Source: Anaerolineales bacterium
Lineage (GTDB): Bacteria; Chloroflexota; Anaerolineae; Anaerolineales; Villigracilaceae
DNA length: 64,000 nt
Reading direction: 5' to 3'
NCBI GenBank assembly: GCA_015075275.1
Contig: JABTUU010000002.1
Location: 1-64,000, forward strand
Shown here: positions 1 to 64,000 of the stretch, piece by piece
How the letters are laid out: each line of letters starts with the position of its first letter
Position numbering within the stretch: the stretch's first letter is position 1
Notes under the pieces: generated by a model
Told to the model about the DNA's origin: nothing
Database searches by the model: none
The model's input: only the letters and a program-made list of their open reading frames with translations
Program-made: the position numbers and the translations under genes

Positions 1-516
1 CCGCCCGACCAGGTTGTCGGTAACGCGCTCCTATTCTTATTCATCTTCCTACTCGTCGGTTGGAGCGAAGAGTTACTCTCACGCGGCTACCATCTGCAAA
101 CTCTCGCTAGCGGGCTCAATCTATTCTGGGGCGTTGCCATTTCATCCGTCATATTTGGCTTCCTCCATATCTTCAACCCCGACGCTAGCTGGGCGGCAGC
201 GTTGGGAACCGCACTGGCAGGATTATTCTTCGCTTTCGCCTACTTGCGTACAAAGCAACTCTGGCTCCCCATCGGATTGCACATCGGCTGGAACTTCTTT
301 GAAGGCGTCGGATTTGGCTTCCCCGTCTCAGGCTTAACCATCTACCCATTGACACGCATCGAGGTTAGCGGCCCCGAACTTTGGACCGGCGGGGGGTTCG
401 GTCCCGAAGCAGGGCTAATCGTCCTACCAGCGCTGATCATTGGCGTAAGTCTAATCATTTTGCTTACACGCAGTCAGTGCGAGCAACAGCCTAAAAATAC
501 ATCGGCTATAGAGTAG
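1..516 (+). CDS. CPBP-family intramembrane metalloprotease (5' end missing)
   Basis: The reading frame is open from the first base of the window to a TAG at 514-516, so only the C-terminal part of the gene is present. Three CPBP (Abi/CAAX protease-like) motifs are visible: EELLSR at 67-84 (glutamate pair and arginine), FGFLH with the histidine at 166-168, and HIGWN with histidine 280-282 and asparagine 292-294. These are the predicted metal ligands and catalytic residues of glutamic-type membrane proteases. Between them lie hydrophobic membrane segments, and a last one precedes the charged C-terminus. Bacterial members process or protect against peptides and some act in protein maturation; the substrate here cannot be told. 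The family call is firm, the function is not. Confidence 0.85.
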   Translation, partial: PPDQVVGNALLFLFIFLLVGWSEELLSRGYHLQTLASGLNLFWGVAISSVIFGFLHIFNPDASWAAALGTALAGLFFAFAYLRTKQLWLPIGLHIGWNFFEGVGFGFPVSGLTIYPLTRIEVSGPELWTGGGFGPEAGLIVLPALIIGVSLIILLTRSQCEQQPKNTSAIE

Positions 517-576
517 CCCAATCGTCTCAATTTCCTCGCAAGCAAGCGCAAAAATTAAGAAACGTTCATGATTCTG

Positions 577-585
577 TGATATAAA
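577..585 (+). promoter_or_regulatory. Extended -10 promoter element for the SH3-like lipoprotein
   Basis: TGATATAAA fits the extended -10 pattern (TG, one base, then TATAAA) about 43 bases before the ATG at 628. No convincing -35 box was found, which extended -10 promoters can tolerate. Inference from sequence only. Confidence 0.35.
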
Positions 586-627
586 ATCTTCTACTTTTTC
601 AAACAAGGTTGTTTGCTTAGGAGAAAC

Positions 628-1458
628 ATGAACATCAAGAATTTTGGACGACTCATCCTTCTCGGCGCTCTGACGCTGTCGGCATGCAGAACGGCGACCA
701 TCGCGCCTTCAGCCGAACCAACGGCGGGACCCGATCTCGCGCTGACCGTCACCTCACAAGCGCAGATTTTCGAAGCGTTGACGCAAACCGCGCTCGTCCC
801 TCCAACCTCTACTTTTACGTCCGAGCCAGCCGTCACTCTTCCCCCGCCGCCCACAGACGCGCCATCTAAAGTCATCGTCACAGTAAGAGAGACCACCAAT
901 TGCCGCTCGGGACCGAGCGGCGCGTACGACATCGTCGGCGCGTTGGCAACTGGGTTACAGGCGGAAGCCACCGGGCGAAATTCCGCTCTCAATTACTGGA
1001 TCATCAAGAATCCAAATAAAGCCGGTACTTGCTGGCTATGGGGCGAACACGTCATCATTATCAGCGGAGACGCCGCTAGGTTGGAAGAGTTCGCAGCGCC
1101 TCCCACCGTGACCGCCGCTCCTGTGATTGCCGCGGCGCCCATCATTGATCGCGTAACCGTGCGTTTCGATGCTTCGTCGGGCGCGATGATCGTCTATTTA
1201 GAGGTATTCTTCCGCGACGGCGAAGGCGACGCCAATCTCGCTAACTTCCAAATCGTCAGCGCTTCACGAGCCGTAACCGGAGGCATTAAAGACGTTTCCT
1301 TCGCTCCCTCCGCTAACCAACGCAACGGCGCTTCCGTCACCGGACAGTGGGGTTGCGGCTCAAAGCAGTACGACATGGCAGTCGTCGTAACCGTCCGCGA
1401 TCAGGCGGGGCATACGAGCAATTCGTACGGAGTTAATTTCTCGTGCAACAAAAATTAA
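628..1458 (+). CDS. Lipoprotein with bacterial SH3-like domain
   Basis: The protein has 276 residues. ATG 628 is chosen because AGGAGA at 619-624 lies just before it; an in-frame TTG at 613 would place that ribosome site inside the gene. The N-terminus is a lipoprotein signal ending TLSAC, so the mature protein should be lipid-anchored outside the membrane. A Thr/Pro-rich linker follows. Around residues 85-150 comes a segment of the form NCRSGPS, then Tyr and Gly residues, WIIKNP and CWLWG, which resembles the SH3-like (SH3b) domains common in Chloroflexota lipoproteins that bind wall or peptide ligands. The C-terminal ~100 residues look like an all-beta module with a Cys pair, possibly a disulfide. 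It stands alone, with its own terminator. Specific role unknown. Confidence 0.75.
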   Translation: MNIKNFGRLILLGALTLSACRTATIAPSAEPTAGPDLALTVTSQAQIFEALTQTALVPPTSTFTSEPAVTLPPPPTDAPSKVIVTVRETTNCRSGPSGAYDIVGALATGLQAEATGRNSALNYWIIKNPNKAGTCWLWGEHVIIISGDAARLEEFAAPPTVTAAPVIAAAPIIDRVTVRFDASSGAMIVYLEVFFRDGEGDANLANFQIVSASRAVTGGIKDVSFAPSANQRNGASVTGQWGCGSKQYDMAVVVTVRDQAGHTSNSYGVNFSCNKN

Positions 1459-1490
1459 ATCTATCGCCTGTCTACGCTCAACCAAGATAA

Positions 1491-1526
1491 AAGACCTCGG
1501 AGTCCTAAAAAACTCCGAGGTTTTCT
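1491..1526 (+). terminator. Rho-independent terminator after the SH3-like lipoprotein
   Basis: CCTCGGAGT (1495-1503) pairs with ACTCCGAGG (1512-1520) around an 8-base loop and is followed by TTTTCT. It lies about 35 bases past the stop codon. Confidence 0.88.
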
Positions 1527-1600
1527 ATTGATTGTATTTCCTCTCTTCGCGATTCGCGGCAGCGTTGCTATTCAGCAAGCGCGTCAAACTCAAAAAGCAA

Positions 1601-1787
1601 ATGCGAATTTTATTCATAGAGAAATTTATTCCCATCTATATTCATGACGATCATACTTTCCGCTTGCAACCTACCCAACGAAAATGGCTCATCAGACGGC
1701 GGCGGGCAACCTATACAATTGAGTCGTACAACAGCGCAGGAAAATCAAATCAAAAAGAAGTCGTTTTACAATGCCAGCTCTAAATAA
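1601..1787 (+). pseudogene. Possible decayed lipoprotein signal and fragment
   Basis: ATG 1601 begins MRILFI and then runs into an unrelated frame. The neighbouring frame, entered near 1620, continues with a hydrophobic stretch LFPSIFMTIILSAC, which is a good lipobox, followed by a short polar tail ending at TAA 1785-1787. Read together they look like one lipoprotein N-terminus broken by a frameshift and cut short to fewer than 50 mature residues. Alternatively, ATG 1644 alone could start a 47-residue peptide. The 401-base gap 1459-1859 otherwise holds only two terminators. Low confidence that anything is expressed. Confidence 0.3.
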
Positions 1788-1796
1788 GAGCAAATA

Positions 1797-1834
1797 ATAA
1801 AAAGCCTCGCGGGCGCGTCAGCATCCGCGAGGCT
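1797..1834 (-). terminator. Rho-independent terminator after ahcY
   Basis: On the minus strand GCCTCGCGG pairs with CCGCGAGGC (plus-strand arms 1804-1812 and 1825-1833), followed by TTTTTATTATT. It sits 26 bases past the ahcY stop. Confidence 0.88.
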
Positions 1835-1859
1835 AATCGTCAATCCTATCTAAATCAAA

Positions 1860-3209
<1,350 letters not shown>

Positions 3210-3265
3210 CTATAAATCAATAATTCGATATACTGGCGCATTAACCGCAATGCTAATTCTCCAGT

Positions 3266-4225
3266 TTACGATTTCAACAAACTGTCCAATTTTCCCTGAT
3301 CGTCAAAATGTTCTCTAAATCGTTCAACGAACTCGCCTAGCGAATACGAATGGCTCTGCGTGCCTTTTCTCTCCAAGCAATAGACCGCCGCCAGCGAGCC
3401 GATTTCACCGCATAATTTCCAATCAAATCCGCGCGCATAACCCGCCAAAAATCCGCCGCGAAACGCATCGCCGACTCCGGTCGGGTCAACGATCTCCCTT
3501 TCAGGAACGGTTGGGATGCGCACCGAATCGCCATTCATGTACAAGTCTGCGCCGTCTCTTCCGCGCGTGATCGCCAACGCCTTCACATGCCTGAGTATTT
3601 GGTTTAAATTCCAGCCTGTTTTCTTCGAGATTAATCCAAATTCGTAATCATTGCAAAACAGAAACTGCGCGCCATCCATATCGCGCGCCAACTCGCCTCC
3701 ATCCAGACGAAGCACTTGCTGGCTCGGGTCATACAAATACGGAATTCCTAACTCGCGGCATTCGGCGGGGAATTTCATCATCGCATCCGGCGCAGATGGG
3801 GAGACGATCACCAAGTCTGGCTTTTCATCCAACTCTTTCAGCGACTGCGTGGAAGAATGCGCCATCGCTCCGGGATAGAACGAAGCGATCTGAGCGGAAG
3901 ATTGATCGGTCGTTGCAAAGAACGACGCGGTAAACTCGCCGGGAACCACTTTCATCAGCGATGTGTCCACGCCTTTTGATTCAAGCCATTGACGATAGTC
4001 GCTAAAATCTTCGCCAACAGTCGCCATGACGCGCGGTCTGACGCCCAGCAATGCCATCGAATAGGCGATGTTCGGCGCGATTCCGCCGCGCTGTTTCGAC
4101 ATGGATTCAACGAGGAATGAAAGGCTGATCGAGGCGAGTCGTTCGGGAAGGATCTGTTCTTTGAAGTAACCGGGGAAGGTCATCAAGTAATCGTAAGCGA
4201 CTGAGCCAGTGAGAAGAATGTCCAT
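3266..4225 (-). CDS. PfkB-family kinase, probably adenosine kinase
   Basis: This 319-residue ribokinase-fold enzyme carries the PfkB signatures: GGIAPNIAYSMALLG in the N-terminal substrate lobe and DPTGVGDAFRGGF near residue 245, whose aspartate is the catalytic base and whose glycines form the anion hole. The family phosphorylates sugars or nucleosides with ATP. Its place between mtnA and ahcY suggests adenosine as substrate, because AhcY releases adenosine that must be removed to pull the reaction forward. That step is inference from context; the sequence alone does not exclude a sugar substrate. The downstream ahcY begins 74 bases later. Confidence 0.8.
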   Translation of the reverse strand: MDILLTGSVAYDYLMTFPGYFKEQILPERLASISLSFLVESMSKQRGGIAPNIAYSMALLGVRPRVMATVGEDFSDYRQWLESKGVDTSLMKVVPGEFTASFFATTDQSSAQIASFYPGAMAHSSTQSLKELDEKPDLVIVSPSAPDAMMKFPAECRELGIPYLYDPSQQVLRLDGGELARDMDGAQFLFCNDYEFGLISKKTGWNLNQILRHVKALAITRGRDGADLYMNGDSVRIPTVPEREIVDPTGVGDAFRGGFLAGYARGFDWKLCGEIGSLAAVYCLERKGTQSHSYSLGEFVERFREHFDDQGKLDSLLKS

Positions 4226-4245
4226 AATTTTCTTACCTTCGCATC

Positions 4246-4274
4246 AAAAGGCGTGACGCGGATCGCGTCACGCC
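4246..4274 (-). terminator. Hairpin with short T-run between mtnA and the kinase gene
   Basis: GGCGTGACGCG pairs perfectly with CGCGTCACGCC (arms 4250-4260 and 4264-4274, three-base loop). On the minus strand it is followed by only four T residues, so it may be a weak terminator or attenuator that lowers read-through from mtnA into the kinase and ahcY. Confidence 0.6.
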
Positions 4275-4324
4275 GAATTCAACGGGCGAAAGTTTATCAC
4301 GTCAGACGGGGAATGTCTAGAAAA

Positions 4325-5368
4325 TTATTCTTCCAAAACTAGCCGTTCCAAACTCTTCTCATAGGGCGGATAGGCAATGCCGTTTTCTGTGACAATTGCA
4401 GTGACCAAACGATTCGGAGTTACGTCAAAGGCGATGTTGCGCGCCTTAGCATTCTTCGGAGTGACACGCTCGCCCTTAAACTCCAAGCCGAGGACTTCTT
4501 CCGGATCGCGTTCTTCGATGGGAATTTGATCGCCGTGCGAAAGCGAGAGATCAATCGTGGAAGTCGGCACGACAGGATAAAACGGAACGCCGTTATCTTT
4601 CGCGGCGAGCGCAAGCATGTACGTTCCGATCTTGTTCGCCACATCGCCGTTTGCCGCTGTTCGGTCTGAGCCGACAAAACATTTCTGCGCTTTGCCCGCT
4701 TTAAGGAAATATCCCGCCGTGTTATCGCTAATAATCTCAAACGGGATGCCGTATTGCTGTAACTCCCATGCCGTCAATCGCGCGCCTTGCAAACGCGGAC
4801 GAGTCTCATCCACCAGCACGTGAATCTTTTTCCCTTGTTCGTGCGCGGTGCGGATGACTCCAAGTGCGGTGCCCCAATCTACTGCGGCGAGCGCGCCGGT
4901 ATTGCAATGATGGATAATCGTGTCGCCGTCGTTGATTAGTGTCGCACCGTATTCTGCCATGCGTTTGTTGATCTCTACGTCTTCGTCGGCGATGCGTTGC
5001 GCTTCATCGAGGACGAATTGACGAGTCGCATCAGCGCTTGAAGACTGGAGACTGGAGACTTTGTTCATCACGCGGTCAACAGCCCACGCGAGATTCACTG
5101 CGGTGGGACGCGAAGCCTTCAACGTGGACGCGGCGGCTCGAAGATCGGCGACCAGACCGCCCGTCGAAGTGGAAGCGGATTCGAATCCTGCGAGCGCGAG
5201 ACCAAATGCGGCGGTCGCTCCGATGGCGGGAGCGCCGCGCACGACCATATCCGTGATCGCATGCGCGACGGAGTTGTGATCGCTAAACGAAACGATTTCG
5301 AAGCGCGCGGGCAAAACCCGCTGGTCTATCATTTTGACTTGGTTGTTTTCCCAAAATACGGTTCTCAT
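4325..5368 (-). CDS. mtnA: Methylthioribose-1-phosphate isomerase
   Basis: MtnA converts methylthioribose-1-phosphate to methylthioribulose-1-phosphate in methionine salvage. The 347-residue protein shows VVRGAPAIGATAAFGLAL (RGAPAIG signature), HHCNTGALA, DETRPRLQGARLTAWEL and GSDRTAANGDVANKIGT, all typical of the eIF2B-like isomerase family. The start at 5368 (MRTVFWENN) matches the family N-terminus; an in-frame start 37 codons upstream gives an unlikely extension. A TACAAT box lies only 7 bases before this ATG, suggesting a leaderless message. Residues near 105 are encoded by three copies of a heptamer (5040-5060), a probable in-frame repeat insertion. No other methionine-salvage gene is in view. 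Confidence 0.95.
   Translation of the reverse strand: MRTVFWENNQVKMIDQRVLPARFEIVSFSDHNSVAHAITDMVVRGAPAIGATAAFGLALAGFESASTSTGGLVADLRAAASTLKASRPTAVNLAWAVDRVMNKVSSLQSSSADATRQFVLDEAQRIADEDVEINKRMAEYGATLINDGDTIIHHCNTGALAAVDWGTALGVIRTAHEQGKKIHVLVDETRPRLQGARLTAWELQQYGIPFEIISDNTAGYFLKAGKAQKCFVGSDRTAANGDVANKIGTYMLALAAKDNGVPFYPVVPTSTIDLSLSHGDQIPIEERDPEEVLGLEFKGERVTPKNAKARNIAFDVTPNRLVTAIVTENGIAYPPYEKSLERLVLEE
5040..5060. repeat. Three heptamer repeats inside mtnA
   Basis: GAAGACT, GGAGACT and GGAGACT follow one another directly on the plus strand. The 21 bases encode a Ser/Leu/Gln-rich loop and keep the reading frame because 21 is divisible by both 3 and 7. Confidence 0.7.
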
Positions 5369-5375
5369 AAAAATT

Positions 5376-5381
5376 ATTGTA
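5376..5381 (-). promoter_or_regulatory. -10 box for a leaderless mtnA message
   Basis: TACAAT on the minus strand ends 7 bases before the mtnA ATG, which would put transcription start at or next to the initiation codon. No Shine-Dalgarno sequence precedes that ATG. Confidence 0.45.
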
Positions 5382-5444
5382 CTCGAAAATTCGTCGGTTA
5401 AAAACCTTAACACAGCGGGCAATCTATGCAATAATACGTCACGT

Positions 5445-5473
5445 TTGCAAAACAACTCTTGTGAGAGTATAGC
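5445..5473 (+). promoter_or_regulatory. Sigma70-type promoter for the ABC importer operon
   Basis: TTGCAA (5445-5450) and TATAGC (5468-5473) are separated by 17 bases. This gives a leader of about 115 bases before the substrate-binding protein gene and lies back to back with the mtnA promoter. Confidence 0.45.
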
Positions 5474-5593
5474 AACCACAGGGATCGAAGGCGCTCAAGA
5501 AATCTCAAAGGCCTTGCGCGCACGCTTCCCCGCCGTTGCGTTCGCTTCTGAACGCCCAAGGCTAAACAAGAGAAAATAATTGCAGGAGGACCA

Positions 5594-7321
5594 ATGTTCA
5601 CACGAACGCGTACGTTGCTCTTTCTGGCCTTTATGGTCATACTCTCGCTGGCGATCGTTTCATGCGGACCGCGCTCGCAATCAGCGGGAACTGAACAATC
5701 AATCACGCCAGATTCAACCAGCAGTATTACGATCGTTATCCCTGAAGATCCGCCGTCGTTTAACCCTATGGTGGCGGATACCGGCTACGATTCGCTCGTT
5801 ATGGAACTCGTATTGCTCGGCATGGCGGATATTGACCCTTACGGCAATGTTTTTCCCGAGCTTGCCGCAGAACTGCCAACTATCGAAAACGGCGGCGTAA
5901 TTGTTGACGACGATGCGGGGACAATGTCGGTCACATGGACGATGCGCGAAGGCATTCAATGGAGCGACGGCACACCCGTCACTGCGGACGATGCGCTGTT
6001 CACTTGGGAGGCGATCACCGATCCGGTCAACGGTTCATGGATTCCCGGCATTGATTACGTCGACTCGATTGAGAAGCTAAGTCAATATTCATTCGTCGTC
6101 AATTACAACACGCTGTATCCCAATTACCTTACGCAGCTGGGCGGCGAGCAAATCGCCATTTGGCCCGCACATTATTGCGACTTAGAGCAAGGATTTATCG
6201 CGTGGGATTGCGGGCGCGAACCATTGAGCGACGGTCCCTTCGTCTTGCACGATTGGCTCAAAGGCGATCATATGACATTCCACAAGAACGAGAAGTACTA
6301 CCTCGCTCCCAAGCCCAACATTGATCAGGTCATCGTGCGCATCGTGCCAGACGACGCCGTCCGCAAGACGATGATGCTAAAAGGCGACGCCGATATTGAT
6401 ATGTGGATTAATACGACCGTCGCTAAAGACCTGGAAGGGTCGGATGTTGTCAAAGTAAGCATGAGTCCTACTGATCGCTGGCTCATGCGTATGTTCTTCA
6501 ACCTTGCCCAAAAAGGAACGGTTGACTCATCCGCAACGCCACACCCGATTCTGTCGGATGTTAATGTGCGAAAAGCGATTCGCTCCGCTATTGATATAGA
6601 TACGATCAATTCTGAAATCTACTTTGGGCTGGCGACTCCCGTCTGGTCAGAATTCTTTCGCCCGCCCTATCAGTGCAACGTGCCGCGCCCAACGTACGAT
6701 CTCGAAGCCGCTAAAGCCCTGCTCGAATCATCGGGCTGGATCGACTCTGACGACGACGGCGTGCGCGAATGTCGCGGTTGCTCGACCGGCGCACCCGAAG
6801 GCTATAAAATGGAAATGGAATTCATCACCTATCCTGAATTCGGCGAACCGCTTATCCTCACGCAACAACTCATCGCTGAAATGTTGAGCGATATCGGCAT
6901 TAAAGCAAATATCTCCGTCGTCGAAGGCAGCATCTTATGGGATCAAGCCGAAAACGGCGGCATCGAACAAAGCGGCAACTTCGACATGGATATTTGGGAC
7001 GATGGATACCCGGGCATCGATCCTACCGATTACATCTGGGAAATGTATTCGCAAGAAGCGCTTGTACCGGGCTTCGGCAACAACGTCATGCGATATAACA
7101 ATCCCGAAGTGGACGCGCTGATTGACGAAGCCTATACGCTCGATGAAGCCTCGCGCAAAGAAACCTTCTGCGCTATCGCCGAACGTCTCGATGAAGACAT
7201 CCCCATGATCTACCTCTTCACTACGCCGAACGCCGAAGCCTACTCCGCGCGCATTGAAGGCGTTCAGTCGTCTGTCAACGATATGGTGACGTGGAATATC
7301 GCCGATTGGACGCTCAAGTAA
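5594..7321 (+). CDS. ABC-importer substrate-binding lipoprotein (peptide type, SBP_bac_5)
   Basis: The 575-residue protein begins with a lipoprotein signal ending AIVSC (Cys 24) and should sit lipid-anchored outside the membrane, handing substrate to the two permeases encoded downstream. Family marks include PEDPPSFNPM near the mature N-terminus, TWTMREGIQWSDGTPVTADD, and GPFVLHDWLKGDHMTF, all characteristic of oligopeptide/dipeptide-binding proteins. AGGAGG at 5583-5588 sets the ATG at 5594. The ligand is likely a peptide, but nickel, opine and sugar binders share this fold, so the substrate is open. A long hairpin after the stop (7352-7393) may stabilise this part of the message relative to the permease genes. 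Confidence 0.92.
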   Translation: MFTRTRTLLFLAFMVILSLAIVSCGPRSQSAGTEQSITPDSTSSITIVIPEDPPSFNPMVADTGYDSLVMELVLLGMADIDPYGNVFPELAAELPTIENGGVIVDDDAGTMSVTWTMREGIQWSDGTPVTADDALFTWEAITDPVNGSWIPGIDYVDSIEKLSQYSFVVNYNTLYPNYLTQLGGEQIAIWPAHYCDLEQGFIAWDCGREPLSDGPFVLHDWLKGDHMTFHKNEKYYLAPKPNIDQVIVRIVPDDAVRKTMMLKGDADIDMWINTTVAKDLEGSDVVKVSMSPTDRWLMRMFFNLAQKGTVDSSATPHPILSDVNVRKAIRSAIDIDTINSEIYFGLATPVWSEFFRPPYQCNVPRPTYDLEAAKALLESSGWIDSDDDGVRECRGCSTGAPEGYKMEMEFITYPEFGEPLILTQQLIAEMLSDIGIKANISVVEGSILWDQAENGGIEQSGNFDMDIWDDGYPGIDPTDYIWEMYSQEALVPGFGNNVMRYNNPEVDALIDEAYTLDEASRKETFCAIAERLDEDIPMIYLFTTPNAEAYSARIEGVQSSVNDMVTWNIADWTLK

Positions 7322-7351
7322 GCGACAAGCGCCGCAGCGAACATTGCGCTG

Positions 7352-7393
7352 GCGAACGCTTCTGGCTTATTCGATTAAGTCCAGAGCGTTCGC
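7352..7393 (+). other. Long intercistronic stem-loop
   Basis: GCGAACGCTTCTGGCTTA pairs with TAAGTCCAGAGCGTTCGC apart from one bulged T, giving a stem of about 17 pairs and a 6-base loop. No T-run follows, so it is not a classic terminator. Such hairpins between a binding-protein gene and its permease genes often protect the 3' end of the upstream message and let it accumulate; that role is inferred. Confidence 0.75.
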
Positions 7394-7417
7394 CGCTTCC
7401 GCGCCATAACGCTTAAG

Positions 7418-8455
7418 ATGACCGCTTACATTTTCCGCCGTCTTCTTCAAACCGTTGGGTTGCTCTTCTTCCTCAGCGTGATTCTTTTCAGCTTGGTCAA
7501 TGCCGCGCCCGGCGGTCCCATCACAGCATATGCGGGTCGGCGTCCCCGTCCCGAAAAGATAGCGCAACTCAAACGACAATTTGGGCTGGATCAGCCGCTC
7601 CCCACTCAGTATCTCTATTGGCTTGTCGGCAACGATTGGACGACCATTGACTCGAACGGCGACGGCATTAAAGATTCAGCGGGTTTGCGCAAAGGCGTTC
7701 TCCGCGGCGATTTCGGCTTTTCGTATCGCACGCGTAAACCCGTGTTAGAAGAAATTCAATCGCGCCTACCGAACACCGTCTATCTCATGAGCGTCACCAT
7801 GCTGGTCGCGCTCCTCATCGCCATTCCATTGGGCGTATACTCCGCCGTCAAACAATACTCTTCCTTCGACTTTTTCGCCACCACCTTCTCCTTCGCCGGA
7901 CAAGCCATCCCAGAATTTTGGCTGGGGCTTATCCTCATTATCGTTTTCTACGCGTGGTTAAAAAATCCGTGGACCGGAGAACCTCTTTTACCCTCTGGCG
8001 GCATCTCCTCCCTCGGCAGCGGATTTTCACTCTCCGACCGACTCGCTCATTTGATCCTCCCGGTCGTCACCGGGACATTGGGCTGGATCGCTTGGTATTC
8101 GCGTTTTATCCGTTCAAGTCTGCTCGAAATCTTGCCGCTAAATTACCTTCGCTCCGCCCGCGCGCGCGGATTAACTGAACGCATCGTAGTTCTCAAACAC
8201 GCTCTCAGCAACGCGTTGATTCCCATCGTAACGCTAATCGCGCTCGACCTGCCGTACATCTTCACCGGCGCCGTCTTGACCGAAACCGTTTTCGCCTGGC
8301 CCGGCATGGGGCGTTTGTATTATCAAGCCGCCATAGATCGCGACTATCCGCTGCTGCTCGCCGTGTTAATCATCGGTGCGGCATTCATCATTCTCTGCAA
8401 TCTCATTGCCGATATTTTATACGCCTACCTTGACCCGCAAGTGAGATATGAATAA
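7418..8455 (+). CDS. ABC-importer permease, DppB/OppB type
   Basis: This 345-residue inner-membrane protein starts YIFRRLLQTVGLLFFLSVILF, the standard first transmembrane helix of DppB-like permeases, followed by the extracytoplasmic region and five further helices. The EAA coupling loop is recognisable as YLRSARARGLTERIVVLKHALSNA, which contacts the ATPase. An insertion of about 20 residues containing DWTTIDSNGDGIKDS (a calcium-loop-like Asp/Asn/Gly run) lies in the first periplasmic loop, as in several Chloroflexota homologues. It should pair with the next gene, 6 bases downstream, to form the channel for the lipoprotein-bound substrate. No ATPase gene follows. Confidence 0.93.
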   Translation: MTAYIFRRLLQTVGLLFFLSVILFSLVNAAPGGPITAYAGRRPRPEKIAQLKRQFGLDQPLPTQYLYWLVGNDWTTIDSNGDGIKDSAGLRKGVLRGDFGFSYRTRKPVLEEIQSRLPNTVYLMSVTMLVALLIAIPLGVYSAVKQYSSFDFFATTFSFAGQAIPEFWLGLILIIVFYAWLKNPWTGEPLLPSGGISSLGSGFSLSDRLAHLILPVVTGTLGWIAWYSRFIRSSLLEILPLNYLRSARARGLTERIVVLKHALSNALIPIVTLIALDLPYIFTGAVLTETVFAWPGMGRLYYQAAIDRDYPLLLAVLIIGAAFIILCNLIADILYAYLDPQVRYE

Positions 8456-8461
8456 TCGCAT

Positions 8462-9382
8462 ATGCGTAGGATGGACGCAATAATGATCCCGCAACCTTCC
8501 GAATTCTCCATCGCCATCTGGAAGCGCTTCACCCGTCATCGGGGCGCGATCATCGGCATGGTTATCATCAGCCTCATCATACTATTGTGCATTTTCGCGT
8601 TCCTATCGCCATTCAATCCGGAAAAATCGAGTCTTGCCGAGAAGCTTCTGCCGCCCTCATCCGCCCACCTGCTCGGAACAGACGCGCTCGGACGCGACCT
8701 ACTGACGCGTATCCTCTACGGCGGAAGAATCTCGCTCACCGTCGGCGGGATCGCCGTTGCGATTTCACTCCTCATCGGCGTTCCTATCGGCGCGCTGGCT
8801 GGCTACTACGGCGGCAAAGTCGACTCCATTCTTATGCGCATCACCGACGCATTCCTGTCGCTGCCGTCTTTCCTCGTCTTAATCCTGCTGGCGGCAATCC
8901 TGCGCGAAGTGGAACTCCCCATCTTCCAGCGCAACAGCGTGCTGACCATCAGCCTCGTCATCGGCGCTCTTTCGTGGATGACCTTCGCGCGTCTCGTCCG
9001 CGCTGCCTTCCTCACCTTGCGCGAGATGGATTACGTCTCTGCATCGCGCGCGCTCGGCGCGTCAGATCGGCGCATCATGCTGGGTCACATCCTTCCCAAC
9101 GGCATCGGCGTCGTTATCGTCGAAGCAACTCTGCAACTCGGTTACGCCATCATCCAAGAGGCGGGCTTGAGTTTTCTCAACTTCGGCATCCAGCAGCCAA
9201 CGCCTTCATGGGGCAACCTTATCTATGCGGCTCAAAGTCACTTCACAAAATACCCGTGGCTGGCGATCTTCCCCGGCATTGCCATCTTCCTGACGATCGT
9301 TTCCGTCAACTACATCGGCGACGGTCTGCGCGACGCGTTCGATCCGTACAAGGTGATGGAAAAGGTTGGGGAGTGGACGTAG
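8462..9382 (+). CDS. ABC-importer permease, DppC/OppC type
   Basis: The 306-residue partner permease has the DppC N-terminal region WKRFTRHRGAIIGMVIISL, the LLGTDALGRDLLTRILYGGR motif that marks this family just before the core, and an EAA loop DYVSASRALGASDRRIMLGHILPN. It ends in the conserved NYIGDGLRDAFDP. Three in-frame ATGs (8462, 8471, 8483) are possible starts. Only 6 bases separate it from the DppB-type gene, so translation is probably coupled. The complex needs two ATP-binding subunits that are not encoded here; they must be supplied from elsewhere or shared with another importer. Confidence 0.92.
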   Translation: MRRMDAIMIPQPSEFSIAIWKRFTRHRGAIIGMVIISLIILLCIFAFLSPFNPEKSSLAEKLLPPSSAHLLGTDALGRDLLTRILYGGRISLTVGGIAVAISLLIGVPIGALAGYYGGKVDSILMRITDAFLSLPSFLVLILLAAILREVELPIFQRNSVLTISLVIGALSWMTFARLVRAAFLTLREMDYVSASRALGASDRRIMLGHILPNGIGVVIVEATLQLGYAIIQEAGLSFLNFGIQQPTPSWGNLIYAAQSHFTKYPWLAIFPGIAIFLTIVSVNYIGDGLRDAFDPYKVMEKVGEWT

Positions 9383-9386
9383 CGCT

Positions 9387-9638
9387 GTGACTTCAACTAC
9401 ATTTATCAACATCCTTGGCTGGACGGGCTCCATCCTCTTCCTCCTCGCCTACACATTGGTCTCGCTCAAAAAAGCGGACGGTGATTCGCTTCTGTATCAA
9501 GGCATGAACATCGTAGCTGGCGTATTTCTCGTCGTTTACACATTCATACTCGGCGCGTACGCCACCACAGGTCTCAACACAGCATGGGTCGCCATCGGTT
9601 TGTTCACGCTGGGGCGCAGATGGCTCAACCGAAAATAA
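9387..9638 (+). CDS. Small membrane protein, CBU_0592-like
   Basis: GTG 9387 gives an 83-residue protein with three hydrophobic helices and the sequence ILGWTGSILFLLAYTLVS followed by LYQGMNIVAG, which resembles the small CBU_0592-type membrane family of unknown function. The start lies 4 bases past the stop of the permease gene, so it belongs to the same transcript. Its stop overlaps the next gene by 19 bases. Function unknown; a transport role is not implied by the position alone. Confidence 0.65.
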   Translation: MTSTTFINILGWTGSILFLLAYTLVSLKKADGDSLLYQGMNIVAGVFLVVYTFILGAYATTGLNTAWVAIGLFTLGRRWLNRK

Positions 9639-10381
9639 CCGCGCGCGTCACACCGAACGCGCGTGTGGATGAGATCGAGCATGGCTGGCGGCTCTCCATC
9701 CCAGCGGGGGATGCGACGAACTATCGCAACGCGCAACTGGACGACTACGCCGGACTCTCGCGCCATCAATTTCCGCATCGCTTCACTCGACGGATCAGCC
9801 TGTTCGCGCGAACTTCAAGCGACTCTATCCCCGGCACATGGGGCTTCGGCTTGTGGAACGATCCATTCGGGTTATCGCTCGGCTTCGGAGGAAATCCGTT
9901 TCGATTGCCCACGCTGCCGAATGCAGTTTGGTTCTTCGACGCGTCGAAGGAGAACTATTTATCGTTTCAAAATGAACGGACACATAAGCCCGCCCCTACG
10001 AATGGCTTCATAGCGCAGATTTTTCGCTCGCCAAAATTTCACCCGCTGTTAATTCCCGCCGGACTTGCCCTCGCCTTTTCACGCAAAACAACGAGGCAAA
10101 TGCTGGGAAGAATCATCGGCGAGGACAGAGTCGCCGTCAGCGTGAACGCGGCTGAATGGCACAGATACAGCTTGACGTGGGAAGAGAAGCGCGTGTCGTT
10201 CGAAGTGGATAATATTGAAGCGTTCAAATCGGATGTGAGCCCGAAGCCGCCGCTGGGATTGGTCGTCTGGATTGATAATCAATATGCGTCGTTTACCCCC
10301 GATGGAAAAGTCGGGTTCGGAGTATTGGCAAACCCCGAACCCGCATGGTTGGAAATTAAGGAACTAGAGATCAGAGATTAG
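9620..10381 (+). CDS. Protein with a probable concanavalin-like beta-sandwich fold
   Basis: ATG 9620 is preceded by GGGGCG and yields 253 residues without a signal peptide. Segments such as ISLFARTSSDSIPGTWGFGL, LWNDPFGLSLGF and WHRYSLTWEEKRVSFEVDN have the strand pattern of LamG/GH16-like jelly-roll domains, where the last phrase is a common beta-hairpin. The glycosidase ExDxxE catalytic motif is not seen, so an enzyme role is doubtful. It overlaps the preceding small membrane gene and its end overlaps, tail to tail, the UbiA gene on the other strand by 4 bases. The fold call is inference and the function is unknown. Confidence 0.55.
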   Translation: MAQPKITARVTPNARVDEIEHGWRLSIPAGDATNYRNAQLDDYAGLSRHQFPHRFTRRISLFARTSSDSIPGTWGFGLWNDPFGLSLGFGGNPFRLPTLPNAVWFFDASKENYLSFQNERTHKPAPTNGFIAQIFRSPKFHPLLIPAGLALAFSRKTTRQMLGRIIGEDRVAVSVNAAEWHRYSLTWEEKRVSFEVDNIEAFKSDVSPKPPLGLVVWIDNQYASFTPDGKVGFGVLANPEPAWLEIKELEIRD

Positions 10382-11433
10382 AAAGCCCAAAACGTTGGCA
10401 GGTAGGTGCGAAGCAACGCGTCAATGATCAAGCCAAGCAAAATATAGCCGCCGAATTTTCGGTTATGTTGAAAGGCGAAACCTGAAAACCAAATGGGCCA
10501 GAATGCGCGAGCTTGTTCCGGCGCTTCGGATGGCTTTGGGCGATTTAAAACTTTGATGACATTGAGAGCGTCTTTCGCGGCAAGAAAAACGATCAGCATC
10601 GCAGGGGTGAAGTAGCGCGAGACGAATACCAGATAAGCAACGATAATGTAAATGAGGCAGATCGCGACCTGATCGGTGCGGCGCGCAAACGCTTCGCCGA
10701 CGCGAACGGGGAACGTACCGACGCCTTTGATCTTATCGTCGTCGCGTTTGTCAATATGTTTAGCGATGTTGATGCTGGCGACGCCGAGTCCGTACGGAAC
10801 GCCCGCAAGAACCGCGCTCCACACATTAGACATGACGATCTCGTTTCCACTGAACAACGCCAGCACATAATAGACCCCGCCGATGATGATGGGACCCCAA
10901 ACGAGAAAGATGGCAAACTCGCCCAACCCCCAATATTTAAAGGGGTAAGTATATGCCAGCAGCGTAATCGCGCCGAATACGAATAACCCCAGAACGGCAA
11001 GGTTAAAGCCTGTGCTGATCAAAACATATATGCCTGCCAAGGTGGCTAACGTGCCGCTCGCTAAAAACCAGCGGATCTGCTGCGGTTTCGTAAAGAAGCC
11101 CTGCACAAGCGGGTGAACCCCATACTGAGAGCGGAAATAGTTATCTTTATCCACGCCGCGCGAGAAATCGGTGTAATCGTTGAGCAGGTTATTTGTGCCG
11201 TGCGCGATAAACAGACCGAGCGTGACGATCAGGAACGGAATCCACGAAAAATATCCATCGCGCGCAGCAAGGATGCCTGCGATTACGCACGAATAGACGG
11301 TGACCAACGTCACCGCCGAACGCGTAGCAATCAGCCACTTCGAGACTACGTCGAGCGCATCCCATTCTTTTTTATTGTCCATTTTGATGAGTTGCCACGA
11401 GGCTTTGCGCCACATAGCGAAATTGATATTCAT
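10378..11433 (-). CDS. UbiA-superfamily prenyltransferase, paralogue 1
   Basis: The 351-residue membrane protein has the first Asp-rich motif NNLLNDYTDFSRGVD, which binds the isoprenyl diphosphate through Mg2+, and a second one, KHIDKRDDDKIKGVGTFPV. The usual helices surround them. These enzymes attach isoprenoid tails to aromatic or other acceptors in the membrane, MenA of menaquinone synthesis being the closest well-known type. An extra N-terminal section (MWRKA, then KEWDALD and KWLIATR) is shared with the UbiA protein at 19257-20270, showing that the two are paralogues. ATG 11433 has AGGAGA before it; a GTG-style extension upstream is unsupported. Acceptor unknown. Confidence 0.85.
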   Translation of the reverse strand: MNINFAMWRKASWQLIKMDNKKEWDALDVVSKWLIATRSAVTLVTVYSCVIAGILAARDGYFSWIPFLIVTLGLFIAHGTNNLLNDYTDFSRGVDKDNYFRSQYGVHPLVQGFFTKPQQIRWFLASGTLATLAGIYVLISTGFNLAVLGLFVFGAITLLAYTYPFKYWGLGEFAIFLVWGPIIIGGVYYVLALFSGNEIVMSNVWSAVLAGVPYGLGVASINIAKHIDKRDDDKIKGVGTFPVRVGEAFARRTDQVAICLIYIIVAYLVFVSRYFTPAMLIVFLAAKDALNVIKVLNRPKPSEAPEQARAFWPIWFSGFAFQHNRKFGGYILLGLIIDALLRTYLPTFWAF

Positions 11434-11506
11434 TATGTTTCTCCTGACATAAAAGGTCTGATGGTTTTCGTCTTTCGACATAGTCCATCGCCAATTGTAC
11501 GCCGTG

Positions 11507-11512
11507 ATTATA
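11507..11512 (-). promoter_or_regulatory. -10 box for UbiA paralogue 1
   Basis: A perfect TATAAT on the minus strand lies about 75 bases before the gene, in the short gap after rarD. The -35 region is poor (CGATTT at 17-base spacing), so this is tentative. Confidence 0.35.
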
Positions 11513-11520
11513 CCCTCAAC

Positions 11521-12414
11521 TTATCGAACAAATCGAGCTGGCGCGCCTTGTTTCGCACGGCTAACGGCATAACCTTCGATTCCGAACACTCCCAGCGCCA
11601 GCCAGATCAGCCCAAAGCCAAACAACTGCGAGCGATCGAATAATTCATGATAGACGAATACGCCCAATAGAAATTGAAGCGTTGGCGTAAGATATTGAAG
11701 AACGCCGACTATAGTGAGCGGGATTTGCTTAGCGGCGGATGCAAACAACAATAGCGGAATCGTGGTTACAGCGCCCGCGCCGACCATAAGCCAATCTGCT
11801 GTTGCGCCGGAATGCAGAAACGCGCCTGTTCGCGCGGCTTCCGCAACGCCCAAGTAAACGAGCGCCGGAACGAGGAGAATGCCAGTTTCAAACGTCAGTC
11901 CATAGAGCGAGCCGAGCGGCGCAAGTTTCTTGACTAACCCGTAGAAACCGAATGAGAAAGCAAGCACAAGCGCGATCCACGGCAAGCGCCCATAAACGAA
12001 CGTCAAATAACCGACTCCGATTACGGCCAGTCCGACAGAAAGCCACTGCGCTGCACGCAACCGCTCGCGCAAGAAGAGCACGCCTAGCAACACGCTTAAT
12101 AACGGATTTATAAAATATCCCAGGCTTGCCTCAATCACAAAATCCGAGTTGACCGCCCAAACATATACCAGCCAATTAACGCCGATCAATATCGAAGCGA
12201 TCAAATAAACGCGAAATACGCGCCAATTCACAACAGAGTGGAAATCTCGCCATTGACCGCTAACGCCGATGATCGCAATCAGCAGCGCAAACGACCAGAT
12301 AATGCGATGCCCCAATAGTTGCGGAGCGGGAACCTCGCGCAACAGTTTCCAGTAAAGCGGGAAGAAGCCCCACAGCGCGTATGCGACAACGCCGTTCAAG
12401 ATACCTTTGCTCAT
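11521..12414 (-). CDS. rarD: RarD-type EamA transporter
   Basis: The 297-residue protein has ten hydrophobic helices in two EamA repeats. The start GVVAYALWGFFPLYWKLL followed by LGHRIIWS is diagnostic of the RarD branch, with FVIEASLGYFINPLLSVLLG at the first-repeat boundary and VGVLQYLTPTLQFLLGVF in the second repeat. RarD proteins are drug/metabolite-superfamily permeases; the substrate is not established (a chloramphenicol-sensitivity phenotype gave the name). The gene follows DUF2203 by 42 bases on the same strand and may be cotranscribed with it. Confidence 0.93.
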   Translation of the reverse strand: MSKGILNGVVAYALWGFFPLYWKLLREVPAPQLLGHRIIWSFALLIAIIGVSGQWRDFHSVVNWRVFRVYLIASILIGVNWLVYVWAVNSDFVIEASLGYFINPLLSVLLGVLFLRERLRAAQWLSVGLAVIGVGYLTFVYGRLPWIALVLAFSFGFYGLVKKLAPLGSLYGLTFETGILLVPALVYLGVAEAARTGAFLHSGATADWLMVGAGAVTTIPLLLFASAAKQIPLTIVGVLQYLTPTLQFLLGVFVYHELFDRSQLFGFGLIWLALGVFGIEGYAVSRAKQGAPARFVR

Positions 12415-12456
12415 TAACTATCCTTACGAAAATCTAGAATTAGGAACACACAACTC

Positions 12457-12840
12457 TCAGAACGTCGCAATCGGTTGCCGCCCTGCAAAGCCTGTCTCAA
12501 CCTCGTGCCAATACGCAATATCCGTTTCGCCATAGCGCCAGCACAAGCATACTTCGCGTCCCTCTTTAAGCGCGGGAAAATCCATAAGTCCCGCGCTGAT
12601 ATCTTTAATCTGCGCGCCAGCGGCTTGAATTGCATGCAACAAATCGTCGAAGCGTTCAAAATCAACGACCATCTTGCTCAAGGTCGGGTTGCCGCCGTTG
12701 CCGGCGGCTTTTTCCATCATCGCCCAAACTTCGGGTTGGTCGGCGAGAACTCGGCGGCGAATCAGCATCGCTTCGTGAATAAGCGGGCGTATCGTTTCTA
12801 ACGTTCGGTTGGCTTCCTCAAGGGTGAAATAAATCGGCAT
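12457..12840 (-). CDS. DUF2203-family protein
   Basis: ATG 12840 gives 127 residues beginning MPIYFTLEEANRTLETIRPL, the characteristic opening of the DUF2203 family. The N-terminal half is helical and the C-terminal half includes GAQIKDISAGLMDFPA and CLCWRYGE followed by IAYWHEVETGFAGRQPI, also family marks. The function is not known. A TATACT box 6 bases before the ATG suggests a leaderless message, so the five upstream codons offered by an earlier in-frame start are unlikely to be translated. Confidence 0.85.
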   Translation of the reverse strand: MPIYFTLEEANRTLETIRPLIHEAMLIRRRVLADQPEVWAMMEKAAGNGGNPTLSKMVVDFERFDDLLHAIQAAGAQIKDISAGLMDFPALKEGREVCLCWRYGETDIAYWHEVETGFAGRQPIATF

Positions 12841-12846
12841 GTTGGA

Positions 12847-12852
12847 AGTATA
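12847..12852 (-). promoter_or_regulatory. -10 box for a leaderless DUF2203 message
   Basis: TATACT on the minus strand ends 6 bases before ATG 12840, with no ribosome binding site between them. Confidence 0.45.
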
Positions 12853-12863
12853 CACGCAGACAT

Positions 12864-12906
12864 AAAAAACGGGAGCGATAGCGTCGCCTATGACGCTATC
12901 GCTCCC
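12864..12906 (-). terminator. Strong rho-independent terminator of the copper operon
   Basis: A perfect 15-bp stem (12871-12885 with 12892-12906) with loop GCCTAT is followed on the minus strand by TTTTTT. It lies just past the copA stop. Confidence 0.93.
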
Positions 12907-12915
12907 GTCATCAAC

Positions 12916-15378
12916 TTAACCTGTATACGATTTTAGCCTCAAACTATTCGTCACCACAAAGACGCTGCTGAACGCCATCGCGCCAGCAGCGAGCATCGGA
13001 TTCAACCAACCCAGTGCGGCGGCGGGGATTAGGATCACGTTATAGAAGAACGCCCAGAACAAGTTTTGTTTGATCGTTGATAATGTCTTTCTCGATAAGC
13101 GGATTGCTTTCGCTATGCCGCGTAAGTCGCCGCTCATCAACGTCACAGGCGCCACCGCCATAGCAACGTCCGTCCCCGTGCCGATCGCGATGCCAACGTC
13201 CGCCTGAGCAAGCGCGGGGGCGTCGTTAATTCCGTCGCCAACCATGGCAATCACATTTACGATTTTCGATTGACGATTGGCGATTGACGATTGGAGATTT
13301 TTGACTTCTGAAGATTTCCCTTCGGGTAAAACCTCAGCAAGAACTGTATCAATACCAACTTGTTTTGCGATTGCCTCTGCCGTCTTTTGATTATCGCCTG
13401 TGATCATCGCAACCTTCAAACCCATGCGATGTAATTCGCCAATCGCATCTTTTGAATGCTCTTTCAACGTATCCGCCACGGCGATCACGCCTACGACCTC
13501 ATTATCTACGGCAACGATCATTGGAGTCTTCGCCTCTGTCTGAAGCCACTCCATCTCCGTATGAATATCTTGAACGGAAATATCTTCCGCGTTCATCAAG
13601 CGCAGGTTGCCGATCAATATTTTCCGACCATCCACATCTGCCGAAATACCCATGCCTGCCAATGCTTTGAAACCTGCCGCTTCAGCCAACGGAAGATCGC
13701 GCTTGGTTGCTTCAGCCACGATGGCTTCGCCCAATCCGTGTTCGCTTCCTTTTTCTGCAGAAGCCGCCAGATAGAGAATCGCGCTCTCATCCCAGCCTGC
13801 GCAGGCAACGCCATTCTTATCAGCCGCAGTAGATCGATCGGCAGAAATGATATCGGTTACAGTCGGCTGTCCCTTCGTGATCGTTCCCGTTTTATCCAAC
13901 ACAACGACGTTGACTTTGCCCGCGCGCTCCAACGCCTCGCTATTTCTGAACAGCACGCCCATCTCCGCGCCTTTGCCCGTCCCTACCATTACCGCCGTAG
14001 GCGTGGCAAGCCCCATCGCGCATGGACATGCAATCACAAGCACGGCGACCATATTGATCAATGCGCGAGTCAGGTCGCCCGGAGCGCCGAAGAAATACCA
14101 ACCCGCAAAGGTCAGCGCGGCGATGACGATCACCACCGGCACGAACACAGCGGAAACTTGGTCGGCGAGTCTTTGAATCGGAGCTTTGCTCCCCTGCGCG
14201 TCTTCCACCAATTTGATGATTCGCGCAAGCGCGGTTTCTTTACCGACTTTCGTCGCCTCAAATTTCAACGCGCCGAGTTTGTTCAACGTCGCACCAACGA
14301 CTGAGTCGCCTGGTTTCTTTTCCACCGGCAACGATTCGCCCGTCAGCATAGATTCGTCCACGTTGGATTTTCCTTCGATGACCACGCCGTCTACCGGTAT
14401 CATCTCACCGGGCTTTACAAGGACGACGTCGCCAACGCAAACATCGTCCACCGGAACGGAAACTTCCTCTCCATTGTGAATGACACGCGCCGTTTTAACG
14501 CGAAGACCCATCAACTTCTTGATCGCTTCAGAGGTGCGTCCTTTGGCGCGCGATTCCAAATATTTTCCAAGCCGGATCAACGTGATGATCACCGCGGCGG
14601 TCTCGAAATAGACATGCCCTGGAATTACTCCGAAGGCAATAAATATGGAATAAACGTAGGCGACCGTAGAGCCCATCGCAACAAGAACATCCATATTGGC
14701 GGAGCCGTTGCGCAAAGATTTGTACGCGCCGACGTAATACTGCCAGCCCACATAGAACTGAACCGGCGCAGCGACGATCATCATCGCATAATTCGCCCAA
14801 GGCGCGTGCGCCCAATGCCCCAATAAATTGAAATCGCGCAACATGGAAAAGACGAACAACGGCGCGGTAAAGATTAAACCGATAACGAACATCCGAAACT
14901 GTTCATTAACTTCATGTTCGCGCGCAATGGCTTCAGCGTCTTCAGCGTCTCCGCCAAGTTCTATCGTCTCAAAGCCCGCCTGCGTCATCGCCGCCCGAAT
15001 CTCCGATTGGCTGACAATAGTCGGAACATATTTGACGCGTGCCTTTCCACTAGCGTACGATGCTTGCGCTTCAAGCACGCCGTCCAACTTGAGCAATGCC
15101 GCTTCAAGCCGGCGCGCATCATTATCGTCCGCGATGCGCTTAATCACGAGGTCTGCTTCGCCCGTCGCTACGCCGTATCCTGCGCGATTAACGCGCGCAA
15201 TAAAATCAGGCAACGCCAGCTTTGTCGCGTCAAAGTCCACCGTTGCGCGCTCAGACGATAAGTTAACAACGGCGGTCTGTACGCCGTCTAATTTCTTAAG
15301 GTTGCGCTCTACTGTCGCAACGCAGTTAGCGCAGGTCATACCTGTGATAGGAAGGGTAAGTTGTTTTGTATCAGTCAT
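12916..15378 (-). CDS. copA: Copper-exporting P1B-type ATPase, CopA type
   Basis: CopA pumps Cu(I) out of the cytoplasm with ATP. The 820 residues hold, in order: an HMA domain with GMTCANC (Cys 16 and 19); a second HMA-like domain (about 80-145) whose metal-binding Cys pair is gone; eight membrane helices with the CPC motif at 451-453; TGES at 346-349 (phosphatase loop); DKTGT at 495-499, with the phosphorylated aspartate; an HGLGEAI-type HP motif region in the nucleotide domain; and GDGINDAP near the end of the P domain. An extra stretch at about 695-708 is encoded by six heptamer repeats and lies just before GDGIND. The gene is last in the csoR operon, 259 bases after the YHS gene. Confidence 0.96.
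13255..13296. repeat. Six heptamer repeats inside copA
   Basis: On the plus strand ATTTACG, ATTTTCG, ATTGACG, ATTGGCG, ATTGACG and ATTGGAG follow one another. The 42 bases equal 14 codons and keep the frame. They encode a polar, Gln/Ser/Asn/Arg-rich insert of the ATPase P domain. Heptamer short tandem repeats are known from cyanobacteria; here the unit differs. Confidence 0.8.
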
Positions 15379-15637
15379 GGTATTTGCTTTCTACATTCGT
15401 TCAATTTTCATCCAAGGGATGCTCAATCTCGTCTGCCATAAAAACGCGGCGGAGTTTTGTTCGGAAACGCGCAAATAAATATCCATATAGAAATATATCC
15501 GCTCGCCACGATGCATCGCACTCGATAGCTCGCGAGACCTGTCAGCCTTTCTTCACATGCCGTTTTTGCGGTCACGGCTTGCTGTTTATCAAACGGCTCT
15601 TCCACGCTCCCAGCCATAACGGAGGCACGGCGTGGCG
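15379..15637 (-). other. 259-base gap between the YHS gene and copA, no supported gene
   Basis: A 64-codon frame exists on the minus strand (15423-15617), but its translation shows no domain, no good ribosome site and no convincing composition. Near the YHS stop the minus strand can fold (CCACGC with GCGTGG, and CTCC with GGAG inside), without a T-run. This may be an mRNA processing or attenuation element between copB-YHS and copA. Confidence 0.4.
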
Positions 15638-15808
15638 TTAAGCCTGTTCGCTGTTATTCAAATATTTATCAGGGTCTTTTTCGAAAGATTTCTTGCAGCC
15701 AAGCGAGCAAAAATAATAAGTCTGTCCTTTGTATTCGGAGACGCCAGCGGCAGTTTCAGGGTCAATATCCATGTGGCAAACAGGATCATGCACTGTAGTT
15801 GTTGTCAT
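15638..15808 (-). CDS. YHS-domain protein, likely copper-binding
   Basis: This 56-residue protein (ATG 15808, TAA 15638-15640) is nearly all one YHS domain: HDPVCHMDI with Cys 11 at the start, then YKGQTYYFCSLGCKKSF with Cys 34 and Cys 39, then DPDKYL. YHS domains occur on heavy-metal ATPases and as separate small proteins, where the cysteines are thought to bind metal. It lies 22 bases after copB and well before copA, inside the CsoR-controlled operon, so a role in passing or holding Cu(I) is likely. AAGGAGTAAAG precedes the start. The reaction is not established. Confidence 0.9.
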   Translation of the reverse strand: MTTTTVHDPVCHMDIDPETAAGVSEYKGQTYYFCSLGCKKSFEKDPDKYLNNSEQA

Positions 15809-15830
15809 ACTTTACTCCTTATTTTTGTTG

Positions 15831-17948
15831 TTAATTTAAATTTACCCGCCGCAGTAATTGGGCGTTGATTGCCACGACGATCGTGCTCACTGACATTAAC
15901 AGCGCGCCGACTGCGGGTGAAAGCAGAATCCCAGCCGAGGCAAGGATGCCTGCGGCTAAAGGCAATGCGACAATATTGTAGCCCGAAGCCCAGATCAGGT
16001 TTTGAATCATTTTGTTGTAACTGGCGCGGCTTAGTTTGAAAATCTTGACCACATCCAGCGGGTTGCTCTTCACCAAAATAATTCCTGCGGACTCAACAGC
16101 TACATCAGTACCACTACCGATGGCAATGCCTACGTCAGCGCGAGTGAGAGCGGGCGCATCGTTGACGCCGTCGCCGACCATCGCAACCTTTTTACCTTGT
16201 TTTTGAAGTTCGATCACTTTTTCATCTTTGTGTTCGGGCAACACCTCCGCAAAATACAAACTGATTCCCAGTTCATCAGCGACGGCTTTGGCGACATCCT
16301 TGCTGTCACCCGTCAACATAGCAACTTGCACGTTCATCTCATTTAATTTTTGTATCGCCGAATAACTTTCAGGTCGGATGACATCAGCCAAGGCGAGCGC
16401 GGCGAAAATCTTTCCGTCAACGATCAGATAGACGACGGTCTGACCCTTTGTCCCTGAGGAAGAAGCGAATTCCGCAAATCCCGAATCAGGCTGAATGGTG
16501 AGCAGTTCCAGCAAGCGCGGACCGCCCACCCACAAATCCTTCCCGTTGTGTTTGGCGCGGATGCCGCGTCCTTTGATGGCTTCAAAATCAGTTACGACTG
16601 GCAGTTGCAAATTTTTCTCTTGCGCCGCAGAACGGATCGCTCGGGCGATGATATGTTCCGAGTCCGCCTCAACAGCCGCAGTGAGGGCGAGAGCGTGGTT
16701 TTCATCCACGCCATTGGTTTTGACAGCCACCACGCCCTGCTCGCCTTTCGTGAGCGTGCCAGTTTTGTCGAAGATCACCACGTCAATCTCACGCGCGGCT
16801 TCGAGCGCCAAACGGTTGCGGACTAAAATCCCGTTCTGCGCCGCGGACGTGGCGCTGATCGCCACAACAAGCGGGACAGCCAGCCCCAGCGCGTGCGGAC
16901 ACGCGATCACCAACACTGTGACGACGCGCTCCAACGTGAAAAGGTCGAAGCCCAACGCGATTGTCCACAAAATGGCAGTGAGCGCGGCAACACCGATGGC
17001 AAGATAGAAAAGCCAGCCCGCGGCTTTATCGGCTAATATTTGCGTGTTCGATTTACTTTGTTGCGCGTCATGAACCAAACGCATGATTCCAGCCAGCGCG
17101 GTCTGTTCACCAATGGCTGACACGCGGACGCGCAAACTCCCATCTTGATTGATACTGCCCGCGATCACTTTCGCGCCGATAGTTTTTTTCACGGGAAGCG
17201 ACTCGCCCGTGATCATCGCTTCGTTCACATCGGACTCGCCGTCTGCCACCACACCATCAGCAGGGATACTCGCCCCAGGGCGGACAAGCACGAGGTCGTT
17301 CAACTTCAACGACGATGCTGGCATGGTGTGAACACTGCCGTCGGGCATGATGTGTTCGGCGGTGTCGGGCATCAACTTTGCCAACGCGTTCAACGCGCCT
17401 GAAGCCTGACGGACACTTCGCATTTCGATCCAATGTCCCAACAACATGATGTCAATGAGTGTGACCAGTTCCCAGAAAAATCCTTCGCCTAAATTGAAGA
17501 ACAACGCAGCGAGGCTGTACACAAACGAGACCAAGATCGCCAACGAGATCAACAGCATCATGCCGGGTCGGCGGTTGCGAATCTCTGGGACTGCCATTTG
17601 AATGAACGGCACGCCGCCATAGACAAAAACGATCACGGCAAACAGCGGCAGAATCCATTGACTGCCCATGAATTCAGGCATCCTGAATCCAAACCACATC
17701 TGAAGCATAGGCGTGTAGAGCAATACTGGAATGCTCAACACTAACGAGACCCAGAATTTTTTGCGGAACATGTCTTCATGTCCGCTATGATCTGTATGGT
17801 TCGCATGTTTATTTTGTGCGGAAGCCGAATCGTGCATTTCGTGCCCCGAGTGGGCAAAATAAGACGGCTTCACATCTGGCTGCGCATGCGAATCGTGTTT
17901 CATCTCCTCACGATGATAGTCTTTATGCGTTTTGTGGGCGTCGTTCAT
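15831..17948 (-). CDS. copB: Copper-translocating P1B-type ATPase, CopB type
   Basis: The 705-residue pump has no Cys-based metal domain. Instead, residues 1-58 are rich in histidine and methionine (HSGHEMHD and [10 protein letters not shown]), as in CopB-like ATPases. The membrane metal motif is CPH at 350-352 rather than CPC. TGES (247-250), DKTGT (394-398) and [10 protein letters not shown] mark the catalytic cycle. CPH-type pumps are associated with copper (some studies favour Cu(II) or silver), so it may complement CopA with a different oxidation state or flux. It lies between copZ and the YHS gene in the operon. Confidence 0.94.
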
Positions 17949-17989
17949 TATGCCTCGTACAAAACAATAAGAGGATATTCATCCCTTTT

Positions 17990-18208
17990 TTACAGAGTGA
18001 TCAGCCCTTCCGCCGGGTAATTCAGTTCAGCCAACAATGCCTTGATCTGCGTCTCGTCAGCGGGAGCGTCGAACATAATCTCAACTTTTCTCGCATCGAG
18101 ATTCGCCTTAACAGATTGCACGCCAGCCAACTCGCCAACTTCCACCTCGATAGTGTGCGTGCAATGATTACAATGCATGGCGGGAACGGAATAAGTAACG
18201 GTAGTCAT
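17990..18208 (-). CDS. copZ: Copper chaperone, single HMA domain
   Basis: The 72-residue protein is one ferredoxin-like HMA domain with MHCNHC (Cys 13 and 16) as the Cu(I) site, slightly different from the usual MxCxxC with Thr or Ala between. It would carry Cu(I) in the cytoplasm to the ATPases or to CsoR. Strand-helix order and length fit CopZ. AAAGGAGAAAACT sits directly before its ATG. The gene follows csoR by 92 bases and precedes copB by 41. Confidence 0.92.
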   Translation of the reverse strand: MTTVTYSVPAMHCNHCTHTIEVEVGELAGVQSVKANLDARKVEIMFDAPADETQIKALLAELNYPAEGLITL

Positions 18209-18300
18209 AGTTTTCTCCTTTAGGGTTATTAAAATTTCTTACGATTAACTGCGGAATTATCCATTCGCAGATAAATCCTACTTTTTACGCACAAACTGCG

Positions 18301-18603
18301 CTACACTTTTGTAGACATATCAAACACTTCGGCAATTTCTTTCAATACACGCTGGCGTTCCTCCTTGTCATTCCCTTGAATCGCAGCAATGACGCATGAA
18401 TTTAAGTGGTTTTCAAGGATCTGGCCGCTAACCTTACTTAATGCCCCATCCACCGCTTGAATCTGACGAATTATGTCAATGCAATACGCATCTTCCTCGA
18501 CCATACGAATAATGCCGCGTAAATGCCCTTCAACTGTTTTCAAACGTCGGAGCGTAGCCTTTGTGTCCACATTTTCCTCTTTCTTCTTGACAGCGGATTC
18601 CAT
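18301..18603 (-). CDS. csoR: Copper-sensing repressor CsoR (DUF156 family)
   Basis: The 100-residue all-helical protein has the CsoR ligand set: Cys 41 in YCIDIIRQIQA, His 66 and Cys 70 in NHLNSCV. Cu(I) binding by this Cys-His-Cys set releases the protein from DNA in known members. The N-terminal extension KKKEENVDTKATLRRLKTVEGHLRG includes the basic DNA-contact region. It is the first gene of the copper operon and a matching operator overlaps its own promoter (18612-18630), so it probably represses itself along with copZ, copB, the YHS gene and copA. RcnR-type nickel sensing is less likely, given the ligands and the neighbours. Confidence 0.93.
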   Translation of the reverse strand: MESAVKKKEENVDTKATLRRLKTVEGHLRGIIRMVEEDAYCIDIIRQIQAVDGALSKVSGQILENHLNSCVIAAIQGNDKEERQRVLKEIAEVFDMSTKV

Positions 18604-18611
18604 CCCGCTCT

Positions 18612-18630
18612 TACCCCCCCCTAGGGGGTA
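18612..18630 (-). promoter_or_regulatory. CsoR operator
   Basis: TACCCCCCCCTAGGGGGTA is a G/C-run palindrome of the known CsoR type. It begins 5 bases past the -10 box and would cover the transcription start, where a bound repressor would block RNA polymerase. Confidence 0.85.
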
Positions 18631-18635
18631 GGGAT

Positions 18636-18664
18636 ACTATATCGCGCTGTCAGTCGCTTGTCAA
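18636..18664 (-). promoter_or_regulatory. Promoter of the copper operon
   Basis: On the minus strand, consensus TTGACA (plus 18659-18664) and TATAGT (18636-18641) are separated by 17 bases. Transcription should start near 18629, giving a leader of about 26 bases before csoR. Confidence 0.88.
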
Positions 18665-18753
18665 GCCTGCCAAACGCGATTCTTCCCCTACATTGATGAC
18701 ATCCATCACTTCTCTGCTATTCCATTCTTCCATACACTACGCATCAAGGACGT

Positions 18754-18768
18754 TAATTGTCCGAATTA
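18754..18768. promoter_or_regulatory. Interrupted palindrome upstream of the Rrf2-type gene
   Basis: TAATT and AATTA arms flank GTCCG about 70 bases before the Rrf2-type gene. It could be an operator for that regulator or for another protein. No experimentally known Rrf2 site was matched. Confidence 0.25.
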
Positions 18769-18835
18769 TCATCAAACAAGGCTCAAACCTTCACACAGGC
18801 CGAGCGACTCATGCCAAAATGAGAGAAAGGCAGAC

Positions 18836-19231
18836 ATGCAAATTACACGTCAAGCCGATTACGCCTTGCGGGCGATCTTACACCTTACGCGCGCCAGCCA
18901 AGGTAAGCGCATCTCCACCAGTCAGATCGCAAAAGCGCAATGCATTCCCTCTTCGTTTCTAGCGAAAATCATCTCACAACTCTCAATTGCAGGACTCCTC
19001 CACACCTCTCGCGGCGCGCGGGGAGGCATCGCTCTCGCGCGCGATCCCAGCCAAATCACCATGCTCGAAGTCATCGAAGCAATTGACGGGCCCGTTCAAC
19101 TCAACGTCTGCGTTGACCGAGTCGGTCTGTGCGCGCTCGAAGAAAACTGCGCCATGCAACTTGTTTGGCGCGAAGCGCAAGACGCCCTAACGACGCAATT
19201 ACGCAGCGCAACATTTGCACAATTCATTTAA
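18836..19231 (+). CDS. Rrf2-family transcriptional regulator
   Basis: The 131-residue protein starts MQITRQADYALRAILHL and has the winged-helix wing sequence RGARGGIALARDPSQI typical of Rrf2/IscR/NsrR proteins. Three cysteines, 92, 99 and 105 (NVCVDRVGLCALEENCAM), have the spacing of the iron-sulfur ligands in cluster-binding members, so it probably senses iron-sulfur status, nitric oxide or redox state. GAGAAAGG before ATG 18836 is a good ribosome site. It is followed after 25 bases by UbiA paralogue 2 on the same strand and stands at the head of the UbiA/cytochrome region; regulation of those genes is inferred. Confidence 0.92.
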   Translation: MQITRQADYALRAILHLTRASQGKRISTSQIAKAQCIPSSFLAKIISQLSIAGLLHTSRGARGGIALARDPSQITMLEVIEAIDGPVQLNVCVDRVGLCALEENCAMQLVWREAQDALTTQLRSATFAQFI

Positions 19232-19256
19232 TCAAATCAGCAGAAAAGGACGATTC

Positions 19257-20270
19257 ATGAACGTATCTATGTGGCGCAAAGCTCTTACAGTAATTCCAAA
19301 CGTCTCAAAAGAAGAATGGGATCAGCTTGACGCAATTTCACGCTGGCTGATCTCGACTCGCGCCGCCGTGCTCGTGATGACCGTTCTTTCAGCGGCTCTC
19401 GCGGGACTATTAGCCTGGCGCGACTCCTCGTTCAACCTCTCCGCCTGGATCGCGGTAACGCTGGGCTTGGTTTTGGCGCACGCCAGCAACAACCTCTTAA
19501 ATGATTATGTGGACCATGCGCGCGGCGTAGACCAAAAAAATTACTTTCGCACTATGTACGGTCCGCATCCGCTTGAAAACCGTCTTCTCACAAAACGACA
19601 ACATCTCGCCTACTTTATCTTCACGGTCGCGCTCGCATTCATCTGCGGACTCTACCTTATGGCGCGCAACAGCTATGCGCCGCAAGCATGGTTCCTATTG
19701 GGCGCGGGCGCATTTTTACTCCTCTTCTACACCTGGCCCTTGAAATATATCGCCCTTGGCGAGATCGCTGTTTTCCTCGTTTGGGGTCCGCTCATGGTCG
19801 GCGGCGGTCATTACGTTATCACCGGCGCTTGGAGTTGGAACGCGGCGCTCATCGGCTCAATCTACGCTTTCGGCGTAACGACGGTTATCTTCGGTAAGCA
19901 CATTGACAAACTCGCGATTGATCGAGAAAAACGAATTCATACCCTGCCGGTCGTTATCGGCGAGAAGGTATCGCGTTACATGGTCATTGGGATGATGATA
20001 TTTCCCTATTTGATCATCTTTCACCTGATTGGAAACAAAGTCTTCTCGCCCGTTCTTCTAGTCACGCTGTTGGCGTTACCCAGCCTACGACAAGTTGTTC
20101 CAGCCTTCCTTAAGCCCAAACCCGCCGAACGTCCAGCAGATTTCCCCGAAGGACAGGGCGGCTGGCCCCTATACTTCGCCCCGCTATCATTTGTGTATAA
20201 TCGCGCTTTCGGTTCCTATTTCTTATTGGGATTGTTGGCGGATACATTGATCCGTAAATTTCTGATGTAA
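19257..20270 (+). CDS. UbiA-superfamily prenyltransferase, paralogue 2
   Basis: ATG 19257 (preceded by AAAAGGACG) gives 337 residues. The N-terminal section MWRKA, KEEWDQLD and RWLISTRAAV matches paralogue 1 at 10378-11433. The first Asp motif is NNLLNDYVDHARGVD; the second is altered to GKHIDKLAIDREKRIHTLPV, still keeping acidic residues for Mg2+. About eight helices follow the UbiA pattern. It should join an isoprenyl chain to an acceptor in the membrane. It follows the Rrf2-type regulator closely and is probably cotranscribed with it. The difference in the second motif from paralogue 1 suggests a different acceptor. Confidence 0.85.
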   Translation: MNVSMWRKALTVIPNVSKEEWDQLDAISRWLISTRAAVLVMTVLSAALAGLLAWRDSSFNLSAWIAVTLGLVLAHASNNLLNDYVDHARGVDQKNYFRTMYGPHPLENRLLTKRQHLAYFIFTVALAFICGLYLMARNSYAPQAWFLLGAGAFLLLFYTWPLKYIALGEIAVFLVWGPLMVGGGHYVITGAWSWNAALIGSIYAFGVTTVIFGKHIDKLAIDREKRIHTLPVVIGEKVSRYMVIGMMIFPYLIIFHLIGNKVFSPVLLVTLLALPSLRQVVPAFLKPKPAERPADFPEGQGGWPLYFAPLSFVYNRAFGSYFLLGLLADTLIRKFLM

Positions 20271-20484
20271 AACGTCGCGTCATCGCCTAATGTTCCTTCA
20301 TCCTATTTGTAACTTACGCGCAAGCAGAAGAATTTTTTCCGCTCCATAATATTTACGCCTGCGTTATTGAAGATTGTTCTCTATCGTTAGGTTTATCATT
20401 TCGATGAACATCGCGTTTTTCAAAAAACCTTACTGCGAAGTAATGTAGAATGCAGAGATTTTTTCTTATAAGGAGAAGACAACA

Positions 20485-21393
20485 ATAAAATCCACATTTT
20501 GGCAAGGGTTCTGGAGGTTGGCAGATCCGAAAATCTCGCTGGCGTCTTTTGCGTCTATATTTCTGGGCGCGTGCGCGGCGGCGTCAGATGGAACGCTTTA
20601 TTTCGGATGGTTGGCAGCGACGCTTATCGGAATCTTCGCCATCGAGATCGCCAAAAACGCTTCCGGCGAAATATTCGATTGGAACAGCGGGAACGATCAA
20701 GCGGTTATGCCTGAAGATCGCTCCCCCTTTTCGGGCGGCAAACGCGTCCTTGTAGACAAGTTATTGACGAAACGTCAGACGGCTGGCATTGCATTGGCTG
20801 GTTATGCGATCGGCGGCATTACAGGGCTCATTATCTTTCTCGAACGAGAGCCGTCCGTTTTGTGGCTGGGAATTATCGGCATAGCGCTTGCTTTCTTCTA
20901 CCATGCTCCGCCTTTGAAACTGTCATATCGCGGAATGGGCGAATTAGCAGTCGCTGCGTCGTACGGGCCGCTGATTGGCGCGGGGACGTATCTCGTCCAG
21001 CGCGGAACCGTATCGTCTGCGATCATCTTGGTCGCCGCTTTGCTGGGCGTCTTCATCGCGGCATTTCTGATCATCAACGAATTCCCCGATTTTCACGCAG
21101 ATCAAGCCGCCGGGAAACGAACGCTCGTGGTGTTGCTAGGAAGAAAGCTTGCAAGCCAATTATTCGTCGCTATCATAGCGGTCGCATTTCTGATTGCGCT
21201 GCTTCTGCCGCTTCTACAATTTTCCCCCGCGCTCTGGCTAGGGCTGATCGCCGTCGTTCCATCCTTTTCCGCGTCTAAGCGATTGCTTGCAAACCCAGAA
21301 ACAACCGCTCAAATCATCCCTGCACAAGCAAACGCCTTACTAACGTTTATACTCTTCGCGCTTGGAAGCGGAGTGGGGTTTCTATTAAGTTGA
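20485..21393 (+). CDS. UbiA-superfamily prenyltransferase, paralogue 3 (possible ATA start)
   Basis: This protein shares no N-terminal extension with the other two. It has KNASGEIFDWNSGND as a divergent first motif and NEFPDFHADQAAGKRTLVV as a MenA-like second motif. No ATG, GTG or TTG lies between the upstream stop (20446) and TTG 20518. The TTG has a GGAGG touching it, which cannot serve it. AGGAG at 20471-20475 is ideally placed for ATA 20485, which would add IKSTFWQGFWRLADPK with the first residue read as Met, giving 302 residues. Either a rare AUA start or a changed base is likely. DUF411 follows by 21 bases. Confidence 0.82.
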   Translation: MKSTFWQGFWRLADPKISLASFASIFLGACAAASDGTLYFGWLAATLIGIFAIEIAKNASGEIFDWNSGNDQAVMPEDRSPFSGGKRVLVDKLLTKRQTAGIALAGYAIGGITGLIIFLEREPSVLWLGIIGIALAFFYHAPPLKLSYRGMGELAVAASYGPLIGAGTYLVQRGTVSSAIILVAALLGVFIAAFLIINEFPDFHADQAAGKRTLVVLLGRKLASQLFVAIIAVAFLIALLLPLLQFSPALWLGLIAVVPSFSASKRLLANPETTAQIIPAQANALLTFILFALGSGVGFLLS

Positions 21394-21414
21394 AACAACG
21401 ATCAAGGAGTTGAT

Positions 21415-21864
21415 ATGAAAAAATTTTACAGCCTGCTGGCTGCGCTTGCCGTTTTATTGAGCGCTTGTGCAAGCCAAACCGCAGACGGGATTCCAATCAC
21501 GATTTATCGCTCGCCCACTTGCGGCTGTTGCGGCGCCTGGGCTGACTACGTCGCAGACAACGGGTTTAAGCCAACGGAAGAAAATACGCGAGACATGTCT
21601 CTCGTCAAAGTTAAATATCATGTTCCTATTGAACTTCAATCCTGCCATACCGCTATCATAGACGGCTATGTGATCGAGGGACATGTTCCCGTCAGGGAGA
21701 TCAAACGCCTGCTGCAAGAACAACCCGCCGCGCTTGGAATAGCCGTCGGCGGAATGCCTATTGGCTCGCCCGGCATGGAGGTTGCCGGCGTAGAAGCCGA
21801 ACCCTTTAATGTGATCCTGTTCTATGCCGATGGGACACAGGAAATTTACGCCAACTATCCATAA
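21415..21864 (+). CDS. DUF411 metal-binding lipoprotein
   Basis: The 149-residue protein has a lipoprotein signal ending LLSAC (Cys 18), then a thioredoxin-like DUF411 domain: SPTCGCCGAW with Cys 36, 38 and 39, ELQSCHTA with Cys 77 and His 78, and GIAVGGMPIGSPGME. DUF411 proteins are associated with copper and are often encoded beside copper-export or cytochrome genes. It would sit lipid-anchored outside the membrane. AAGGAG precedes ATG 21415. Its place between UbiA paralogue 3 and the decaheme cytochrome suggests extracytoplasmic metal handling linked to cytochrome assembly; that is inference. Confidence 0.9.
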   Translation: MKKFYSLLAALAVLLSACASQTADGIPITIYRSPTCGCCGAWADYVADNGFKPTEENTRDMSLVKVKYHVPIELQSCHTAIIDGYVIEGHVPVREIKRLLQEQPAALGIAVGGMPIGSPGMEVAGVEAEPFNVILFYADGTQEIYANYP

Positions 21865-21883
21865 AATTCTCCCCCTGCATATA

Positions 21884-21895
21884 TGACATTTGTCA
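21884..21895. promoter_or_regulatory. Short palindrome before the decaheme gene
   Basis: TGACATTTGTCA is an inverted repeat with two central bases, about 140 bases before the cytochrome start. It could be an operator; no known binding protein is claimed. Confidence 0.25.
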
Positions 21896-22031
21896 CAAGA
21901 AACAGGAAAGAATTTAACTGTGTATTAATCTGCGGCTCACATAGAATTCAGGTATAAGTTCTCTACGAATCTATATTTTGCTTTCAAGCGCAATAACAAC
22001 GACATTACGCTAAGCAAACGGAGACTGCCGC

Positions 22032-24221
22032 ATGAAACTCAAAAGCATATTAATCGTTATAGGCGCAACGCTCATTTTTACTGCGATTCTCGCCGCTTGC
22101 GGAGCCACGCCGACCGCCGCTCCTCAAGAACCCACTGCCGTAGAAACGCCTCCCCCTACAAGCGTTCTTGAAACGCCTTTCTTGGCAGATTGGGAAAAAA
22201 GCGGTCATGCGAACGCTTCAAATTACCCCTTCCGTCACTGGGATGAAGAAGACCCAGCCGAAGTTCCGACCTATTGTGCGAAATGTCATACCAGCGCAGG
22301 CTATCAAGACTTCCTCGGCGTAGATGGCAGCGCGGCAAATAAAGTGGATGCCGCCGTCCCGGCGGCTGAATCGCAAGGCATCCAATGCGTAACCTGTCAT
22401 AATTCGGTCACCGTTTCAAGAACAACGGTAACCTTTCCTTCCGGCGCGACAATCACCGCCGGCGCCGACGCCCGTTGTATGGACTGTCACCAGGGGCTTG
22501 AATCGAAGATCAGCGTAGACGCGCAGATCGAACTCTTTAGCGCGGCGGATCATCCTGATACGGTCGTCGCTCCCATCAAAGACGCTCAAGGTAACGATCA
22601 AACTTTCGGCTTCAACGGCATTCATTATTACGCGGCGGCGGCGACGCTGTACGGCAATAAGGCTCTCGGCGGCTACCAATACGACGGCATGGCTTACGAC
22701 TCGAAAAACGATCACGTGCCCGGCTACGACACCTGCATTGGTTGCCACGACTCGCACACGTTGGAAGTGAAAGTGCGCGAATGTTCGGTATGTCATCCCA
22801 GCGCAAGTGCAGTAGAAGATCTTAAATCCATCCGTATGGTCAGCTCGTTGAGCGATTATGACGGCGACGGCGATACGCGCGAAGGTATGTATTACGAAAT
22901 CCAAGGTTTGCAAAGGATTCTATACGCTCAAATGCAAGCGTACGCCGCGCAAACCGTAGGAACTGGCTTACTCTACGACGACCATTCCTATCCGTACTTC
23001 TTCAAGGATACCAACTCGAACGGCGAGATAGACGAAGGCGAAGCTGTCTTCCCGAACGCTTTCACATCATGGACGCCTCGTCTGCTCAAAGCCGCCTACA
23101 ATTATCAGGTTTCTCTCAAAGATACGGGCGCGTTCGCACACGGCAATAAATATATCGTCCAACTGCTATACGACTCGATCGCCGACCTCGGCGGCGACGT
23201 CGTCAAACTGGTGCGCACCGATGCAGGACACTTCGCCGGTAATACCGAACCGTTCCGTCATTGGGATGGCGAAGCGGAAGGCGGAGGCGTCGTGCCGTAC
23301 ACCTGCGCAAAATGTCACACTGTCGAAGGGCTCCCGCAGTTTATCCAAAACGGCGGCACAACAGTCGTCGCCGCAAATGGAACGACGCAAATCGTCGGGC
23401 TGGGAGCGCTGCCCGCCAGCAACGGCTTCCAATGTTCTACTTGTCACAACGAAGCCTCCTTCCCCGATCGTTACGCGATTAATTCCGTCACTTTTCCCAG
23501 CGGAAAGACAGTCAGTTACGGCGGTAAAGACGCAGACGGAAAGTACCTGCCCGATGATTCAAATCTATGTATCGCTTGTCACCAAGGGCTTGAATCTACA
23601 ACTAGCGTCAATAACGCCTTACGCGGCAAAGACCTCGATACAGTCGATCCGAAGATCCGCTTCAAGAACATTCATTACTTTGCAGCTGGTTCAACGCTAT
23701 TCGGCGCAGACGCACAAGGCGCATATCTCTACGAAGGCAAGCAATACGCTGGTGAATTTATGCACGCTAAGCCGGATGGCAGGGTCAACAAATGCCAGGA
23801 TTGCCATGACGTGCACGCGCTCGAACCTAAGATCAAAGCCTGCGAGACCTGCCACAGCGTTTCAAACCCGGCTCTAATTCGCGAAAGCGACGTGGACTAC
23901 GACGGCGACGGCGATGTGCAGGAAGGCGTCTCCGGCGAAATCTCAACGCTGGCTGAAGTCCTCTACGCTCAAATGCAGGCGTACTCTGAAACGCATGGCG
24001 GTCTCCTCGTCTATAACGGAAACGCCTATCCCTACTTCTTCGACGCAAACGGCAAAGGCTACGCGGCATGGACGCCTCGCCTCATGAGAGCCGCGTTCAA
24101 TTATCAGTATGTTCAAAAAGACCCGGGCGCGTACGTTCACAACGCAAAGTTCGTCATCCAGTTCCTGATCGACTCTATCGAAGATCTCGGCGGCAACGTG
24201 AGCGCCTATACGCGACCGTAG
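22032..24221 (+). CDS. Decaheme c-type cytochrome lipoprotein, duplicated pentaheme
   Basis: The 729-residue protein has a lipoprotein signal ending AILAAC (Cys 23) and ten CxxCH heme sites, at Cys 82, 119, 149, 235, 251, 425, 468, 513, 588 and 604. The halves are repeats. Each has FRHWD before its first heme, CAKCHT, a CHNxxx site, CHQGLES, an IHYxAA..TL block, two close hemes, a DYDGDGD Asp-rich loop (calcium-like), LYAQMQAY and WTPRL with NYQ. It should be lipid-anchored on the outer face, carrying electrons over a long distance. GGAG at 22021 sets ATG 22032. A terminator follows it, so it can be expressed apart from the genes downstream. Partner or terminal acceptor unknown; no substrate-binding active site was recognised. 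Confidence 0.93.
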   Translation: MKLKSILIVIGATLIFTAILAACGATPTAAPQEPTAVETPPPTSVLETPFLADWEKSGHANASNYPFRHWDEEDPAEVPTYCAKCHTSAGYQDFLGVDGSAANKVDAAVPAAESQGIQCVTCHNSVTVSRTTVTFPSGATITAGADARCMDCHQGLESKISVDAQIELFSAADHPDTVVAPIKDAQGNDQTFGFNGIHYYAAAATLYGNKALGGYQYDGMAYDSKNDHVPGYDTCIGCHDSHTLEVKVRECSVCHPSASAVEDLKSIRMVSSLSDYDGDGDTREGMYYEIQGLQRILYAQMQAYAAQTVGTGLLYDDHSYPYFFKDTNSNGEIDEGEAVFPNAFTSWTPRLLKAAYNYQVSLKDTGAFAHGNKYIVQLLYDSIADLGGDVVKLVRTDAGHFAGNTEPFRHWDGEAEGGGVVPYTCAKCHTVEGLPQFIQNGGTTVVAANGTTQIVGLGALPASNGFQCSTCHNEASFPDRYAINSVTFPSGKTVSYGGKDADGKYLPDDSNLCIACHQGLESTTSVNNALRGKDLDTVDPKIRFKNIHYFAAGSTLFGADAQGAYLYEGKQYAGEFMHAKPDGRVNKCQDCHDVHALEPKIKACETCHSVSNPALIRESDVDYDGDGDVQEGVSGEISTLAEVLYAQMQAYSETHGGLLVYNGNAYPYFFDANGKGYAAWTPRLMRAAFNYQYVQKDPGAYVHNAKFVIQFLIDSIEDLGGNVSAYTRP

Positions 24222-24241
24222 GGCGCATTCGATAGTCACTG

Positions 24242-24272
24242 AAAAAGGCAGCGCAAAAACGTTGCCTTTTTC
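24242..24272 (+). terminator. Rho-independent terminator after the decaheme gene
   Basis: AAAAAGGCAGCG pairs with CGTTGCCTTTTT (one G-T pair), and the T-run forms the end of the stem. It is likely symmetric enough to act on either strand. Confidence 0.85.
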
Positions 24273-24400
24273 ATATCGGATAATAACGACTGTAATGACT
24301 TTTATTGTCCAAATTTATGACAGTCTACACTAACTTACGCTGGCATTAACCGATACTATCGTTAATGAAGAATTCCGCTTTTTTACGGAGAATGCAAACA

Positions 24401-25219
24401 ATGAAACCGACAAAATCTCTTCTTTTTATTGCGGGAGCGCTTACGCTATTTGCCGTTTTTGCCGCGCTTATTCTCATGTCCGCTCAAACAGTCTCTGCAA
24501 TTGCGCCAGCGGAAGCGGCTCAACAAGACTTAAAAGATTGTCTACGTTGTCATGAGCAGCCTGCGGCGCTCTGGGAGAGTAGCCCGCATCGCGAACACAA
24601 CATCAGTTGCACCGTTTGTCACAAACTCGCCGATAGCGCGGGAATGCATCCTGAGACTGCAAAATATACCGTGGAGAGCGAAGAGACTACTTGTTTGGTA
24701 TGTCACGGCAGCGCCTCCAAAGAGAACGTCGCCAGCGAGATGGCTGCCAGCCAACATGCAGCGGTCGGCTTAAATTGCGTCAGTTGCCATAAACAGCATT
24801 CGCAGGGGCTTAAGGTCGCATCCGAAGCGCGCACTGTCTGTGAAAACTGCCATAAGGCTGAGATGCGCAACATGGTCGAGTCTACTCACTTCGCGGCGGG
24901 GCTCAGTTGCGTTAATTGTCATATGGGCGACGGCAAGGATCACTCAATGAACATATCAGCGTCAACCTGCAGCGATTGCCACACCGATCTCCATCAAGCC
25001 AGAGAAATGCTCGACGCCGGGGTAGAAGTGAACGCAATGGCAAATCCGAAGGCTCTGGTCACACAAGTTCCAGCGGAACAAACGCCCGCGACCGCGCCGC
25101 AAGGCGGCGTTCATCTGCCAGCCTGGGTATACGCGCTGGCGGGCGTCATCATCGGCGGAGTTGCCGCATGGGCGGTATTCGGTCGCGAACCGGGCTCGGC
25201 AAACGGGAAAAAACCCTAA
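24401..25219 (+). CDS. Heptaheme c-type cytochrome, membrane-anchored
   Basis: ATG 24401 has GGAG 10 bases upstream and begins a strong signal or anchor segment (residues 6-33); in-frame ATGs at 24365 and 24392 are possible but less well placed. Seven CxxCH sites (Cys 47, 70, 98, 126, 147, 170, 190) resemble the cytochrome c3/NrfH-like family, in which short heme-rich modules pass electrons from membrane complexes. Many extra histidines can be the distal ligands. A C-terminal helix (about 240-260) and a basic tail anchor the protein with the hemes outside. It is followed after 23 bases by the ferredoxin-like subunit, and so is probably the electron link between that complex and the decaheme lipoprotein. 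Confidence 0.9.
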   Translation: MKPTKSLLFIAGALTLFAVFAALILMSAQTVSAIAPAEAAQQDLKDCLRCHEQPAALWESSPHREHNISCTVCHKLADSAGMHPETAKYTVESEETTCLVCHGSASKENVASEMAASQHAAVGLNCVSCHKQHSQGLKVASEARTVCENCHKAEMRNMVESTHFAAGLSCVNCHMGDGKDHSMNISASTCSDCHTDLHQAREMLDAGVEVNAMANPKALVTQVPAEQTPATAPQGGVHLPAWVYALAGVIIGGVAAWAVFGREPGSANGKKP

Positions 25220-25242
25220 CTGAGGGACGAGGAGAGAAAACG

Positions 25243-26073
25243 ATGACGGAACATGAAAGCAAGCAAGTAAACGCGGAAGAGAACACAGGAACAACCCGCC
25301 GCGACTTTCTGAAACTGGCTGGAGCAATGGTCGCGGCCGCCGGCGTAACTCAATTCATCCCGTCCGCAAAAATAGCCGCGCGCGCCGCCTCCGAAGAAGA
25401 AAGCAAACATCAGTGGGGTATGTTGATTGATATTAATCGCTGTATCGGCTGTCAGTATTGCACGTTCGCTTGCGACGCAGTCAATAATCTCGCCGAAGAT
25501 ATGCGTTATTGCGTAGTCACCACAGAAACGACTCAATCGGGCGATGAGTTCTTCCTTTCGCGCCCATGTATGCACTGCGAAGAAGCCCCGTGCGTACATG
25601 TCTGCCCCGTCGGCGCGACGTACAAGCGTCCCGACGGAATCGTGGCGATGAATTACGATCTATGCATTGGTTGCCGCTATTGCCAGATTGCGTGCCCATA
25701 CGAAGCGCGCGTGTTTAACTGGAAGAAACCTATCGAGTTAAGCCCCCAGTCTCCTACTTTCGGATACCCTGAAGTTCCCAATCGCCCGCGCGGCGTAGTG
25801 GAAAAGTGCACGTTTTGTTCACATCGCATTGACGCAGGGCTGGAGCGGGGTCTTATACCCGGCGTAGATTCGCAAGCGACGCCCGCTTGCGTGGTCGCCT
25901 GCCCCACATCTGCCCGCGTTTTCGGCGACTTGAACGATCCCGAAAGCCCAATCTCCGAAGCGTTGGCAAACGCTAAAGTCACTCTCCGTCTGCGCGAGGA
26001 ACTTAGCACGAAGCCGCGGGTATACTACATCCCCCCCGATCCGAAGGCGGAAAACCCATTCCAAGGAAGTTGA
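25243..26073 (+). CDS. TAT-exported four-cluster ferredoxin subunit (DmsB/PsrB/HybA type)
   Basis: GGAGAG sets ATG 25243; the much longer frame upstream is not translated sense. The 276 residues start with TTRRDFLKLAGA, a twin-arginine signal, so the protein folds in the cytoplasm with its clusters and is exported. Sixteen cysteines in four groups (67, 70, 73, 77; 109, 112, 117, 121; 141, 144, 147, 151; 189, 192, 216, 220) bind four [4Fe-4S] clusters, as in the electron-transfer subunits of DMSO, polysulfide and hydrogenase-type complexes. It overlaps no gene but ends 2 bases before NrfD, its natural membrane partner. No molybdopterin catalytic subunit is encoded nearby. Confidence 0.95.
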   Translation: MTEHESKQVNAEENTGTTRRDFLKLAGAMVAAAGVTQFIPSAKIAARAASEEESKHQWGMLIDINRCIGCQYCTFACDAVNNLAEDMRYCVVTTETTQSGDEFFLSRPCMHCEEAPCVHVCPVGATYKRPDGIVAMNYDLCIGCRYCQIACPYEARVFNWKKPIELSPQSPTFGYPEVPNRPRGVVEKCTFCSHRIDAGLERGLIPGVDSQATPACVVACPTSARVFGDLNDPESPISEALANAKVTLRLREELSTKPRVYYIPPDPKAENPFQGS

Positions 26074-26075
26074 TC

Positions 26076-27338
26076 ATGCAAACAACGATTCATCGTCCTA
26101 AACTTCAAATCGGAAAACACAGCGTTGACATCTTCCCCTACTGGATGGGGTTGCTGGTCGCTGGGCTGCTCTTTGGACTGATCGGCGCGTTCACCGTATT
26201 GCGCGACGGTCTACAAGTAACGGGGCTTTCCAACCGCGTCCCTTGGGGATTATGGATCTCTATTGATCTCTCCTCCATCGCTATGGGAGGTTCGGCGTTC
26301 GTATTCGGCGTGATCGTTTACCTCCTGCGATTGAAACGCTTCGAAACGATCGGAAAATTGGCGGTCTTGCTCGGATTCCTCGGATATTCCACCGCCGGCA
26401 TGGTGCTGCTGTTCGATCTCGGTCAACCGCTCCGTTTTTGGCACCCGGTCGTATTCTGGCAGCCTCATTCGCTCCTCTGGGAAGTGACGATGTGCGTGGT
26501 GCTTTACCTGACTGTGCTGGTCGCCGAAATGGCGCCGATCATTGTGGAACACCCCTTCTTCACGGATCATCCGCTCTATAAGAAATTTCCCATTGTCAAA
26601 AAAGCCGCCTCTGCCGCCAAAACGATTGCTCACTGGCTGCATAAAGCCGGCCCCGCCCTCGCCATCATCGGGCTGACGTTATCGCTTCTCCATCAAGCTT
26701 CGCTCGGCGCGACATACTCCGTCATCTCGGGACGCGGCGTTTGGTTCAATCAAAGCGCGCCGGTGCAATTCGTTTTATCCGCAATGAGCGGCGGGACGGC
26801 GCTATTATTCTTTTTAGGCGTTATCGTCTTCCGCGTCATGCGCCCCGGAACAGTTGAAGACAGCGCTTTATACGACGTTGCGCGGCTCTCCGGCGGTGTG
26901 ACGTTGCTGCTCACCTATCTGCGCCTATGGGATTGGGCGGTCACCAATTACTATTCGTTCGATCGCAACATCAGCCTACAAACTGAAGCGCTGAACGCAG
27001 TCGCTCCTTACTCGTTGTCATTTTGGATCGGGCAGGCGCTTCTGCCCATCATCGCCGGCTCCGTTCTGCTCGCGGCGAAATCAATCAAAAACTTCCGCTA
27101 TCTGATGGCGTTTGCGGTCATACCGATCTTCGCCGCCATCCTTATGCGTTGGAATTACAATTTCTCAGGGTTAATCGCCACTCCTACATACGCGCCCTTT
27201 ACGCCGACCATCATCGTTAACTCCTACGCTCCTACCTGGGTGGAGTTCTCGGTCGCTGCGCTGGTGATTTCCTACTGGTTGCTCATGTTCAGTCTCGCCA
27301 TTCGCTATCTGCCGTTTAAAGCGGAGAACGAGCGCTAG
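26076..27338 (+). CDS. NrfD/PsrC-type quinone-reactive membrane subunit (HybB branch)
   Basis: The 420-residue protein has about ten hydrophobic helices and NrfD-family features: a short start then PYWMGLLVAGLLFG, PWGLWISIDLSSIAMGG, and SLLHQASLGATYS, which resembles the HybB group. These proteins exchange electrons with membrane quinones and pass them to a ferredoxin subunit at the outer face. ATG 26076 is preceded by AAGGAAG; a TTG at 26070 overlaps the preceding stop. It is the last gene of the cytochrome group and would be the quinone entry or exit point of the chain NrfD, 4x[4Fe-4S], heptaheme, decaheme. Confidence 0.93.
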   Translation: MQTTIHRPKLQIGKHSVDIFPYWMGLLVAGLLFGLIGAFTVLRDGLQVTGLSNRVPWGLWISIDLSSIAMGGSAFVFGVIVYLLRLKRFETIGKLAVLLGFLGYSTAGMVLLFDLGQPLRFWHPVVFWQPHSLLWEVTMCVVLYLTVLVAEMAPIIVEHPFFTDHPLYKKFPIVKKAASAAKTIAHWLHKAGPALAIIGLTLSLLHQASLGATYSVISGRGVWFNQSAPVQFVLSAMSGGTALLFFLGVIVFRVMRPGTVEDSALYDVARLSGGVTLLLTYLRLWDWAVTNYYSFDRNISLQTEALNAVAPYSLSFWIGQALLPIIAGSVLLAAKSIKNFRYLMAFAVIPIFAAILMRWNYNFSGLIATPTYAPFTPTIIVNSYAPTWVEFSVAALVISYWLLMFSLAIRYLPFKAENER

Positions 27339-27370
27339 AACTGGAGGCGATGACGCTCTCTCGCTCACAG

Positions 27371-28102
27371 TTATTGAATCTGGCGCAAGCCTTTATAACC
27401 TTGATATAACTTCTGCGCCATATCGAACAGCGCGCGTCGTTCAGATTCGGTCGGTTTCTGATCCCCTTTGCCGTAAAATTGCAGCGTGACTGTCATTCGG
27501 TCTGCAACCACATTCGCCGGGTCAGAATCGTCCAAATTTAACGATCCAAATTGCTTCGCCCAGATTAAGAATTGCGTCCGTTCCGCGTCGGTCATCAAGT
27601 CTACGAACGACTTTGCCGCCGCATCCGGGTTCTCGGAACGACAATCGCTTCCATATACTTCGCCCGAAAGAAAAACGGTCGCGCGATCGCAGAACCCGGC
27701 AATGCCGCCATCCCGCTCCCATACAAGCGCGACAGTGGCGGGCAACATGCGGCTTTCATCCGCATTAACGCGATATTCAAACTCCAAGCCGTCTGTTTCC
27801 AGCGTGATGGTCCTACCGGGAGTAATCGCCTGCGCGCACATCACATCTTCAAGCGAGACTCCCAAACACGCATCGGTAAATTCCGTTTCAACGTCGCTGA
27901 CGACGCGGATTCTATCCATACTTACGCCCAAATTAAATGCCAGCCGTAAAACAGCCGCTTGTTGCGCTACCGTCAGCTGCACCGGAGTGGGCGTCGCGCG
28001 TATGCCGTCCACCGGGATAAAAGACTGCTCCTGCGGATTCGTCGTACGAGCGCACGCTGAAAGAGTCGCCACAAAGAGGATGATCAATACGAAACGTTTC
28101 AT
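27371..28102 (-). CDS. Hypothetical lipoprotein, type 1
   Basis: The 243-residue protein has a lipoprotein signal ending TLSAC, then about 225 residues without a recognised domain. Four cysteines in two near pairs (DACLG with DVMCAQ, and GFCDRA with GSDCRS) could form disulfides. The segment ALFDMAQKLYQGYKGL forms a helical C-terminus. AAGGAG precedes ATG 28102. Its 5' leader carries a GC palindrome followed by seven T residues (28114-28134), which could control it. It is convergent with nrfD, and no functional link is claimed. Confidence 0.7.
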   Translation of the reverse strand: MKRFVLIILFVATLSACARTTNPQEQSFIPVDGIRATPTPVQLTVAQQAAVLRLAFNLGVSMDRIRVVSDVETEFTDACLGVSLEDVMCAQAITPGRTITLETDGLEFEYRVNADESRMLPATVALVWERDGGIAGFCDRATVFLSGEVYGSDCRSENPDAAAKSFVDLMTDAERTQFLIWAKQFGSLNLDDSDPANVVADRMTVTLQFYGKGDQKPTESERRALFDMAQKLYQGYKGLRQIQ

Positions 28103-28113
28103 TTCTGCTCCTT

Positions 28114-28134
28114 AAAAAAAGGGGCGCGCGCCCC
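28114..28134 (-). promoter_or_regulatory. GC palindrome with T7 in the leader of the type 1 lipoprotein
   Basis: GGGGCGCGCGCCCC followed by TTTTTTT on the minus strand looks like a terminator, yet it lies directly before the ribosome site of the downstream gene. It may attenuate that gene or end transcription coming from upstream. Confidence 0.55.
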
Positions 28135-28156
28135 AGTCAGAATGTTCCAAAACCTG

Positions 28157-28162
28157 TATAAT
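28157..28162 (+). promoter_or_regulatory. -10 box for a leaderless message of the type 2 lipoprotein
   Basis: A perfect TATAAT ends 6 bases before ATG 28169, and no Shine-Dalgarno sequence lies between. Confidence 0.5.
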
Positions 28163-28168
28163 CTCGCC

Positions 28169-28777
28169 ATGCAAATTAAAGCCGTTCTTCTACTTTTGAT
28201 AATTCTAACCGCTTGCGCGCCCCAGTCAGACGCCGCCGTTCAAATACCGTTAGCGGTCGCTTCTACGCTGACAGCGCTTCCGACAAACGCGCCCGCGTCT
28301 ATCTCAACGCCGCTCCCCTCTCCGACCCCGTTCAATCTCGCCGGCTTGTTCTGCGAATATCAATTTTGCATTGGGCATCCCGTTGACATGGCGTTCTACG
28401 ATGTCAGCGCGCAACAAAACCCAGCCGCACCTAGCAGTTATTCGCAGGGACTGCTCGCCGCCTACAGCGGCAACTTGTTCATTCAGATAATCTGGCAATT
28501 AGCGCCCGGCGCGTCTGATCCCAATTTTTTACTCGACTTAATTCTGGAAGAGGGAATAGATACGCGCCTCGGCGCGCCTAGCATAACGTCAATTCGCAAC
28601 ATGAACGTAATCTCCATTACGATTGCCTCTGCCGCCACGTCGCTATTGCCTTACGGCGGCGCAGCGGCATGGACCTGCGGCGACCGCGTCTTTGCGTGGA
28701 AAGTCTATACGCCTGACGAATCTTCCGCGCCTGCGTTGTTCGACGCGGCTCTCGCTCGCTTCATCTGCAATCGCTGA
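28169..28777 (+). CDS. Hypothetical lipoprotein, type 2
   Basis: ATG 28169 begins a signal ending ILTAC, giving a 202-residue lipoprotein. A Ser/Thr/Pro-rich linker follows, then a C-terminal region with FCEYQFCIGHPVDMAFYD and a late Cys pair (WTCGDRVFAWKV and FICNR) suggesting disulfides. No catalytic motif is seen. The message is probably leaderless; the nine extra codons from an earlier in-frame start would contain the -10 box. The codons for CAPQS share a 16-base identical repeat with the intergenic palindrome upstream. It is convergent with mazG, 4 bases apart. Function unknown. Confidence 0.7.
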   Translation: MQIKAVLLLLIILTACAPQSDAAVQIPLAVASTLTALPTNAPASISTPLPSPTPFNLAGLFCEYQFCIGHPVDMAFYDVSAQQNPAAPSSYSQGLLAAYSGNLFIQIIWQLAPGASDPNFLLDLILEEGIDTRLGAPSITSIRNMNVISITIASAATSLLPYGGAAAWTCGDRVFAWKVYTPDESSAPALFDAALARFICNR

Positions 28778-28781
28778 CGAG

Positions 28782-29891
28782 TCAACGCCGCTCCAACTCT
28801 TTCGCCTCCTGCCATAGCGCATCCATTTCGCTCAACGTTAATTCAGATAAAGCCCGTCCTTGCTTCCTCGCGCCTTGTTCCACATATGAGAAACGTTTCT
28901 TGAATTTAGCGTTCGTTCCCCGTAATGCGGATTCGGCGTCCAGCTTCTTCCAAAGCGCAAAGTTGACCAACACAAAGAACAAGTCGCCGATCTCAGAGGC
29001 GAGTTCGGCATTTGTTTCAGCGCATTTAATCTCTTCGATCTCTTCCTTAATTTTATCTAACACGCCGTCAATCTCACCCCAGTCAAAACCGACTCGCGCG
29101 GCACGGCTTTGATATTCTTGCGCTTGAGTCAACGCAGGCAAGATCAACGAAACGCCGTCCAACAGCCCGCCGCCGTCCTTCTTCTTTCCTCTTTCTTTCT
29201 CCTTTAATTTCTCCCAATTCGCTAACACATCATCCGCATCGTCCACCTTTACGTCGCCGAATACATGCGGATGTCGGCGCACGATCTTCGAGTGAATTCC
29301 CTGAATCACCTGCGTTATATTAAACCGTCCATCTTCATTCGCAATTTGCGCGTGTAGAACAATCTGCAGCAACAAATCGCCGAACTCCTCGCACATCTGA
29401 GTGGAATCGCCTGAATCGATCGCGGCAATCGCCTCATAGGTTTCTTCCAACAAGTGTCTTCTCAGCGACTCATGCGTTTGCTCGCGATCCCACGGACAAC
29501 CGTTTGGCGCACGCAGATGAGCCACGATCTCGGTGAACGACTCGAACGACGTCCCTTCGCCGAGCGCGGGAACAAACCAACAGACCGAATCGGAAATTGA
29601 GAAATTAGAAAAAAAGCCTACTCTTTCTTCTTTCGATTCCCCGCCTTCTACAACGCAAACTGCATGTTCGTTCGGGTACACCTCCAACAGCGTGCCTTTT
29701 ATCTTCAACGCCAACTCTTTCGAATTGATTCCGAGAATCAGCGCCGGCGTCTCTGGCGGAAACGGCGGCACATAGGCTGAAGCGAAAGCGGACGCGTCAA
29801 TCAGAGTCAGTTGCGAGGGCAAAGAGACGCGCAGCGCGCCAATAGCCTGAGCGGCGAGAGATAAATCCATAAGATGATCCAATCTATACAT
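28782..29891 (-). CDS. mazG: Nucleoside triphosphate pyrophosphohydrolase MazG with partial methylase remnant
   Basis: MazG hydrolyses (d)NTPs to the monophosphates and pyrophosphate, which cleans or regulates the nucleotide pool. The C-terminal ~255 of 369 residues hold the MazG core: LRAPNGCPWDREQTHESLRR, the metal motif EETYEAIAAID with EEFGDLLLQIVLHAQIA, and a second EIGDLFFVLVN half. The first ~110 residues resemble the C-terminal half of the tetrapyrrole-methylase-like domain fused to MazG in YabN (PPFPPETPALILG and LEVYPNEH), without its SAM-binding half. ATG 29891 follows the rpsI terminator, so it is separate from the ribosomal operon. Confidence 0.93.
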   Translation of the reverse strand: MYRLDHLMDLSLAAQAIGALRVSLPSQLTLIDASAFASAYVPPFPPETPALILGINSKELALKIKGTLLEVYPNEHAVCVVEGGESKEERVGFFSNFSISDSVCWFVPALGEGTSFESFTEIVAHLRAPNGCPWDREQTHESLRRHLLEETYEAIAAIDSGDSTQMCEEFGDLLLQIVLHAQIANEDGRFNITQVIQGIHSKIVRRHPHVFGDVKVDDADDVLANWEKLKEKERGKKKDGGGLLDGVSLILPALTQAQEYQSRAARVGFDWGEIDGVLDKIKEEIEEIKCAETNAELASEIGDLFFVLVNFALWKKLDAESALRGTNAKFKKRFSYVEQGARKQGRALSELTLSEMDALWQEAKELERR

Positions 29892-29935
29892 TAAATATAA
29901 AACGTAATGCGAAACGGGCGTCGCGCATTACGTTT
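29890..29935 (-). terminator. Terminator of the ribosomal superoperon after rpsI
   Basis: AAACGTAATGCG pairs with CGCATTACGTTT (plus 29900-29911 and 29924-29935), and the minus strand continues TTTTATATTT. It separates rpsI from mazG. Confidence 0.82.
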
Positions 29936-29970
29936 ACAGTTGCAGCTTGGAACGTGAGACTTGAAACGAA

Positions 29971-30366
29971 TTAACGCTTCGTGTAGGTCGGCGCCTTACG
30001 AGCCTTCTTAAGACCCGGCTTCTTGCGCTCCTTAATGCGAGCGTCGCGAGTGAGCAAGCCATGCTTGCGAAGCGCCGGCGTCCAGTCGCCATTGAGCGAG
30101 GCAAGCGCGCGAGCCAGTCCGAGCCGTACGGCTTCTGTCTGCCCAGCCGCACCGCCGCCATTTACCTTGACGGTTACATCGTATTTTCTCACGTCTTGTC
30201 CCACCGCATCGAAGGCGCGCAAAATATCCTGCAAGTCGCCTAGGCGAGGAAAGTACGCGCCAGCTTCCTTTTCATTCACTGTGAAACTTCCAGAGCCATC
30301 CATCACGCGAACGCGCGCGGCGCTGGCTTTACGGCGACCTACCGCTTCATAATATTGAACAGCCAT
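29971..30366 (-). CDS. rpsI: 30S ribosomal protein uS9
   Basis: The 131 residues begin AVQYYEAVGRRKASAARVR and end in the basic tail KARKAPTYTKR, which reaches the P-site tRNA in known ribosomes. GGGAAGQTEAVRLGLARAL is the conserved core. It is the last gene of the cluster, 19 bases after rplM, as in many bacteria where L13 and S9 form a pair. Confidence 0.98.
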   Translation of the reverse strand: MAVQYYEAVGRRKASAARVRVMDGSGSFTVNEKEAGAYFPRLGDLQDILRAFDAVGQDVRKYDVTVKVNGGGAAGQTEAVRLGLARALASLNGDWTPALRKHGLLTRDARIKERKKPGLKKARKAPTYTKR

Positions 30367-30385
30367 ATTTTCTTCCTTTTTTTCT

Positions 30386-30826
30386 CTATGCCAATGGCGC
30401 AGGGTTGTTCGTGCCGTGCGGGTGATTCGAGCCCGCGTAGATCTTCAGGCGCTTTAATAAGGCGCGCCCCATACGATTCTTTGGCAACATGCCCCAGACC
30501 GCTTCACGCAATACACGATCAGGGTGTTTCTCCAACTGGTCGCGCAGGCTCACCGATTTGAGTCCGCCAGGATAGCTCGAGTGACGATGATACATCTTCG
30601 TCGTCAGCTTCGATTGCGTCTTCGTACCGGTAACGGTTACGCGTTCGGCATTAATCACAACAACAAAGTCGCCCATTTGCACGCCGGGCGTGAAAGTGGG
30701 TTTATGTTTTCCAAGCAACGCATGAGCGATGCGCGTCGCCACGCGCCCAAGGTTTTGTCCTTCAGCGTCTACAAGCAACCATTGGCGCTCGATCTCGCTT
30801 GCTTTCGGATAGTACGATTTGTACAC
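30386..30826 (-). CDS. rplM: 50S ribosomal protein uL13
   Basis: The 146-residue protein shows WLLVDAEGQNLGRVATRIA, GKHKPTFTPGVQMGDFVVV and AVWGMLPKNRMGR, all standard for L13, an early 23S rRNA-binding assembly protein. It lies 42 bases after truA and directly before rpsI. Length is normal. Confidence 0.98.
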   Translation of the reverse strand: MYKSYYPKASEIERQWLLVDAEGQNLGRVATRIAHALLGKHKPTFTPGVQMGDFVVVINAERVTVTGTKTQSKLTTKMYHRHSSYPGGLKSVSLRDQLEKHPDRVLREAVWGMLPKNRMGRALLKRLKIYAGSNHPHGTNNPAPLA

Positions 30827-30868
30827 GTTCAGTCTCTCCGTTTCTTTCGTTCTTTCTTTCTATAATAT

Positions 30869-31633
30869 CTAATGTATTGACTCTTGATATTGTACTGCAA
30901 TAAGCGTTAACCCACACGCGGGAGCAAGACCTGCAGGGAGCGCGCTTCGTTCGCGCCTTGCAGTTGGCTTCAAATTTTCAGCGATTGTTTCCGCCGAAAT
31001 CTTTCGTTGCCCTACAGCCGCCTGAACAAAGACCATTCGCCGCGCCATACGGTATAGAAAAGAATCTGCTTCTACATCGAACTGCCACTGGTCCTCTTCT
31101 ATGCGAGTCCAAGTCGCCCTCATCACTGTTCGCGCCGTCGTTCCATTCGGAGACGTTGGCGAGCCGAAAGCAAAGAAGTCGTGTTCGCCTAGAAACATCT
31201 GCGAGGCTTCTCTGAGCAAGTCATCATCCAAAGCGGAATTCAATCTCCATGCGAAACGTTCCCGCATCGGGTCGCGCAATGCGCCGCAAAACAACCGATA
31301 CCGATACGTTCGCGATACAGCGTCGAAGCGTGGGTGAAAATCATCACGAACGACTTTGGCGCCCCAGATCGCCATATCTTTCGGCAACGTCACGTTCAGA
31401 GCGCGAATAAGGTCTTCGTCTGTATGTCGCCATTCGAGGTCGCACGCGGCAACTTGTCCCGTCGCATGAACGCCCGCGTCCGTTCTCCCCGAAAGGAGCG
31501 CCGAACGTCCCCTCCAGCCTAAAGAACGCAATGCGCGTTCAAGCTCGCCTTGCGCTGTGCGCTTCTGCGCCTGCCGCTGACTTCCGAAAAAGTTCGCGCC
31601 GTCGTAGGCAAGAGTCAATTGGTAACGTGCCAT
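30869..31633 (-). CDS. truA: tRNA pseudouridine synthase A
   Basis: TruA turns uridines 38-40 of the tRNA anticodon arm into pseudouridine. The 254 residues include LSGRTDAGVHATGQV, whose aspartate is the catalytic nucleophile, YRYRLF in the conserved second motif, and FLYRMARRMV near the C-terminus. The start MARYQLTLAYDGANFFGSQ is the family opening. It lies between rplQ and rplM, its frequent place in Gram-positive and Chloroflexota clusters. Confidence 0.97.
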   Translation of the reverse strand: MARYQLTLAYDGANFFGSQRQAQKRTAQGELERALRSLGWRGRSALLSGRTDAGVHATGQVAACDLEWRHTDEDLIRALNVTLPKDMAIWGAKVVRDDFHPRFDAVSRTYRYRLFCGALRDPMRERFAWRLNSALDDDLLREASQMFLGEHDFFAFGSPTSPNGTTARTVMRATWTRIEEDQWQFDVEADSFLYRMARRMVFVQAAVGQRKISAETIAENLKPTARRERSALPAGLAPACGLTLIAVQYQESIH

Positions 31634-31663
31634 GAAAAGAGAATAGACTCTACTCTCTAATCC

Positions 31664-32041
31664 TTATTCTTCCACTAATTCGAGAATTACCATCTCAGCC
31701 GAATCGCCCATGCGCGGACCGAGTTTCAACATACGCGTGTACCCGCCGTTGCGGCTGGTAAAGCGCGGAGCGATATCGTCGAACAATTGCTTGATGACTT
31801 GATTATCGCCTAATTTAGAGACTGCAAGACGCCGCGCATGAACTTTTTGTTCGGGGGTCGCTTCGACGCTATTGCGCGCCAGCGTGATCAATCGTTCCGC
31901 GTCGCCGCGAATGGCGGCGGCTTTCGCGCGGGTAGTGCGAATGCGCCCATGCGTGAAAAATTGTTTGATAAGGTTGCGCCGCAACGCTGTGCGCGCTCCC
32001 GACGTTCGCCCTAACCGGTAACCAGAAATTTGATGTCGCAT
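31664..32041 (-). CDS. rplQ: 50S ribosomal protein bL17
   Basis: The 125 residues start MRHQISGYRLGRTSGARTAL, followed by RRNLIKQFFTHGRIRTT, the L17 signature. It lies 6 bases after rpoA, the standard alpha-operon arrangement. The C-terminus is short (ILELVEE). Confidence 0.98.
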   Translation of the reverse strand: MRHQISGYRLGRTSGARTALRRNLIKQFFTHGRIRTTRAKAAAIRGDAERLITLARNSVEATPEQKVHARRLAVSKLGDNQVIKQLFDDIAPRFTSRNGGYTRMLKLGPRMGDSAEMVILELVEE

Positions 32042-32047
32042 TACAAA

Positions 32048-33016
32048 TTACTCCGCAGAATTCGTTTCGTCTTTGAGATAGCCTTTTTCGCTCATCTTTT
32101 GGCGCAGTTCGTCAAGGCTCTTCTCGCCAAAATTACGGATGGACATGACCGCGTTTTCGCCTTTCTCAAGTAAGTCGAGCACATCGCCAACAGTGGCAAT
32201 GCCCGTACGTTTGAGCGAGTTAAACACTCGCACCGAGAGATCGAGCGCTTCGACCGGCGTGTCCATCAGTTCGCTGTTCGCGCGGCTTCCGCCTATTTCT
32301 TTTTCGACGGCAATAGTCAACGATTCCTCGTTGACGCCGGCGATATAGCGCAAGTGATCAATGATTAATCGTGCAGCGCCGCTCAAGGCGCGCTCTGGCG
32401 AGATCGAGCCGTCCGTCCAAATCTCAAGATTCAGTTTGTCGTAGTTCGTGCTCTGCCCCACGCGGGCCGAGGTCACTTCCCAATTCACGCGTTTCACCGG
32501 GCTGTAGATCGCGTCAATCGGCAGTTCGCCAATAGGCATATGGCCGCTGCGTTCGTTAGCGGGCGAGTAGCCGCGTCCGCGCTCGACCGTGAATTCAAGG
32601 TCCAGCTTGGTTTTAGGGTTATCCACCGTGAAAAGGAAGAGTTCGGGGTTCACAACCTCGATCTCAGCGGGGGTGATAATATCCGCCGCCGTGACCGTTC
32701 CTTCGCCGCGCACTTCCAAGTGCATTCGAGCGCTGTCCACTCCATCCAACTTGAGCCGCAGTTGCTTAACCTGCAAGATCACCTGGATGACGTCTTCGCG
32801 CACGCCGGGGATTTCGCTAAACTCGTGCAACACATCCGCGATTCGAATCGCGGTGACGGCGGCTCCTTCAAGAGAAGAGAGCAGCACACGCCGCAAAGCG
32901 TTTCCTAAGGTAACGCCATAGCCGCGCTCCAGCGGGCTGATAACAAATTTGCCATAGTTTCGAGCCTCAGCCTCGCGCTCGATCTTCGGCATGACCATAT
33001 TCATGATACCCGTCAC
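32048..33016 (-). CDS. rpoA: RNA polymerase alpha subunit
   Basis: The 322-residue alpha subunit has the N-terminal assembly domain (ISPLERGYGVTLGNALRRV and LSSLEGAAVTAI) and a C-terminal domain (about 255-315) with SVRVFNSLKRTGIATVGDV and FGEKSLDELRQKM, which contacts promoter UP elements and activators. GTG 33016 with AGGTG before it is likely the start; ATG 33004 is an alternative. It dimerises to start RNA polymerase assembly with RpoB and RpoC. Confidence 0.97.
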   Translation of the reverse strand: MTGIMNMVMPKIEREAEARNYGKFVISPLERGYGVTLGNALRRVLLSSLEGAAVTAIRIADVLHEFSEIPGVREDVIQVILQVKQLRLKLDGVDSARMHLEVRGEGTVTAADIITPAEIEVVNPELFLFTVDNPKTKLDLEFTVERGRGYSPANERSGHMPIGELPIDAIYSPVKRVNWEVTSARVGQSTNYDKLNLEIWTDGSISPERALSGAARLIIDHLRYIAGVNEESLTIAVEKEIGGSRANSELMDTPVEALDLSVRVFNSLKRTGIATVGDVLDLLEKGENAVMSIRNFGEKSLDELRQKMSEKGYLKDETNSAE

Positions 33017-33076
33017 GGTTCACCTCTATGCTTCGCTAATCTTTGCGGCGGGAAATATTCGCCGCCGTTCCAACTA

Positions 33077-33727
33077 CTACCGTGAGTAGTATTCTACGAT
33101 CAATTGCTCGTTCAAAGTCCCATCAATTTCAGGGCGCTCAGGCAAACGTTGAATCGCGCCCGTTAACTCTTTCGAGTCGCGGCTCAACCAGCTGGGCGAC
33201 GTGCGCGCCTCAGCCAGATCGCCGAGTTCTTTGAAGTAAGATAGTTTGCGCGAGCCTTCGCGCACCGTAACCGTATCGCCCTGATTCAACAACATCGAAG
33301 GAACGTCGGCGCGGCGACCGTTGACCGCAAAGTGACCGTGAGCCACCAACAAACGCGCCTGAGGGCGGCTCGATGCGAATCCGAGACGAAAGACCACGTT
33401 GTCTAAACGCGACTCAAGGATTTGCAACAAGTTCAGGCCGGTCAAGCCGCGGCGTTGAAGGGCGATCTCATAATAGCGACGGAACTGCCGCTCAAGAACG
33501 CCGTACACGCGACGCGCGCGTTGCTTCGCGCGCAACTGACGGAGGTAATCGGACTCGCGTCCCATGCGGCTGCCGCCGCCTCGGCTGCCCGTGCGCCCGT
33601 GCTGCCCAGGCGCAAAGCTGCGCCTTTCAAACGCGCATTTCGGGGTAAAACAGCGCTCCCCTTTTAAGTACAATTTCTCGCCTTCGCGCCGGCAAAGTTT
33701 GCAAGCCGGACTAAGATTTTTTGACAT
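33077..33727 (-). CDS. rpsD: 30S ribosomal protein uS4, zinc form
   Basis: The 216 residues open with a zinc knuckle (CKLCRREGEKLYLKG and ERCFTPKC, four cysteines). The S4 RNA-binding domain follows (LESRLDNVVFRLGFASSRP and ARLLVAHGHFAVNGRR). S4 nucleates 16S rRNA folding. The gene is between rpsK and rpoA, with a 60-base gap before rpoA that may hold a translational control site; none was proven. Confidence 0.97.
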   Translation of the reverse strand: MSKNLSPACKLCRREGEKLYLKGERCFTPKCAFERRSFAPGQHGRTGSRGGGSRMGRESDYLRQLRAKQRARRVYGVLERQFRRYYEIALQRRGLTGLNLLQILESRLDNVVFRLGFASSRPQARLLVAHGHFAVNGRRADVPSMLLNQGDTVTVREGSRKLSYFKELGDLAEARTSPSWLSRDSKELTGAIQRLPERPEIDGTLNEQLIVEYYSR

Positions 33728-33750
33728 AATTTACTATCCTCTATATCGGA

Positions 33751-34155
33751 CTACACGCGCCGCTTCTTAGGCGGACGACAACCATTGTGCGGGATCGGGG
33801 TAATATCGGAGATCAAACGCACTTTCAGTCCCATCGCCTGCACTGCGCGGATGGCGTTTTCGCGGCCAGGTCCAGGTCCCTTAACGTACAGTTCAACTTC
33901 CTGAATTCCGAATTGCTGCGCGGCTTTGATCGCCTGCTCAGCCGCCAAACGCGCTGCAAAAGGCGTGCTTTTCCGAGAGCCTTTGAAACCCGCCGAGCCG
34001 GAACTTCCCCATGCCAGCGTATTGCCGTCCATATCGGTGACGGTGATAATAGTATTGTTGAACGAGGCAAAGATATGCACCTGCCCCGCCGACAATACGC
34101 GTTTGACTTTCTTGGCGCCAGTTGTACGGCGCGCGGAACGAACGCTTTGAGCCAT
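33751..34155 (-). CDS. rpsK: 30S ribosomal protein uS11
   Basis: The 134 residues include the core [38 protein letters not shown] and the C-terminal [15 protein letters not shown], all diagnostic of S11, which lines the platform near the E site. It lies 15 bases after rpsM. Confidence 0.98.
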
Positions 34156-34170
34156 AATTCTCCTGCCTCT

Positions 34171-34557
34171 TTACTTCTTTGCGCCGCGGCGTTTTCCGCG
34201 ACCAGCGACGGTTTTCTTGGAGCCCTTGCGGGTGCGCGCGTTGGTTTTTGAACGCTGTCCGCGGACGGGCAGGTTGCGACGATGACGCAAGCCGCGATAC
34301 GATCCGATTTCGATCAATCGCTTAATGCTCATTTGCACGTCGCGACGCAAGTCGCCTTCCACCTTGTAGTTCTTGCCGATAAATTCGCGGATCGCCGAAA
34401 CATCCGCTTCGGTCAAGTCTTTCACCCGCACATCGGGATTCACGCCCGTTTGCGCCAAGATCGCGCGCGCGCGCGTTGAGCCGATACCGTATAAATAAGT
34501 TAGACCTACTTCCACGCGCTTGTTGCGCGGGAGATCAACGCCTTCAATTCTCGCCAT
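34171..34557 (-). CDS. rpsM: 30S ribosomal protein uS13
   Basis: The 128 residues start [20 protein letters not shown] and include [31 protein letters not shown] and the basic C-terminal tail that touches P-site tRNA. Normal length. It follows rpmJ by 8 bases. Confidence 0.98.
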
Positions 34558-34565
34558 GGTTCACA

Positions 34566-34679
34566 CTATCCCTGTCGTTGCTTATGTTTTGGATTTTCGC
34601 AGATCACGTAGATTCTGCCTTTGCGCCGAATGATTCTACATTTGGCGCAGCGTTTCCGTATGGACGGTGATACTTTCAT
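34566..34679 (-). CDS. rpmJ: 50S ribosomal protein bL36, zinc form
   Basis: A 37-residue gene (ATG 34677-34679, TAG 34566-34568). [14 protein letters not shown] carries Cys 11 and 14; Cys 27 and His 32 complete the zinc site of the zinc-binding type. It stands directly upstream of rpsM. Between it and map, where infA is usual, there are only 91 bases with no gene. Confidence 0.95.
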
Positions 34680-34770
34680 TACAATTACTCCTAACCTCTT
34701 CTTTCAAAAACCGAAGTATTAATTATACACGCACTGCATTCTTTCGTCTAGCCAATTTGCCCGCGCCGGA

Positions 34771-35541
34771 TCATAGGGCAGTCAGGATGAGGGGTTCTCC
34801 TTCGGTGACGGCTACCGTATGTTCAAAGTGCGCCGTCAATGATCCATCCGCCGACACAACCGTCCACTGGTCTGACAGCACACGCGTCTCCGCCGTGCCG
34901 ATCAATACCATCGGTTCAATGGCGATCGTCATACCGGGCTTTAGCGGCATTCCGCTTCCAGTCTTGCCGTAATTCGGCAGTTGCGGTCCTTCATGCATCT
35001 GCCGTCCTACGCCGTGCCCCGTATATTCACGGGTGACGTAGTAACCGCGGCTTTCCACATAATTTTGTATCGCCGCAGAGACGTCGCCAGTCCGATTGCC
35101 GACTCGCATTTGTGCGATGCCAGCGCGCAACGCCTCTTCTGTGACGTTCAACAGGTTCTGCGCTTCGGGCGAGATCGCTCCCACCCCGGCAGTAAACGCC
35201 GAATCGCCTACGAACCCGCCCAAAATCGCGCCGCAATCAATTGAAACGATATCGCCCTCTTTAAGGATCCGCTTCTTACTCGGAATCCCATGGACGAGTT
35301 GTTGATTGACGCTAGTCGTGATCGAGGCTGGGAACGGAGGGTATCCGTAGCCTTTGAACGGCGACACGCTATTGTGTTTCTTCAGCGCTTCCTCAGCAGC
35401 CGCGTTGAGATCGGCGGTAGAAACACCCGGTTTTAAAAGATCTTTTACAGTCGCCAACACTTCTGCATTGACGCGCCCCGCTTCGCGCATAATTTCTAAC
35501 TCGGCGGCGCTTTTGATGTGAATTTGGCGAGCCCAACTCAT
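34771..35541 (-). CDS. map: Methionine aminopeptidase, type I
   Basis: Map removes the first methionine from new proteins. The 256 residues show the five dinuclear metal ligands in SIDCGAILGGFVGDSA (two aspartates), GHGVGRQMHE (His), IEPMVL (Glu) and EHTVAV (Glu). Another conserved block is VNQQLVHGIPSKK. Its start overlaps the adk stop by 4 bases, so the two are translationally coupled. Confidence 0.97.
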   Translation of the reverse strand: MSWARQIHIKSAAELEIMREAGRVNAEVLATVKDLLKPGVSTADLNAAAEEALKKHNSVSPFKGYGYPPFPASITTSVNQQLVHGIPSKKRILKEGDIVSIDCGAILGGFVGDSAFTAGVGAISPEAQNLLNVTEEALRAGIAQMRVGNRTGDVSAAIQNYVESRGYYVTREYTGHGVGRQMHEGPQLPNYGKTGSGMPLKPGMTIAIEPMVLIGTAETRVLSDQWTVVSADGSLTAHFEHTVAVTEGEPLILTAL

Positions 35542-36194
35542 GATTCGTTCTTCAAGGCGTCCATCAGTTCTTGCGTCACTCGCTCAATGGACTGCATACC
35601 GTTAATTTCGACCAGTTTACCAAGTTCGCGGTAATGCGCGATTAATGGCGTAGTTTGTTCCATATAGACCACGATCCGATATTTGACCGTCTCCGCTTTA
35701 TCGTCGTCGCGCTGATACAACTCGGAGCCGTCGAAATCGCAAACGCCTGATTCTTTAGGCGGGCTGAATTTCTCATTAAAGATATGCCCGCTCGCCCGGC
35801 ACGTCCAGCGTCCGCCCAAGCGATCTACCAACACGTCTTGTTGGGCGTTAATGAGCGGCACGACGTTAACTTGCCCGTTGAAACCGCTCAGCATTACTTC
35901 AAGCGCTTCCGCTTGCGCCGGAGTGCGGGGAAATCCGTCGAGGATAGCGCCCGCTTTACAGTCTGGGCGACTGAGCCGGTCTTTGATCATTGCGATCGTT
36001 ACATCATCCGGCACAAGGTCGCCCTTGTTCATATACGTTTGGGCAAGTTTGCCCAACTCCGTTTGTTTTTTAATGTTCTCACGGAACAAATCGCCCGAGG
36101 AGATATGGGCGAGCCCCGTACGGCGCGACAAACGACTCGCTTGCGTTCCTTTGCCGACGCCCGGCGGACCTAGAAGGACGATGTATTTCGCCAT
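35538..36194 (-). CDS. adk: Adenylate kinase
   Basis: Adk interconverts ATP + AMP and two ADP. The 218 residues have the P-loop LGPPGVGKGTQASRLS and the long LID. In the LID, WTCRASGHIF and GVCDFDGSELYQR give Cys-Ser and Cys-Asp at the four positions that often form a Cys4 or Cys3-Asp zinc site, so one zinc ligand is replaced and the site may be structural only. The gene lies between secY and map, the common spc-cluster order. Confidence 0.97.
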   Translation of the reverse strand: MAKYIVLLGPPGVGKGTQASRLSRRTGLAHISSGDLFRENIKKQTELGKLAQTYMNKGDLVPDDVTIAMIKDRLSRPDCKAGAILDGFPRTPAQAEALEVMLSGFNGQVNVVPLINAQQDVLVDRLGGRWTCRASGHIFNEKFSPPKESGVCDFDGSELYQRDDDKAETVKYRIVVYMEQTTPLIAHYRELGKLVEINGMQSIERVTQELMDALKNES

Positions 36195-36202
36195 GCGCCT
36201 TC

Positions 36203-37576
36203 CTAACTAATGAGCAGTTTTTCCTGATAGCCGTGCAATTTCAGCTCGGCTTCAATGTTCATGAACAGGTCGCGAACAACGCCAACCACAATTAAGAGCC
36301 CGGAAGAGGAAACCAGGAATAGACCTGCGTTGCTTCCCGCCGCCGGCAAAATTAACTGCAACAAGAATGGCATGATCGCAACCGCTCCAAGCAACAGCGC
36401 GCCCGGAAGCGTGATGCGGCTCTGAATGCGACTCAAGTACCGCTGCGTCGCCGCGCCTTCCGGCACGCCGGGAATTTGCGCGCGCTGACGTTTGAGGTTT
36501 TCGCCGTAGTTTTGTTGGTCGAAAAGCACCGTCGTGTAGAAATAGGTGAACGTAACGACCATGAAGAAATACAATGTCCAGTATCCCCACGATCCGCTTC
36601 CCGTTTGATTGAAGAAAAGCGTAACGCTTGTCGCAAAATCGCTCACCCACTTCGTTTCAGAAGAGATGAAGTAACTTGCCACAATAGCGGGAAATTGTAG
36701 GAGCGCGCCTGCGAAAATCAGCGGAATCATGCCGGCGAGGTTTACCATCAGAGGCAGGAACGGCTGGGGCGTGCGCACCGACCGGCCGCGCTGTATCGCG
36801 TAAAAAACATGGCTCTTCTGCGCGAACATGATGGGCACATTGCGCCGTCCTTGCTGCACGTAGACAATGGCAACCACAGTAATGAGGATCACAATCAGCA
36901 TAGCGGTTAATAACACCCAACGGTTCTGCTCGTCCAACAAGAGGGTTTGCACGTTGCGAGGAATTTCCGCGACAATGCCTGCAAAGATGATCAGCGATAA
37001 GCCTTGCCCGCGTACGCCATATTCCGAGATCAGTTCGCCAAGCCAGATGGCAAACATTGTGCCTGCCGTCATAACCAACAACGTGGTCACCGACGGAAGC
37101 CATAAATTCCCGCTAAAGCCAAATGGAAGGATGGGTTGCGCGGCGAGCGAGTTAAAGATATTAATCTGTCCAATCGCCGAAAGCGCCGCCATAGGGACAG
37201 TCAGATAATAGGTCCATTTCTCCATCCATTGACGACCTTCGCGCGGGTCTTCCTCCATGCGTTTTTGCAATGAAGGAATAATCGGGATCAACAGTTGTAA
37301 GATAATTTGAGCGGTAATGTACGGATACACGCCCATGGATAACAGCGAGAAATTAGCGATCGTGCCGCCGGAGAGCATATTCAAAAATCCGATAAAGCCG
37401 CCTTGGGCGGCTTGCGATTGGAAGAAAGCCGTCAACGCCTCACGGTTTACGCCCGGCGCAGGCACGTTCGCCGCCACGCGAAACAGCAACAACAGCCCGA
37501 CTGTAACTAACAGTTTTCGGCGGATGTCTTCCGATTTCCACAGGTATCTCCAAGCGGATGGTTTCTTTTCAGCCAT
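36203..37576 (-). CDS. secY: Protein translocase channel subunit SecY
   Basis: SecY forms the membrane channel of the general secretion system. The 457 residues have about ten helices, with LLFRVAANVPAPGVN after helix 1, GGTIANFSLLSMGVYPYITA in the plug/helix 2 region, EDPREGRQWMEKWTYYLT and the FAQKSHVFYAIQRGRS cytoplasmic loop that binds SecA or the ribosome. The C-terminal PGALLLGAVAIMPFL and KLHGYQEKLL fit the family. It follows rplO by 22 bases. Confidence 0.97.
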   Translation of the reverse strand: MAEKKPSAWRYLWKSEDIRRKLLVTVGLLLLFRVAANVPAPGVNREALTAFFQSQAAQGGFIGFLNMLSGGTIANFSLLSMGVYPYITAQIILQLLIPIIPSLQKRMEEDPREGRQWMEKWTYYLTVPMAALSAIGQINIFNSLAAQPILPFGFSGNLWLPSVTTLLVMTAGTMFAIWLGELISEYGVRGQGLSLIIFAGIVAEIPRNVQTLLLDEQNRWVLLTAMLIVILITVVAIVYVQQGRRNVPIMFAQKSHVFYAIQRGRSVRTPQPFLPLMVNLAGMIPLIFAGALLQFPAIVASYFISSETKWVSDFATSVTLFFNQTGSGSWGYWTLYFFMVVTFTYFYTTVLFDQQNYGENLKRQRAQIPGVPEGAATQRYLSRIQSRITLPGALLLGAVAIMPFLLQLILPAAGSNAGLFLVSSSGLLIVVGVVRDLFMNIEAELKLHGYQEKLLIS

Positions 37577-37598
37577 AATGCAATATCTCTCGTTTCGC

Positions 37599-38057
37599 TT
37601 AAGGAACGATCAATTCGACGCTTCCGCCGGCTTTTTCGATTTTTATTTTCGCGCTTGCGCTAACGCGATGCGCTCGAACTTTCAGTTCCACGCCGACCTC
37701 GCCGCGTCCTAAAATCACGATCGGGTTTCTCGAGTCGCGCAACAGGCGGGCTTGTTCCAGCGTTTCGGGGGTCACATCTGCGCCCGCTTTGAACGCGGCA
37801 GATAATTGATCCAAATTCACTTCGTTATACGTCGCACGGCTGAGCGGGGTGAATCCCTGTCCGCGCATGAACGGCAAGCGGCGATAGAACGGAAGATTTC
37901 CGCCTTGGCGGTAGAGGTTGCCGCCTTCACCGGAGCGCGAGCCTTGTCCTTTCGTGCCGCGACCGGCGGTTTTGCCTTGTCCAGCGGAAATGCCGCGTCC
38001 GACGCGTTTTCGATCCTTTTTGGCGCCCGGGTTTGGGGCTAAATCATGAAGTTTCAT
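37599..38057 (-). CDS. rplO: 50S ribosomal protein uL15
   Basis: The 152 residues begin MKLHDLAPNPGAKKDRKRVG and include GRGISAGQGKTAGRGTKGQG, the Gly/Lys-rich L15 extension that penetrates the 23S rRNA core, then LPFYRRLPFMRGQGF. It lies 3 bases after rpmD. Confidence 0.98.
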   Translation of the reverse strand: MKLHDLAPNPGAKKDRKRVGRGISAGQGKTAGRGTKGQGSRSGEGGNLYRQGGNLPFYRRLPFMRGQGFTPLSRATYNEVNLDQLSAAFKAGADVTPETLEQARLLRDSRNPIVILGRGEVGVELKVRAHRVSASAKIKIEKAGGSVELIVP

Positions 38058-38060
38058 CGT

Positions 38061-38264
38061 TTATCCTGCGTCTTCCACTTGAACCAGATGCGCGATCTTG
38101 TTGATCATGCCGCGCACGGCTGGCGTATCGCGATGCTCAATAGTCTGTTGTAATTTGCGCAGTCCGAGCGCGCGCGCCGTTTCTTTTTGGTCTTTAGTGT
38201 AACCGATAGGGCTGCGCACCAACGTTACAAAGATCGTCTTGTCTTGAGAGTCTTTCTTAGGCAT
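38061..38264 (-). CDS. rpmD: 50S ribosomal protein uL30
   Basis: The 67-residue protein contains [20 protein letters not shown] and [20 protein letters not shown], the L30 pattern. Its start overlaps the rpsE end by 8 bases, suggesting coupled translation. Slight N-terminal extension relative to typical 60-residue forms. Confidence 0.97.
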
Positions 38265-38802
38265 GTTGCTTCCTCCGCTCCCAGAACGGCTTCAACTCAT
38301 TCACGTTTTTGCCGCGTCGAGCGGCTTCCACATGCGGTTGTTTCAACTGTTCAAGCGCGTCAAATGTGGCTAAGACGACGTTCAAGACGTTCGCGCTGCC
38401 TTGCGACTTGGTGAGAATGTCGCGCACGCCAGCTACCTCGAGGACCGCGCGCACGCCGCCCGCCGCAATTACGCCGGTGCCCGGCGACGCCGGCTTAAGC
38501 ATGACTTTCGCGCCGCCAACTTTGCCCACCACCGCATGCGTGATGGTCGTTCCAGACAGGCTGACTGTTTTCATCGCTTTGCGAGCGCGGCTAGACGCTT
38601 TACGCATCGCATCCGGCACGGCGTTGGCTTTACCCACGCCCATCGAGATGTTTCCTTGTTTATCGCCGACCACGACCGTTACGCGAAAACGAAAGCGACG
38701 CCCGCCTTTAACTACTTTCGCTACGCGGGCAATCTCGATCACGCGCTCTTCGAATTGGTCTTGATCTTCAAAATTCTGTTGATTTTTATTGTATTCTGCC
38801 AT
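38257..38802 (-). CDS. rpsE: 30S ribosomal protein uS5
   Basis: The 181 residues include [35 protein letters not shown] and [19 protein letters not shown], the two S5 domains. The N-terminal 15-20 residues ([16 protein letters not shown]) are an acidic, Gln-rich tail. S5 takes part in decoding accuracy; no unusual residue was noted in the loop near GGR. Confidence 0.98.
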
Positions 38803-38820
38803 TTACTGCTCCACGAAAGA

Positions 38821-39186
38821 CTAAAACTGCAAGCCGTTTTCACGCGCGCCGTCAGCCAGCGCTTTCACGCGGCCTACATAACGGAAACCGCCGCGATCAA
38901 ACACAACCGAGGAGATGCCTTTGCTCTTGGCGCGTTCAGCAATCGCCTGCCCGACTAATTTCGCCTGCTCAGATTTTTTCATGCCTTTTGCTTTTTCGCG
39001 CAGATCGCGATCCACCGTCGAGGCGGAAACAAGCGTGTGTCCTGCACTGTCGTCAATGACTTGTGCGTAAATCGCAAAGAGGCTTTTATAGACGTTCAAA
39101 CGCGGGCGCACCGTTGTGCCAGTCACGTTCTTTCTCACGCGCGCATGACGACGCACGCGAGCGGCAGCACGAGTATTTTTTGCCAT
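38821..39186 (-). CDS. rplR: 50S ribosomal protein uL18
   Basis: The 121 residues include [38 protein letters not shown] and the end [20 protein letters not shown]. This is the L18 pattern, a 5S rRNA binder. It lies 18 bases before rpsE and 3 after rplF. Confidence 0.98.
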
Positions 39187-39189
39187 GGT

Positions 39190-39738
39190 TTACTTCGCTC
39201 CTTTCGCAGCTTTACCAGCCTTGCGCCTAACTTTTTCGCCCAGGTAGCGAATGCCTTTACCGTGATACGGTTCTGGCGGGCGCACGCCGCGAATCTCCGA
39301 CGCGGTTTGACCGACAACTTCGCGGTCGTACCCCATCACTTTGATCTGACGCGTCTTCTGGTCTACTTCAAACGAGACGCCCTCCGGCGCCTCCACCTTG
39401 ACGGGATGAGAATAACCGACGTACAACATCAGCGCTTTGCCGTCCATTTCGGCGCGGTAACCCACGCCTTCCACCGCCAATGTCACTACGAAACCGACGC
39501 TCACGCCATGCACCATGTTGGCGATCAGCGCGCGGGTCGTGCCATGCAAAGCGCGTTCAACAGGATGGTTCGATTGGCGCTTCACAATCACCTGCCCATC
39601 CTCCATCGAAATTGAAATATGCGGGGAGAACGCGCGCTTAAGTTCGCCTTTCGGTCCTTTGACGTGGACATTCGAGCCTTGCACGTTAACTTGTACGCCG
39701 CTCGGAATTTCCACGGGTAATCGTCCAATACGAGACAC
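39190..39738 (-). CDS. rplF: 50S ribosomal protein uL6
   Basis: The 182-residue protein begins MSRIGRLPVEIPSGVQVNVQ and contains GVGYRAEMDGKALMLYVGYS and VRPPEPYHGKGIRYLGEKVR, the conserved C-terminal RNA-contact segment near the sarcin-ricin loop. Normal length, 15 bases after rpsH. Confidence 0.98.
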   Translation of the reverse strand: MSRIGRLPVEIPSGVQVNVQGSNVHVKGPKGELKRAFSPHISISMEDGQVIVKRQSNHPVERALHGTTRALIANMVHGVSVGFVVTLAVEGVGYRAEMDGKALMLYVGYSHPVKVEAPEGVSFEVDQKTRQIKVMGYDREVVGQTASEIRGVRPPEPYHGKGIRYLGEKVRRKAGKAAKGAK

Positions 39739-39753
39739 TACAACCTCCTGCCT

Positions 39754-40167
39754 TTACCAAACTTTGCAGAGAATTTCGCCGCCCACGCCAAGTTGCCTCG
39801 CGCGCGCGCCGGTCATTACGCCCTTAGGCGTTGAGAGGATCGCAACGCCGATCCCAGACAGCACCCAGGGGATATCTTGTTTTCGCGTATATACGCGGCG
39901 GCCAGGCTTGCTCACGCGCTCCAGTCCGGAAATGACCGGGCGCTTCTCCCTTCGTTCGCCGACGTATTTAATCTTCAAGCGCAAAGTCTTCTGCGCCGCC
40001 TGTTCGCCTTCCACCACTTCAAAACTTTCGAGAAACCCTTCATCTTTGAGGATTCGAGCGATCTCTACTTTAAGTTTGCTGTTAGGCATTGCCGTAAGCG
40101 CGTGCCCCGCCATAGCAGCGTTGCGGACGCGGGTTAACATATCGGCGATTGGGTCATTAATGGTCAT
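39754..40167 (-). CDS. rpsH: 30S ribosomal protein uS8
   Basis: The 137 residues include NDPIADMLTRVRNAAMAGH at the start and TRKQDIPWVLSGIGVAILST with GVMTGARARQLGVGGEILC at the end, matching S8, a central 16S rRNA assembly protein that is an operon regulator in some bacteria. It follows rpsN by 17 bases. Confidence 0.98.
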   Translation of the reverse strand: MTINDPIADMLTRVRNAAMAGHALTAMPNSKLKVEIARILKDEGFLESFEVVEGEQAAQKTLRLKIKYVGERREKRPVISGLERVSKPGRRVYTRKQDIPWVLSGIGVAILSTPKGVMTGARARQLGVGGEILCKVW

Positions 40168-40184
40168 AAGTCACCTCGCTCCTG

Positions 40185-40367
40185 TTACCACGACGCCTTA
40201 GTCACGCCGGGAATTTTTCCCTGCAGCGCCAGCTCGCGAAAACAAATCCGGCACAACCCAAAGCGGCGGATATAGCCGCGCGGGCGTCCGCAGCGGACGC
40301 AACGATTCCGAACCTGCGTTGGGTGAGCCCGTCGGGCTTCTCGATACTGCATACATTTCTTTGCCAT
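40185..40367 (-). CDS. rpsN: 30S ribosomal protein uS14, zinc (type Z)
   Basis: The short 60-residue form has Cys 23, 26, 39 and 42 (RCVRCG and LCRICF), the zinc knuckle of type-Z S14, rather than the longer zinc-free form. It ends [10 protein letters not shown], as usual. Position between rplE and rpsH is standard. Confidence 0.98.
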
Positions 40368-40370
40368 AAG

Positions 40371-40919
40371 TTACGCATCCTTCTTGTCGAACGGCATGCC
40401 GAGCAATTGCAACATTGCGCGCGCCTGATTATCGTCGCTCGCGGTGGTCACAATAGTGACTTCCATCCCGCGCAGTTTATCAATCTTGTCGTATTCAATT
40501 TCCGGAAAGATCAATTGATCTTTCAAGCCAAGCGTATAGTTGCCTCTGCCGTCGAAGGCATTGGCGGATATGCCGTGAAAATCACGCACACGCGGAAGCG
40601 CAGTGGACATCAGACGGTCAAGGAACGCCCACATGCGATCGCCGCGCAAGGTCACTTTAGTTCCGATAACGCGTCCTTCGCGCAACTTAAAGTTCGCAAT
40701 ACTCTTACGCGCCTTCGTCATGACCGGCTTCTGTCCCGCAATGATGGTCAAATCGTTCGCGGCAGCTTCAAGACCTTTCGAATTATCCATCTCCTCGCCC
40801 AAGCCGATATTAATTACGACTTTCGAGACGCGTGGCACTTGCATGATGTTCCCGTATCCAAAGGACTTCCGCAAAGCCGGGACGACTTCGCCGTTATATT
40901 TTTCCTGCAATCTGTTCAT
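40371..40919 (-). CDS. rplE: 50S ribosomal protein uL5
   Basis: The 182 residues contain [31 protein letters not shown] and the C-terminal [20 protein letters not shown]5 binds 5S rRNA and touches the P-site tRNA. The next gene, rpsN, starts 3 bases after its stop. Confidence 0.98.
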
Positions 40920-40937
40920 CGCTCAATCACTCCGCGG

Positions 40938-41270
40938 CTAATCTATAAAAGCCTGGCATTTTTTGCATACGCGGCGCGCGCCGTCGTTATCGCGCTGCAC
41001 GCCGACGCGAGTAGCCGCTTTGCACGTCGGACAAACCAGCATCACCTTCGAAATATCCATCGGATTCTCAAATTGGATGCGTCCCGGGTTAATGCTGCGT
41101 CCAGCCTGCGTCTGCACTTGTTTCTGGTGTTTGGTGCGAACGTTTACGCCCTGCACCACCACGCGCCGATCTTTGATCAACACGTTGATCACTTCGCCGC
41201 GTTTTCCTTTATCTTCAAGGCGTCCGCTGATCACTTCAACGGTGTCGCCTTTGCGAATCTTCACATTCAT
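40938..41270 (-). CDS. rplX: 50S ribosomal protein uL24 with zinc-type C-terminus
   Basis: The 110-residue protein has a KOW motif start ([20 protein letters not shown]). Its C-terminal third has four cysteines ([11 protein letters not shown] and [10 protein letters not shown]) that would form a zinc knuckle, found in a subset of bacterial L24. It initiates 23S assembly. It lies 18 bases after rplN. Confidence 0.97.
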
Positions 41271-41288
41271 ACTTTATTACTCCTGCGC

Positions 41289-41660
41289 CTACAACACTTC
41301 GGGCGCCAGCGAAACGATCTTCATGAAACCTTTTTCGCGAAGCTCTCTCGCCACTGGACCGAAGATGCGCGTGCCTTTAGGATTCACGCCATCCGCGTCT
41401 AACACAACGGCGGCATTGTCGTCAAAACGGATATACGAGCCGTCTTCTCGCCGATACTCTTTCGAACAACGGACGATGACTGCGCGCACTTTCTCGCTCT
41501 TCTTAACTCCGCCTTGCGGCGAAGCCGACTTAACCGAAGCGACCACCACGTCGCCGATCGACCCGTAGCGGCGAATTGAACCGCCAAGCACATGAATGAC
41601 CAGCAGTTCGCGGGCGCCCGAATTATCGGCGACTTTCAATCGAGACTCTTTTTGAATCAC
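41289..41660 (-). CDS. rplN: 50S ribosomal protein uL14
   Basis: The 123 residues begin [20 protein letters not shown] and include RVLG-type segments [18 protein letters not shown] and [20 protein letters not shown], then [21 protein letters not shown]14 sits at the subunit interface. It directly follows rpsQ (3 bases). Confidence 0.98.
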
Positions 41661-41663
41661 GGG

Positions 41664-41951
41664 TTACTCCTCCGTCTTCAAATCCGCGACGCCCTCGTCG
41701 GCGGTGCGCGTCTCGCGTTTGACAATAGACTCAACCACCCAGCGCTTATCGCGCGAAAGCGGTTTCGATTCGACTAGTCGCACTTCATCGCCCACTTGGC
41801 AGCCGATTTCATCGTGCGCCTTGAAGCGTTTGCTGGAGTGGACGACTTTGCGATACACCGGATGACGGAACGTGCGCGTCACTTCGACTACCACTGTTTT
41901 TGCCATTTTTGCGCTGGCGACGACGCCGATAATACGACGACGATTGTTCAT
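41664..41951 (-). CDS. rpsQ: 30S ribosomal protein uS17
   Basis: The 95 residues start with RRRIIGVVASAKMAKTVVVE and contain PVYRKVVHSSKRFKAHDE, the OB-fold of S17. A C-terminal tail of about 12 residues (TADEGVADLKTEE) extends past the usual end. The gene start overlaps the end of rpmC by 4 bases. Confidence 0.98.
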   Translation of the reverse strand: MNNRRRIIGVVASAKMAKTVVVEVTRTFRHPVYRKVVHSSKRFKAHDEIGCQVGDEVRLVESKPLSRDKRWVVESIVKRETRTADEGVADLKTEE

Positions 41952-42169
41952 GCTTCACCTTCCGTAACTTCAGATGCCTTTTGCTCGCGCAAAATGGTCA
42001 ACATACGCGCCACATCGCGTTTGATAATGCGCAATCGGTCGGTATCCGTCAACTGACCGGTGACCTGCTGAAAGCGCAACTTCATCAATTCCTCGCGCGC
42101 GTCGGCGATCTTCGTTTCGAGTTCGCCGCTCTGCAAATTTCTCAACTCTTTTGGTTTCGTCGCTTTCAT
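41948..42169 (-). CDS. rpmC: 50S ribosomal protein uL29
   Basis: The 73-residue helical protein has MKATKPKELRNLQSGELETK and MKLRFQQVTGQLTDTDRLR, standard for L29, which lies at the nascent-chain exit. Its stop overlaps the next gene start by 4 bases; rplP ends 2 bases upstream of its ATG. Confidence 0.98.
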   Translation of the reverse strand: MKATKPKELRNLQSGELETKIADAREELMKLRFQQVTGQLTDTDRLRIIKRDVARMLTILREQKASEVTEGEA

Positions 42170-42171
42170 AT

Positions 42172-42591
42172 TTATTCTCCCGCCTCATGGCGCGAAACCA
42201 CTCTGGTTTTGATCGAAAATTTATATTGCGCGTTCTTCAACGCTTGTATAGCCACAGCCGAATCCAAGCCGCTTACTTCAAACATGATGCGACCCGGTTT
42301 AACCACCGCAACATAATATTCCACATTGCCTTTGCCGGATCCCATGCGGGTCTCGGGCGGCTTATGCGTGAACGGCTTGGCGGGAAAGATGCGAATCCAC
42401 ACTTTTCCGCGCCGTTTCATTTCGCGGACGATCGTCCGACGCGCCGCTTCGATCTGCCGCGCAGTCACCCAACCGGGCTCTAATGCCTGCAAGCCGAAAT
42501 CGCCGAAACTGATTTCCGCGCCCCGCAAGGCTTTGCCTCTCATTCGTCCGCGCATTTGCTTGCGCCACTTTACACGTTTTGGCATCAACAT
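42172..42591 (-). CDS. rplP: 50S ribosomal protein uL16
   Basis: The 139 residues open [19 protein letters not shown] and include [20 protein letters not shown] and [21 protein letters not shown]16 helps place A-site tRNA. Normal length; it begins 29 bases after rpsC. Confidence 0.98.
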
Positions 42592-42620
42592 AATTACTAC
42601 CTCATTCTTCGGTACGCCGC

Positions 42621-43370
42621 TTACTGGCTTACGTACACGCCTTCCGTCGTTTCGATTTTCTCTTCCGTTTCGGGTGCAGCTTCGCCTTTATACACCCACA
42701 CTTTCACGCCGATCTGACCATATGTAGTGCTCGCTTCGGCGATGGCAAAATCAACATTAGAGCGCAGCGTCTGTAAAGGCACGCGCCCTTCGCGCAGCCA
42801 TACTTCGCGCGACATTTCCGCGCCGCCCAAACGTCCGCTGACCATGATCTTGATGCCGCCCGCGCCTTGCTTGATTGCCTGTTGGATCGCGCGTTTCATA
42901 GCGCGACGATAAGCAATGCGCCGTTCGAGTTGATCGGCGATATTGAGCGCCACCAGCGTCGCATCGGTATCGGGAGAGCCGATCTCTTTAACATCCAAGT
43001 CTACTTTCCCGCCGATTAATGCTTCGAGCGCCGCGCGGATTCTCTTCACGCCTTCGCCTTTGCGTCCAATAAGAACGCCCGGCTTGGCGGTATAGATAAA
43101 AATCTTGAGTTTGCCGGGATAGCGCTCCACATCTATGCGTGAGATGCCAGCCTTGCGATTCAGCACCGTTTCCGGTAGATTCTTGCGGAGTTTTTGCACT
43201 TCGGCGTTTTTAGCGGCGCCGCCTTTGGAATCGACCCCTAACAAGAGGCTGCGAATGGCAAAATCTTGATGCAGTTGCTGGCGGTATTCCGAACCCTCGG
43301 CAAACCAGCGCCCCTGCCAGCCTTGATTGATGCCGAGCCTCATTCCAATCGGATGAACTTTACGACCCAT
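42621..43370 (-). CDS. rpsC: 30S ribosomal protein uS3
   Basis: The 249-residue protein begins [20 protein letters not shown], has a KH domain with [20 protein letters not shown], and a C-terminal domain with [20 protein letters not shown] and [13 protein letters not shown]. The last ~25 residues are an acidic tail. Helps mRNA entry. It lies 16 bases after rplV. Confidence 0.98.
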
Positions 43371-43386
43371 AATTTCTCCTTAACTC

Positions 43387-43728
43387 CTACGACCCGCGCT
43401 CGCGCAGTACGACTGTGACGTGTGAACTTCGCCGAAATATCCGTTTGAAACGTCCACGCGCGCCAAATCGTCTCCACTTGCGCGTCTGCGCCTCATCGGC
43501 AAAAATCTTTGCAACGACAAGATCGTCGCGGCTTAAACCATAGTTTTCTTCAGCGCTGGCAATCGCAGAAGCAAGCAATTTGCGCACCGGTGTCGCGGCG
43601 GCTTTATTCGCAAAGCGCAGCGTCTCCAATGCTTCATTGGCTCCCTGACCGCGCACAAGGTCAACTACCAAGCGCACCTTCTGCGCAGACATAGGAAGAG
43701 ATTTTAAATGTGCCTGAATATCATGCAT
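43387..43728 (-). CDS. rplV: 50S ribosomal protein uL22
   Basis: The 113 residues include KVRLVVDLVRGQGANEALET and the long tunnel hairpin RFGARGRFKRIFRRSSHVTV, which reaches into the peptide exit tunnel near the macrolide site. The start MHDIQAHLKSLPMSAQ is acceptable, with usual length. Confidence 0.97.
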   Translation of the reverse strand: MHDIQAHLKSLPMSAQKVRLVVDLVRGQGANEALETLRFANKAAATPVRKLLASAIASAEENYGLSRDDLVVAKIFADEAQTRKWRRFGARGRFKRIFRRSSHVTVVLRERGS

Positions 43729-43743
43729 GGCTCAAATTCCTTA

Positions 43744-44016
43744 CTACGCGGCTTTCTCGCCGATTGTGTGGCCGCGGAACGTGCGCGTCGGCGCAAATTC
43801 GCCCAACCGATGACCGACCATATTCTCAGTGATATAGATCGGCACATGGCGGCGTCCGTCATGTACGGCAATGGTATGCCCAACCATTTGAGGGAAGATC
43901 ACGCTGGCGCGACTCCATGTGCGCAACACTTTCTTCTCGCCTTTCTGGTTCATGGCTTCGACTCGCTTCAACAACTTCGGTTCCACAAAGGGACCTTTTT
44001 TCAATGATCGTGACAT
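43744..44016 (-). CDS. rpsS: 30S ribosomal protein uS19
   Basis: The 90 residues start [20 protein letters not shown] and include [20 protein letters not shown] and the [20 protein letters not shown] segment. S19 is in the head next to S13. Normal length and place after rplB. Confidence 0.98.
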
Positions 44017-44033
44017 GCCTACCTCAAATCCAA

Positions 44034-44870
44034 TTAACGATTCTTCTTGCTTCGACGGCGCACAATATATTGGTCGGTCTTCTTATTGCGCCGCGTTTTA
44101 TAACCCAAAGTGGGCTTGCCCCACGGGCTCTTGGGTCCCGGTAAACCAATCGGCTGGCGCCCCTCGCCGCCGCCGTGCGGATGGTCGCGCGGAGTCATCG
44201 CTGAACCGCGAACGCCCGGGCGAATTCCTCGATGACGGTTGCGTCCAGCTTTGCCAAGTTTGATGTTGCCATGGTCGAGGTTCCCGACCTGACCGATCGT
44301 CGCATAACACGTTTGGCGGATAAGCCGCACTTCGCCAGAAGGCATACGCACTTGAGCGAAATCGCCTTCTTTAGCAAGCAATTGCGCCGAGCCGCCCGCC
44401 GAGCGCACCAATTGACCGCCGCGCCCTTCCTGGATCTCGATGTTATGGATCATGGAGCCGACAGGGATGCTCGAAATGGGCAACGCATTGCCGGAGTGAA
44501 TTTCAGCGTTGGCGCTCGCCAGAATTCTATCGCCTACTTTGATGCCGGTCGGCGCGATGATATACCGCTTCTCTCCGTCCGCATAAAATAGCAAAGCCAA
44601 GCGCGCTGTTCGGTTCGGGTCATATTCAATCGCCGCCACCTTGGCGGGAATATCGCGTTTATCGCGCTTGAAGTCTACAACGCGAATAAAGCGTCGGTGA
44701 CCGCCGCCGCGATGGCGGACGGTGATGCGTCCGTAGCTATTGCGCCCTCCGCTCTTGCGTAAAGGAACAAGCAAAGAGCGTTCCGGCGTAGATTTCGTGA
44801 TCTCATCGAATGTGTAGCCGGCGCGCCCACGCGTACCCGGCGTAACAGGTTTATACTTTTTTACGGGCAT
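44034..44870 (-). CDS. rplB: 50S ribosomal protein uL2
   Basis: The 278 residues contain [19 protein letters not shown], and [19 protein letters not shown] with the conserved histidine close to the peptidyl-transferase centre, then [17 protein letters not shown]. Its ATG shares one base with the rplW stop (TAATG), a sign of translational coupling. Confidence 0.98.
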
Positions 44871-45172
44871 TACTGCACCCCTTCGAAGATTTGAAGCGTT
44901 TGTCCTTCAGCCAGCGTCACAATCGCTTTTTTCATGCTATTCTTACGAATGAGCAAACGACGCCCTCGTAACCGGCGACCGCGTTTGGCTGGAGCGTTGA
45001 TAATATTCACGCGCGTAACCTTTACGTCATAGAGCGTTTCAACGGCGTCCTTCACCGTTGTGCGCGTGGCGAAGTCTGCGACTTCAAACGAATACTGGTT
45101 AAGTTTTCCGGACTGAAAATTCGTTTTCTCAGTCACAAGAGGACGGCGAAGCACGTCATAGATCGTAGTCAT
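44870..45172 (-). CDS. rplW: 50S ribosomal protein uL23
   Basis: The 100-residue protein has [40 protein letters not shown] and [17 protein letters not shown], matching L23, which docks signal recognition particle and trigger factor at the exit site. It lies 9 bases after rplD. Confidence 0.98.
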
Positions 45173-45181
45173 CTGTCTCTC

Positions 45182-45826
45182 CTATCCTAAAGCCGCCGCC
45201 AGAGCGTCCAACGCATTCACGGGGAGCACTAGCTTATCGTAGCGGAATAAATCGCGGATGTTAAGATAGCCCAGCAACAATACTTTCGTATCTTGAAGGT
45301 TGCTCGCCGATCGCGCAGTTGTTTCATACGACTGATCCTTCTGCGGCATGACGATCAACGCGGTAGATTCTCCAACTAGCGCGTTCAAAGCCTGCGCCAT
45401 AACGCGCGTCTTTACGTCAGTCAGATTGAGATCATCTACGACAACCACGCTTAATTCTTTCGCTTTAGCGGATAGCGCCGAACGAAGCGCTGCGCGCCTC
45501 ATCTTTTTGGGCATGCGTTGCTCGTAACTGCGCGGATGCGGGGTATGGATACGACCGCCGCCCACCCATTGAACGGCGCGGCGCGAACCCTGACGAGCGC
45601 GCCCTGTTCCTTTTTGCTTCCATGGCTTGGCGCCGCCGCCAGCCACTTCGCCGCGCACTTTGGTATCGTGCGTACCGAGGCGCGCGTTCGCCATTTGGCG
45701 AACATACGCCTGATGCATCAGGTCAACATTAATTGGGGCTTCGAAGATCGCGGCGGGAAGTTCTACTTCACGAAGCTTCTTGCCTTCGAGGTTTAAAACG
45801 TCTACTTTCATCTTATCATTCCTCAC
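45182..45826 (-). CDS. rplD: 50S ribosomal protein uL4
   Basis: The 214 residues include KPWKQKGTGRARQGSRRAVQ and GGGRIHTPHPRSYEQRMPKK, the internal loop that lines the exit tunnel, then ELSVVVVDDLNLTDVKTR. In E. coli L4 represses its own operon; whether it does so here is unknown, though a structured leader lies just upstream of rplC. It begins 4 bases after rplC. Confidence 0.97.
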   Translation of the reverse strand: MRNDKMKVDVLNLEGKKLREVELPAAIFEAPINVDLMHQAYVRQMANARLGTHDTKVRGEVAGGGAKPWKQKGTGRARQGSRRAVQWVGGGRIHTPHPRSYEQRMPKKMRRAALRSALSAKAKELSVVVVDDLNLTDVKTRVMAQALNALVGESTALIVMPQKDQSYETTARSASNLQDTKVLLLGYLNIRDLFRYDKLVLPVNALDALAAALG

Positions 45827-45830
45827 GCGC

Positions 45831-46463
45831 CTATTGCTTACGCGCCTCCTTGATCACCACTAAGCCGCCTTTGCCGCCAGGCACTGCGCCGTTCACGCCG
45901 AGCAGGTTGCGCTCAGCGTCCACCAACACAATTTTTAGAGCCTGCACGGTAACGCGCTCGTTGCCCATCCGGCCTGCGCTGCGAGCGCCTTTGTACACGC
46001 GCCCAGGCGTTGTGCCAGAACCGCGTGAGCCGGGAGCGCGATGACGGTCGGATTGACCATGGGTCTTAATGCCGCCGCTGAAATGGTGACGTTTCACTGC
46101 GCCGGCAAATCCCTTGCCTTTGCTCGTTCCGACTACGTCTACGCGTTCGCCAACGGCAAACGCATCTACAGTGACCTTATCGCCAATGTTCGCCGCTTCT
46201 TTTGTGCGGAATTCGCGCAAAAAGCGGAGCGGCGGAAGTTCATTAGTTTTTAAGTGTCCCAGCTCGCCAGAAGTCAACTTTTTCGGATGACTTTCCCCGA
46301 ATCCTAATTGAATCGCAGCGTATCCGTCGCGAGCGTGATCGCGAACCTGCGTAACGTAACATGGCCCAGCTTCGATGATCGTCACAGGATACGAGACGCC
46401 TTTCTCATCGAAGATCTGGGTCATGCCAATCTTCTTTCCGATAAGCCCTTTCAACATACTCAA
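45831..46463 (-). CDS. rplC: 50S ribosomal protein uL3
   Basis: The 210 residues start [20 protein letters not shown] and include the long RNA-penetrating loop with [36 protein letters not shown] and [13 protein letters not shown] near the peptidyl-transferase centre. Gap of 185 bases separates it from rpsJ and holds two hairpins, so transcription or translation may be reset here. AAGGAGAAAATT precedes the start. Confidence 0.98.
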
Positions 46464-46490
46464 TTTTCTCCTTCAAAATAATTTACGAGA

Positions 46491-46528
46491 CTGTCAGCCC
46501 GGGCTTGGGCTGCATCATCTCCAGACAG
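46491..46528 (-). promoter_or_regulatory. Structured leader hairpin before rplC
   Basis: On the minus strand CTGTC pairs with GACAG outside, and CAGCCC with GGGCTG inside, leaving a bulged outer segment and loop AAGCCC. It lies about 30 bases before the rplC start. It could be a ribosomal-protein leader; a known family was not matched. Confidence 0.5.
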
Positions 46529-46604
46529 CGCAGTAAACGACCCGACGAGACTTTCAGGTTTTTGTTGTCCCGAACGGTATCGTTCTTGCACCGGCGAAAA
46601 TCGA

Positions 46605-46638
46605 GAGCGGATAGTGTAACTGTAGATTCCGCTCTCGA
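46605..46638 (-). other. Hairpin right after rpsJ
   Basis: GAGAGCGGA pairs with TCCGCTCTC across a 16-base loop (plus 46605-46613 and 46630-46638), 11 bases past the rpsJ stop on the minus strand, followed by GATTTTCG. It may be a weak terminator or 3' processing hairpin. Confidence 0.5.
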
Positions 46639-46648
46639 AGGCGACTAA

Positions 46649-46957
46649 TTATATTTTTATTTCAATATCCACGCCCGCTGGCAGGGATAAACGCATCAAC
46701 ATATCAATCGTCTTCGAGTCAGGATCAAGAACGTCAATCAGGCGATTGTGCGTGCGAATTTCAAAATGTTCGTGCGAGTCCTTATCTATGAAAGGCGAAC
46801 GACGAATTGTAAACCGTTCTTTCTTGGTTGGCAAGGGCACGGGACCTACAACATGCGCGCCGCTTCGCTCAGCGGTTTCAACAATTCGCTTCGCGGTCGA
46901 GTCGAGCACGCGATGATCATAGGCTTTCAAACGTATACGGATTTTCTGTTTCGCCAT
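46649..46957 (-). CDS. rpsJ: 30S ribosomal protein uS10
   Basis: The 102 residues begin [20 protein letters not shown] and contain [19 protein letters not shown] and [20 protein letters not shown]10 doubles as NusE in antitermination in other bacteria. It closely follows tuf (8 bases) and is separated from rplC by the structured gap. Confidence 0.98.
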
Positions 46958-46965
46958 GCCTTTAC

Positions 46966-48165
46966 CTATTCAATGATCTTGGTGACGACGCCTGCGCCGA
47001 CGGTCAGACCGCCTTCGCGAATGGCGAACTTGCTGCCTTGCTCCAACGCCACCGGCACGATCAATTCCACCGTCAGGTTCACGTTGTCGCCCGGCATCAC
47101 CATCTCTACGCCTTGCGGCAGTTCAATGTTGCCCGTCACATCCATCGTGCGGATGTAGAACTGCGGACGATACCCGCTGAAGAACGCTTTGTGCCGCCCG
47201 CCCTCTTCCTTCTTCAACACGTACACTTCCGCCAAAAACTTCTTGTGCGGAGTCACCGAGCCCGGCTTCGCCAGCACTTGCCCGCGCTCTACGTCGTCGC
47301 GTTCGATGCCGCGCAACAAGATGCCCGCGTTGTCGCCCGCTACCACTTCGTCCAACTCTTTGTGGAACATCTCCGTGCCCGTGATGACCGAACTCTTCGT
47401 CTCACGCAAGCCTACGATCTCCACCGCGTCGCCCTTCTTCGCTACGCCGCGATCCACGCGCCCCGTCACCACCGTGCCCCGCCCTTTGATCGAGAACACG
47501 TCTTCCACCGCCATCATGAACGGCTTGTCCACTTCGCGCTTCGGTTCGGGAATGTATTCATCCAGCACGCGCAACAATTCTTTGATGCTCGCGTATTCCG
47601 GCGCGTTCGGGTCTTTCGAGGGGCTGTCTAAGGCGGTCTTCGCCGAGCCGCGCACGATCGGCGTCGTGTCGCCGGGAAAGTTGTAACTGTTCAACAGTTC
47701 GCGCAGTTCCAATTCCACCAACTCCAGCAACTCCGGGTCGTCCATCATGTCCACTTTGTTCAGGAAGATCACGATGCTCGGCACTTCCACCTGGCGCGCT
47801 AACAGCACGTGCTCGCGCGTTTGAGGCATCGGCCCATCCGGCGCCGCTACCACCAGAATCGCCCCGTCCACTTGCGCCGCGCCAGTAATCATGTTTTTGA
47901 TGTAGTCGCGGTGCCCCGGCATGTCTACGTGCGCGTAGTGCCGCTTCTCCGTTTGGTATTCCACGTGCGAGATGTTGATCGTGATCCCGCGCGCTTTTTC
48001 TTCCGGGGCGTTGTCTATTTGGTCGTACGCTTTGAATTCGCCCGAGCCCATCAGACCCGCCACTTTCGTGATCGCCGCCGTCAACGTCGTCTTGCCGTGG
48101 TCAATGTGCCCCATCGTCCCTACGTTAAGGTGCGGTTTGCTGCGATCGTATTTTTCCTTCGCCAT
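46966..48165 (-). CDS. tuf: Elongation factor Tu
   Basis: EF-Tu brings aminoacyl-tRNA to the ribosome with GTP. The 399 residues have G1 [11 protein letters not shown]3 DMPGHRDY (the more usual form is DCPGHADY), G4 NKVD, and G5 RGSAKTAL, then domains 2 and 3 ending [20 protein letters not shown]. The His of the G3 GH pair, which catalyses GTP hydrolysis, is present. The altered neighbours are a mild deviation, probably lineage-specific. It is the only tuf gene in view, between fusA and rpsJ. Confidence 0.98.
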
Positions 48166-48193
48166 AAGAATCTCCTTCTAATGATTAACGAAA

Positions 48194-50269
48194 TTAAACT
48201 TTTAAAATTTCTTCCGCCACTGATTTTGCGACAGGCGCATAGTGGTCAAATTCCATATTGAATACACCGCGCCCTTGTGTAGCGGAACGCAGCTGAGTTG
48301 CATAACCAAACATCTCAGCCAGCGGCACCATCGCGCGCACAGCCTGAGCGTTTCCTAAACGGACTTCCATGCCTTGAATTAAGCCGCGGCGGCTGTTGAT
48401 CTGTCCCATCACGTCGCCGAGGTATTCTTCCGGCACAACGACTTCGACCTTCATCATCGGCTCAAGCAAAATTGGATTTCCTTTCTGCACGCCTTCTTTG
48501 AAGCCCAAAATCGCCGCCATCTTAAACGCCATCTCGCTCGAGTCGACTTCATGGAAAGAGCCGTCAAATAGGGTGACTTTCACGTCCACAACTGGATAGC
48601 CGGCGATCACACCGCCATCCGCCGCTTCGCGAACGCCTTTTTCGATCGGATTAATGTATTCTTTTGGAATTGCGCCGCCAACGATCTTACTTTCAAACAC
48701 CACGCCGCTTCCGCGCTCGCCCGGCTCAAGGGAAAATACAACATGACCGTATTGACCTTTACCGCCGGACTGCTTGGCGTATTTGTAATTGACTTCCTTA
48801 ACCGCTTTCGTGATCGATTCGCGGAACGCCACGCGCGGCGCCCCGACATTCGCCTGCACTTTAAACTCGCGCAACAAACGATCTACTACAATATCAAGAT
48901 GCAATTCGCCCATACCGCGCAGGATGGTCTGCCCGGAATCCTCATCGGAACTTACTTGCAATGTTGGGTCTTCTTCAGATAACTTGCGCAACGCCTCCCC
49001 CATCTTTTCTTGATCGGTCGTCGTCTTCGGTTCAACGGCGATTGAAATTACCGGCTCTGGGAAGGAAATTGTTTCAAGAATAAAGGCTTTCGTATCGCAT
49101 AACGTATCGCCGGTAAAACTTTCTTTGAAACCCAACACCGCGCCAATATCGCCGGCGCGAATCTCAGTGACGTCTTCGCGACGGTCGGCATGCATACGGA
49201 TCAAACGCCCGACTCGTTCTTTCTTGCCGCGTTTCGTCATATTTTGCACGGTTTGCCCCTGGCTCAAAACGCCAGAGTATACGCGCACATAGGCAAGTCG
49301 GCCCACATAGGGATCGGTAACGATCTTGAACACCAACGCACCCAAGGGGCTGTCGTCTTGCGCGGCGATGTCGAATGTGTTCTCAGGTTCATCTGGAACC
49401 GATACGGTAACGGTCGGTTTATCGGCGGGAGAAGGCAAATAGTCAACTACGGCGTCTAGTAAAACCTGTACGCCCTTATTTTTCAATGAGGAGCCGCAGA
49501 ATACAGGCGCGGCTTTCACGGCGATTACGCCGCGGCGCAACGCCGCCTTCAGCTCGTCTACGCTGATATCTTGCCCTTCAAGGAATTTCATCGTCAATTC
49601 ATCGTCGAGTTCCGCGATCTTCTCCACCATTTTTGCGCGGGCTTGCTCAGCGTCTTTCCGCATGTCTGCGGGAATTTCAATAACGTGCGGGTCTTTGCCA
49701 AGGTCGTCTTCCCAAACGACCGCTTTCATCGTCAGGAGATCAACCGCGCCTTTGAACGCCGATTCGAATCCAATTGGAATTTGCATGGCTATCGGGTTCG
49801 CGCCAAGGCGATCTACAATCGTTTCAATCGTCCGCTCATAAGACGAGCCAACGCGATCCATCTTGTTGACAAAACAGATGCGCGGAACGTGATAACGATC
49901 CGCTTGACGCCAAACTGTTTCACTCTGAGGTTCAACGCCTTGCACTGCGTCGAAAACGACCACGCCGCCGTCCAGTACGCGCAACGAACGTTGAACTTCG
50001 GCGGTAAAGTCAATATGCCCCGGCGTATCGATCAGGTTAAGTTGATAGCCCTTCCATTCCGCCGATACGGCAGCGGATACGATCGTAATGCCGCGTTCGC
50101 GTTCTTGCGCCATCCAATCGGTTACGGTATTGCCCTCGTCCACTGAACCGAGACGATACGTCTTGCCGGTATAGAACATAATACGCTCGGTCGTAGTCGT
50201 TTTACCGGCGTCAATATGGGCGATAATTCCTATATTACGATATTTTTCAAGCGGATGCGTGCGAGCCAT
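48194..50269 (-). CDS. fusA: Elongation factor G
   Basis: EF-G catalyses translocation. The 691 residues have G1 [20 protein letters not shown]2 region [19 protein letters not shown]3 [21 protein letters not shown]4 NKMDR, and the domain IV/V end [20 protein letters not shown]. Length and motifs fit the main EF-G1 rather than the ribosome-recycling or tetracycline-type paralogues. It lies 28 bases before tuf and 35 after rpsG. Confidence 0.98.
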
Positions 50270-50304
50270 TCTCTAGTCGTTGCCTTATCTCATGTATAGA
50301 ATAA

Positions 50305-50772
50305 TTAAATACGGTAATGCGAAAACGCTCGATTCGCTTCCGCCATTTTATGCGTTTCATCGCGCTTACGGATCGCCGCCCCGGTTTCATTAAAGGCGTC
50401 AATCAATTCGCCGGCGAGCTTATCGGAAAACGATTTACCGGAGCGTTCGCGCGCCGCGCTAAGCAACCAGCGGATCGCCAGCGTTGTGCGGCGTTCAGAG
50501 GATACTTCCATCGGCACCTGATAGGTAGCCCCGCCTACGCGCCGCGGGCGCACTTCCATCACTGGCGACACATTTTTCAGCGCGCCGTCAAAGACCTCCA
50601 ACGGGCTCTTCTCAGTGCGTTCCTTAATCAAATCCATTGCATCGTACACCAAGCCGATCGCAACGCTTTTCTTGCCGCTCTTCAACACATGCTGAACCAT
50701 CGTCTGCACGTTGGCGCTGTTATAGCGAGGGTCGGGAAGGGTTTCTCGTTTTTCAGGTTTCGCTCTACGCAT
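50305..50772 (-). CDS. rpsG: 30S ribosomal protein uS7
   Basis: The 155 residues include [20 protein letters not shown] and [20 protein letters not shown] with [19 protein letters not shown] at the end, matching S7, which nucleates the head of the 30S subunit. It lies 19 bases after rpsL. Confidence 0.98.
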
Positions 50773-50791
50773 CTTTCATTATCTCCATCGT

Positions 50792-51208
50792 TTACTTAGG
50801 GCGCTTTGCGCCGTATTTAGATCGCGCTTGCCTGCGGTCAGCGACCCCAGTAGTGTCTAAAGAACCGCGCACAATATGGTAACGAACGCCCGGTAAATCT
50901 TTCACGCGGCCGCCGCGAACCAACACTACGGAGTGTTCCTGCAATTGGTGCTTTTCACCGGGGATGTACGCAGTCACTTCGATTCCGTTCGTAAGGCGTA
51001 CGCGCGCGATCTTACGCAACGCTGAGTTAGGTTTCTTCGGCGTAATCGTGCGCACCACCGTGCACACTCCGCGTTTCTGCGGCGAGCCTTTATCTTGTCG
51101 AATGCGGCGCTGCTTATACGTGTTCAAGACGAAGTGAAAGGCGGGCGCTTTGCTTTTCGTCCGTTGATTCTTACGTCCTTTACGAATAATTTGATTAATT
51201 GTCGGCAC
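50792..51208 (-). CDS. rpsL: 30S ribosomal protein uS12 with internal insertion
   Basis: S12 controls decoding accuracy and is the streptomycin-resistance protein. The 138 residues start [20 protein letters not shown]; after APA the usual short linker is replaced by about 16 extra residues ([17 protein letters not shown]), before [20 protein letters not shown] resumes. The conserved lysines in [11 protein letters not shown] and the [12 protein letters not shown] loop are normal. The start is GTG 51208. It begins a new transcript after the rpoB terminator. Confidence 0.97.
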
Positions 51209-51252
51209 GTTCAGTCTCCGATCTTTCTCTTTCTATAAATAATTTTTTGCGT

Positions 51253-51286
51253 AAAACGAGGCCATCACAATGATACCGATGGCCTC
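51253..51286 (-). terminator. Rho-independent terminator after rpoB
   Basis: GAGGCCATC pairs with GATGGCCTC (plus 51258-51266 and 51278-51286), followed on the minus strand by GTTTTACGC. It ends rpoB transcription before rpsL, in the place where rpoC would normally start. Confidence 0.8.
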
Positions 51287-51372
51287 ATTTGTGGCGCCAT
51301 GCTCAGCGGGTGTAATCGCCGCTTCTCTAACCGGCAACGGAGGGGAATTCTATCACGCTCTTAATATAATCG

Positions 51373-54300
51373 TCAAGATTTTTTCTTGCCGATAACACCG
51401 TCTCCAATGCCGAGCAAACCTGTATCAAGGCGCGGTGGATGTTGCTTTTCTTCATCTTTCCCGAACTTAACAACTTCACCGCTTTCATTGACCGCTTCGA
51501 CCGCCAACCCGAGCGATTGCAATTCCTTGACTAACACGCGGAACGACGCCGGGATGCTCGGCTCTTCAATCGCTTCGCCCTTAATGATCGCTTCGTAAGT
51601 GTTCACGCGTCCTTGCACATCGTCCGACTTGACCGTGAGCATTTCTTGCAGGGTATATGCCGCGCCATACGCCTCCAATGCCCATACTTCCATCTCGCCA
51701 AAGCGCTGACCGCCAAACTGTGCCTTACCGCCCAGCGGCTGCTGAGTCACTAAACTGTAAGGGCCCGTCGAACGAGCGTGAACTTTATCTTCAACAAGGT
51801 GATGCAATTTTAACACTGTCATCACGCCGACTGTCACCGGTTGATCGTACGGCTTGCCAGTTTGACCGTCGCGCAATACCTGTTTGCCCAAGATCGGCAT
51901 AGGGCTGCCCGTCGCATTAGTAACTTCTTGCGCCGCTTCCATTAAGCGCGCTTCCGCTACGCGCCCGTTTTGACCGTTCGCTTCCATCCATAAACGCAAA
52001 CAAGCGTTGATCGCCGCGCTGTCGTAAGCGTCGCGGTCGCGCGGATTCACGCTTTCAGGGTGGAAGATCGTATCGGGGTCGTAACCTCGATCGCGCAACC
52101 ATTCAGCGGCAGTCGCCAAACGCGCATGTTTCGGGTCGGCAAGATCGTACACATCATATTTGCGCGCACCCAGCCATTCTTCCAAGTACAAGCGCCGAAC
52201 CTCATCGTCGTCTTGAATCGATTCGGGGTCGTATTCTTCTTCTTTGATCCATTCCCAAGCCTTCAAAGCGGCGGCTCTCCAAGCTTCGTCCGCTAACCAT
52301 GCGCGCGCCAACTCGGCTTCGATTTCCAATTCCGTCGCGCCGTCAAACACCGGCGTAATCGCGCGAAAGCCTAAACGCTTCGCCGCCCATCCTAGATGAA
52401 CTTCGAGCACTTGCCCGATGTTCATACGCCCGGGCACACCCAGCGGGTTCAAGATCATATCAATCGGCGTGCCGTCTTCCAGGAAGGGCATATCTTCCAC
52501 CGGAACCACCTTCGAAACTACGCCTTTATTGCCATGCCGTCCCGCCATCTTGTCGCCGGCAGTCAATTTACGGCGCTGCGCCACAGAAACGCGCACCATC
52601 ATCTCTACGCCTGCGGAAAGGTCGGAATTTTCTTCGCGAGTAAATACTTTTACATCAACGACTTTGCCGCGTTCGCCGTGCGGCATACGCAACGACGTGT
52701 CTTTCACATCGCGCGATTTTTCGCCGAAGATAGCGCGCAAGAGGCGCTCTTCGGGCGTGAGTTCCTTCTCGCCCTTCGGCGTGATCTTACCCACTAGGAT
52801 ATCGTTCGGTCCCACTTCCGCGCCGACGCGAATGATGCCGTTCTCATCCAAATCTTTAATCGCGTCTTCGCCCACGTTCGGAATGTCTCGCGTGATCTCT
52901 TCCGGTCCTAATTTTGTATCGCGCGCTTCAACTTCATGTTTCTCAATATGTACGGAAGTAAAGCGATCGTCTTGTACGAGTCGTTCGGAAATCAAGATCG
53001 CGTCTTCAAAGTTGCCGCCTTCCCACGAAAGAAAAGCGACCACGGCATTCTGACCCAACGCCAATTGCCCGCCTTCAGTAGACGATGAATCGGCGATGAT
53101 GTCGCCTTTCTTAACCTTTTGTCCTTTGACAACCGCCGGGCGCTGATCAATGCATGTGGATTGATTGGAGCGTTGATACTTGCGCAGCGGATACGGGTGC
53201 ATCGTCCCGCCTCGTTCGCGGACCGTGATCAGATTCCCCGTCACCGATGTCACTTCGCCATCGGCTTCTGCCACGACGACCTGCCCCGAATCTAAAGCGG
53301 CGTAATGTTCCATGCCGGTCGAAACTAACGGGACTTCCGGACTAATCAGCGGAACCGCCTGCGTCTGCATATTCGCGCCCATCAACGCGCGATTTGCGTC
53401 GTCATGTTCGAGGAACGGGATAAGTGCGGCGCTGATGCCCACCACTTGGTGCGGAGCGACGTCCATGTAATCTACCGAGCCCGCCGTCGAGAAGATAAAG
53501 CCGGAATGGTAGCGGCTGGAAACGCGATCGCGCAAAAATTCTCTCTTATCGGTCAGCGGAGCATTCGCCTGCGCGATGACATATTTATCCTCCGCATCGG
53601 CGGAAAGGTAATCGTATTGATCGGAAACATAAGGAGCGATCGCTACCGGCGCATCCAATTTAGCGAGTCGTTTTGCCATTTTGCCGTCAATCGTTTCGCC
53701 CGCTTCATAAATGATCTCGTTTGTCTTCGGATCAACGATCTTCTCGCGCAGCGTGCGCCCTACTAAGCGTTCATCATCCGCTTCCATCACGCGGAAAACT
53801 TTGCGATAAGGCGTTTCGATAAAGCCGTATTCATTAACGCGCGCAAACGAAGCCAAACGCCCGATCAAGCCAATGTTCGGTCCCTCAGGCGTTTCGATCG
53901 GGCAGATGCGCCCATAGTGCGAGTGATGCACGTCGCGCACATCGAAGCCCGCCCGTTCGCGACGCAGACCGCCCGGCCCCAGCGCTGAAAGAGTTCGCTT
54001 GTGGCGAAGTTCAGCTAGCGGATTCGTCTGATCCATAAATTGCGAAAGCTGCGACGAACCGAAGAACTCGCGCAACGCCGCCACCACCGGGCGGATATTC
54101 ACCAACGTCACCGGCGACAACTGCTCTTGGTCGCGGATGGACATACGCTCTTTAATCACGCGCTCCATACGGCGCAAACCGATGCGCAATTTATTTTGAA
54201 TCAACTCGCCCACTGTCTTCACGCGGCGGTTGCCGAGATGATCAATATCATCGGGCGGCTCGACGCCGTTATTAATCTGAATCATGCGGCGCAATAGGCG

Positions 54301-55278
54301 AATCACATCGTTCTTCGTCACCGTGCGATGCGGAATTGGAATGCCTAGGTCGAGTTTTTGATTTAATTTATAGCGTCCCACGCGCTCAAGGTCATAATGG
54401 CGCTGATCGAACAATTGCTCTTCAAGGAATTGGCGGGCGTTGTCCAGCGTAGCGGGGTCGCCTGGGCGCATCTTCTTGAAAAACTCAATCAACGCGGCTT
54501 GAGCGATGGTCATTGAGCCGGTCAAAGCCCATTCGGGTTCTTGCTTCAATGTAGAAGCGATATACATACGTTCGGGATTATTGTCCACATCTCGAAACAG
54601 CGATATCAATTCTTCGTCGGTTCCGAGTTTCAGCGGCGAATCTTTTGTTCCGTCGTCGACCGCCGCCATCGCGCGCAGAAACACCGTAATCGGCACTGTG
54701 CGCTTACGATTGAACTTCAAAATAATATAATCCGATTTGCGGGTTTCGAATTCCATCCACGCGCCGCGATCGGGAATCAGTTTGGACATAGCAAGCGAGC
54801 GCCCCGTCGCGCGATCTACCGGCGCTTCAAAATACACGCCCGGAGAGCGGATCAACTGCGAAACGACGACGCGCTCCGTTCCGTTAATAATGAACGTGCC
54901 TTTATCGGTCATCTCGGGAAAATCGCCGAGGAAAATATCCTGCTTAATCGGTTCAGGCACATCCGGACCCGCCAACAGGACGGATACATATAACGGGCTG
55001 GAGTAAGTCAGATCGCGTTCAACACACTCTTCGATGCTGTGCTTCGGCTCGCCGAACCAGTATTTCAAGCCCCACTGTTTTGCCTCAGGGCTGCGGCCGG
55101 GAAAGTATAACTTCATCCCCTTGTTGTACGACTCGATCGGCGACACTTCATGAAACAAGTCGCCCAGCCCTTCTTTTTTAAGGCGTTCAAACGAATCTAG
55201 TTGAACTTCGATCAAGTTCGGTAGATCAATATTAATCGGAATACGCGCGTATGTTCTACGAGGCAGAGAAGAAGACAT
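51373..55278 (-). CDS. rpoB: RNA polymerase beta subunit
   Basis: RpoB forms the catalytic pincer with RpoC. The 1301 residues include the fork/Rif region [20 protein letters not shown] then [18 protein letters not shown], the [18 protein letters not shown] block, the [19 protein letters not shown] block and the C-terminal [20 protein letters not shown] clamp segment. Between the GWAAKRLGF region and GKQVLRDG lies an insertion of roughly 100 residues, rich in Glu, Asp, Trp and Tyr. At the position equal to E. coli Arg 529 there is Thr (codon at 53992-53994). ATG 55278 starts [20 protein letters not shown]. rpoC does not follow. Confidence 0.98.
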
Positions 55279-55409
55279 GGATTGTGCTCCTGGCAGTATG
55301 TCTGTGCGCCGTTACGAAGTACTCACTCTCATCCCAAATTCAGTGCTTGCCGGGTAACAGATGCAATTCAAATACAGGATGCGCGCAGAGTTAGTAAACA
55401 CACGAAGCC

Positions 55410-55430
55410 ATCCCGCGCGTTAGGCGGGAT
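55410..55430 (-). promoter_or_regulatory. Hairpin in the rpoB leader
   Basis: ATCCCGC and GCGGGAT pair around GCGTTAG. It is in the 5' leader without a T-run, so it may affect RNA stability or be part of a control element. Confidence 0.5.
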
Positions 55431-55441
55431 AGCAAAACTCG

Positions 55442-55470
55442 ATTATATATGAAGAGATAAATTTACGCAA
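55442..55470 (-). promoter_or_regulatory. Promoter of rpoB
   Basis: On the minus strand TTGCGT (55465-55470) and TATAAT (55442-55447) are separated by 17 bases, about 165 bases before the rpoB start. Confidence 0.55.
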
Positions 55471-55603
55471 GGGTCACATTTGCGGCTTCAGCCCCTTTTC
55501 TCCAAATGCGAACGCGCCAATTCTATCACATTTCAGATATTCCGCAACTCAAACGCATTGAACGGGGTTTTGACATTCAACATCAACGCAAACAGGAGGA
55601 AGC

Positions 55604-56971
55604 GTGACAATCGAACGTTCAACTACAAACGACAAACGTGAAATCTTCGGCTGGGCAATGTACGACTGGGCGAACTCAGCCTTCAGCACGACGGTCGGAA
55701 CGGTCTTTCTCGGACCGTATATCGCGGCGCTCGCGGCGACCGCGGCAAAAGCCCATCCCGACGGACTCGCTCGTATTCTAGGGATCGCCATCGCGCCCGA
55801 TTCCTTCCTGCCTTACTGCGTCTCGCTTTCGGTGGGGTTGCAAGTTTTTTTCCTGCCCATCCTCGGCGCCATCGCGGACTATTCGCGTCAACGCAAACGG
55901 ATGATGCAAATCTTCGCCTTCACCGGCGCAATCGCCACTATCGCGCTGTTTTTCGTCGTTGACGCAACCTGGTGGCTTGGAGGCTTACTGTTTATCATCG
56001 CCAACCTGACCTTCGGCGCCGCAATCGTCTTCTACAACGCCTATCTTCCAGATATTGCCTCAGAAGAAGAAAGGGATCGCGTCTCTTCATACGGATGGGC
56101 GCTGGGTTATTTAGGCGGCGGATTATTGCTCGCGCTCAATTTAGCTTTCTATCAGTTCAGCGATAAACTCGGCGTGCCGAGCGGTTTAGCCGTGCGCATC
56201 AATCTGGCGTCGGCTGGCATATGGTGGTTCGGGTTCTCTTTTATAACGTGGCAGCGATTACGCTCTCGCCACACGGCGAAACCTCTTCCCCGAGGCGAAA
56301 CGTACATAAGCGTCGGGTTCAAGCAACTCGGCAAAACATTTCGAGAGATCAAACGCTTTCCCGAAACCATTAAATTCCTGGTCGCCTACTTTCTCTACAA
56401 CGACGGCATTCAAACCGTGATTGCGGTCTCCTCGACGTTCGCCGCTGCGCCTCTTATTCGCGGCGGATTGGAACTTCCGCTCGAAATATTGACGGGCATC
56501 ATTTTGATGATCCAGTTCGTAGCCTTCGTAGGCGCATTGCTCTGGGGCAAGCTTGCGGGATGGATCGGCGCGAAACGCTCCATTCTCGTCAGCCTCGTCA
56601 TCTGGACGGCGGTAGTGATCTATGCCTACGGCGGATTAAAAGGCGAATCACGCGTTACGGAATTTTTCATCCTGGGAATTTTCATCGCGCTCGTGTTGGG
56701 CGGCTCGCAAGCGATCAGCCGCAGTCTATTCGCCCAAATGATCCCCAAAGGACGAGAAGCCGAATTCTATTCTTTTTATGAGGTCAGCGAACGCGGCACC
56801 TCTTGGACCGGCCCACTGATCTTCGGCTTGGCGAATCAACTTTTCGGCAGCTTGCGTTACGGTATTCTGGCTTTGATCTTCTACTTCATCGCGGGCTTAA
56901 TCGTGTTGCCGCTCGTGAACGTGCAAAAAGCCATGGACGACGCAAAAAGTTATAAATCTGCCGAGCAATAG
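55604..56971 (+). CDS. MFS transporter, UMF1/Atg22-like family
   Basis: The 455-residue protein has about eleven to twelve hydrophobic helices. REIFGWAMYDWANSAFSTTV near the start is the signature of the UMF1 (Atg22-like) family, with PILGAIADYSRQRKRMM in the first cytoplasmic loop and GGSQAISRSLFAQMIPKGRE in the second half. The substrate is unknown in bacteria. The GTG start at 55604 has AGGAGGAAGC before it. A bidirectional terminator separates it from dcd. Confidence 0.9.
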   Translation: MTIERSTTNDKREIFGWAMYDWANSAFSTTVGTVFLGPYIAALAATAAKAHPDGLARILGIAIAPDSFLPYCVSLSVGLQVFFLPILGAIADYSRQRKRMMQIFAFTGAIATIALFFVVDATWWLGGLLFIIANLTFGAAIVFYNAYLPDIASEEERDRVSSYGWALGYLGGGLLLALNLAFYQFSDKLGVPSGLAVRINLASAGIWWFGFSFITWQRLRSRHTAKPLPRGETYISVGFKQLGKTFREIKRFPETIKFLVAYFLYNDGIQTVIAVSSTFAAAPLIRGGLELPLEILTGIILMIQFVAFVGALLWGKLAGWIGAKRSILVSLVIWTAVVIYAYGGLKGESRVTEFFILGIFIALVLGGSQAISRSLFAQMIPKGREAEFYSFYEVSERGTSWTGPLIFGLANQLFGSLRYGILALIFYFIAGLIVLPLVNVQKAMDDAKSYKSAEQ

Positions 56972-56982
56972 CGGGCTTCATC

Positions 56983-57015
56983 AAAGAACTGTGAGCGTAA
57001 CGCTCACAGTTCTTT
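56983..57015. terminator. Bidirectional terminator between the UMF1 gene and dcd
   Basis: AAAGAACTGTGAGCG pairs perfectly with CGCTCACAGTTCTTT across TAA, with T-runs on both strands. It serves the convergent UMF1 and dcd genes. Confidence 0.92.
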
Positions 57016-57018
57016 GAT

Positions 57019-57573
57019 TCACAACTTCGGCAGGACGATGGATTGCTGTTTCTGATACTTCCCTTTTTTATCCGCGTACGAGACTTCACATTCTTCATCC
57101 GCCTCAAAGAACAACACTTGCGCCAAACCTTCGTTTGCATAAATTTTTGCGGGCAGCGGCGTGGTGTTCGAGATTTCCAGCGTGACGTAACCTTCCCACT
57201 CCGGCTCGAACGGCGTGACGTTGACGATCAGCCCGCAACGCGCATAGGTTGACTTTCCCAAGCAAACCGTCAACACTTTGCGCGGAATACGGAAGTATTC
57301 GACGGTGCGCGCCAGCGCGAACGAATTCGGCGGAATGATGCATACGTCGCCCTTAAATTCCACCATGGATCTATGGTCGAAATTCTTCGGATCTACGATC
57401 GCAGAATGGACATTCGTGAAGATCATAAATTCATCCGCTACGCGCACATCGTATCCATACGATGAAACGCCGTAAGAAATAACGCCTTGCCGAACTTGCC
57501 GGTCTACGAACGGTTCGATCATTTTCCGCTCAATCGCCATTGTACGAATCCAGTGATCGGGTTTCAATCCCAT
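57019..57573 (-). CDS. dcd: dCTP deaminase
   Basis: Dcd deaminates dCTP to dUTP, feeding dTMP synthesis. The 184 residues are of usual length. [57 protein letters not shown] and [10 protein letters not shown] are diagnostic; the last-but-one block carries the active-site Arg, Ser and Glu. AGGAG precedes ATG 57573. A bifunctional deaminase-dUTPase is possible but was not decidable by eye. Confidence 0.95.
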
Positions 57574-57602
57574 GTCTGCTCCTTGTTGCGCAACTATTGC
57601 GC

Positions 57603-58550
57603 TTATCGCGCTATGATAACAACGTCTGTACGTTTCCCCGATTCTACTTCAATCTGACGCTCGTACATTTTTCCGTTATAGATGAACGCCAAACGATACC
57701 GTCCGGCGGGAAGGTCGCCGATGGCGGCGTTCTCTTCTCCAAGCGCCAGCGAACGATGATATGTCTCCAAATAATACACATTCAGAATTTCGTCCGCGTC
57801 GGAACGCCGTTCAAGCGTGATCGTCGCGCGTTGAAATCTCATCTCGGCGTCGAACAGGGCAAACGCCAACACGCCGAACGATGGGCGGGGAGTCAGCCAT
57901 AGTTCAGGATTCATCGTCGAAGAATAATCCTCCACATCGCCGCGACGAACCTCAAAATGCAGATGACTGCCAATCGCCACGCCGCTTTGCCCCACTTCGC
58001 CAATCTGCTCCCCCGCTTTCACCGTCTCGCCGGCTTGCACAACGATCTTTGAAAGATGAGCGTATAGCGTAAATAAATTATTCTCATGCCCGATTACGAC
58101 TAAATTACCATAATACATTCGCCACGGGCTGTATATTGCGACATCATCGGGTCCTGCGAAAATGATAACGCCCGCTCCCGCCGTATAGACAGGCGTCCCC
58201 AACGGATTGACAAACTCGACGCCATGATGCGGGTCGCGCGTTCCACGCTCGGTCGAAGCGTAAGGATAAATCCTATCTACTTGATCGTTGTTAGGCGGAA
58301 GGATCGGGCGTTGGAAGAGAAAACTCCCAGCGCTAATGCAAAAATCCGCCGTCAACGGGTCGCAGGGAATCGGCGTCGCCGTCTGCGTAGAGGTTGGAAG
58401 AGAAGTCGGGAGCGCAGTCGCTGTTTGCGTGGGAGCAATCAGCGTCAAGGTCGGCGCGGGCGCAGAAAAGGTCGCAGTCGCCAGCGGAGTCGTCGTCGAA
58501 CAGGAAGCGAGAAATATTGCCGCGCACAACCAGCGCATTTTTCGATTCAT
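57603..58550 (-). CDS. M23-family peptidase-like lipoprotein
   Basis: ATG 58550 gives 315 residues with a lipoprotein signal ending FLASC, then a Thr/Pro-rich linker. The M23 domain (about 95-220) has [19 protein letters not shown] and [11 protein letters not shown]. In classic LytM-type enzymes the first motif reads HxGxD; here the metal-ligand Asp is Glu. HxH is intact. The domain may still cleave wall peptides or may have become a binding module. The C-terminal ~90 residues form a beta-sandwich-like region with [18 protein letters not shown]. Function is probably in the cell envelope. Confidence 0.85.
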
Positions 58551-58586
58551 AACATGAGACAATCGTCAACGCGGCGCAGAAGCGGG

Positions 58587-60119
58587 TTAGACGCGATCGC
58601 GCTCTTTCATTGCAGACCGAATTTCTTTCTCGAATTCTTCGGCTTTTATTTCCAGGTCGGCAAGTTCCTTCAGCATCGCATCGCCCGCGGAAGCCGCCGC
58701 GCCCAGCGATCGAATGTTGATGCGCACGTTGTAGGCGGCGGCGGTCAGCGCCGCACGAGCCATGGCAAAACCAGACGCCGCGTCGCTGGTCGTGTTCGCG
58801 TTGGCGTCTCTCGCGCATTTCAAAGCGAGTTCCATTATTTTTACCGCGCGTTCAGCGACATGCAAGGGGACAATCGCTGCGTCGAGAGTCGCCTTATGGA
58901 TCGCGGCAGAGCGCGTAGTTTTTTGTTCGTCAGTGTCTTTCGGCAATTTGAACGTCGTCATCAGCGCTTCAAAGGAAGCGGCATCGTCGTCGACTGCCTG
59001 CGTTAACTCCTCGCGAAGTTTCTCTGCCGTAGCGCGTACAGTTTGCATTTCGGCTTCGACCGCTTCATATTTCTTCTTGCCGATCGTTAACCCCGAGACC
59101 ATCGCAACCAATGCCGCCCCCATCGCGCCGGCATACGCGCCAGCCGAACCGCCGCCGGGCGTCGGCGTAGCGGCGGCTAATCTATCTACAAATGAAGCGG
59201 GCGTAGAAGACGAGGCAACGGCGCCCGAAGATTGATAAAGTCTGCTCTCCAATACTTGGGCTTTATCGAATTGGTCCAATTGCATGTACCAGACCGCCGC
59301 ATCCGTCAGCGCTTCTTGCGGGATCAACCCGACGAGTTCGCTATGGTGAATTCCAACGCCGTAGCGTTGCGCCTCGCGCCGAATAAACTCAACCACGCGC
59401 GCGATAGGCGTTTGATGAAAATCCGTAAGGTTCATCGAGACCTGCGCGCGACCTTCCACAAGCAAGCCCAGCCCTTTGACGTAACGAAGTCCGCCGGACG
59501 ATTGACGCACAGCCTTGGCGATCTTTTTTGCGACGCTTACATCGTCGGTCGTGAGATAGACGTTGAACGCGATCAACGGGTTGCGCGCACCGATGACGGT
59601 CGCTCCCGCTTTTGGAAGTTTGTTCGGGCCATAGTCGGGCTTGCGGTTCGGATCAGATTCAATTTCTGTTTTCAAGCCTTCATACTGTCCCTTGCGAATG
59701 TTTTCAAGATTCACGCGTTCAGGGCGCGTCGCTGCCGCTTCATAGAGATAGATCGGGATATTAAGCTCGCTTGCTGCGCGCTCGCCCAGTCGTTTGGCGA
59801 GCGCAATGCATTCATCCATCGTCGCGCCTTGAAGCGGAACAAACGGACAAACGTCCGTCGCGCCAATGCGCGGATGTTCGCCCGTGTGCGCGTCGAGGTC
59901 AATCAGTTCGGCGGCGGTCTTGATCGCGCGGAAAGCAGCTTCTTCCACGTCTGCGGGCGGGCCGGCGAACGTCAGCACAGTGCGGTTGTGGTCGAGATCG
60001 GAAGAACGGTCAAGAAGTTTAATTCCGCCGACCGATTCGATGGCGGCAGCAATCCGGTCAATCACTTCAGGGCGGCGCGCTTCGGAGAAATTAGGGATAC
60101 ATTCGATAAGAGAGGTCAT
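58587..60119 (-). CDS. ftcD: Bifunctional glutamate formimidoyltransferase / formimidoyl-THF cyclodeaminase
   Basis: The 510-residue protein fuses both activities, as in animal FTCD. Residues 1-300 are the formimidoyltransferase: LIECIPNFSEARRPEVIDRI, HTGEHPRIGATDVCPFVPL and FHQTPIARVVEFIRREA. Residues about 320-505 are the cyclodeaminase: ATPTPGGGSAGAYAGAMGAA and later helical segments. Together they pass the formimino group from histidine breakdown to tetrahydrofolate and release ammonia. No other histidine-degradation gene is in view. The start is preceded by AGGA. Confidence 0.95.
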   Translation of the reverse strand: MTSLIECIPNFSEARRPEVIDRIAAAIESVGGIKLLDRSSDLDHNRTVLTFAGPPADVEEAAFRAIKTAAELIDLDAHTGEHPRIGATDVCPFVPLQGATMDECIALAKRLGERAASELNIPIYLYEAAATRPERVNLENIRKGQYEGLKTEIESDPNRKPDYGPNKLPKAGATVIGARNPLIAFNVYLTTDDVSVAKKIAKAVRQSSGGLRYVKGLGLLVEGRAQVSMNLTDFHQTPIARVVEFIRREAQRYGVGIHHSELVGLIPQEALTDAAVWYMQLDQFDKAQVLESRLYQSSGAVASSSTPASFVDRLAAATPTPGGGSAGAYAGAMGAALVAMVSGLTIGKKKYEAVEAEMQTVRATAEKLREELTQAVDDDAASFEALMTTFKLPKDTDEQKTTRSAAIHKATLDAAIVPLHVAERAVKIMELALKCARDANANTTSDAASGFAMARAALTAAAYNVRINIRSLGAAASAGDAMLKELADLEIKAEEFEKEIRSAMKERDRV

Positions 60120-60225
60120 ATAATTTCCTAATCTACAGCTCAGTGTTGTGCATCAAATTCACGCGTTATTATAACGGCGACGCGCGCCAAAAACGGAAAT
60201 CGCCCAAAAGTTGAATTTTGTTCAA

Positions 60226-60234
60226 TGGTATAAT
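60226..60234 (+). promoter_or_regulatory. Extended -10 promoter for the LysM gene
   Basis: TGGTATAAT fits the extended -10 consensus exactly. It ends 10 bases before ATG 60245, so the message is leaderless or nearly so. Confidence 0.6.
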
Positions 60235-60244
60235 TCCCGCCCGT

Positions 60245-61402
60245 ATGTCTCAAGAGCCTATATCTCCAAAGTCACAGATCTGCCCCACGTGCGGAACGCG
60301 CCTGAGCGAAAATGCCACGCGCTGCCTCGTATGCGGGACCGAACTTAAAGCTAAAGCAGCGGCTAAAACCAAAGCGGACGCATCTTTGCAAGCCAGCCGT
60401 ATGCCCGAAATCAGGCTGAGTTTGCCGGTCGCGCTTGCCGCGCTTGTCACCATCTTAGCGCTCGGCGCATTCCTTGTTTATTTCGTGCTATCCAGCGGCG
60501 CGACCGGCACGTCGCTCGTCACGCCGACCGCGGTTGGCACGGCGACAGCCACCGCCACGATCACACCCACGCCGACCGAACAACCGACTCTAACGCCGAT
60601 CCCCTCTCAAACGCCGCTCCCGCCGTTCGAGTACACCGTGCGCAGCGGCGAGACCTGCGGCGTGATCGCAGCAACATTTAAGATTTCGGTGCAAAGCATT
60701 ATCACTGAGAATCAATTATCGTCGCAATGCTTTGTTTCCGAAGGGCAAGTGTTGAAGATTCCCTATCCTACCTCCACGCCTGCGCCGCCGCCGACGGATA
60801 TTCCTAACGAAGCGACGCAAACCGCGCAGGCATGCGAGAAAGTAGTGTACACCGTTCAGACGGACGATACGCTCTCCAGCATCGCCGCGAACTATAACGT
60901 GCCGCAGGATGCGATCAAGTTCTATAACGGATTGGCTTCCGACAACGTATTGCTGGGGACGACGCTGGTTATCCCCTTGTGCGAACGCTTCGCTACGCCG
61001 GGACCGACTCCCACGCCGACGCTTCCGCCGCCTTACCTCGCTCCGAACTTACTTTTGCCAGCCGATGGCGCCGCGTTTACCCTTGCCAACGACGTGGTTA
61101 CGTTGCAATGGGCGTCTGTGGGGGCGTTGCGCGACAACGAACGATATCAAGTCGTGATTGAAGATGTGACCACCGGCGATCTGCGCCTCACCGAATATGT
61201 GAGCGACACGAAATACATCGTGCCTACGTCCTTCCGCCCGACTGACAATTTGGCGCATATCATCCGCTGGCGGGTAACGACAGTGCGGCAAACCGGCGTA
61301 GACGAGCAAGGTCAACCTGTGTGGACTTCGGCGGGAGCCGTCAGCGACAAACGCAACTTCTCATGGGTTGGAGCCGCCATACAAGGAACGCCAAAACCGT
61401 AG
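60245..61402 (+). CDS. Membrane protein with zinc ribbon and two LysM domains
   Basis: ATG 60245 gives 385 residues. A cytoplasmic zinc ribbon (CPTCGTRLSENATRC with VCG, four cysteines) is followed by a membrane helix around residues 63-87. A Thr/Pro-rich stretch and two LysM repeats come next: EYTVRSGETCGVIAATFKIS with GQVLKIPYP, and VYTVQTDDTLSSIAANYNVP with GTTLVIPLC. LysM domains bind GlcNAc-containing wall polymers. The C-terminal ~115 residues look like a fibronectin-III-type beta domain with a conserved Trp. It may link a cytoplasmic event to the cell wall. A promoter box precedes the ATG and a strong terminator follows the stop. Confidence 0.88.
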   Translation: MSQEPISPKSQICPTCGTRLSENATRCLVCGTELKAKAAAKTKADASLQASRMPEIRLSLPVALAALVTILALGAFLVYFVLSSGATGTSLVTPTAVGTATATATITPTPTEQPTLTPIPSQTPLPPFEYTVRSGETCGVIAATFKISVQSIITENQLSSQCFVSEGQVLKIPYPTSTPAPPPTDIPNEATQTAQACEKVVYTVQTDDTLSSIAANYNVPQDAIKFYNGLASDNVLLGTTLVIPLCERFATPGPTPTPTLPPPYLAPNLLLPADGAAFTLANDVVTLQWASVGALRDNERYQVVIEDVTTGDLRLTEYVSDTKYIVPTSFRPTDNLAHIIRWRVTTVRQTGVDEQGQPVWTSAGAVSDKRNFSWVGAAIQGTPKP

Positions 61403-61425
61403 CATAAAATATTGTTATGAGATTA

Positions 61426-61462
61426 AACCGTCCTGCCCTTCATGAAGGGCAGGACGGTTTTT
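61426..61462 (+). terminator. Rho-independent terminator after the LysM gene
   Basis: AACCGTCCTGCCCTT pairs with AAGGGCAGGACGGTT across CATG and is followed by TTTAT. Confidence 0.93.
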
Positions 61463-61483
61463 ATACTCTCGTAACCGCTTTCG

Positions 61484-61979
61484 TTAATGTCTAAGTCGTC
61501 TCGCAGCCAACCTGATCAACCCGAATGCGGCGAGCAACGTCAGCCCTATCGCAACCTCAAACGCCAGCCGGTTGACGCGCACAGTCGCGCTCAGTAGCGC
61601 GACTGCCGCACCTAGCGCGGCGACGATCGCCGCGCGTATCAATTGACGGCGCTTCATGCTCCGAACGTCGTCCGTGGGACGGGCGTAACTTAATCGCCGC
61701 GTGAAATCGGATAAATTCCAGCCAAGCAGCCCGCCGAACGCGCCAAGCATCATCCAGGCGGAGACGAAATCATTCCACACGCCATATGCCGCGCCGCACA
61801 GCATAAGAAAGAACGCGGCGGAAGACGCCCAATACTGCTTTCGCCAATGAGGTCCATACCCACGCCGCGCCAAGCAAGACAAATCCGCGCGCGAACTCAC
61901 TCATGCCCGCCTGCGAGTATCCATACGCGAGCGAGACGCAGCCGATTAACACGCTTAGAAGAAAGGCAATCAGGGTCAC
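61484..61979 (-). pseudogene. Hydrophobic membrane protein broken by a frameshift
   Basis: GTG 61979 (GGAG before it) starts MTLIAFLLSVLIGCVSLAYG in one frame, which loses its sense after WTSLAKAV near 61835. The next frame then continues ASSAAFFLMLCGAAYGVWND and a further 100 residues with three more helices, a basic loop (RRLSYARPTDDVRSMKRR) and an end at 61484. The two parts join as one protein of about 160 residues with four or five helices. The break may be real decay, a sequencing error, or programmed, the last being least likely. No family was recognised. Confidence 0.6.
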
Positions 61980-62022
61980 CGGCGCTCCAATTCAGACATA
62001 CAACGAATTCTACCAGCCCGGC

Positions 62023-62028
62023 TATAAT
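62023..62028 (+). promoter_or_regulatory. -10 box for the DUF309 gene
   Basis: A perfect TATAAT ends 9 bases before GTG 62038, another leaderless-type start. Confidence 0.5.
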
Positions 62029-62037
62029 CGCAACATT

Positions 62038-62469
62038 GTGAATACCCTATTCGACGAGCGTTACGCTCCGCTTCATCCATCCGCTATAGAGGGATTGCGT
62101 CTATTCAATAACGGAAAATATTTTGAAGCGCACGAAGCGTTAGAGACCGCTTGGTTGGAAGAGCGCGGCAAGATTCGCGATCTATATCGCGGAATCCTTC
62201 AAGTGGGCGTCGCCTATTTACATATCACGCGCGGGAATTATAACGGCGCGATTAAAGTGTATGGTCGCAGTCTAAAATGGTTGCGAGATTGGTCCCCCAC
62301 CTGCCGTGGGGTTTATGTGGAAGAATTACGCCGAAACGCAGAAACGGCGCTTGATGAGGTCGCGCGGTTAGGCAAAGGGCGAATTAAGGAATTCGATTTA
62401 ACTTTATTAAAACCCATCCGTTGGAGAGAAGATCTTCAATCGCAATTTATCACAGCTGAAAGCGGATGA
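62038..62469 (+). CDS. DUF309-family protein
   Basis: GTG 62038 gives 143 residues; a longer in-frame start at 61903 would run through the promoter and the opposite gene. LFNNGKYFEAHEALETAWLE carries the family FExHExLE motif, and RGILQVGVAYLHITRGNYNG completes it. These small helical proteins have a glutamate/histidine site and unknown function. It is convergent with the CapA-like gene, 15 bases apart, without a clear terminator. Confidence 0.85.
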   Translation: MNTLFDERYAPLHPSAIEGLRLFNNGKYFEAHEALETAWLEERGKIRDLYRGILQVGVAYLHITRGNYNGAIKVYGRSLKWLRDWSPTCRGVYVEELRRNAETALDEVARLGKGRIKEFDLTLLKPIRWREDLQSQFITAESG

Positions 62470-62484
62470 AAAGAATAAAAAGCG

Positions 62485-64000
62485 TCACGGCGTCGGAATG
62501 GACATCGGCGTGAGCGTCGGCGTGACCGCCGGGACGGGAGTCGGGATCGGCGGCGCCCAACCGCTATAATAAAAGTATTCGTTTAGGAATTCAGCCCGCT
62601 CTGCTTCGTTCATCCAGCGCGGACGCGAGTAATCTTCCAACATGGCGGTCAACAATTCCACGCCGATCAATCTGCCGTTATAGATCGCATAGCGATCTAT
62701 AAACTCGCGGCGGATTCCGCGCGGCATCCAACTCTGATCGCCCATCTGGTCGAAGAACAGATTCCCCAACCCGTAATGAATGAACGCCTCGCCATAGAAT
62801 TCCATCTTTTGCGCGTAATGCGCCTGACTGCCGCTGATGGCGGACGCGCCCGCGTCCGCCATCGCGCGGAAATCTCTTATCTGTTGAGGGTTGGGCTGCG
62901 AGTCGTAACTTTCATTCCATTGGAAGGTTGAAATAACAACATATCCTTGCGCCGTCAGCGCAGCGATTTCCGCCGCAAGATATTTAAAATCGCATGGCGC
63001 GGCGCCAGGACGATAATCGCGCGCGGTCGGGAAGCGATCCACATCGGGTTTGTTGCAGCCGATGAACGCAATTTTATTTCCATTCACGTCGAACAAAGCA
63101 GGCTTGAGCGCGTCTTGTAAATCTGCGCCGCCGCCAAAATAGGGCAGGTTATGCCGCCTGTAAATTTCAATGGTTTCCAACATGCCGCGCGCGCCGCGAT
63201 CGGCAAAGTGGTTGCCGGTCAGTTCAATTACATCGGCGCCCACGTCCAAAAACAACGCCATATATTTCGGGTCGCTGCAAAAGACCAGCGCAACTTGATC
63301 GGGTTTGGGAAATGTGCAACCGGTAAAGAACGGGATTTCATTGCTAATGTGCGTGATATCCGCCTCGCGCAACGCATCGCGAATTTTTTCACCGGGATAC
63401 GTCGCGCCTTTATATTCCATCGTCAGCGCAGTGGCGCGCACAAGGGCAGTAACGCCCGTCATGATTACGGTCGTCAACTTCGACGGGTCATAATTTGAGG
63501 TCAGTGGCTCAAGGGCGGCGGAAGATTGAAGCGTGAAATCAACGGCAAGCGGATACGATGCGCGCTCAAAATCTTTGCGAATCGGCGACTGTCCGTCAAT
63601 CGTCAATGTTTTCCACTGAGGTTGGAGATCTTCAAAAGGGATAATCGCCCACGCCGATTGACTCCACGCTTGCGCGAGCAAATCATTCATCGGAACAACT
63701 CGAACGGAATTTGAAGCCGGCTCGCCCCATGCAACGCTCAACGCCGCGCGCGTAGATCCGTCCATCAACAGCGGCGCGTTATCTAGCGGCGCATCGCCCG
63801 ACCAAGCGCCGCGCAATTGATCGAACGTCGCGCCGTCCGCAACAGTAGGAAACGGCGCGACAAGCGCATAGATCCATTGAATTTTCGTCTCGTTGAAATT
63901 TGAATTTGAACGACCAGCGCCGACGCGTCAAGAACGTACTCCGGCAAATTTAATTCTCGCGCCCGTTCGCGCAACAAGGCTGGGACAGAATCTCCAACGC
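62485..64000 (-). pseudogene. CapA-family (poly-gamma-glutamate type) protein, frameshifted and 5' incomplete
   Basis: The main frame, from 63927 down to the stop at 62485, contains the CapA-like calcineurin fold: MTGVTALVRATAL, ISNEIPFFTGCTF, VIELTGNHFADRGARGML, GGGADLQDALKP, FIGCNKPDVDR, and GSQAHYAQKMEFYGEAFIHYGLGN. The metal His residues of GNHFAD and QAHY are present. Upstream, sense continues in another frame, ERARELNLPEYVLDASALVV, open to the window edge; the switch lies near 63900, within a run of A and T. A Thr/Pro tail ends the protein. CapA relatives act in polymer synthesis or export at the envelope. The break could be a sequencing error. Confidence 0.75.

Follow-up and report, generated by a model that had tools for sequence, protein, structure and literature searches.

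Positions 22032 to 27338 of the DNA stretch analysed here (64,000 nucleotides from an Anaerolineales genome, referred to as the window) probably encode a menaquinol-linked extracytoplasmic module, in which a quinol dehydrogenase resembling Cbc4 and Nrf would feed an OcwA-like surface terminal reductase or outlet. The four genes, which code for a decaheme lipoprotein (DECA), a membrane-anchored heptaheme cytochrome (HEPTA), a TAT-exported protein with four [4Fe-4S] clusters and an NrfD-family membrane protein, all lie on the + strand with short gaps, and the next gene downstream is convergent. The block is present at 95-99% identity in the Chloroflexota MAGs HKUEN02 and UTCFX1, which confirms that the DNA comes from this phylum. 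The features are:

18836..19231, +, Rrf2-family regulator, head of a conserved upstream block (PF02082, 122 bits)
19215..20270, +, UbiA-family prenyltransferase 1, MenA-like, conserved block (PF01040; MenA models below cut-offs)
20518..21393, +, UbiA-family prenyltransferase 2, MenA-like, conserved block (PF01040; MenA models below cut-offs)
21415..21864, +, DUF411 lipoprotein, CopG-like, linked upstream gene (PF04214)
22032..24221, +, DECA, decaheme lipoprotein of 729 aa (ten CxxCH, lipobox LAAC, two pentaheme halves)
22164..23201, +, N-terminal half of DECA, pentaheme with predicted NrfA/OcwA-type fold (AF2 pLDDT 93.4; Foldseek, VIA-align)
23211..24218, +, C-terminal half of DECA, second pentaheme copy (BLASTP against the first half)
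24365..25219, +, HEPTA, membrane-anchored heptaheme cytochrome (seven CxxCH, C-terminal TM helix)
25243..26073, +, TAT-exported 4x[4Fe-4S] protein of NrfC/DsrO/QrcC type (TAT motif, 16 cluster Cys)
26070..27338, +, NrfD-family integral membrane quinone subunit (PF03916, 60 bits against a cut-off of 25.8)

Subunits of the locus

A sequence-only reading of the window had described ten CxxCH sites in a lipoprotein, seven in a membrane-anchored cytochrome, a TAT-exported subunit with 16 cysteines for four [4Fe-4S] clusters and an NrfD/HybB-like membrane protein, and motif counts and Pfam searches confirmed this gene content throughout. The ten motifs of DECA are at residues 82, 119, 149, 235, 251, 425, 468, 513, 588 and 604, compared with about 0.02 expected from amino-acid composition alone, and its signal peptide ends in the lipobox. 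HEPTA has a hydrophobic N-terminal segment in addition to its C-terminal helix, and its conserved start is probably Met13, at 24401. Seven of its non-motif His residues are conserved in 88-100% of 26 relatives, which fits seven bis-His hemes.

The Fe-S protein carries the TAT motif RRDFLKLAG and 17 Cys, 16 of them in the four cluster motifs; the extra one is C99 (in the translation from 25216). Since the mechanical ORF opens at 24916, we placed the likely start at 25243. The protein scored 225.6 bits with the DsrO model (cut-off 200), 175.7 with QrcC (cut-off 400) and 153 with NrfC, and its relatives in the PDB include Fe-S portions of alternative complex III as well as a polysulfide reductase-type NrfC protein. 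Despite the score above the NCBIfam cut-off, assignment as DsrO was dropped on gene context: DsrM, DsrK, DsrJ and DsrP, which are co-encoded in DsrMKJOP, were not found here, and the neighbours are instead DECA, HEPTA and a QrcD/HybB-type NrfD. That NrfD scored only 45 bits against 350 for DsrP, and 185.9 (cut-off 570), 125.3 and 96.2 bits with the QrcD, HmcC and HybB-type models respectively, all below their cut-offs. A promoter scan gave sites no more numerous than in shuffles, terminators were not clearly above shuffles, and Rfam returned no match.

Duplication and predicted fold of DECA

DECA consists of a pentaheme unit duplicated in tandem, and its two halves share 40% identity (BLASTP of half against half, E 2e-68). 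Joint alignment of the halves matched five CxxCH motifs and five further conserved His columns. The first heme motif is CAKCH in both halves, and its His is invariant in all 43 of the halves and half-size pentahemes compared (the DECA family alignment held 40 sequences); CxxCK was absent from every one of the 43, and in the half alignment no Arg was invariant in the stretch from the first distal His to the first heme motif. A His198-Tyr199 pair, which would lie above heme 1, is conserved, and the counts of conserved His suit hemes with an open distal site as well as six-coordinate ones.

The AF2 model of whole DECA had a pLDDT of 87.8, but fold searches with it were dominated by the first half and gave poor Foldseek E-values, so a model of the half-domain was made. 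Its best Foldseek match was OcwA of Thermincola (6i5b, probability 1.00, E 1.9e-3). In VIA-align the match to OcwA (Z 12.3, rmsd 4.2 A over 220 residues, 22% identity) was tied with that to NrfA (3ubr_A, Z 12.9, rmsd 4.6 A over 249 residues; 2rdz, Z 12.7), with OmhA at Z 11.1. All rows with Z of at least 6 belonged to the NrfA/ONR/OcwA/OmhA/HAO superfamily, while unrelated rows reached at most 3.5. MtrC-, OmcS- and NrfB-type folds did not appear in this list, an absence that does not amount to their exclusion. Z values of 12-13 at an rmsd of 4-5 A are good but not overwhelming. The predicted fold places DECA in the NrfA/OcwA reductase superfamily.

Searches of the PDB with the DECA sequence and profile found no relation to OcwA or NrfA, returning only a nonaheme cytochrome c (E about 0.007), and hhalign of DECA against one NrfA sequence, that of E. 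coli, was weak (probability 30). The NrfA Pfam model PF02335 matched weakly in 5 of the 43 halves (best E 0.0024).

Host genome

Genome-wide searches were run family by family with profile models. No genome match to the molybdopterin family PF00384 or to PF02335 falls inside the window, PF02335 having no match anywhere in the genome, and the sole match to NiFe-hydrogenase (PF00374) is sub-threshold and on another contig. Elsewhere the genome encodes three molybdopterin enzymes, two of them NarG-like, together with alternative complex III, the Ccm heme-attachment system and a 15-heme cytochrome that is unlinked to the locus. Omp85 (PF01103) had no match in this 95.7% complete genome, while 7 of 14 control genomes were positive, which is consistent with a monoderm cell.

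Conservation and genomic linkage

DECA relatives were found in 92 of the 298 genomes of the class and in 525 stretches of the GTDB collection, and the search for the four-gene order that the sequence-only reading had suggested showed that it recurs in related Anaerolineae. In a tree of 58 homologues the NrfD of the window falls in a clade with 100/100 support, DECA-linked in 11 of 11 rows and without a separate catalytic subunit; the clade recovered tightly by the NrfD-seeded search comprises five genomes only. A catalytic gene beside the locus in relatives would have spoken against the earlier reading, and in the orthologous clade we found no molybdenum enzyme, hydrogenase or canonical NrfA gene. 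That reading's "without a catalytic subunit" therefore stands as regards adjacent genes of these types, but not as regards DECA itself, which, given its predicted NrfA/OcwA fold and its nrfA position in an nrfABCD-like order, may be the terminal enzyme that seemed to be lacking.

A recognised membrane electron-transfer module lay within 10 kb in 49 of the 54 DECA loci of at least 15 kb (NrfD 27, nine-heme cytochrome, usually with b561, 32, ImcH-like 28); one set of relative loci was seeded with DECA, and linkage counts in it are therefore conditional on DECA. In 17 of the 42 genomes for which DECA and a strong homologue of NrfD were both among the matches listed, the two lay within 10 kb of each other. 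In the isolate Thermanaerothrix daxensis the partner of DECA (locus L196) is the nine-heme cytochrome with b561. The half-size pentaheme relatives had a ferric-reductase-like NAD(P)H flavocytochrome, an export-type partner, in 5 of 5 loci. Tentatively, and with somewhat less than even confidence, we suggest that DECA represents a widespread kind of terminal reductase at the cell surface, made of tandem NrfA/OcwA-type pentahemes and found mainly in Anaerolineae, onto which different modules that oxidise quinol (from at least two NrfD clades, ImcH-like, and nonaheme with b561) have been plugged independently. If so, one outlet would be served by interchangeable inlets.

Two neighbours of related loci were set aside. 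A 563-aa heptaheme adjoining DECA in seven loci (L036, L035, L040, L062, L066, L105 and L106) was suspected of being an octaheme nitrite or tetrathionate reductase, and thus the missing catalytic subunit; it was rejected because the member tested is, by Pfam, NCBIfam and PDB, an ImcH-like quinol dehydrogenase of NapC/NrfH type that carries additional hemes. Its only trace in the genome of the window is a 39-bit match to the C-terminal domain. A pair of a 10-11-heme cytochrome and a rhodanese-repeat protein lies beside other NrfD triads, which belong to a different NrfD clade from that of the window.

Proposed electron route and alternatives

In the route that we infer, NrfD would exchange electrons with the quinone pool and pass them to the four [4Fe-4S] clusters of the TAT-exported protein, from which they would reach the seven bis-His hemes of HEPTA and then DECA, held as a lipoprotein on the outer face of a cell lacking an outer membrane. 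DECA would act as terminal reductase or outlet towards metal oxides, humics, shuttles, partner cells or electrodes. The quinone-coupled NrfD/Fe-S/heptaheme module and the outermost place of DECA, both proposed in the sequence-only reading, are supported by the analysis. Counting against this route, the closest model to NrfD is QrcD, from a quinone-reducing complex, sequence comparison by itself gives no PDB link of DECA to OcwA or NrfA, and the 15-heme cytochrome is another possible carrier.

The locus could instead be a divergent Nrf-type complex, in which DECA, with an active site in each half, reduces a soluble substrate (nitrite, hydroxylamine or another N or S oxyanion) and is fed by NrfB/C/D-like subunits. 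The order of the four genes, on one strand, equals that of nrfABCD in E. coli MG1655, the predicted fold of the first subunit is alike, and the host has its two NarG-like nitrate reductases. The five conserved non-motif His of each half follow the NrfA order, one of them in what we take, from the NrfA ligand assignment, to be the slot of the active-site His. However, DECA has ten hemes rather than five, shows neither CxxCK nor a match to the NrfA profile beyond those weak ones in relatives, has no invariant Arg at the place of the NrfA active-site Arg, and is linked mostly to ImcH-like and multiheme-b561 modules; moreover, HEPTA is membrane-anchored and the NrfC and NrfD models score far under their cut-offs. 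The missing CxxCK alone is not decisive, because some true NrfA proteins carry CxxCH. OcwA likewise has CxxCH at its active-site hemes and reduces nitrite slowly (PMC6703420). Overall we regard a soluble substrate as unlikely.

It is less probable still that electrons run inwards, from donors outside the cell or in the periplasm (Fe(II), partner cytochromes, cathodes) through DECA and the triad to menaquinone, as in Qrc. QrcD is the top model for NrfD and QrcC the second-best for the Fe-S protein, the host possesses both nitrate reductases and an alternative complex III, and Ardenticatena couples cathodic extracellular electron transfer (EET) to nitrate (PMC5808234). Qrc, Hmc and DsrMKJOP of sulfate reducers do contain homologous Fe-S and NrfD subunits (QrcC/D, HmcB/C, DsrO/P), but the operon contains no partner of QrcB, DsrM or DsrK type and, DsrO excepted, the scores are below cut-off, those for QrcC and QrcD far below. 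Furthermore, DECA modules co-occur with ImcH-like proteins, which in one survey are known only from Fe(III) reducers (PMC6295460). A general extracytoplasmic hub, in which the triad reduces cytochromes for unlinked enzymes while DECA stores or distributes charge with no external acceptor, would suit the further redox enzymes in the genome and has a precedent in SirCD of Shewanella, a general quinol dehydrogenase of this sort (PMC11434368). The tight linkage of DECA to the triad across the clade, and its predicted reductase fold, make such a hub highly improbable.

Relation to known systems

The outward route to a surface reductase has its nearest parallels in OcwA of Thermincola potens (PMC6703420) and OmhA of Carboxydothermus ferrireducens (PMC7829351), surface cytochromes of monoderm iron reducers described by experiment. 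Like DECA, as predicted, they have a pentaheme NrfA-type core in a monoderm host with no porin-cytochrome complex, and in OcwA, too, the first heme of the core is bound by CxxCH. DECA differs in being a lipoprotein with two tandem pentaheme copies, whereas OcwA combines four c554-like with five NrfA-like hemes and OmhA has 11 hemes, and profile searches show no sequence relation. In the searched literature OcwA was named together with Chloroflexota only in an unrelated context.

The absence of a catalytic subunit is not in itself new, because such NrfD modules have been described in Geobacter (Cbc4, CbcSTU; a menaquinol:cytochrome c oxidoreductase of multiheme, Fe-S and NrfD subunits) and Shewanella (SirCD; Fe-S and NrfD), both EET-linked (PMC11434368). 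The likeness to Cbc4 rests on gene content and the published definition; in contrast to both systems, the module here is tied to a decaheme of predicted NrfA/OcwA fold in a monoderm phylum.

Sediments, sludge and anammox granules harbour abundant Anaerolineae. Some Chloroflexota show EET, among them the isolate Ardenticatena maritima, in which it is both anodic and cathodic (PMC5808234). A candidate terminal reductase with a quinone module, a predicted fold and a known distribution makes the question of EET in Chloroflexota directly testable. If the route is correct, single-membrane cells would gain a means of respiring materials outside the cell, and surface outlets of nitrite-reductase type rather than MtrC or OmcS type, known from the OcwA and OmhA monoderms, would extend to Chloroflexota.

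Upstream conserved block

Together with the four genes of the locus, the four upstream genes make up an eight-gene block. The Rrf2-family regulator is also present in the block of G351, UTCFX1, KLAP176 and MAG-267. The DUF411 gene adjoins DECA in these four genomes and in HKUEN02 and DTUCFX3, and its lipoprotein product probably deals with copper.

The four genes and the genome that carries them

The gene content, sequence motifs, TAT signal and NrfD protein described in the sequence-only reading were recovered at the same positions:

22032-24221, decaheme lipoprotein with ten CxxCH motifs and a lipobox
24365-25219, membrane-anchored heptaheme cytochrome with seven CxxCH motifs
25243 (probable start)-26073, Fe-S protein with a TAT signal and four cluster motifs
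26070-27338, NrfD, the integral membrane quinone subunit

The ten CxxCH motifs of the decaheme protein compare with ∼0.02 expected from its composition, while genome-wide CxxCH is encoded at 179 sites and its reverse at 72. At 2.88 Mb in two contigs, the genome is that of an Anaerolineae species near the MAGs HKUEN02 and UTCFX1, to which the decaheme, Fe-S and NrfD proteins are 97-99% identical and the heptaheme protein 95-97%. It encodes alternative complex III, two NarG-like proteins, a third molybdopterin enzyme and a Ccm system; the multiheme genes found by the Cytochrome_C7 profile are only the complex III pentaheme, the decaheme, the heptaheme and a 15-heme protein. Searches of this genome returned no NrfA, no hydrogenase over its cut-off and, except for a C-terminal domain match, no ImcH-like protein. 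Omp85, present in half of the control genomes, was not found in it either, in line with a monoderm Chloroflexota cell.

Structure of the decaheme protein

The decaheme protein consists of two pentaheme halves, which BLASTP shows to be homologous (40% identity, E 2e-68). Other Anaerolineae have pentaheme relatives of half the length. When 43 halves and pentahemes were aligned jointly, no variation was seen in the histidines of the five CxxCH motifs or in four of five further histidines; the remaining one is 98% conserved. Relative to the heme motifs, these further histidines follow the order of the E. coli NrfA sequence, given the NrfA heme ligands and active-site histidine. One precedes heme 1 and another precedes the fourth motif at the seven-residue spacing of NrfA; of the other three, one falls between the fourth and fifth motifs, one belongs to the C-terminal helices and one occupies the slot of the active-site histidine. 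The counts would fit five bis-His hemes per half, or four together with a single open site. Within the first 75 residues, 24/40 relatives match a simple lipobox pattern; the starts of these relatives were set mechanically.

AF2 models had pLDDT values of 87.8 (whole protein) and 93.4 (first half). The top Foldseek match of the half model was the outer cell wall cytochrome OcwA (6i5b, probability 1.00, E 1.9e-3). VIA-align gave Z up to 12.9 against NrfA (rmsd 4.6 Å, 249 residues), 12.3 against OcwA (4.2 Å, 220 residues, 22% identity), 11.9 against octaheme nitrite reductase, 11.1 against OmhA and ∼6 against HAO-type proteins, with unrelated chains at ≤3.5; residues 45-388 of the whole-protein model gave the same fold family. 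Sequence methods did not detect the relation of the decaheme protein to these folds, and the likeness to OcwA and NrfA therefore rests on predicted structure. OcwA serves a Gram-positive iron reducer as terminal reductase at the cell surface; its hemes 5-9 are NrfA-like, two of its hemes are open with a proximal histidine ligand, and it reduces nitrite slowly (PMC6703420). Carboxydothermus ferrireducens, when on ferrihydrite, has OmhA as its main surface cytochrome (PMC7829351).

Distribution and linkage in relatives

Relatives of the decaheme protein were found in 92/298 genomes sampled from the class and in 525 stretches in a GTDB scan. The best 80 of these 525 are nearly all from Chloroflexota, the exceptions being a Myxococcales MAG (L202), one ORF of which has 15 CxxCH motifs, and two MAGs of Acidimicrobiia (L213, L215). 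A membrane module lies within 10 kb of the decaheme gene in 49/54 loci of at least 15 kb, i.e. NrfD in 27, a nonaheme (usually with b561) in 32 and an ImcH-like NapC-type protein in 28. Decaheme and NrfD genes are ≤10 kb apart in 17 of the 42 listed genomes having both, against a rough chance estimate of ∼1% each for a 4-Mb genome. Ccm genes, recognised from those of the window genome, accompany the decaheme gene in some relatives.

All five NrfD proteins of at least 73% identity in an NrfD-seeded search were beside a decaheme gene. In a tree of 58 NrfD proteins, the window NrfD falls in an 11-row clade (support 100/100) that is decaheme-linked throughout (11/11). A long branch (2.11) separates it from two further clades. 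The second clade consists of octaheme-FeS-NrfD triads and is decaheme-linked in 24/27 rows; many rows of this clade were drawn from decaheme-seeded loci. The third is linked to a 10-11-heme cytochrome and a protein with rhodanese repeats.

In the window's genus and its nearest relatives, the four genes end a larger block: Rrf2, UbiA, UbiA, DUF411, decaheme, heptaheme, Fe-S, NrfD. With its two MenA-like prenyltransferases, the block may be connected with quinone synthesis, and a dedicated quinone pool has reportedly been proposed for DmkA in Listeria-type EET. Such a pool is only an idea here, since the genome holds eight UbiA-family genes.

Proposed quinone coupling and direction of electron flow

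The nearest models were QrcD/HmcC/HybB for NrfD and DsrO/QrcC/TtrB/NrfC for the Fe-S protein. Only DsrO was over its cut-off (NCBIfam, 225.6 vs 200, for 25243-26073) and its Dsr partners are absent, so automatic annotation would mislabel the Fe-S protein as part of sulfate reduction. The heptaheme protein has as many conserved extra histidines as hemes (seven, one of them at 88%) and is therefore probably a pure electron carrier. Fe-S and NrfD modules without a catalytic subunit are known, with a multiheme protein in Geobacter Cbc4/CbcSTU and as SirCD in Shewanella (PMC11434368).

From their families, NrfD would oxidise menaquinol and pass electrons through the Fe-S clusters and the heptaheme to the decaheme protein, which by analogy may act at the cell surface as a terminal reductase. 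An inward flow is possible, as Qrc is a complex that reduces quinone, and the EET-capable Chloroflexota isolate Ardenticatena maritima can move electrons in either direction (PMC5808234). Three observations favour outward flow: the OcwA/OmhA relation, the pairing of half-size relatives with ferric-reductase-like flavocytochromes (5/5 loci) and the co-occurrence of decaheme and ImcH-like proteins, homologues of ImcH being held solely by Fe(III) reducers in PMC6295460.

The proposed extracellular route is the best reading available. Its description as lacking a catalytic subunit should be replaced, since the decaheme protein has a predicted reductase fold and the position of nrfA: the gene order is identical to that of E. 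coli nrfABCD. Cbc4, OcwA, OmhA and Nrf are already known as systems of the same kinds. In the literature searched, of which coverage was partial, no description was apparent of this combination, of the tandem decaheme family or of its interchangeable quinone modules.

Other loci

Just upstream of the block (12916-18603) are two copper-type P-type ATPases and a CsoR-like regulator, and the DUF411 gene within it is CopG-like; the ATPases were not seen upstream of the block in G351, a related genome. At a second multiheme locus of the host (C1:443000-450500; L071:6039-13336), a 15-heme cytochrome, anchored once at its N-terminus, accompanies an NAD(P)H-type FAD oxidoreductase, a 4-TM b561-like protein, an S41 peptidase and another UbiA-family gene. 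C1:307600-309750 (L072:7611-9743) encodes a 711-aa HdrD/DsrK-like fusion (five TM helices, 4Fe-4S, two CCG domains) near Ccm genes and a MauG/NosD-like fusion protein.

The flavocytochromes adjoining half-size relatives (L053-L057, e.g. L053:8136-9257 with 9551-10864) are ferric-reductase/NADPH-oxidase-like proteins of 438-458 aa, with PF01794, FAD- and NAD-binding domains in the one examined; each pair could form a compact NAD(P)H-driven export system. Octaheme-FeS-NrfD loci of an NrfD clade other than that of the window, which sit with a four-rhodanese-domain protein and a cytochrome of 10-11 hemes (L108, L110, L111, L112, L113, L115, L118, L123), with a LysR regulator also at L108, are possibly a sulfur-compound respiratory system. 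Very large cytochromes (22, 29 and 32 CxxCH motifs) adjoin the decaheme gene in other Anaerolineae (L046:11277-16926, L061:848-8684).
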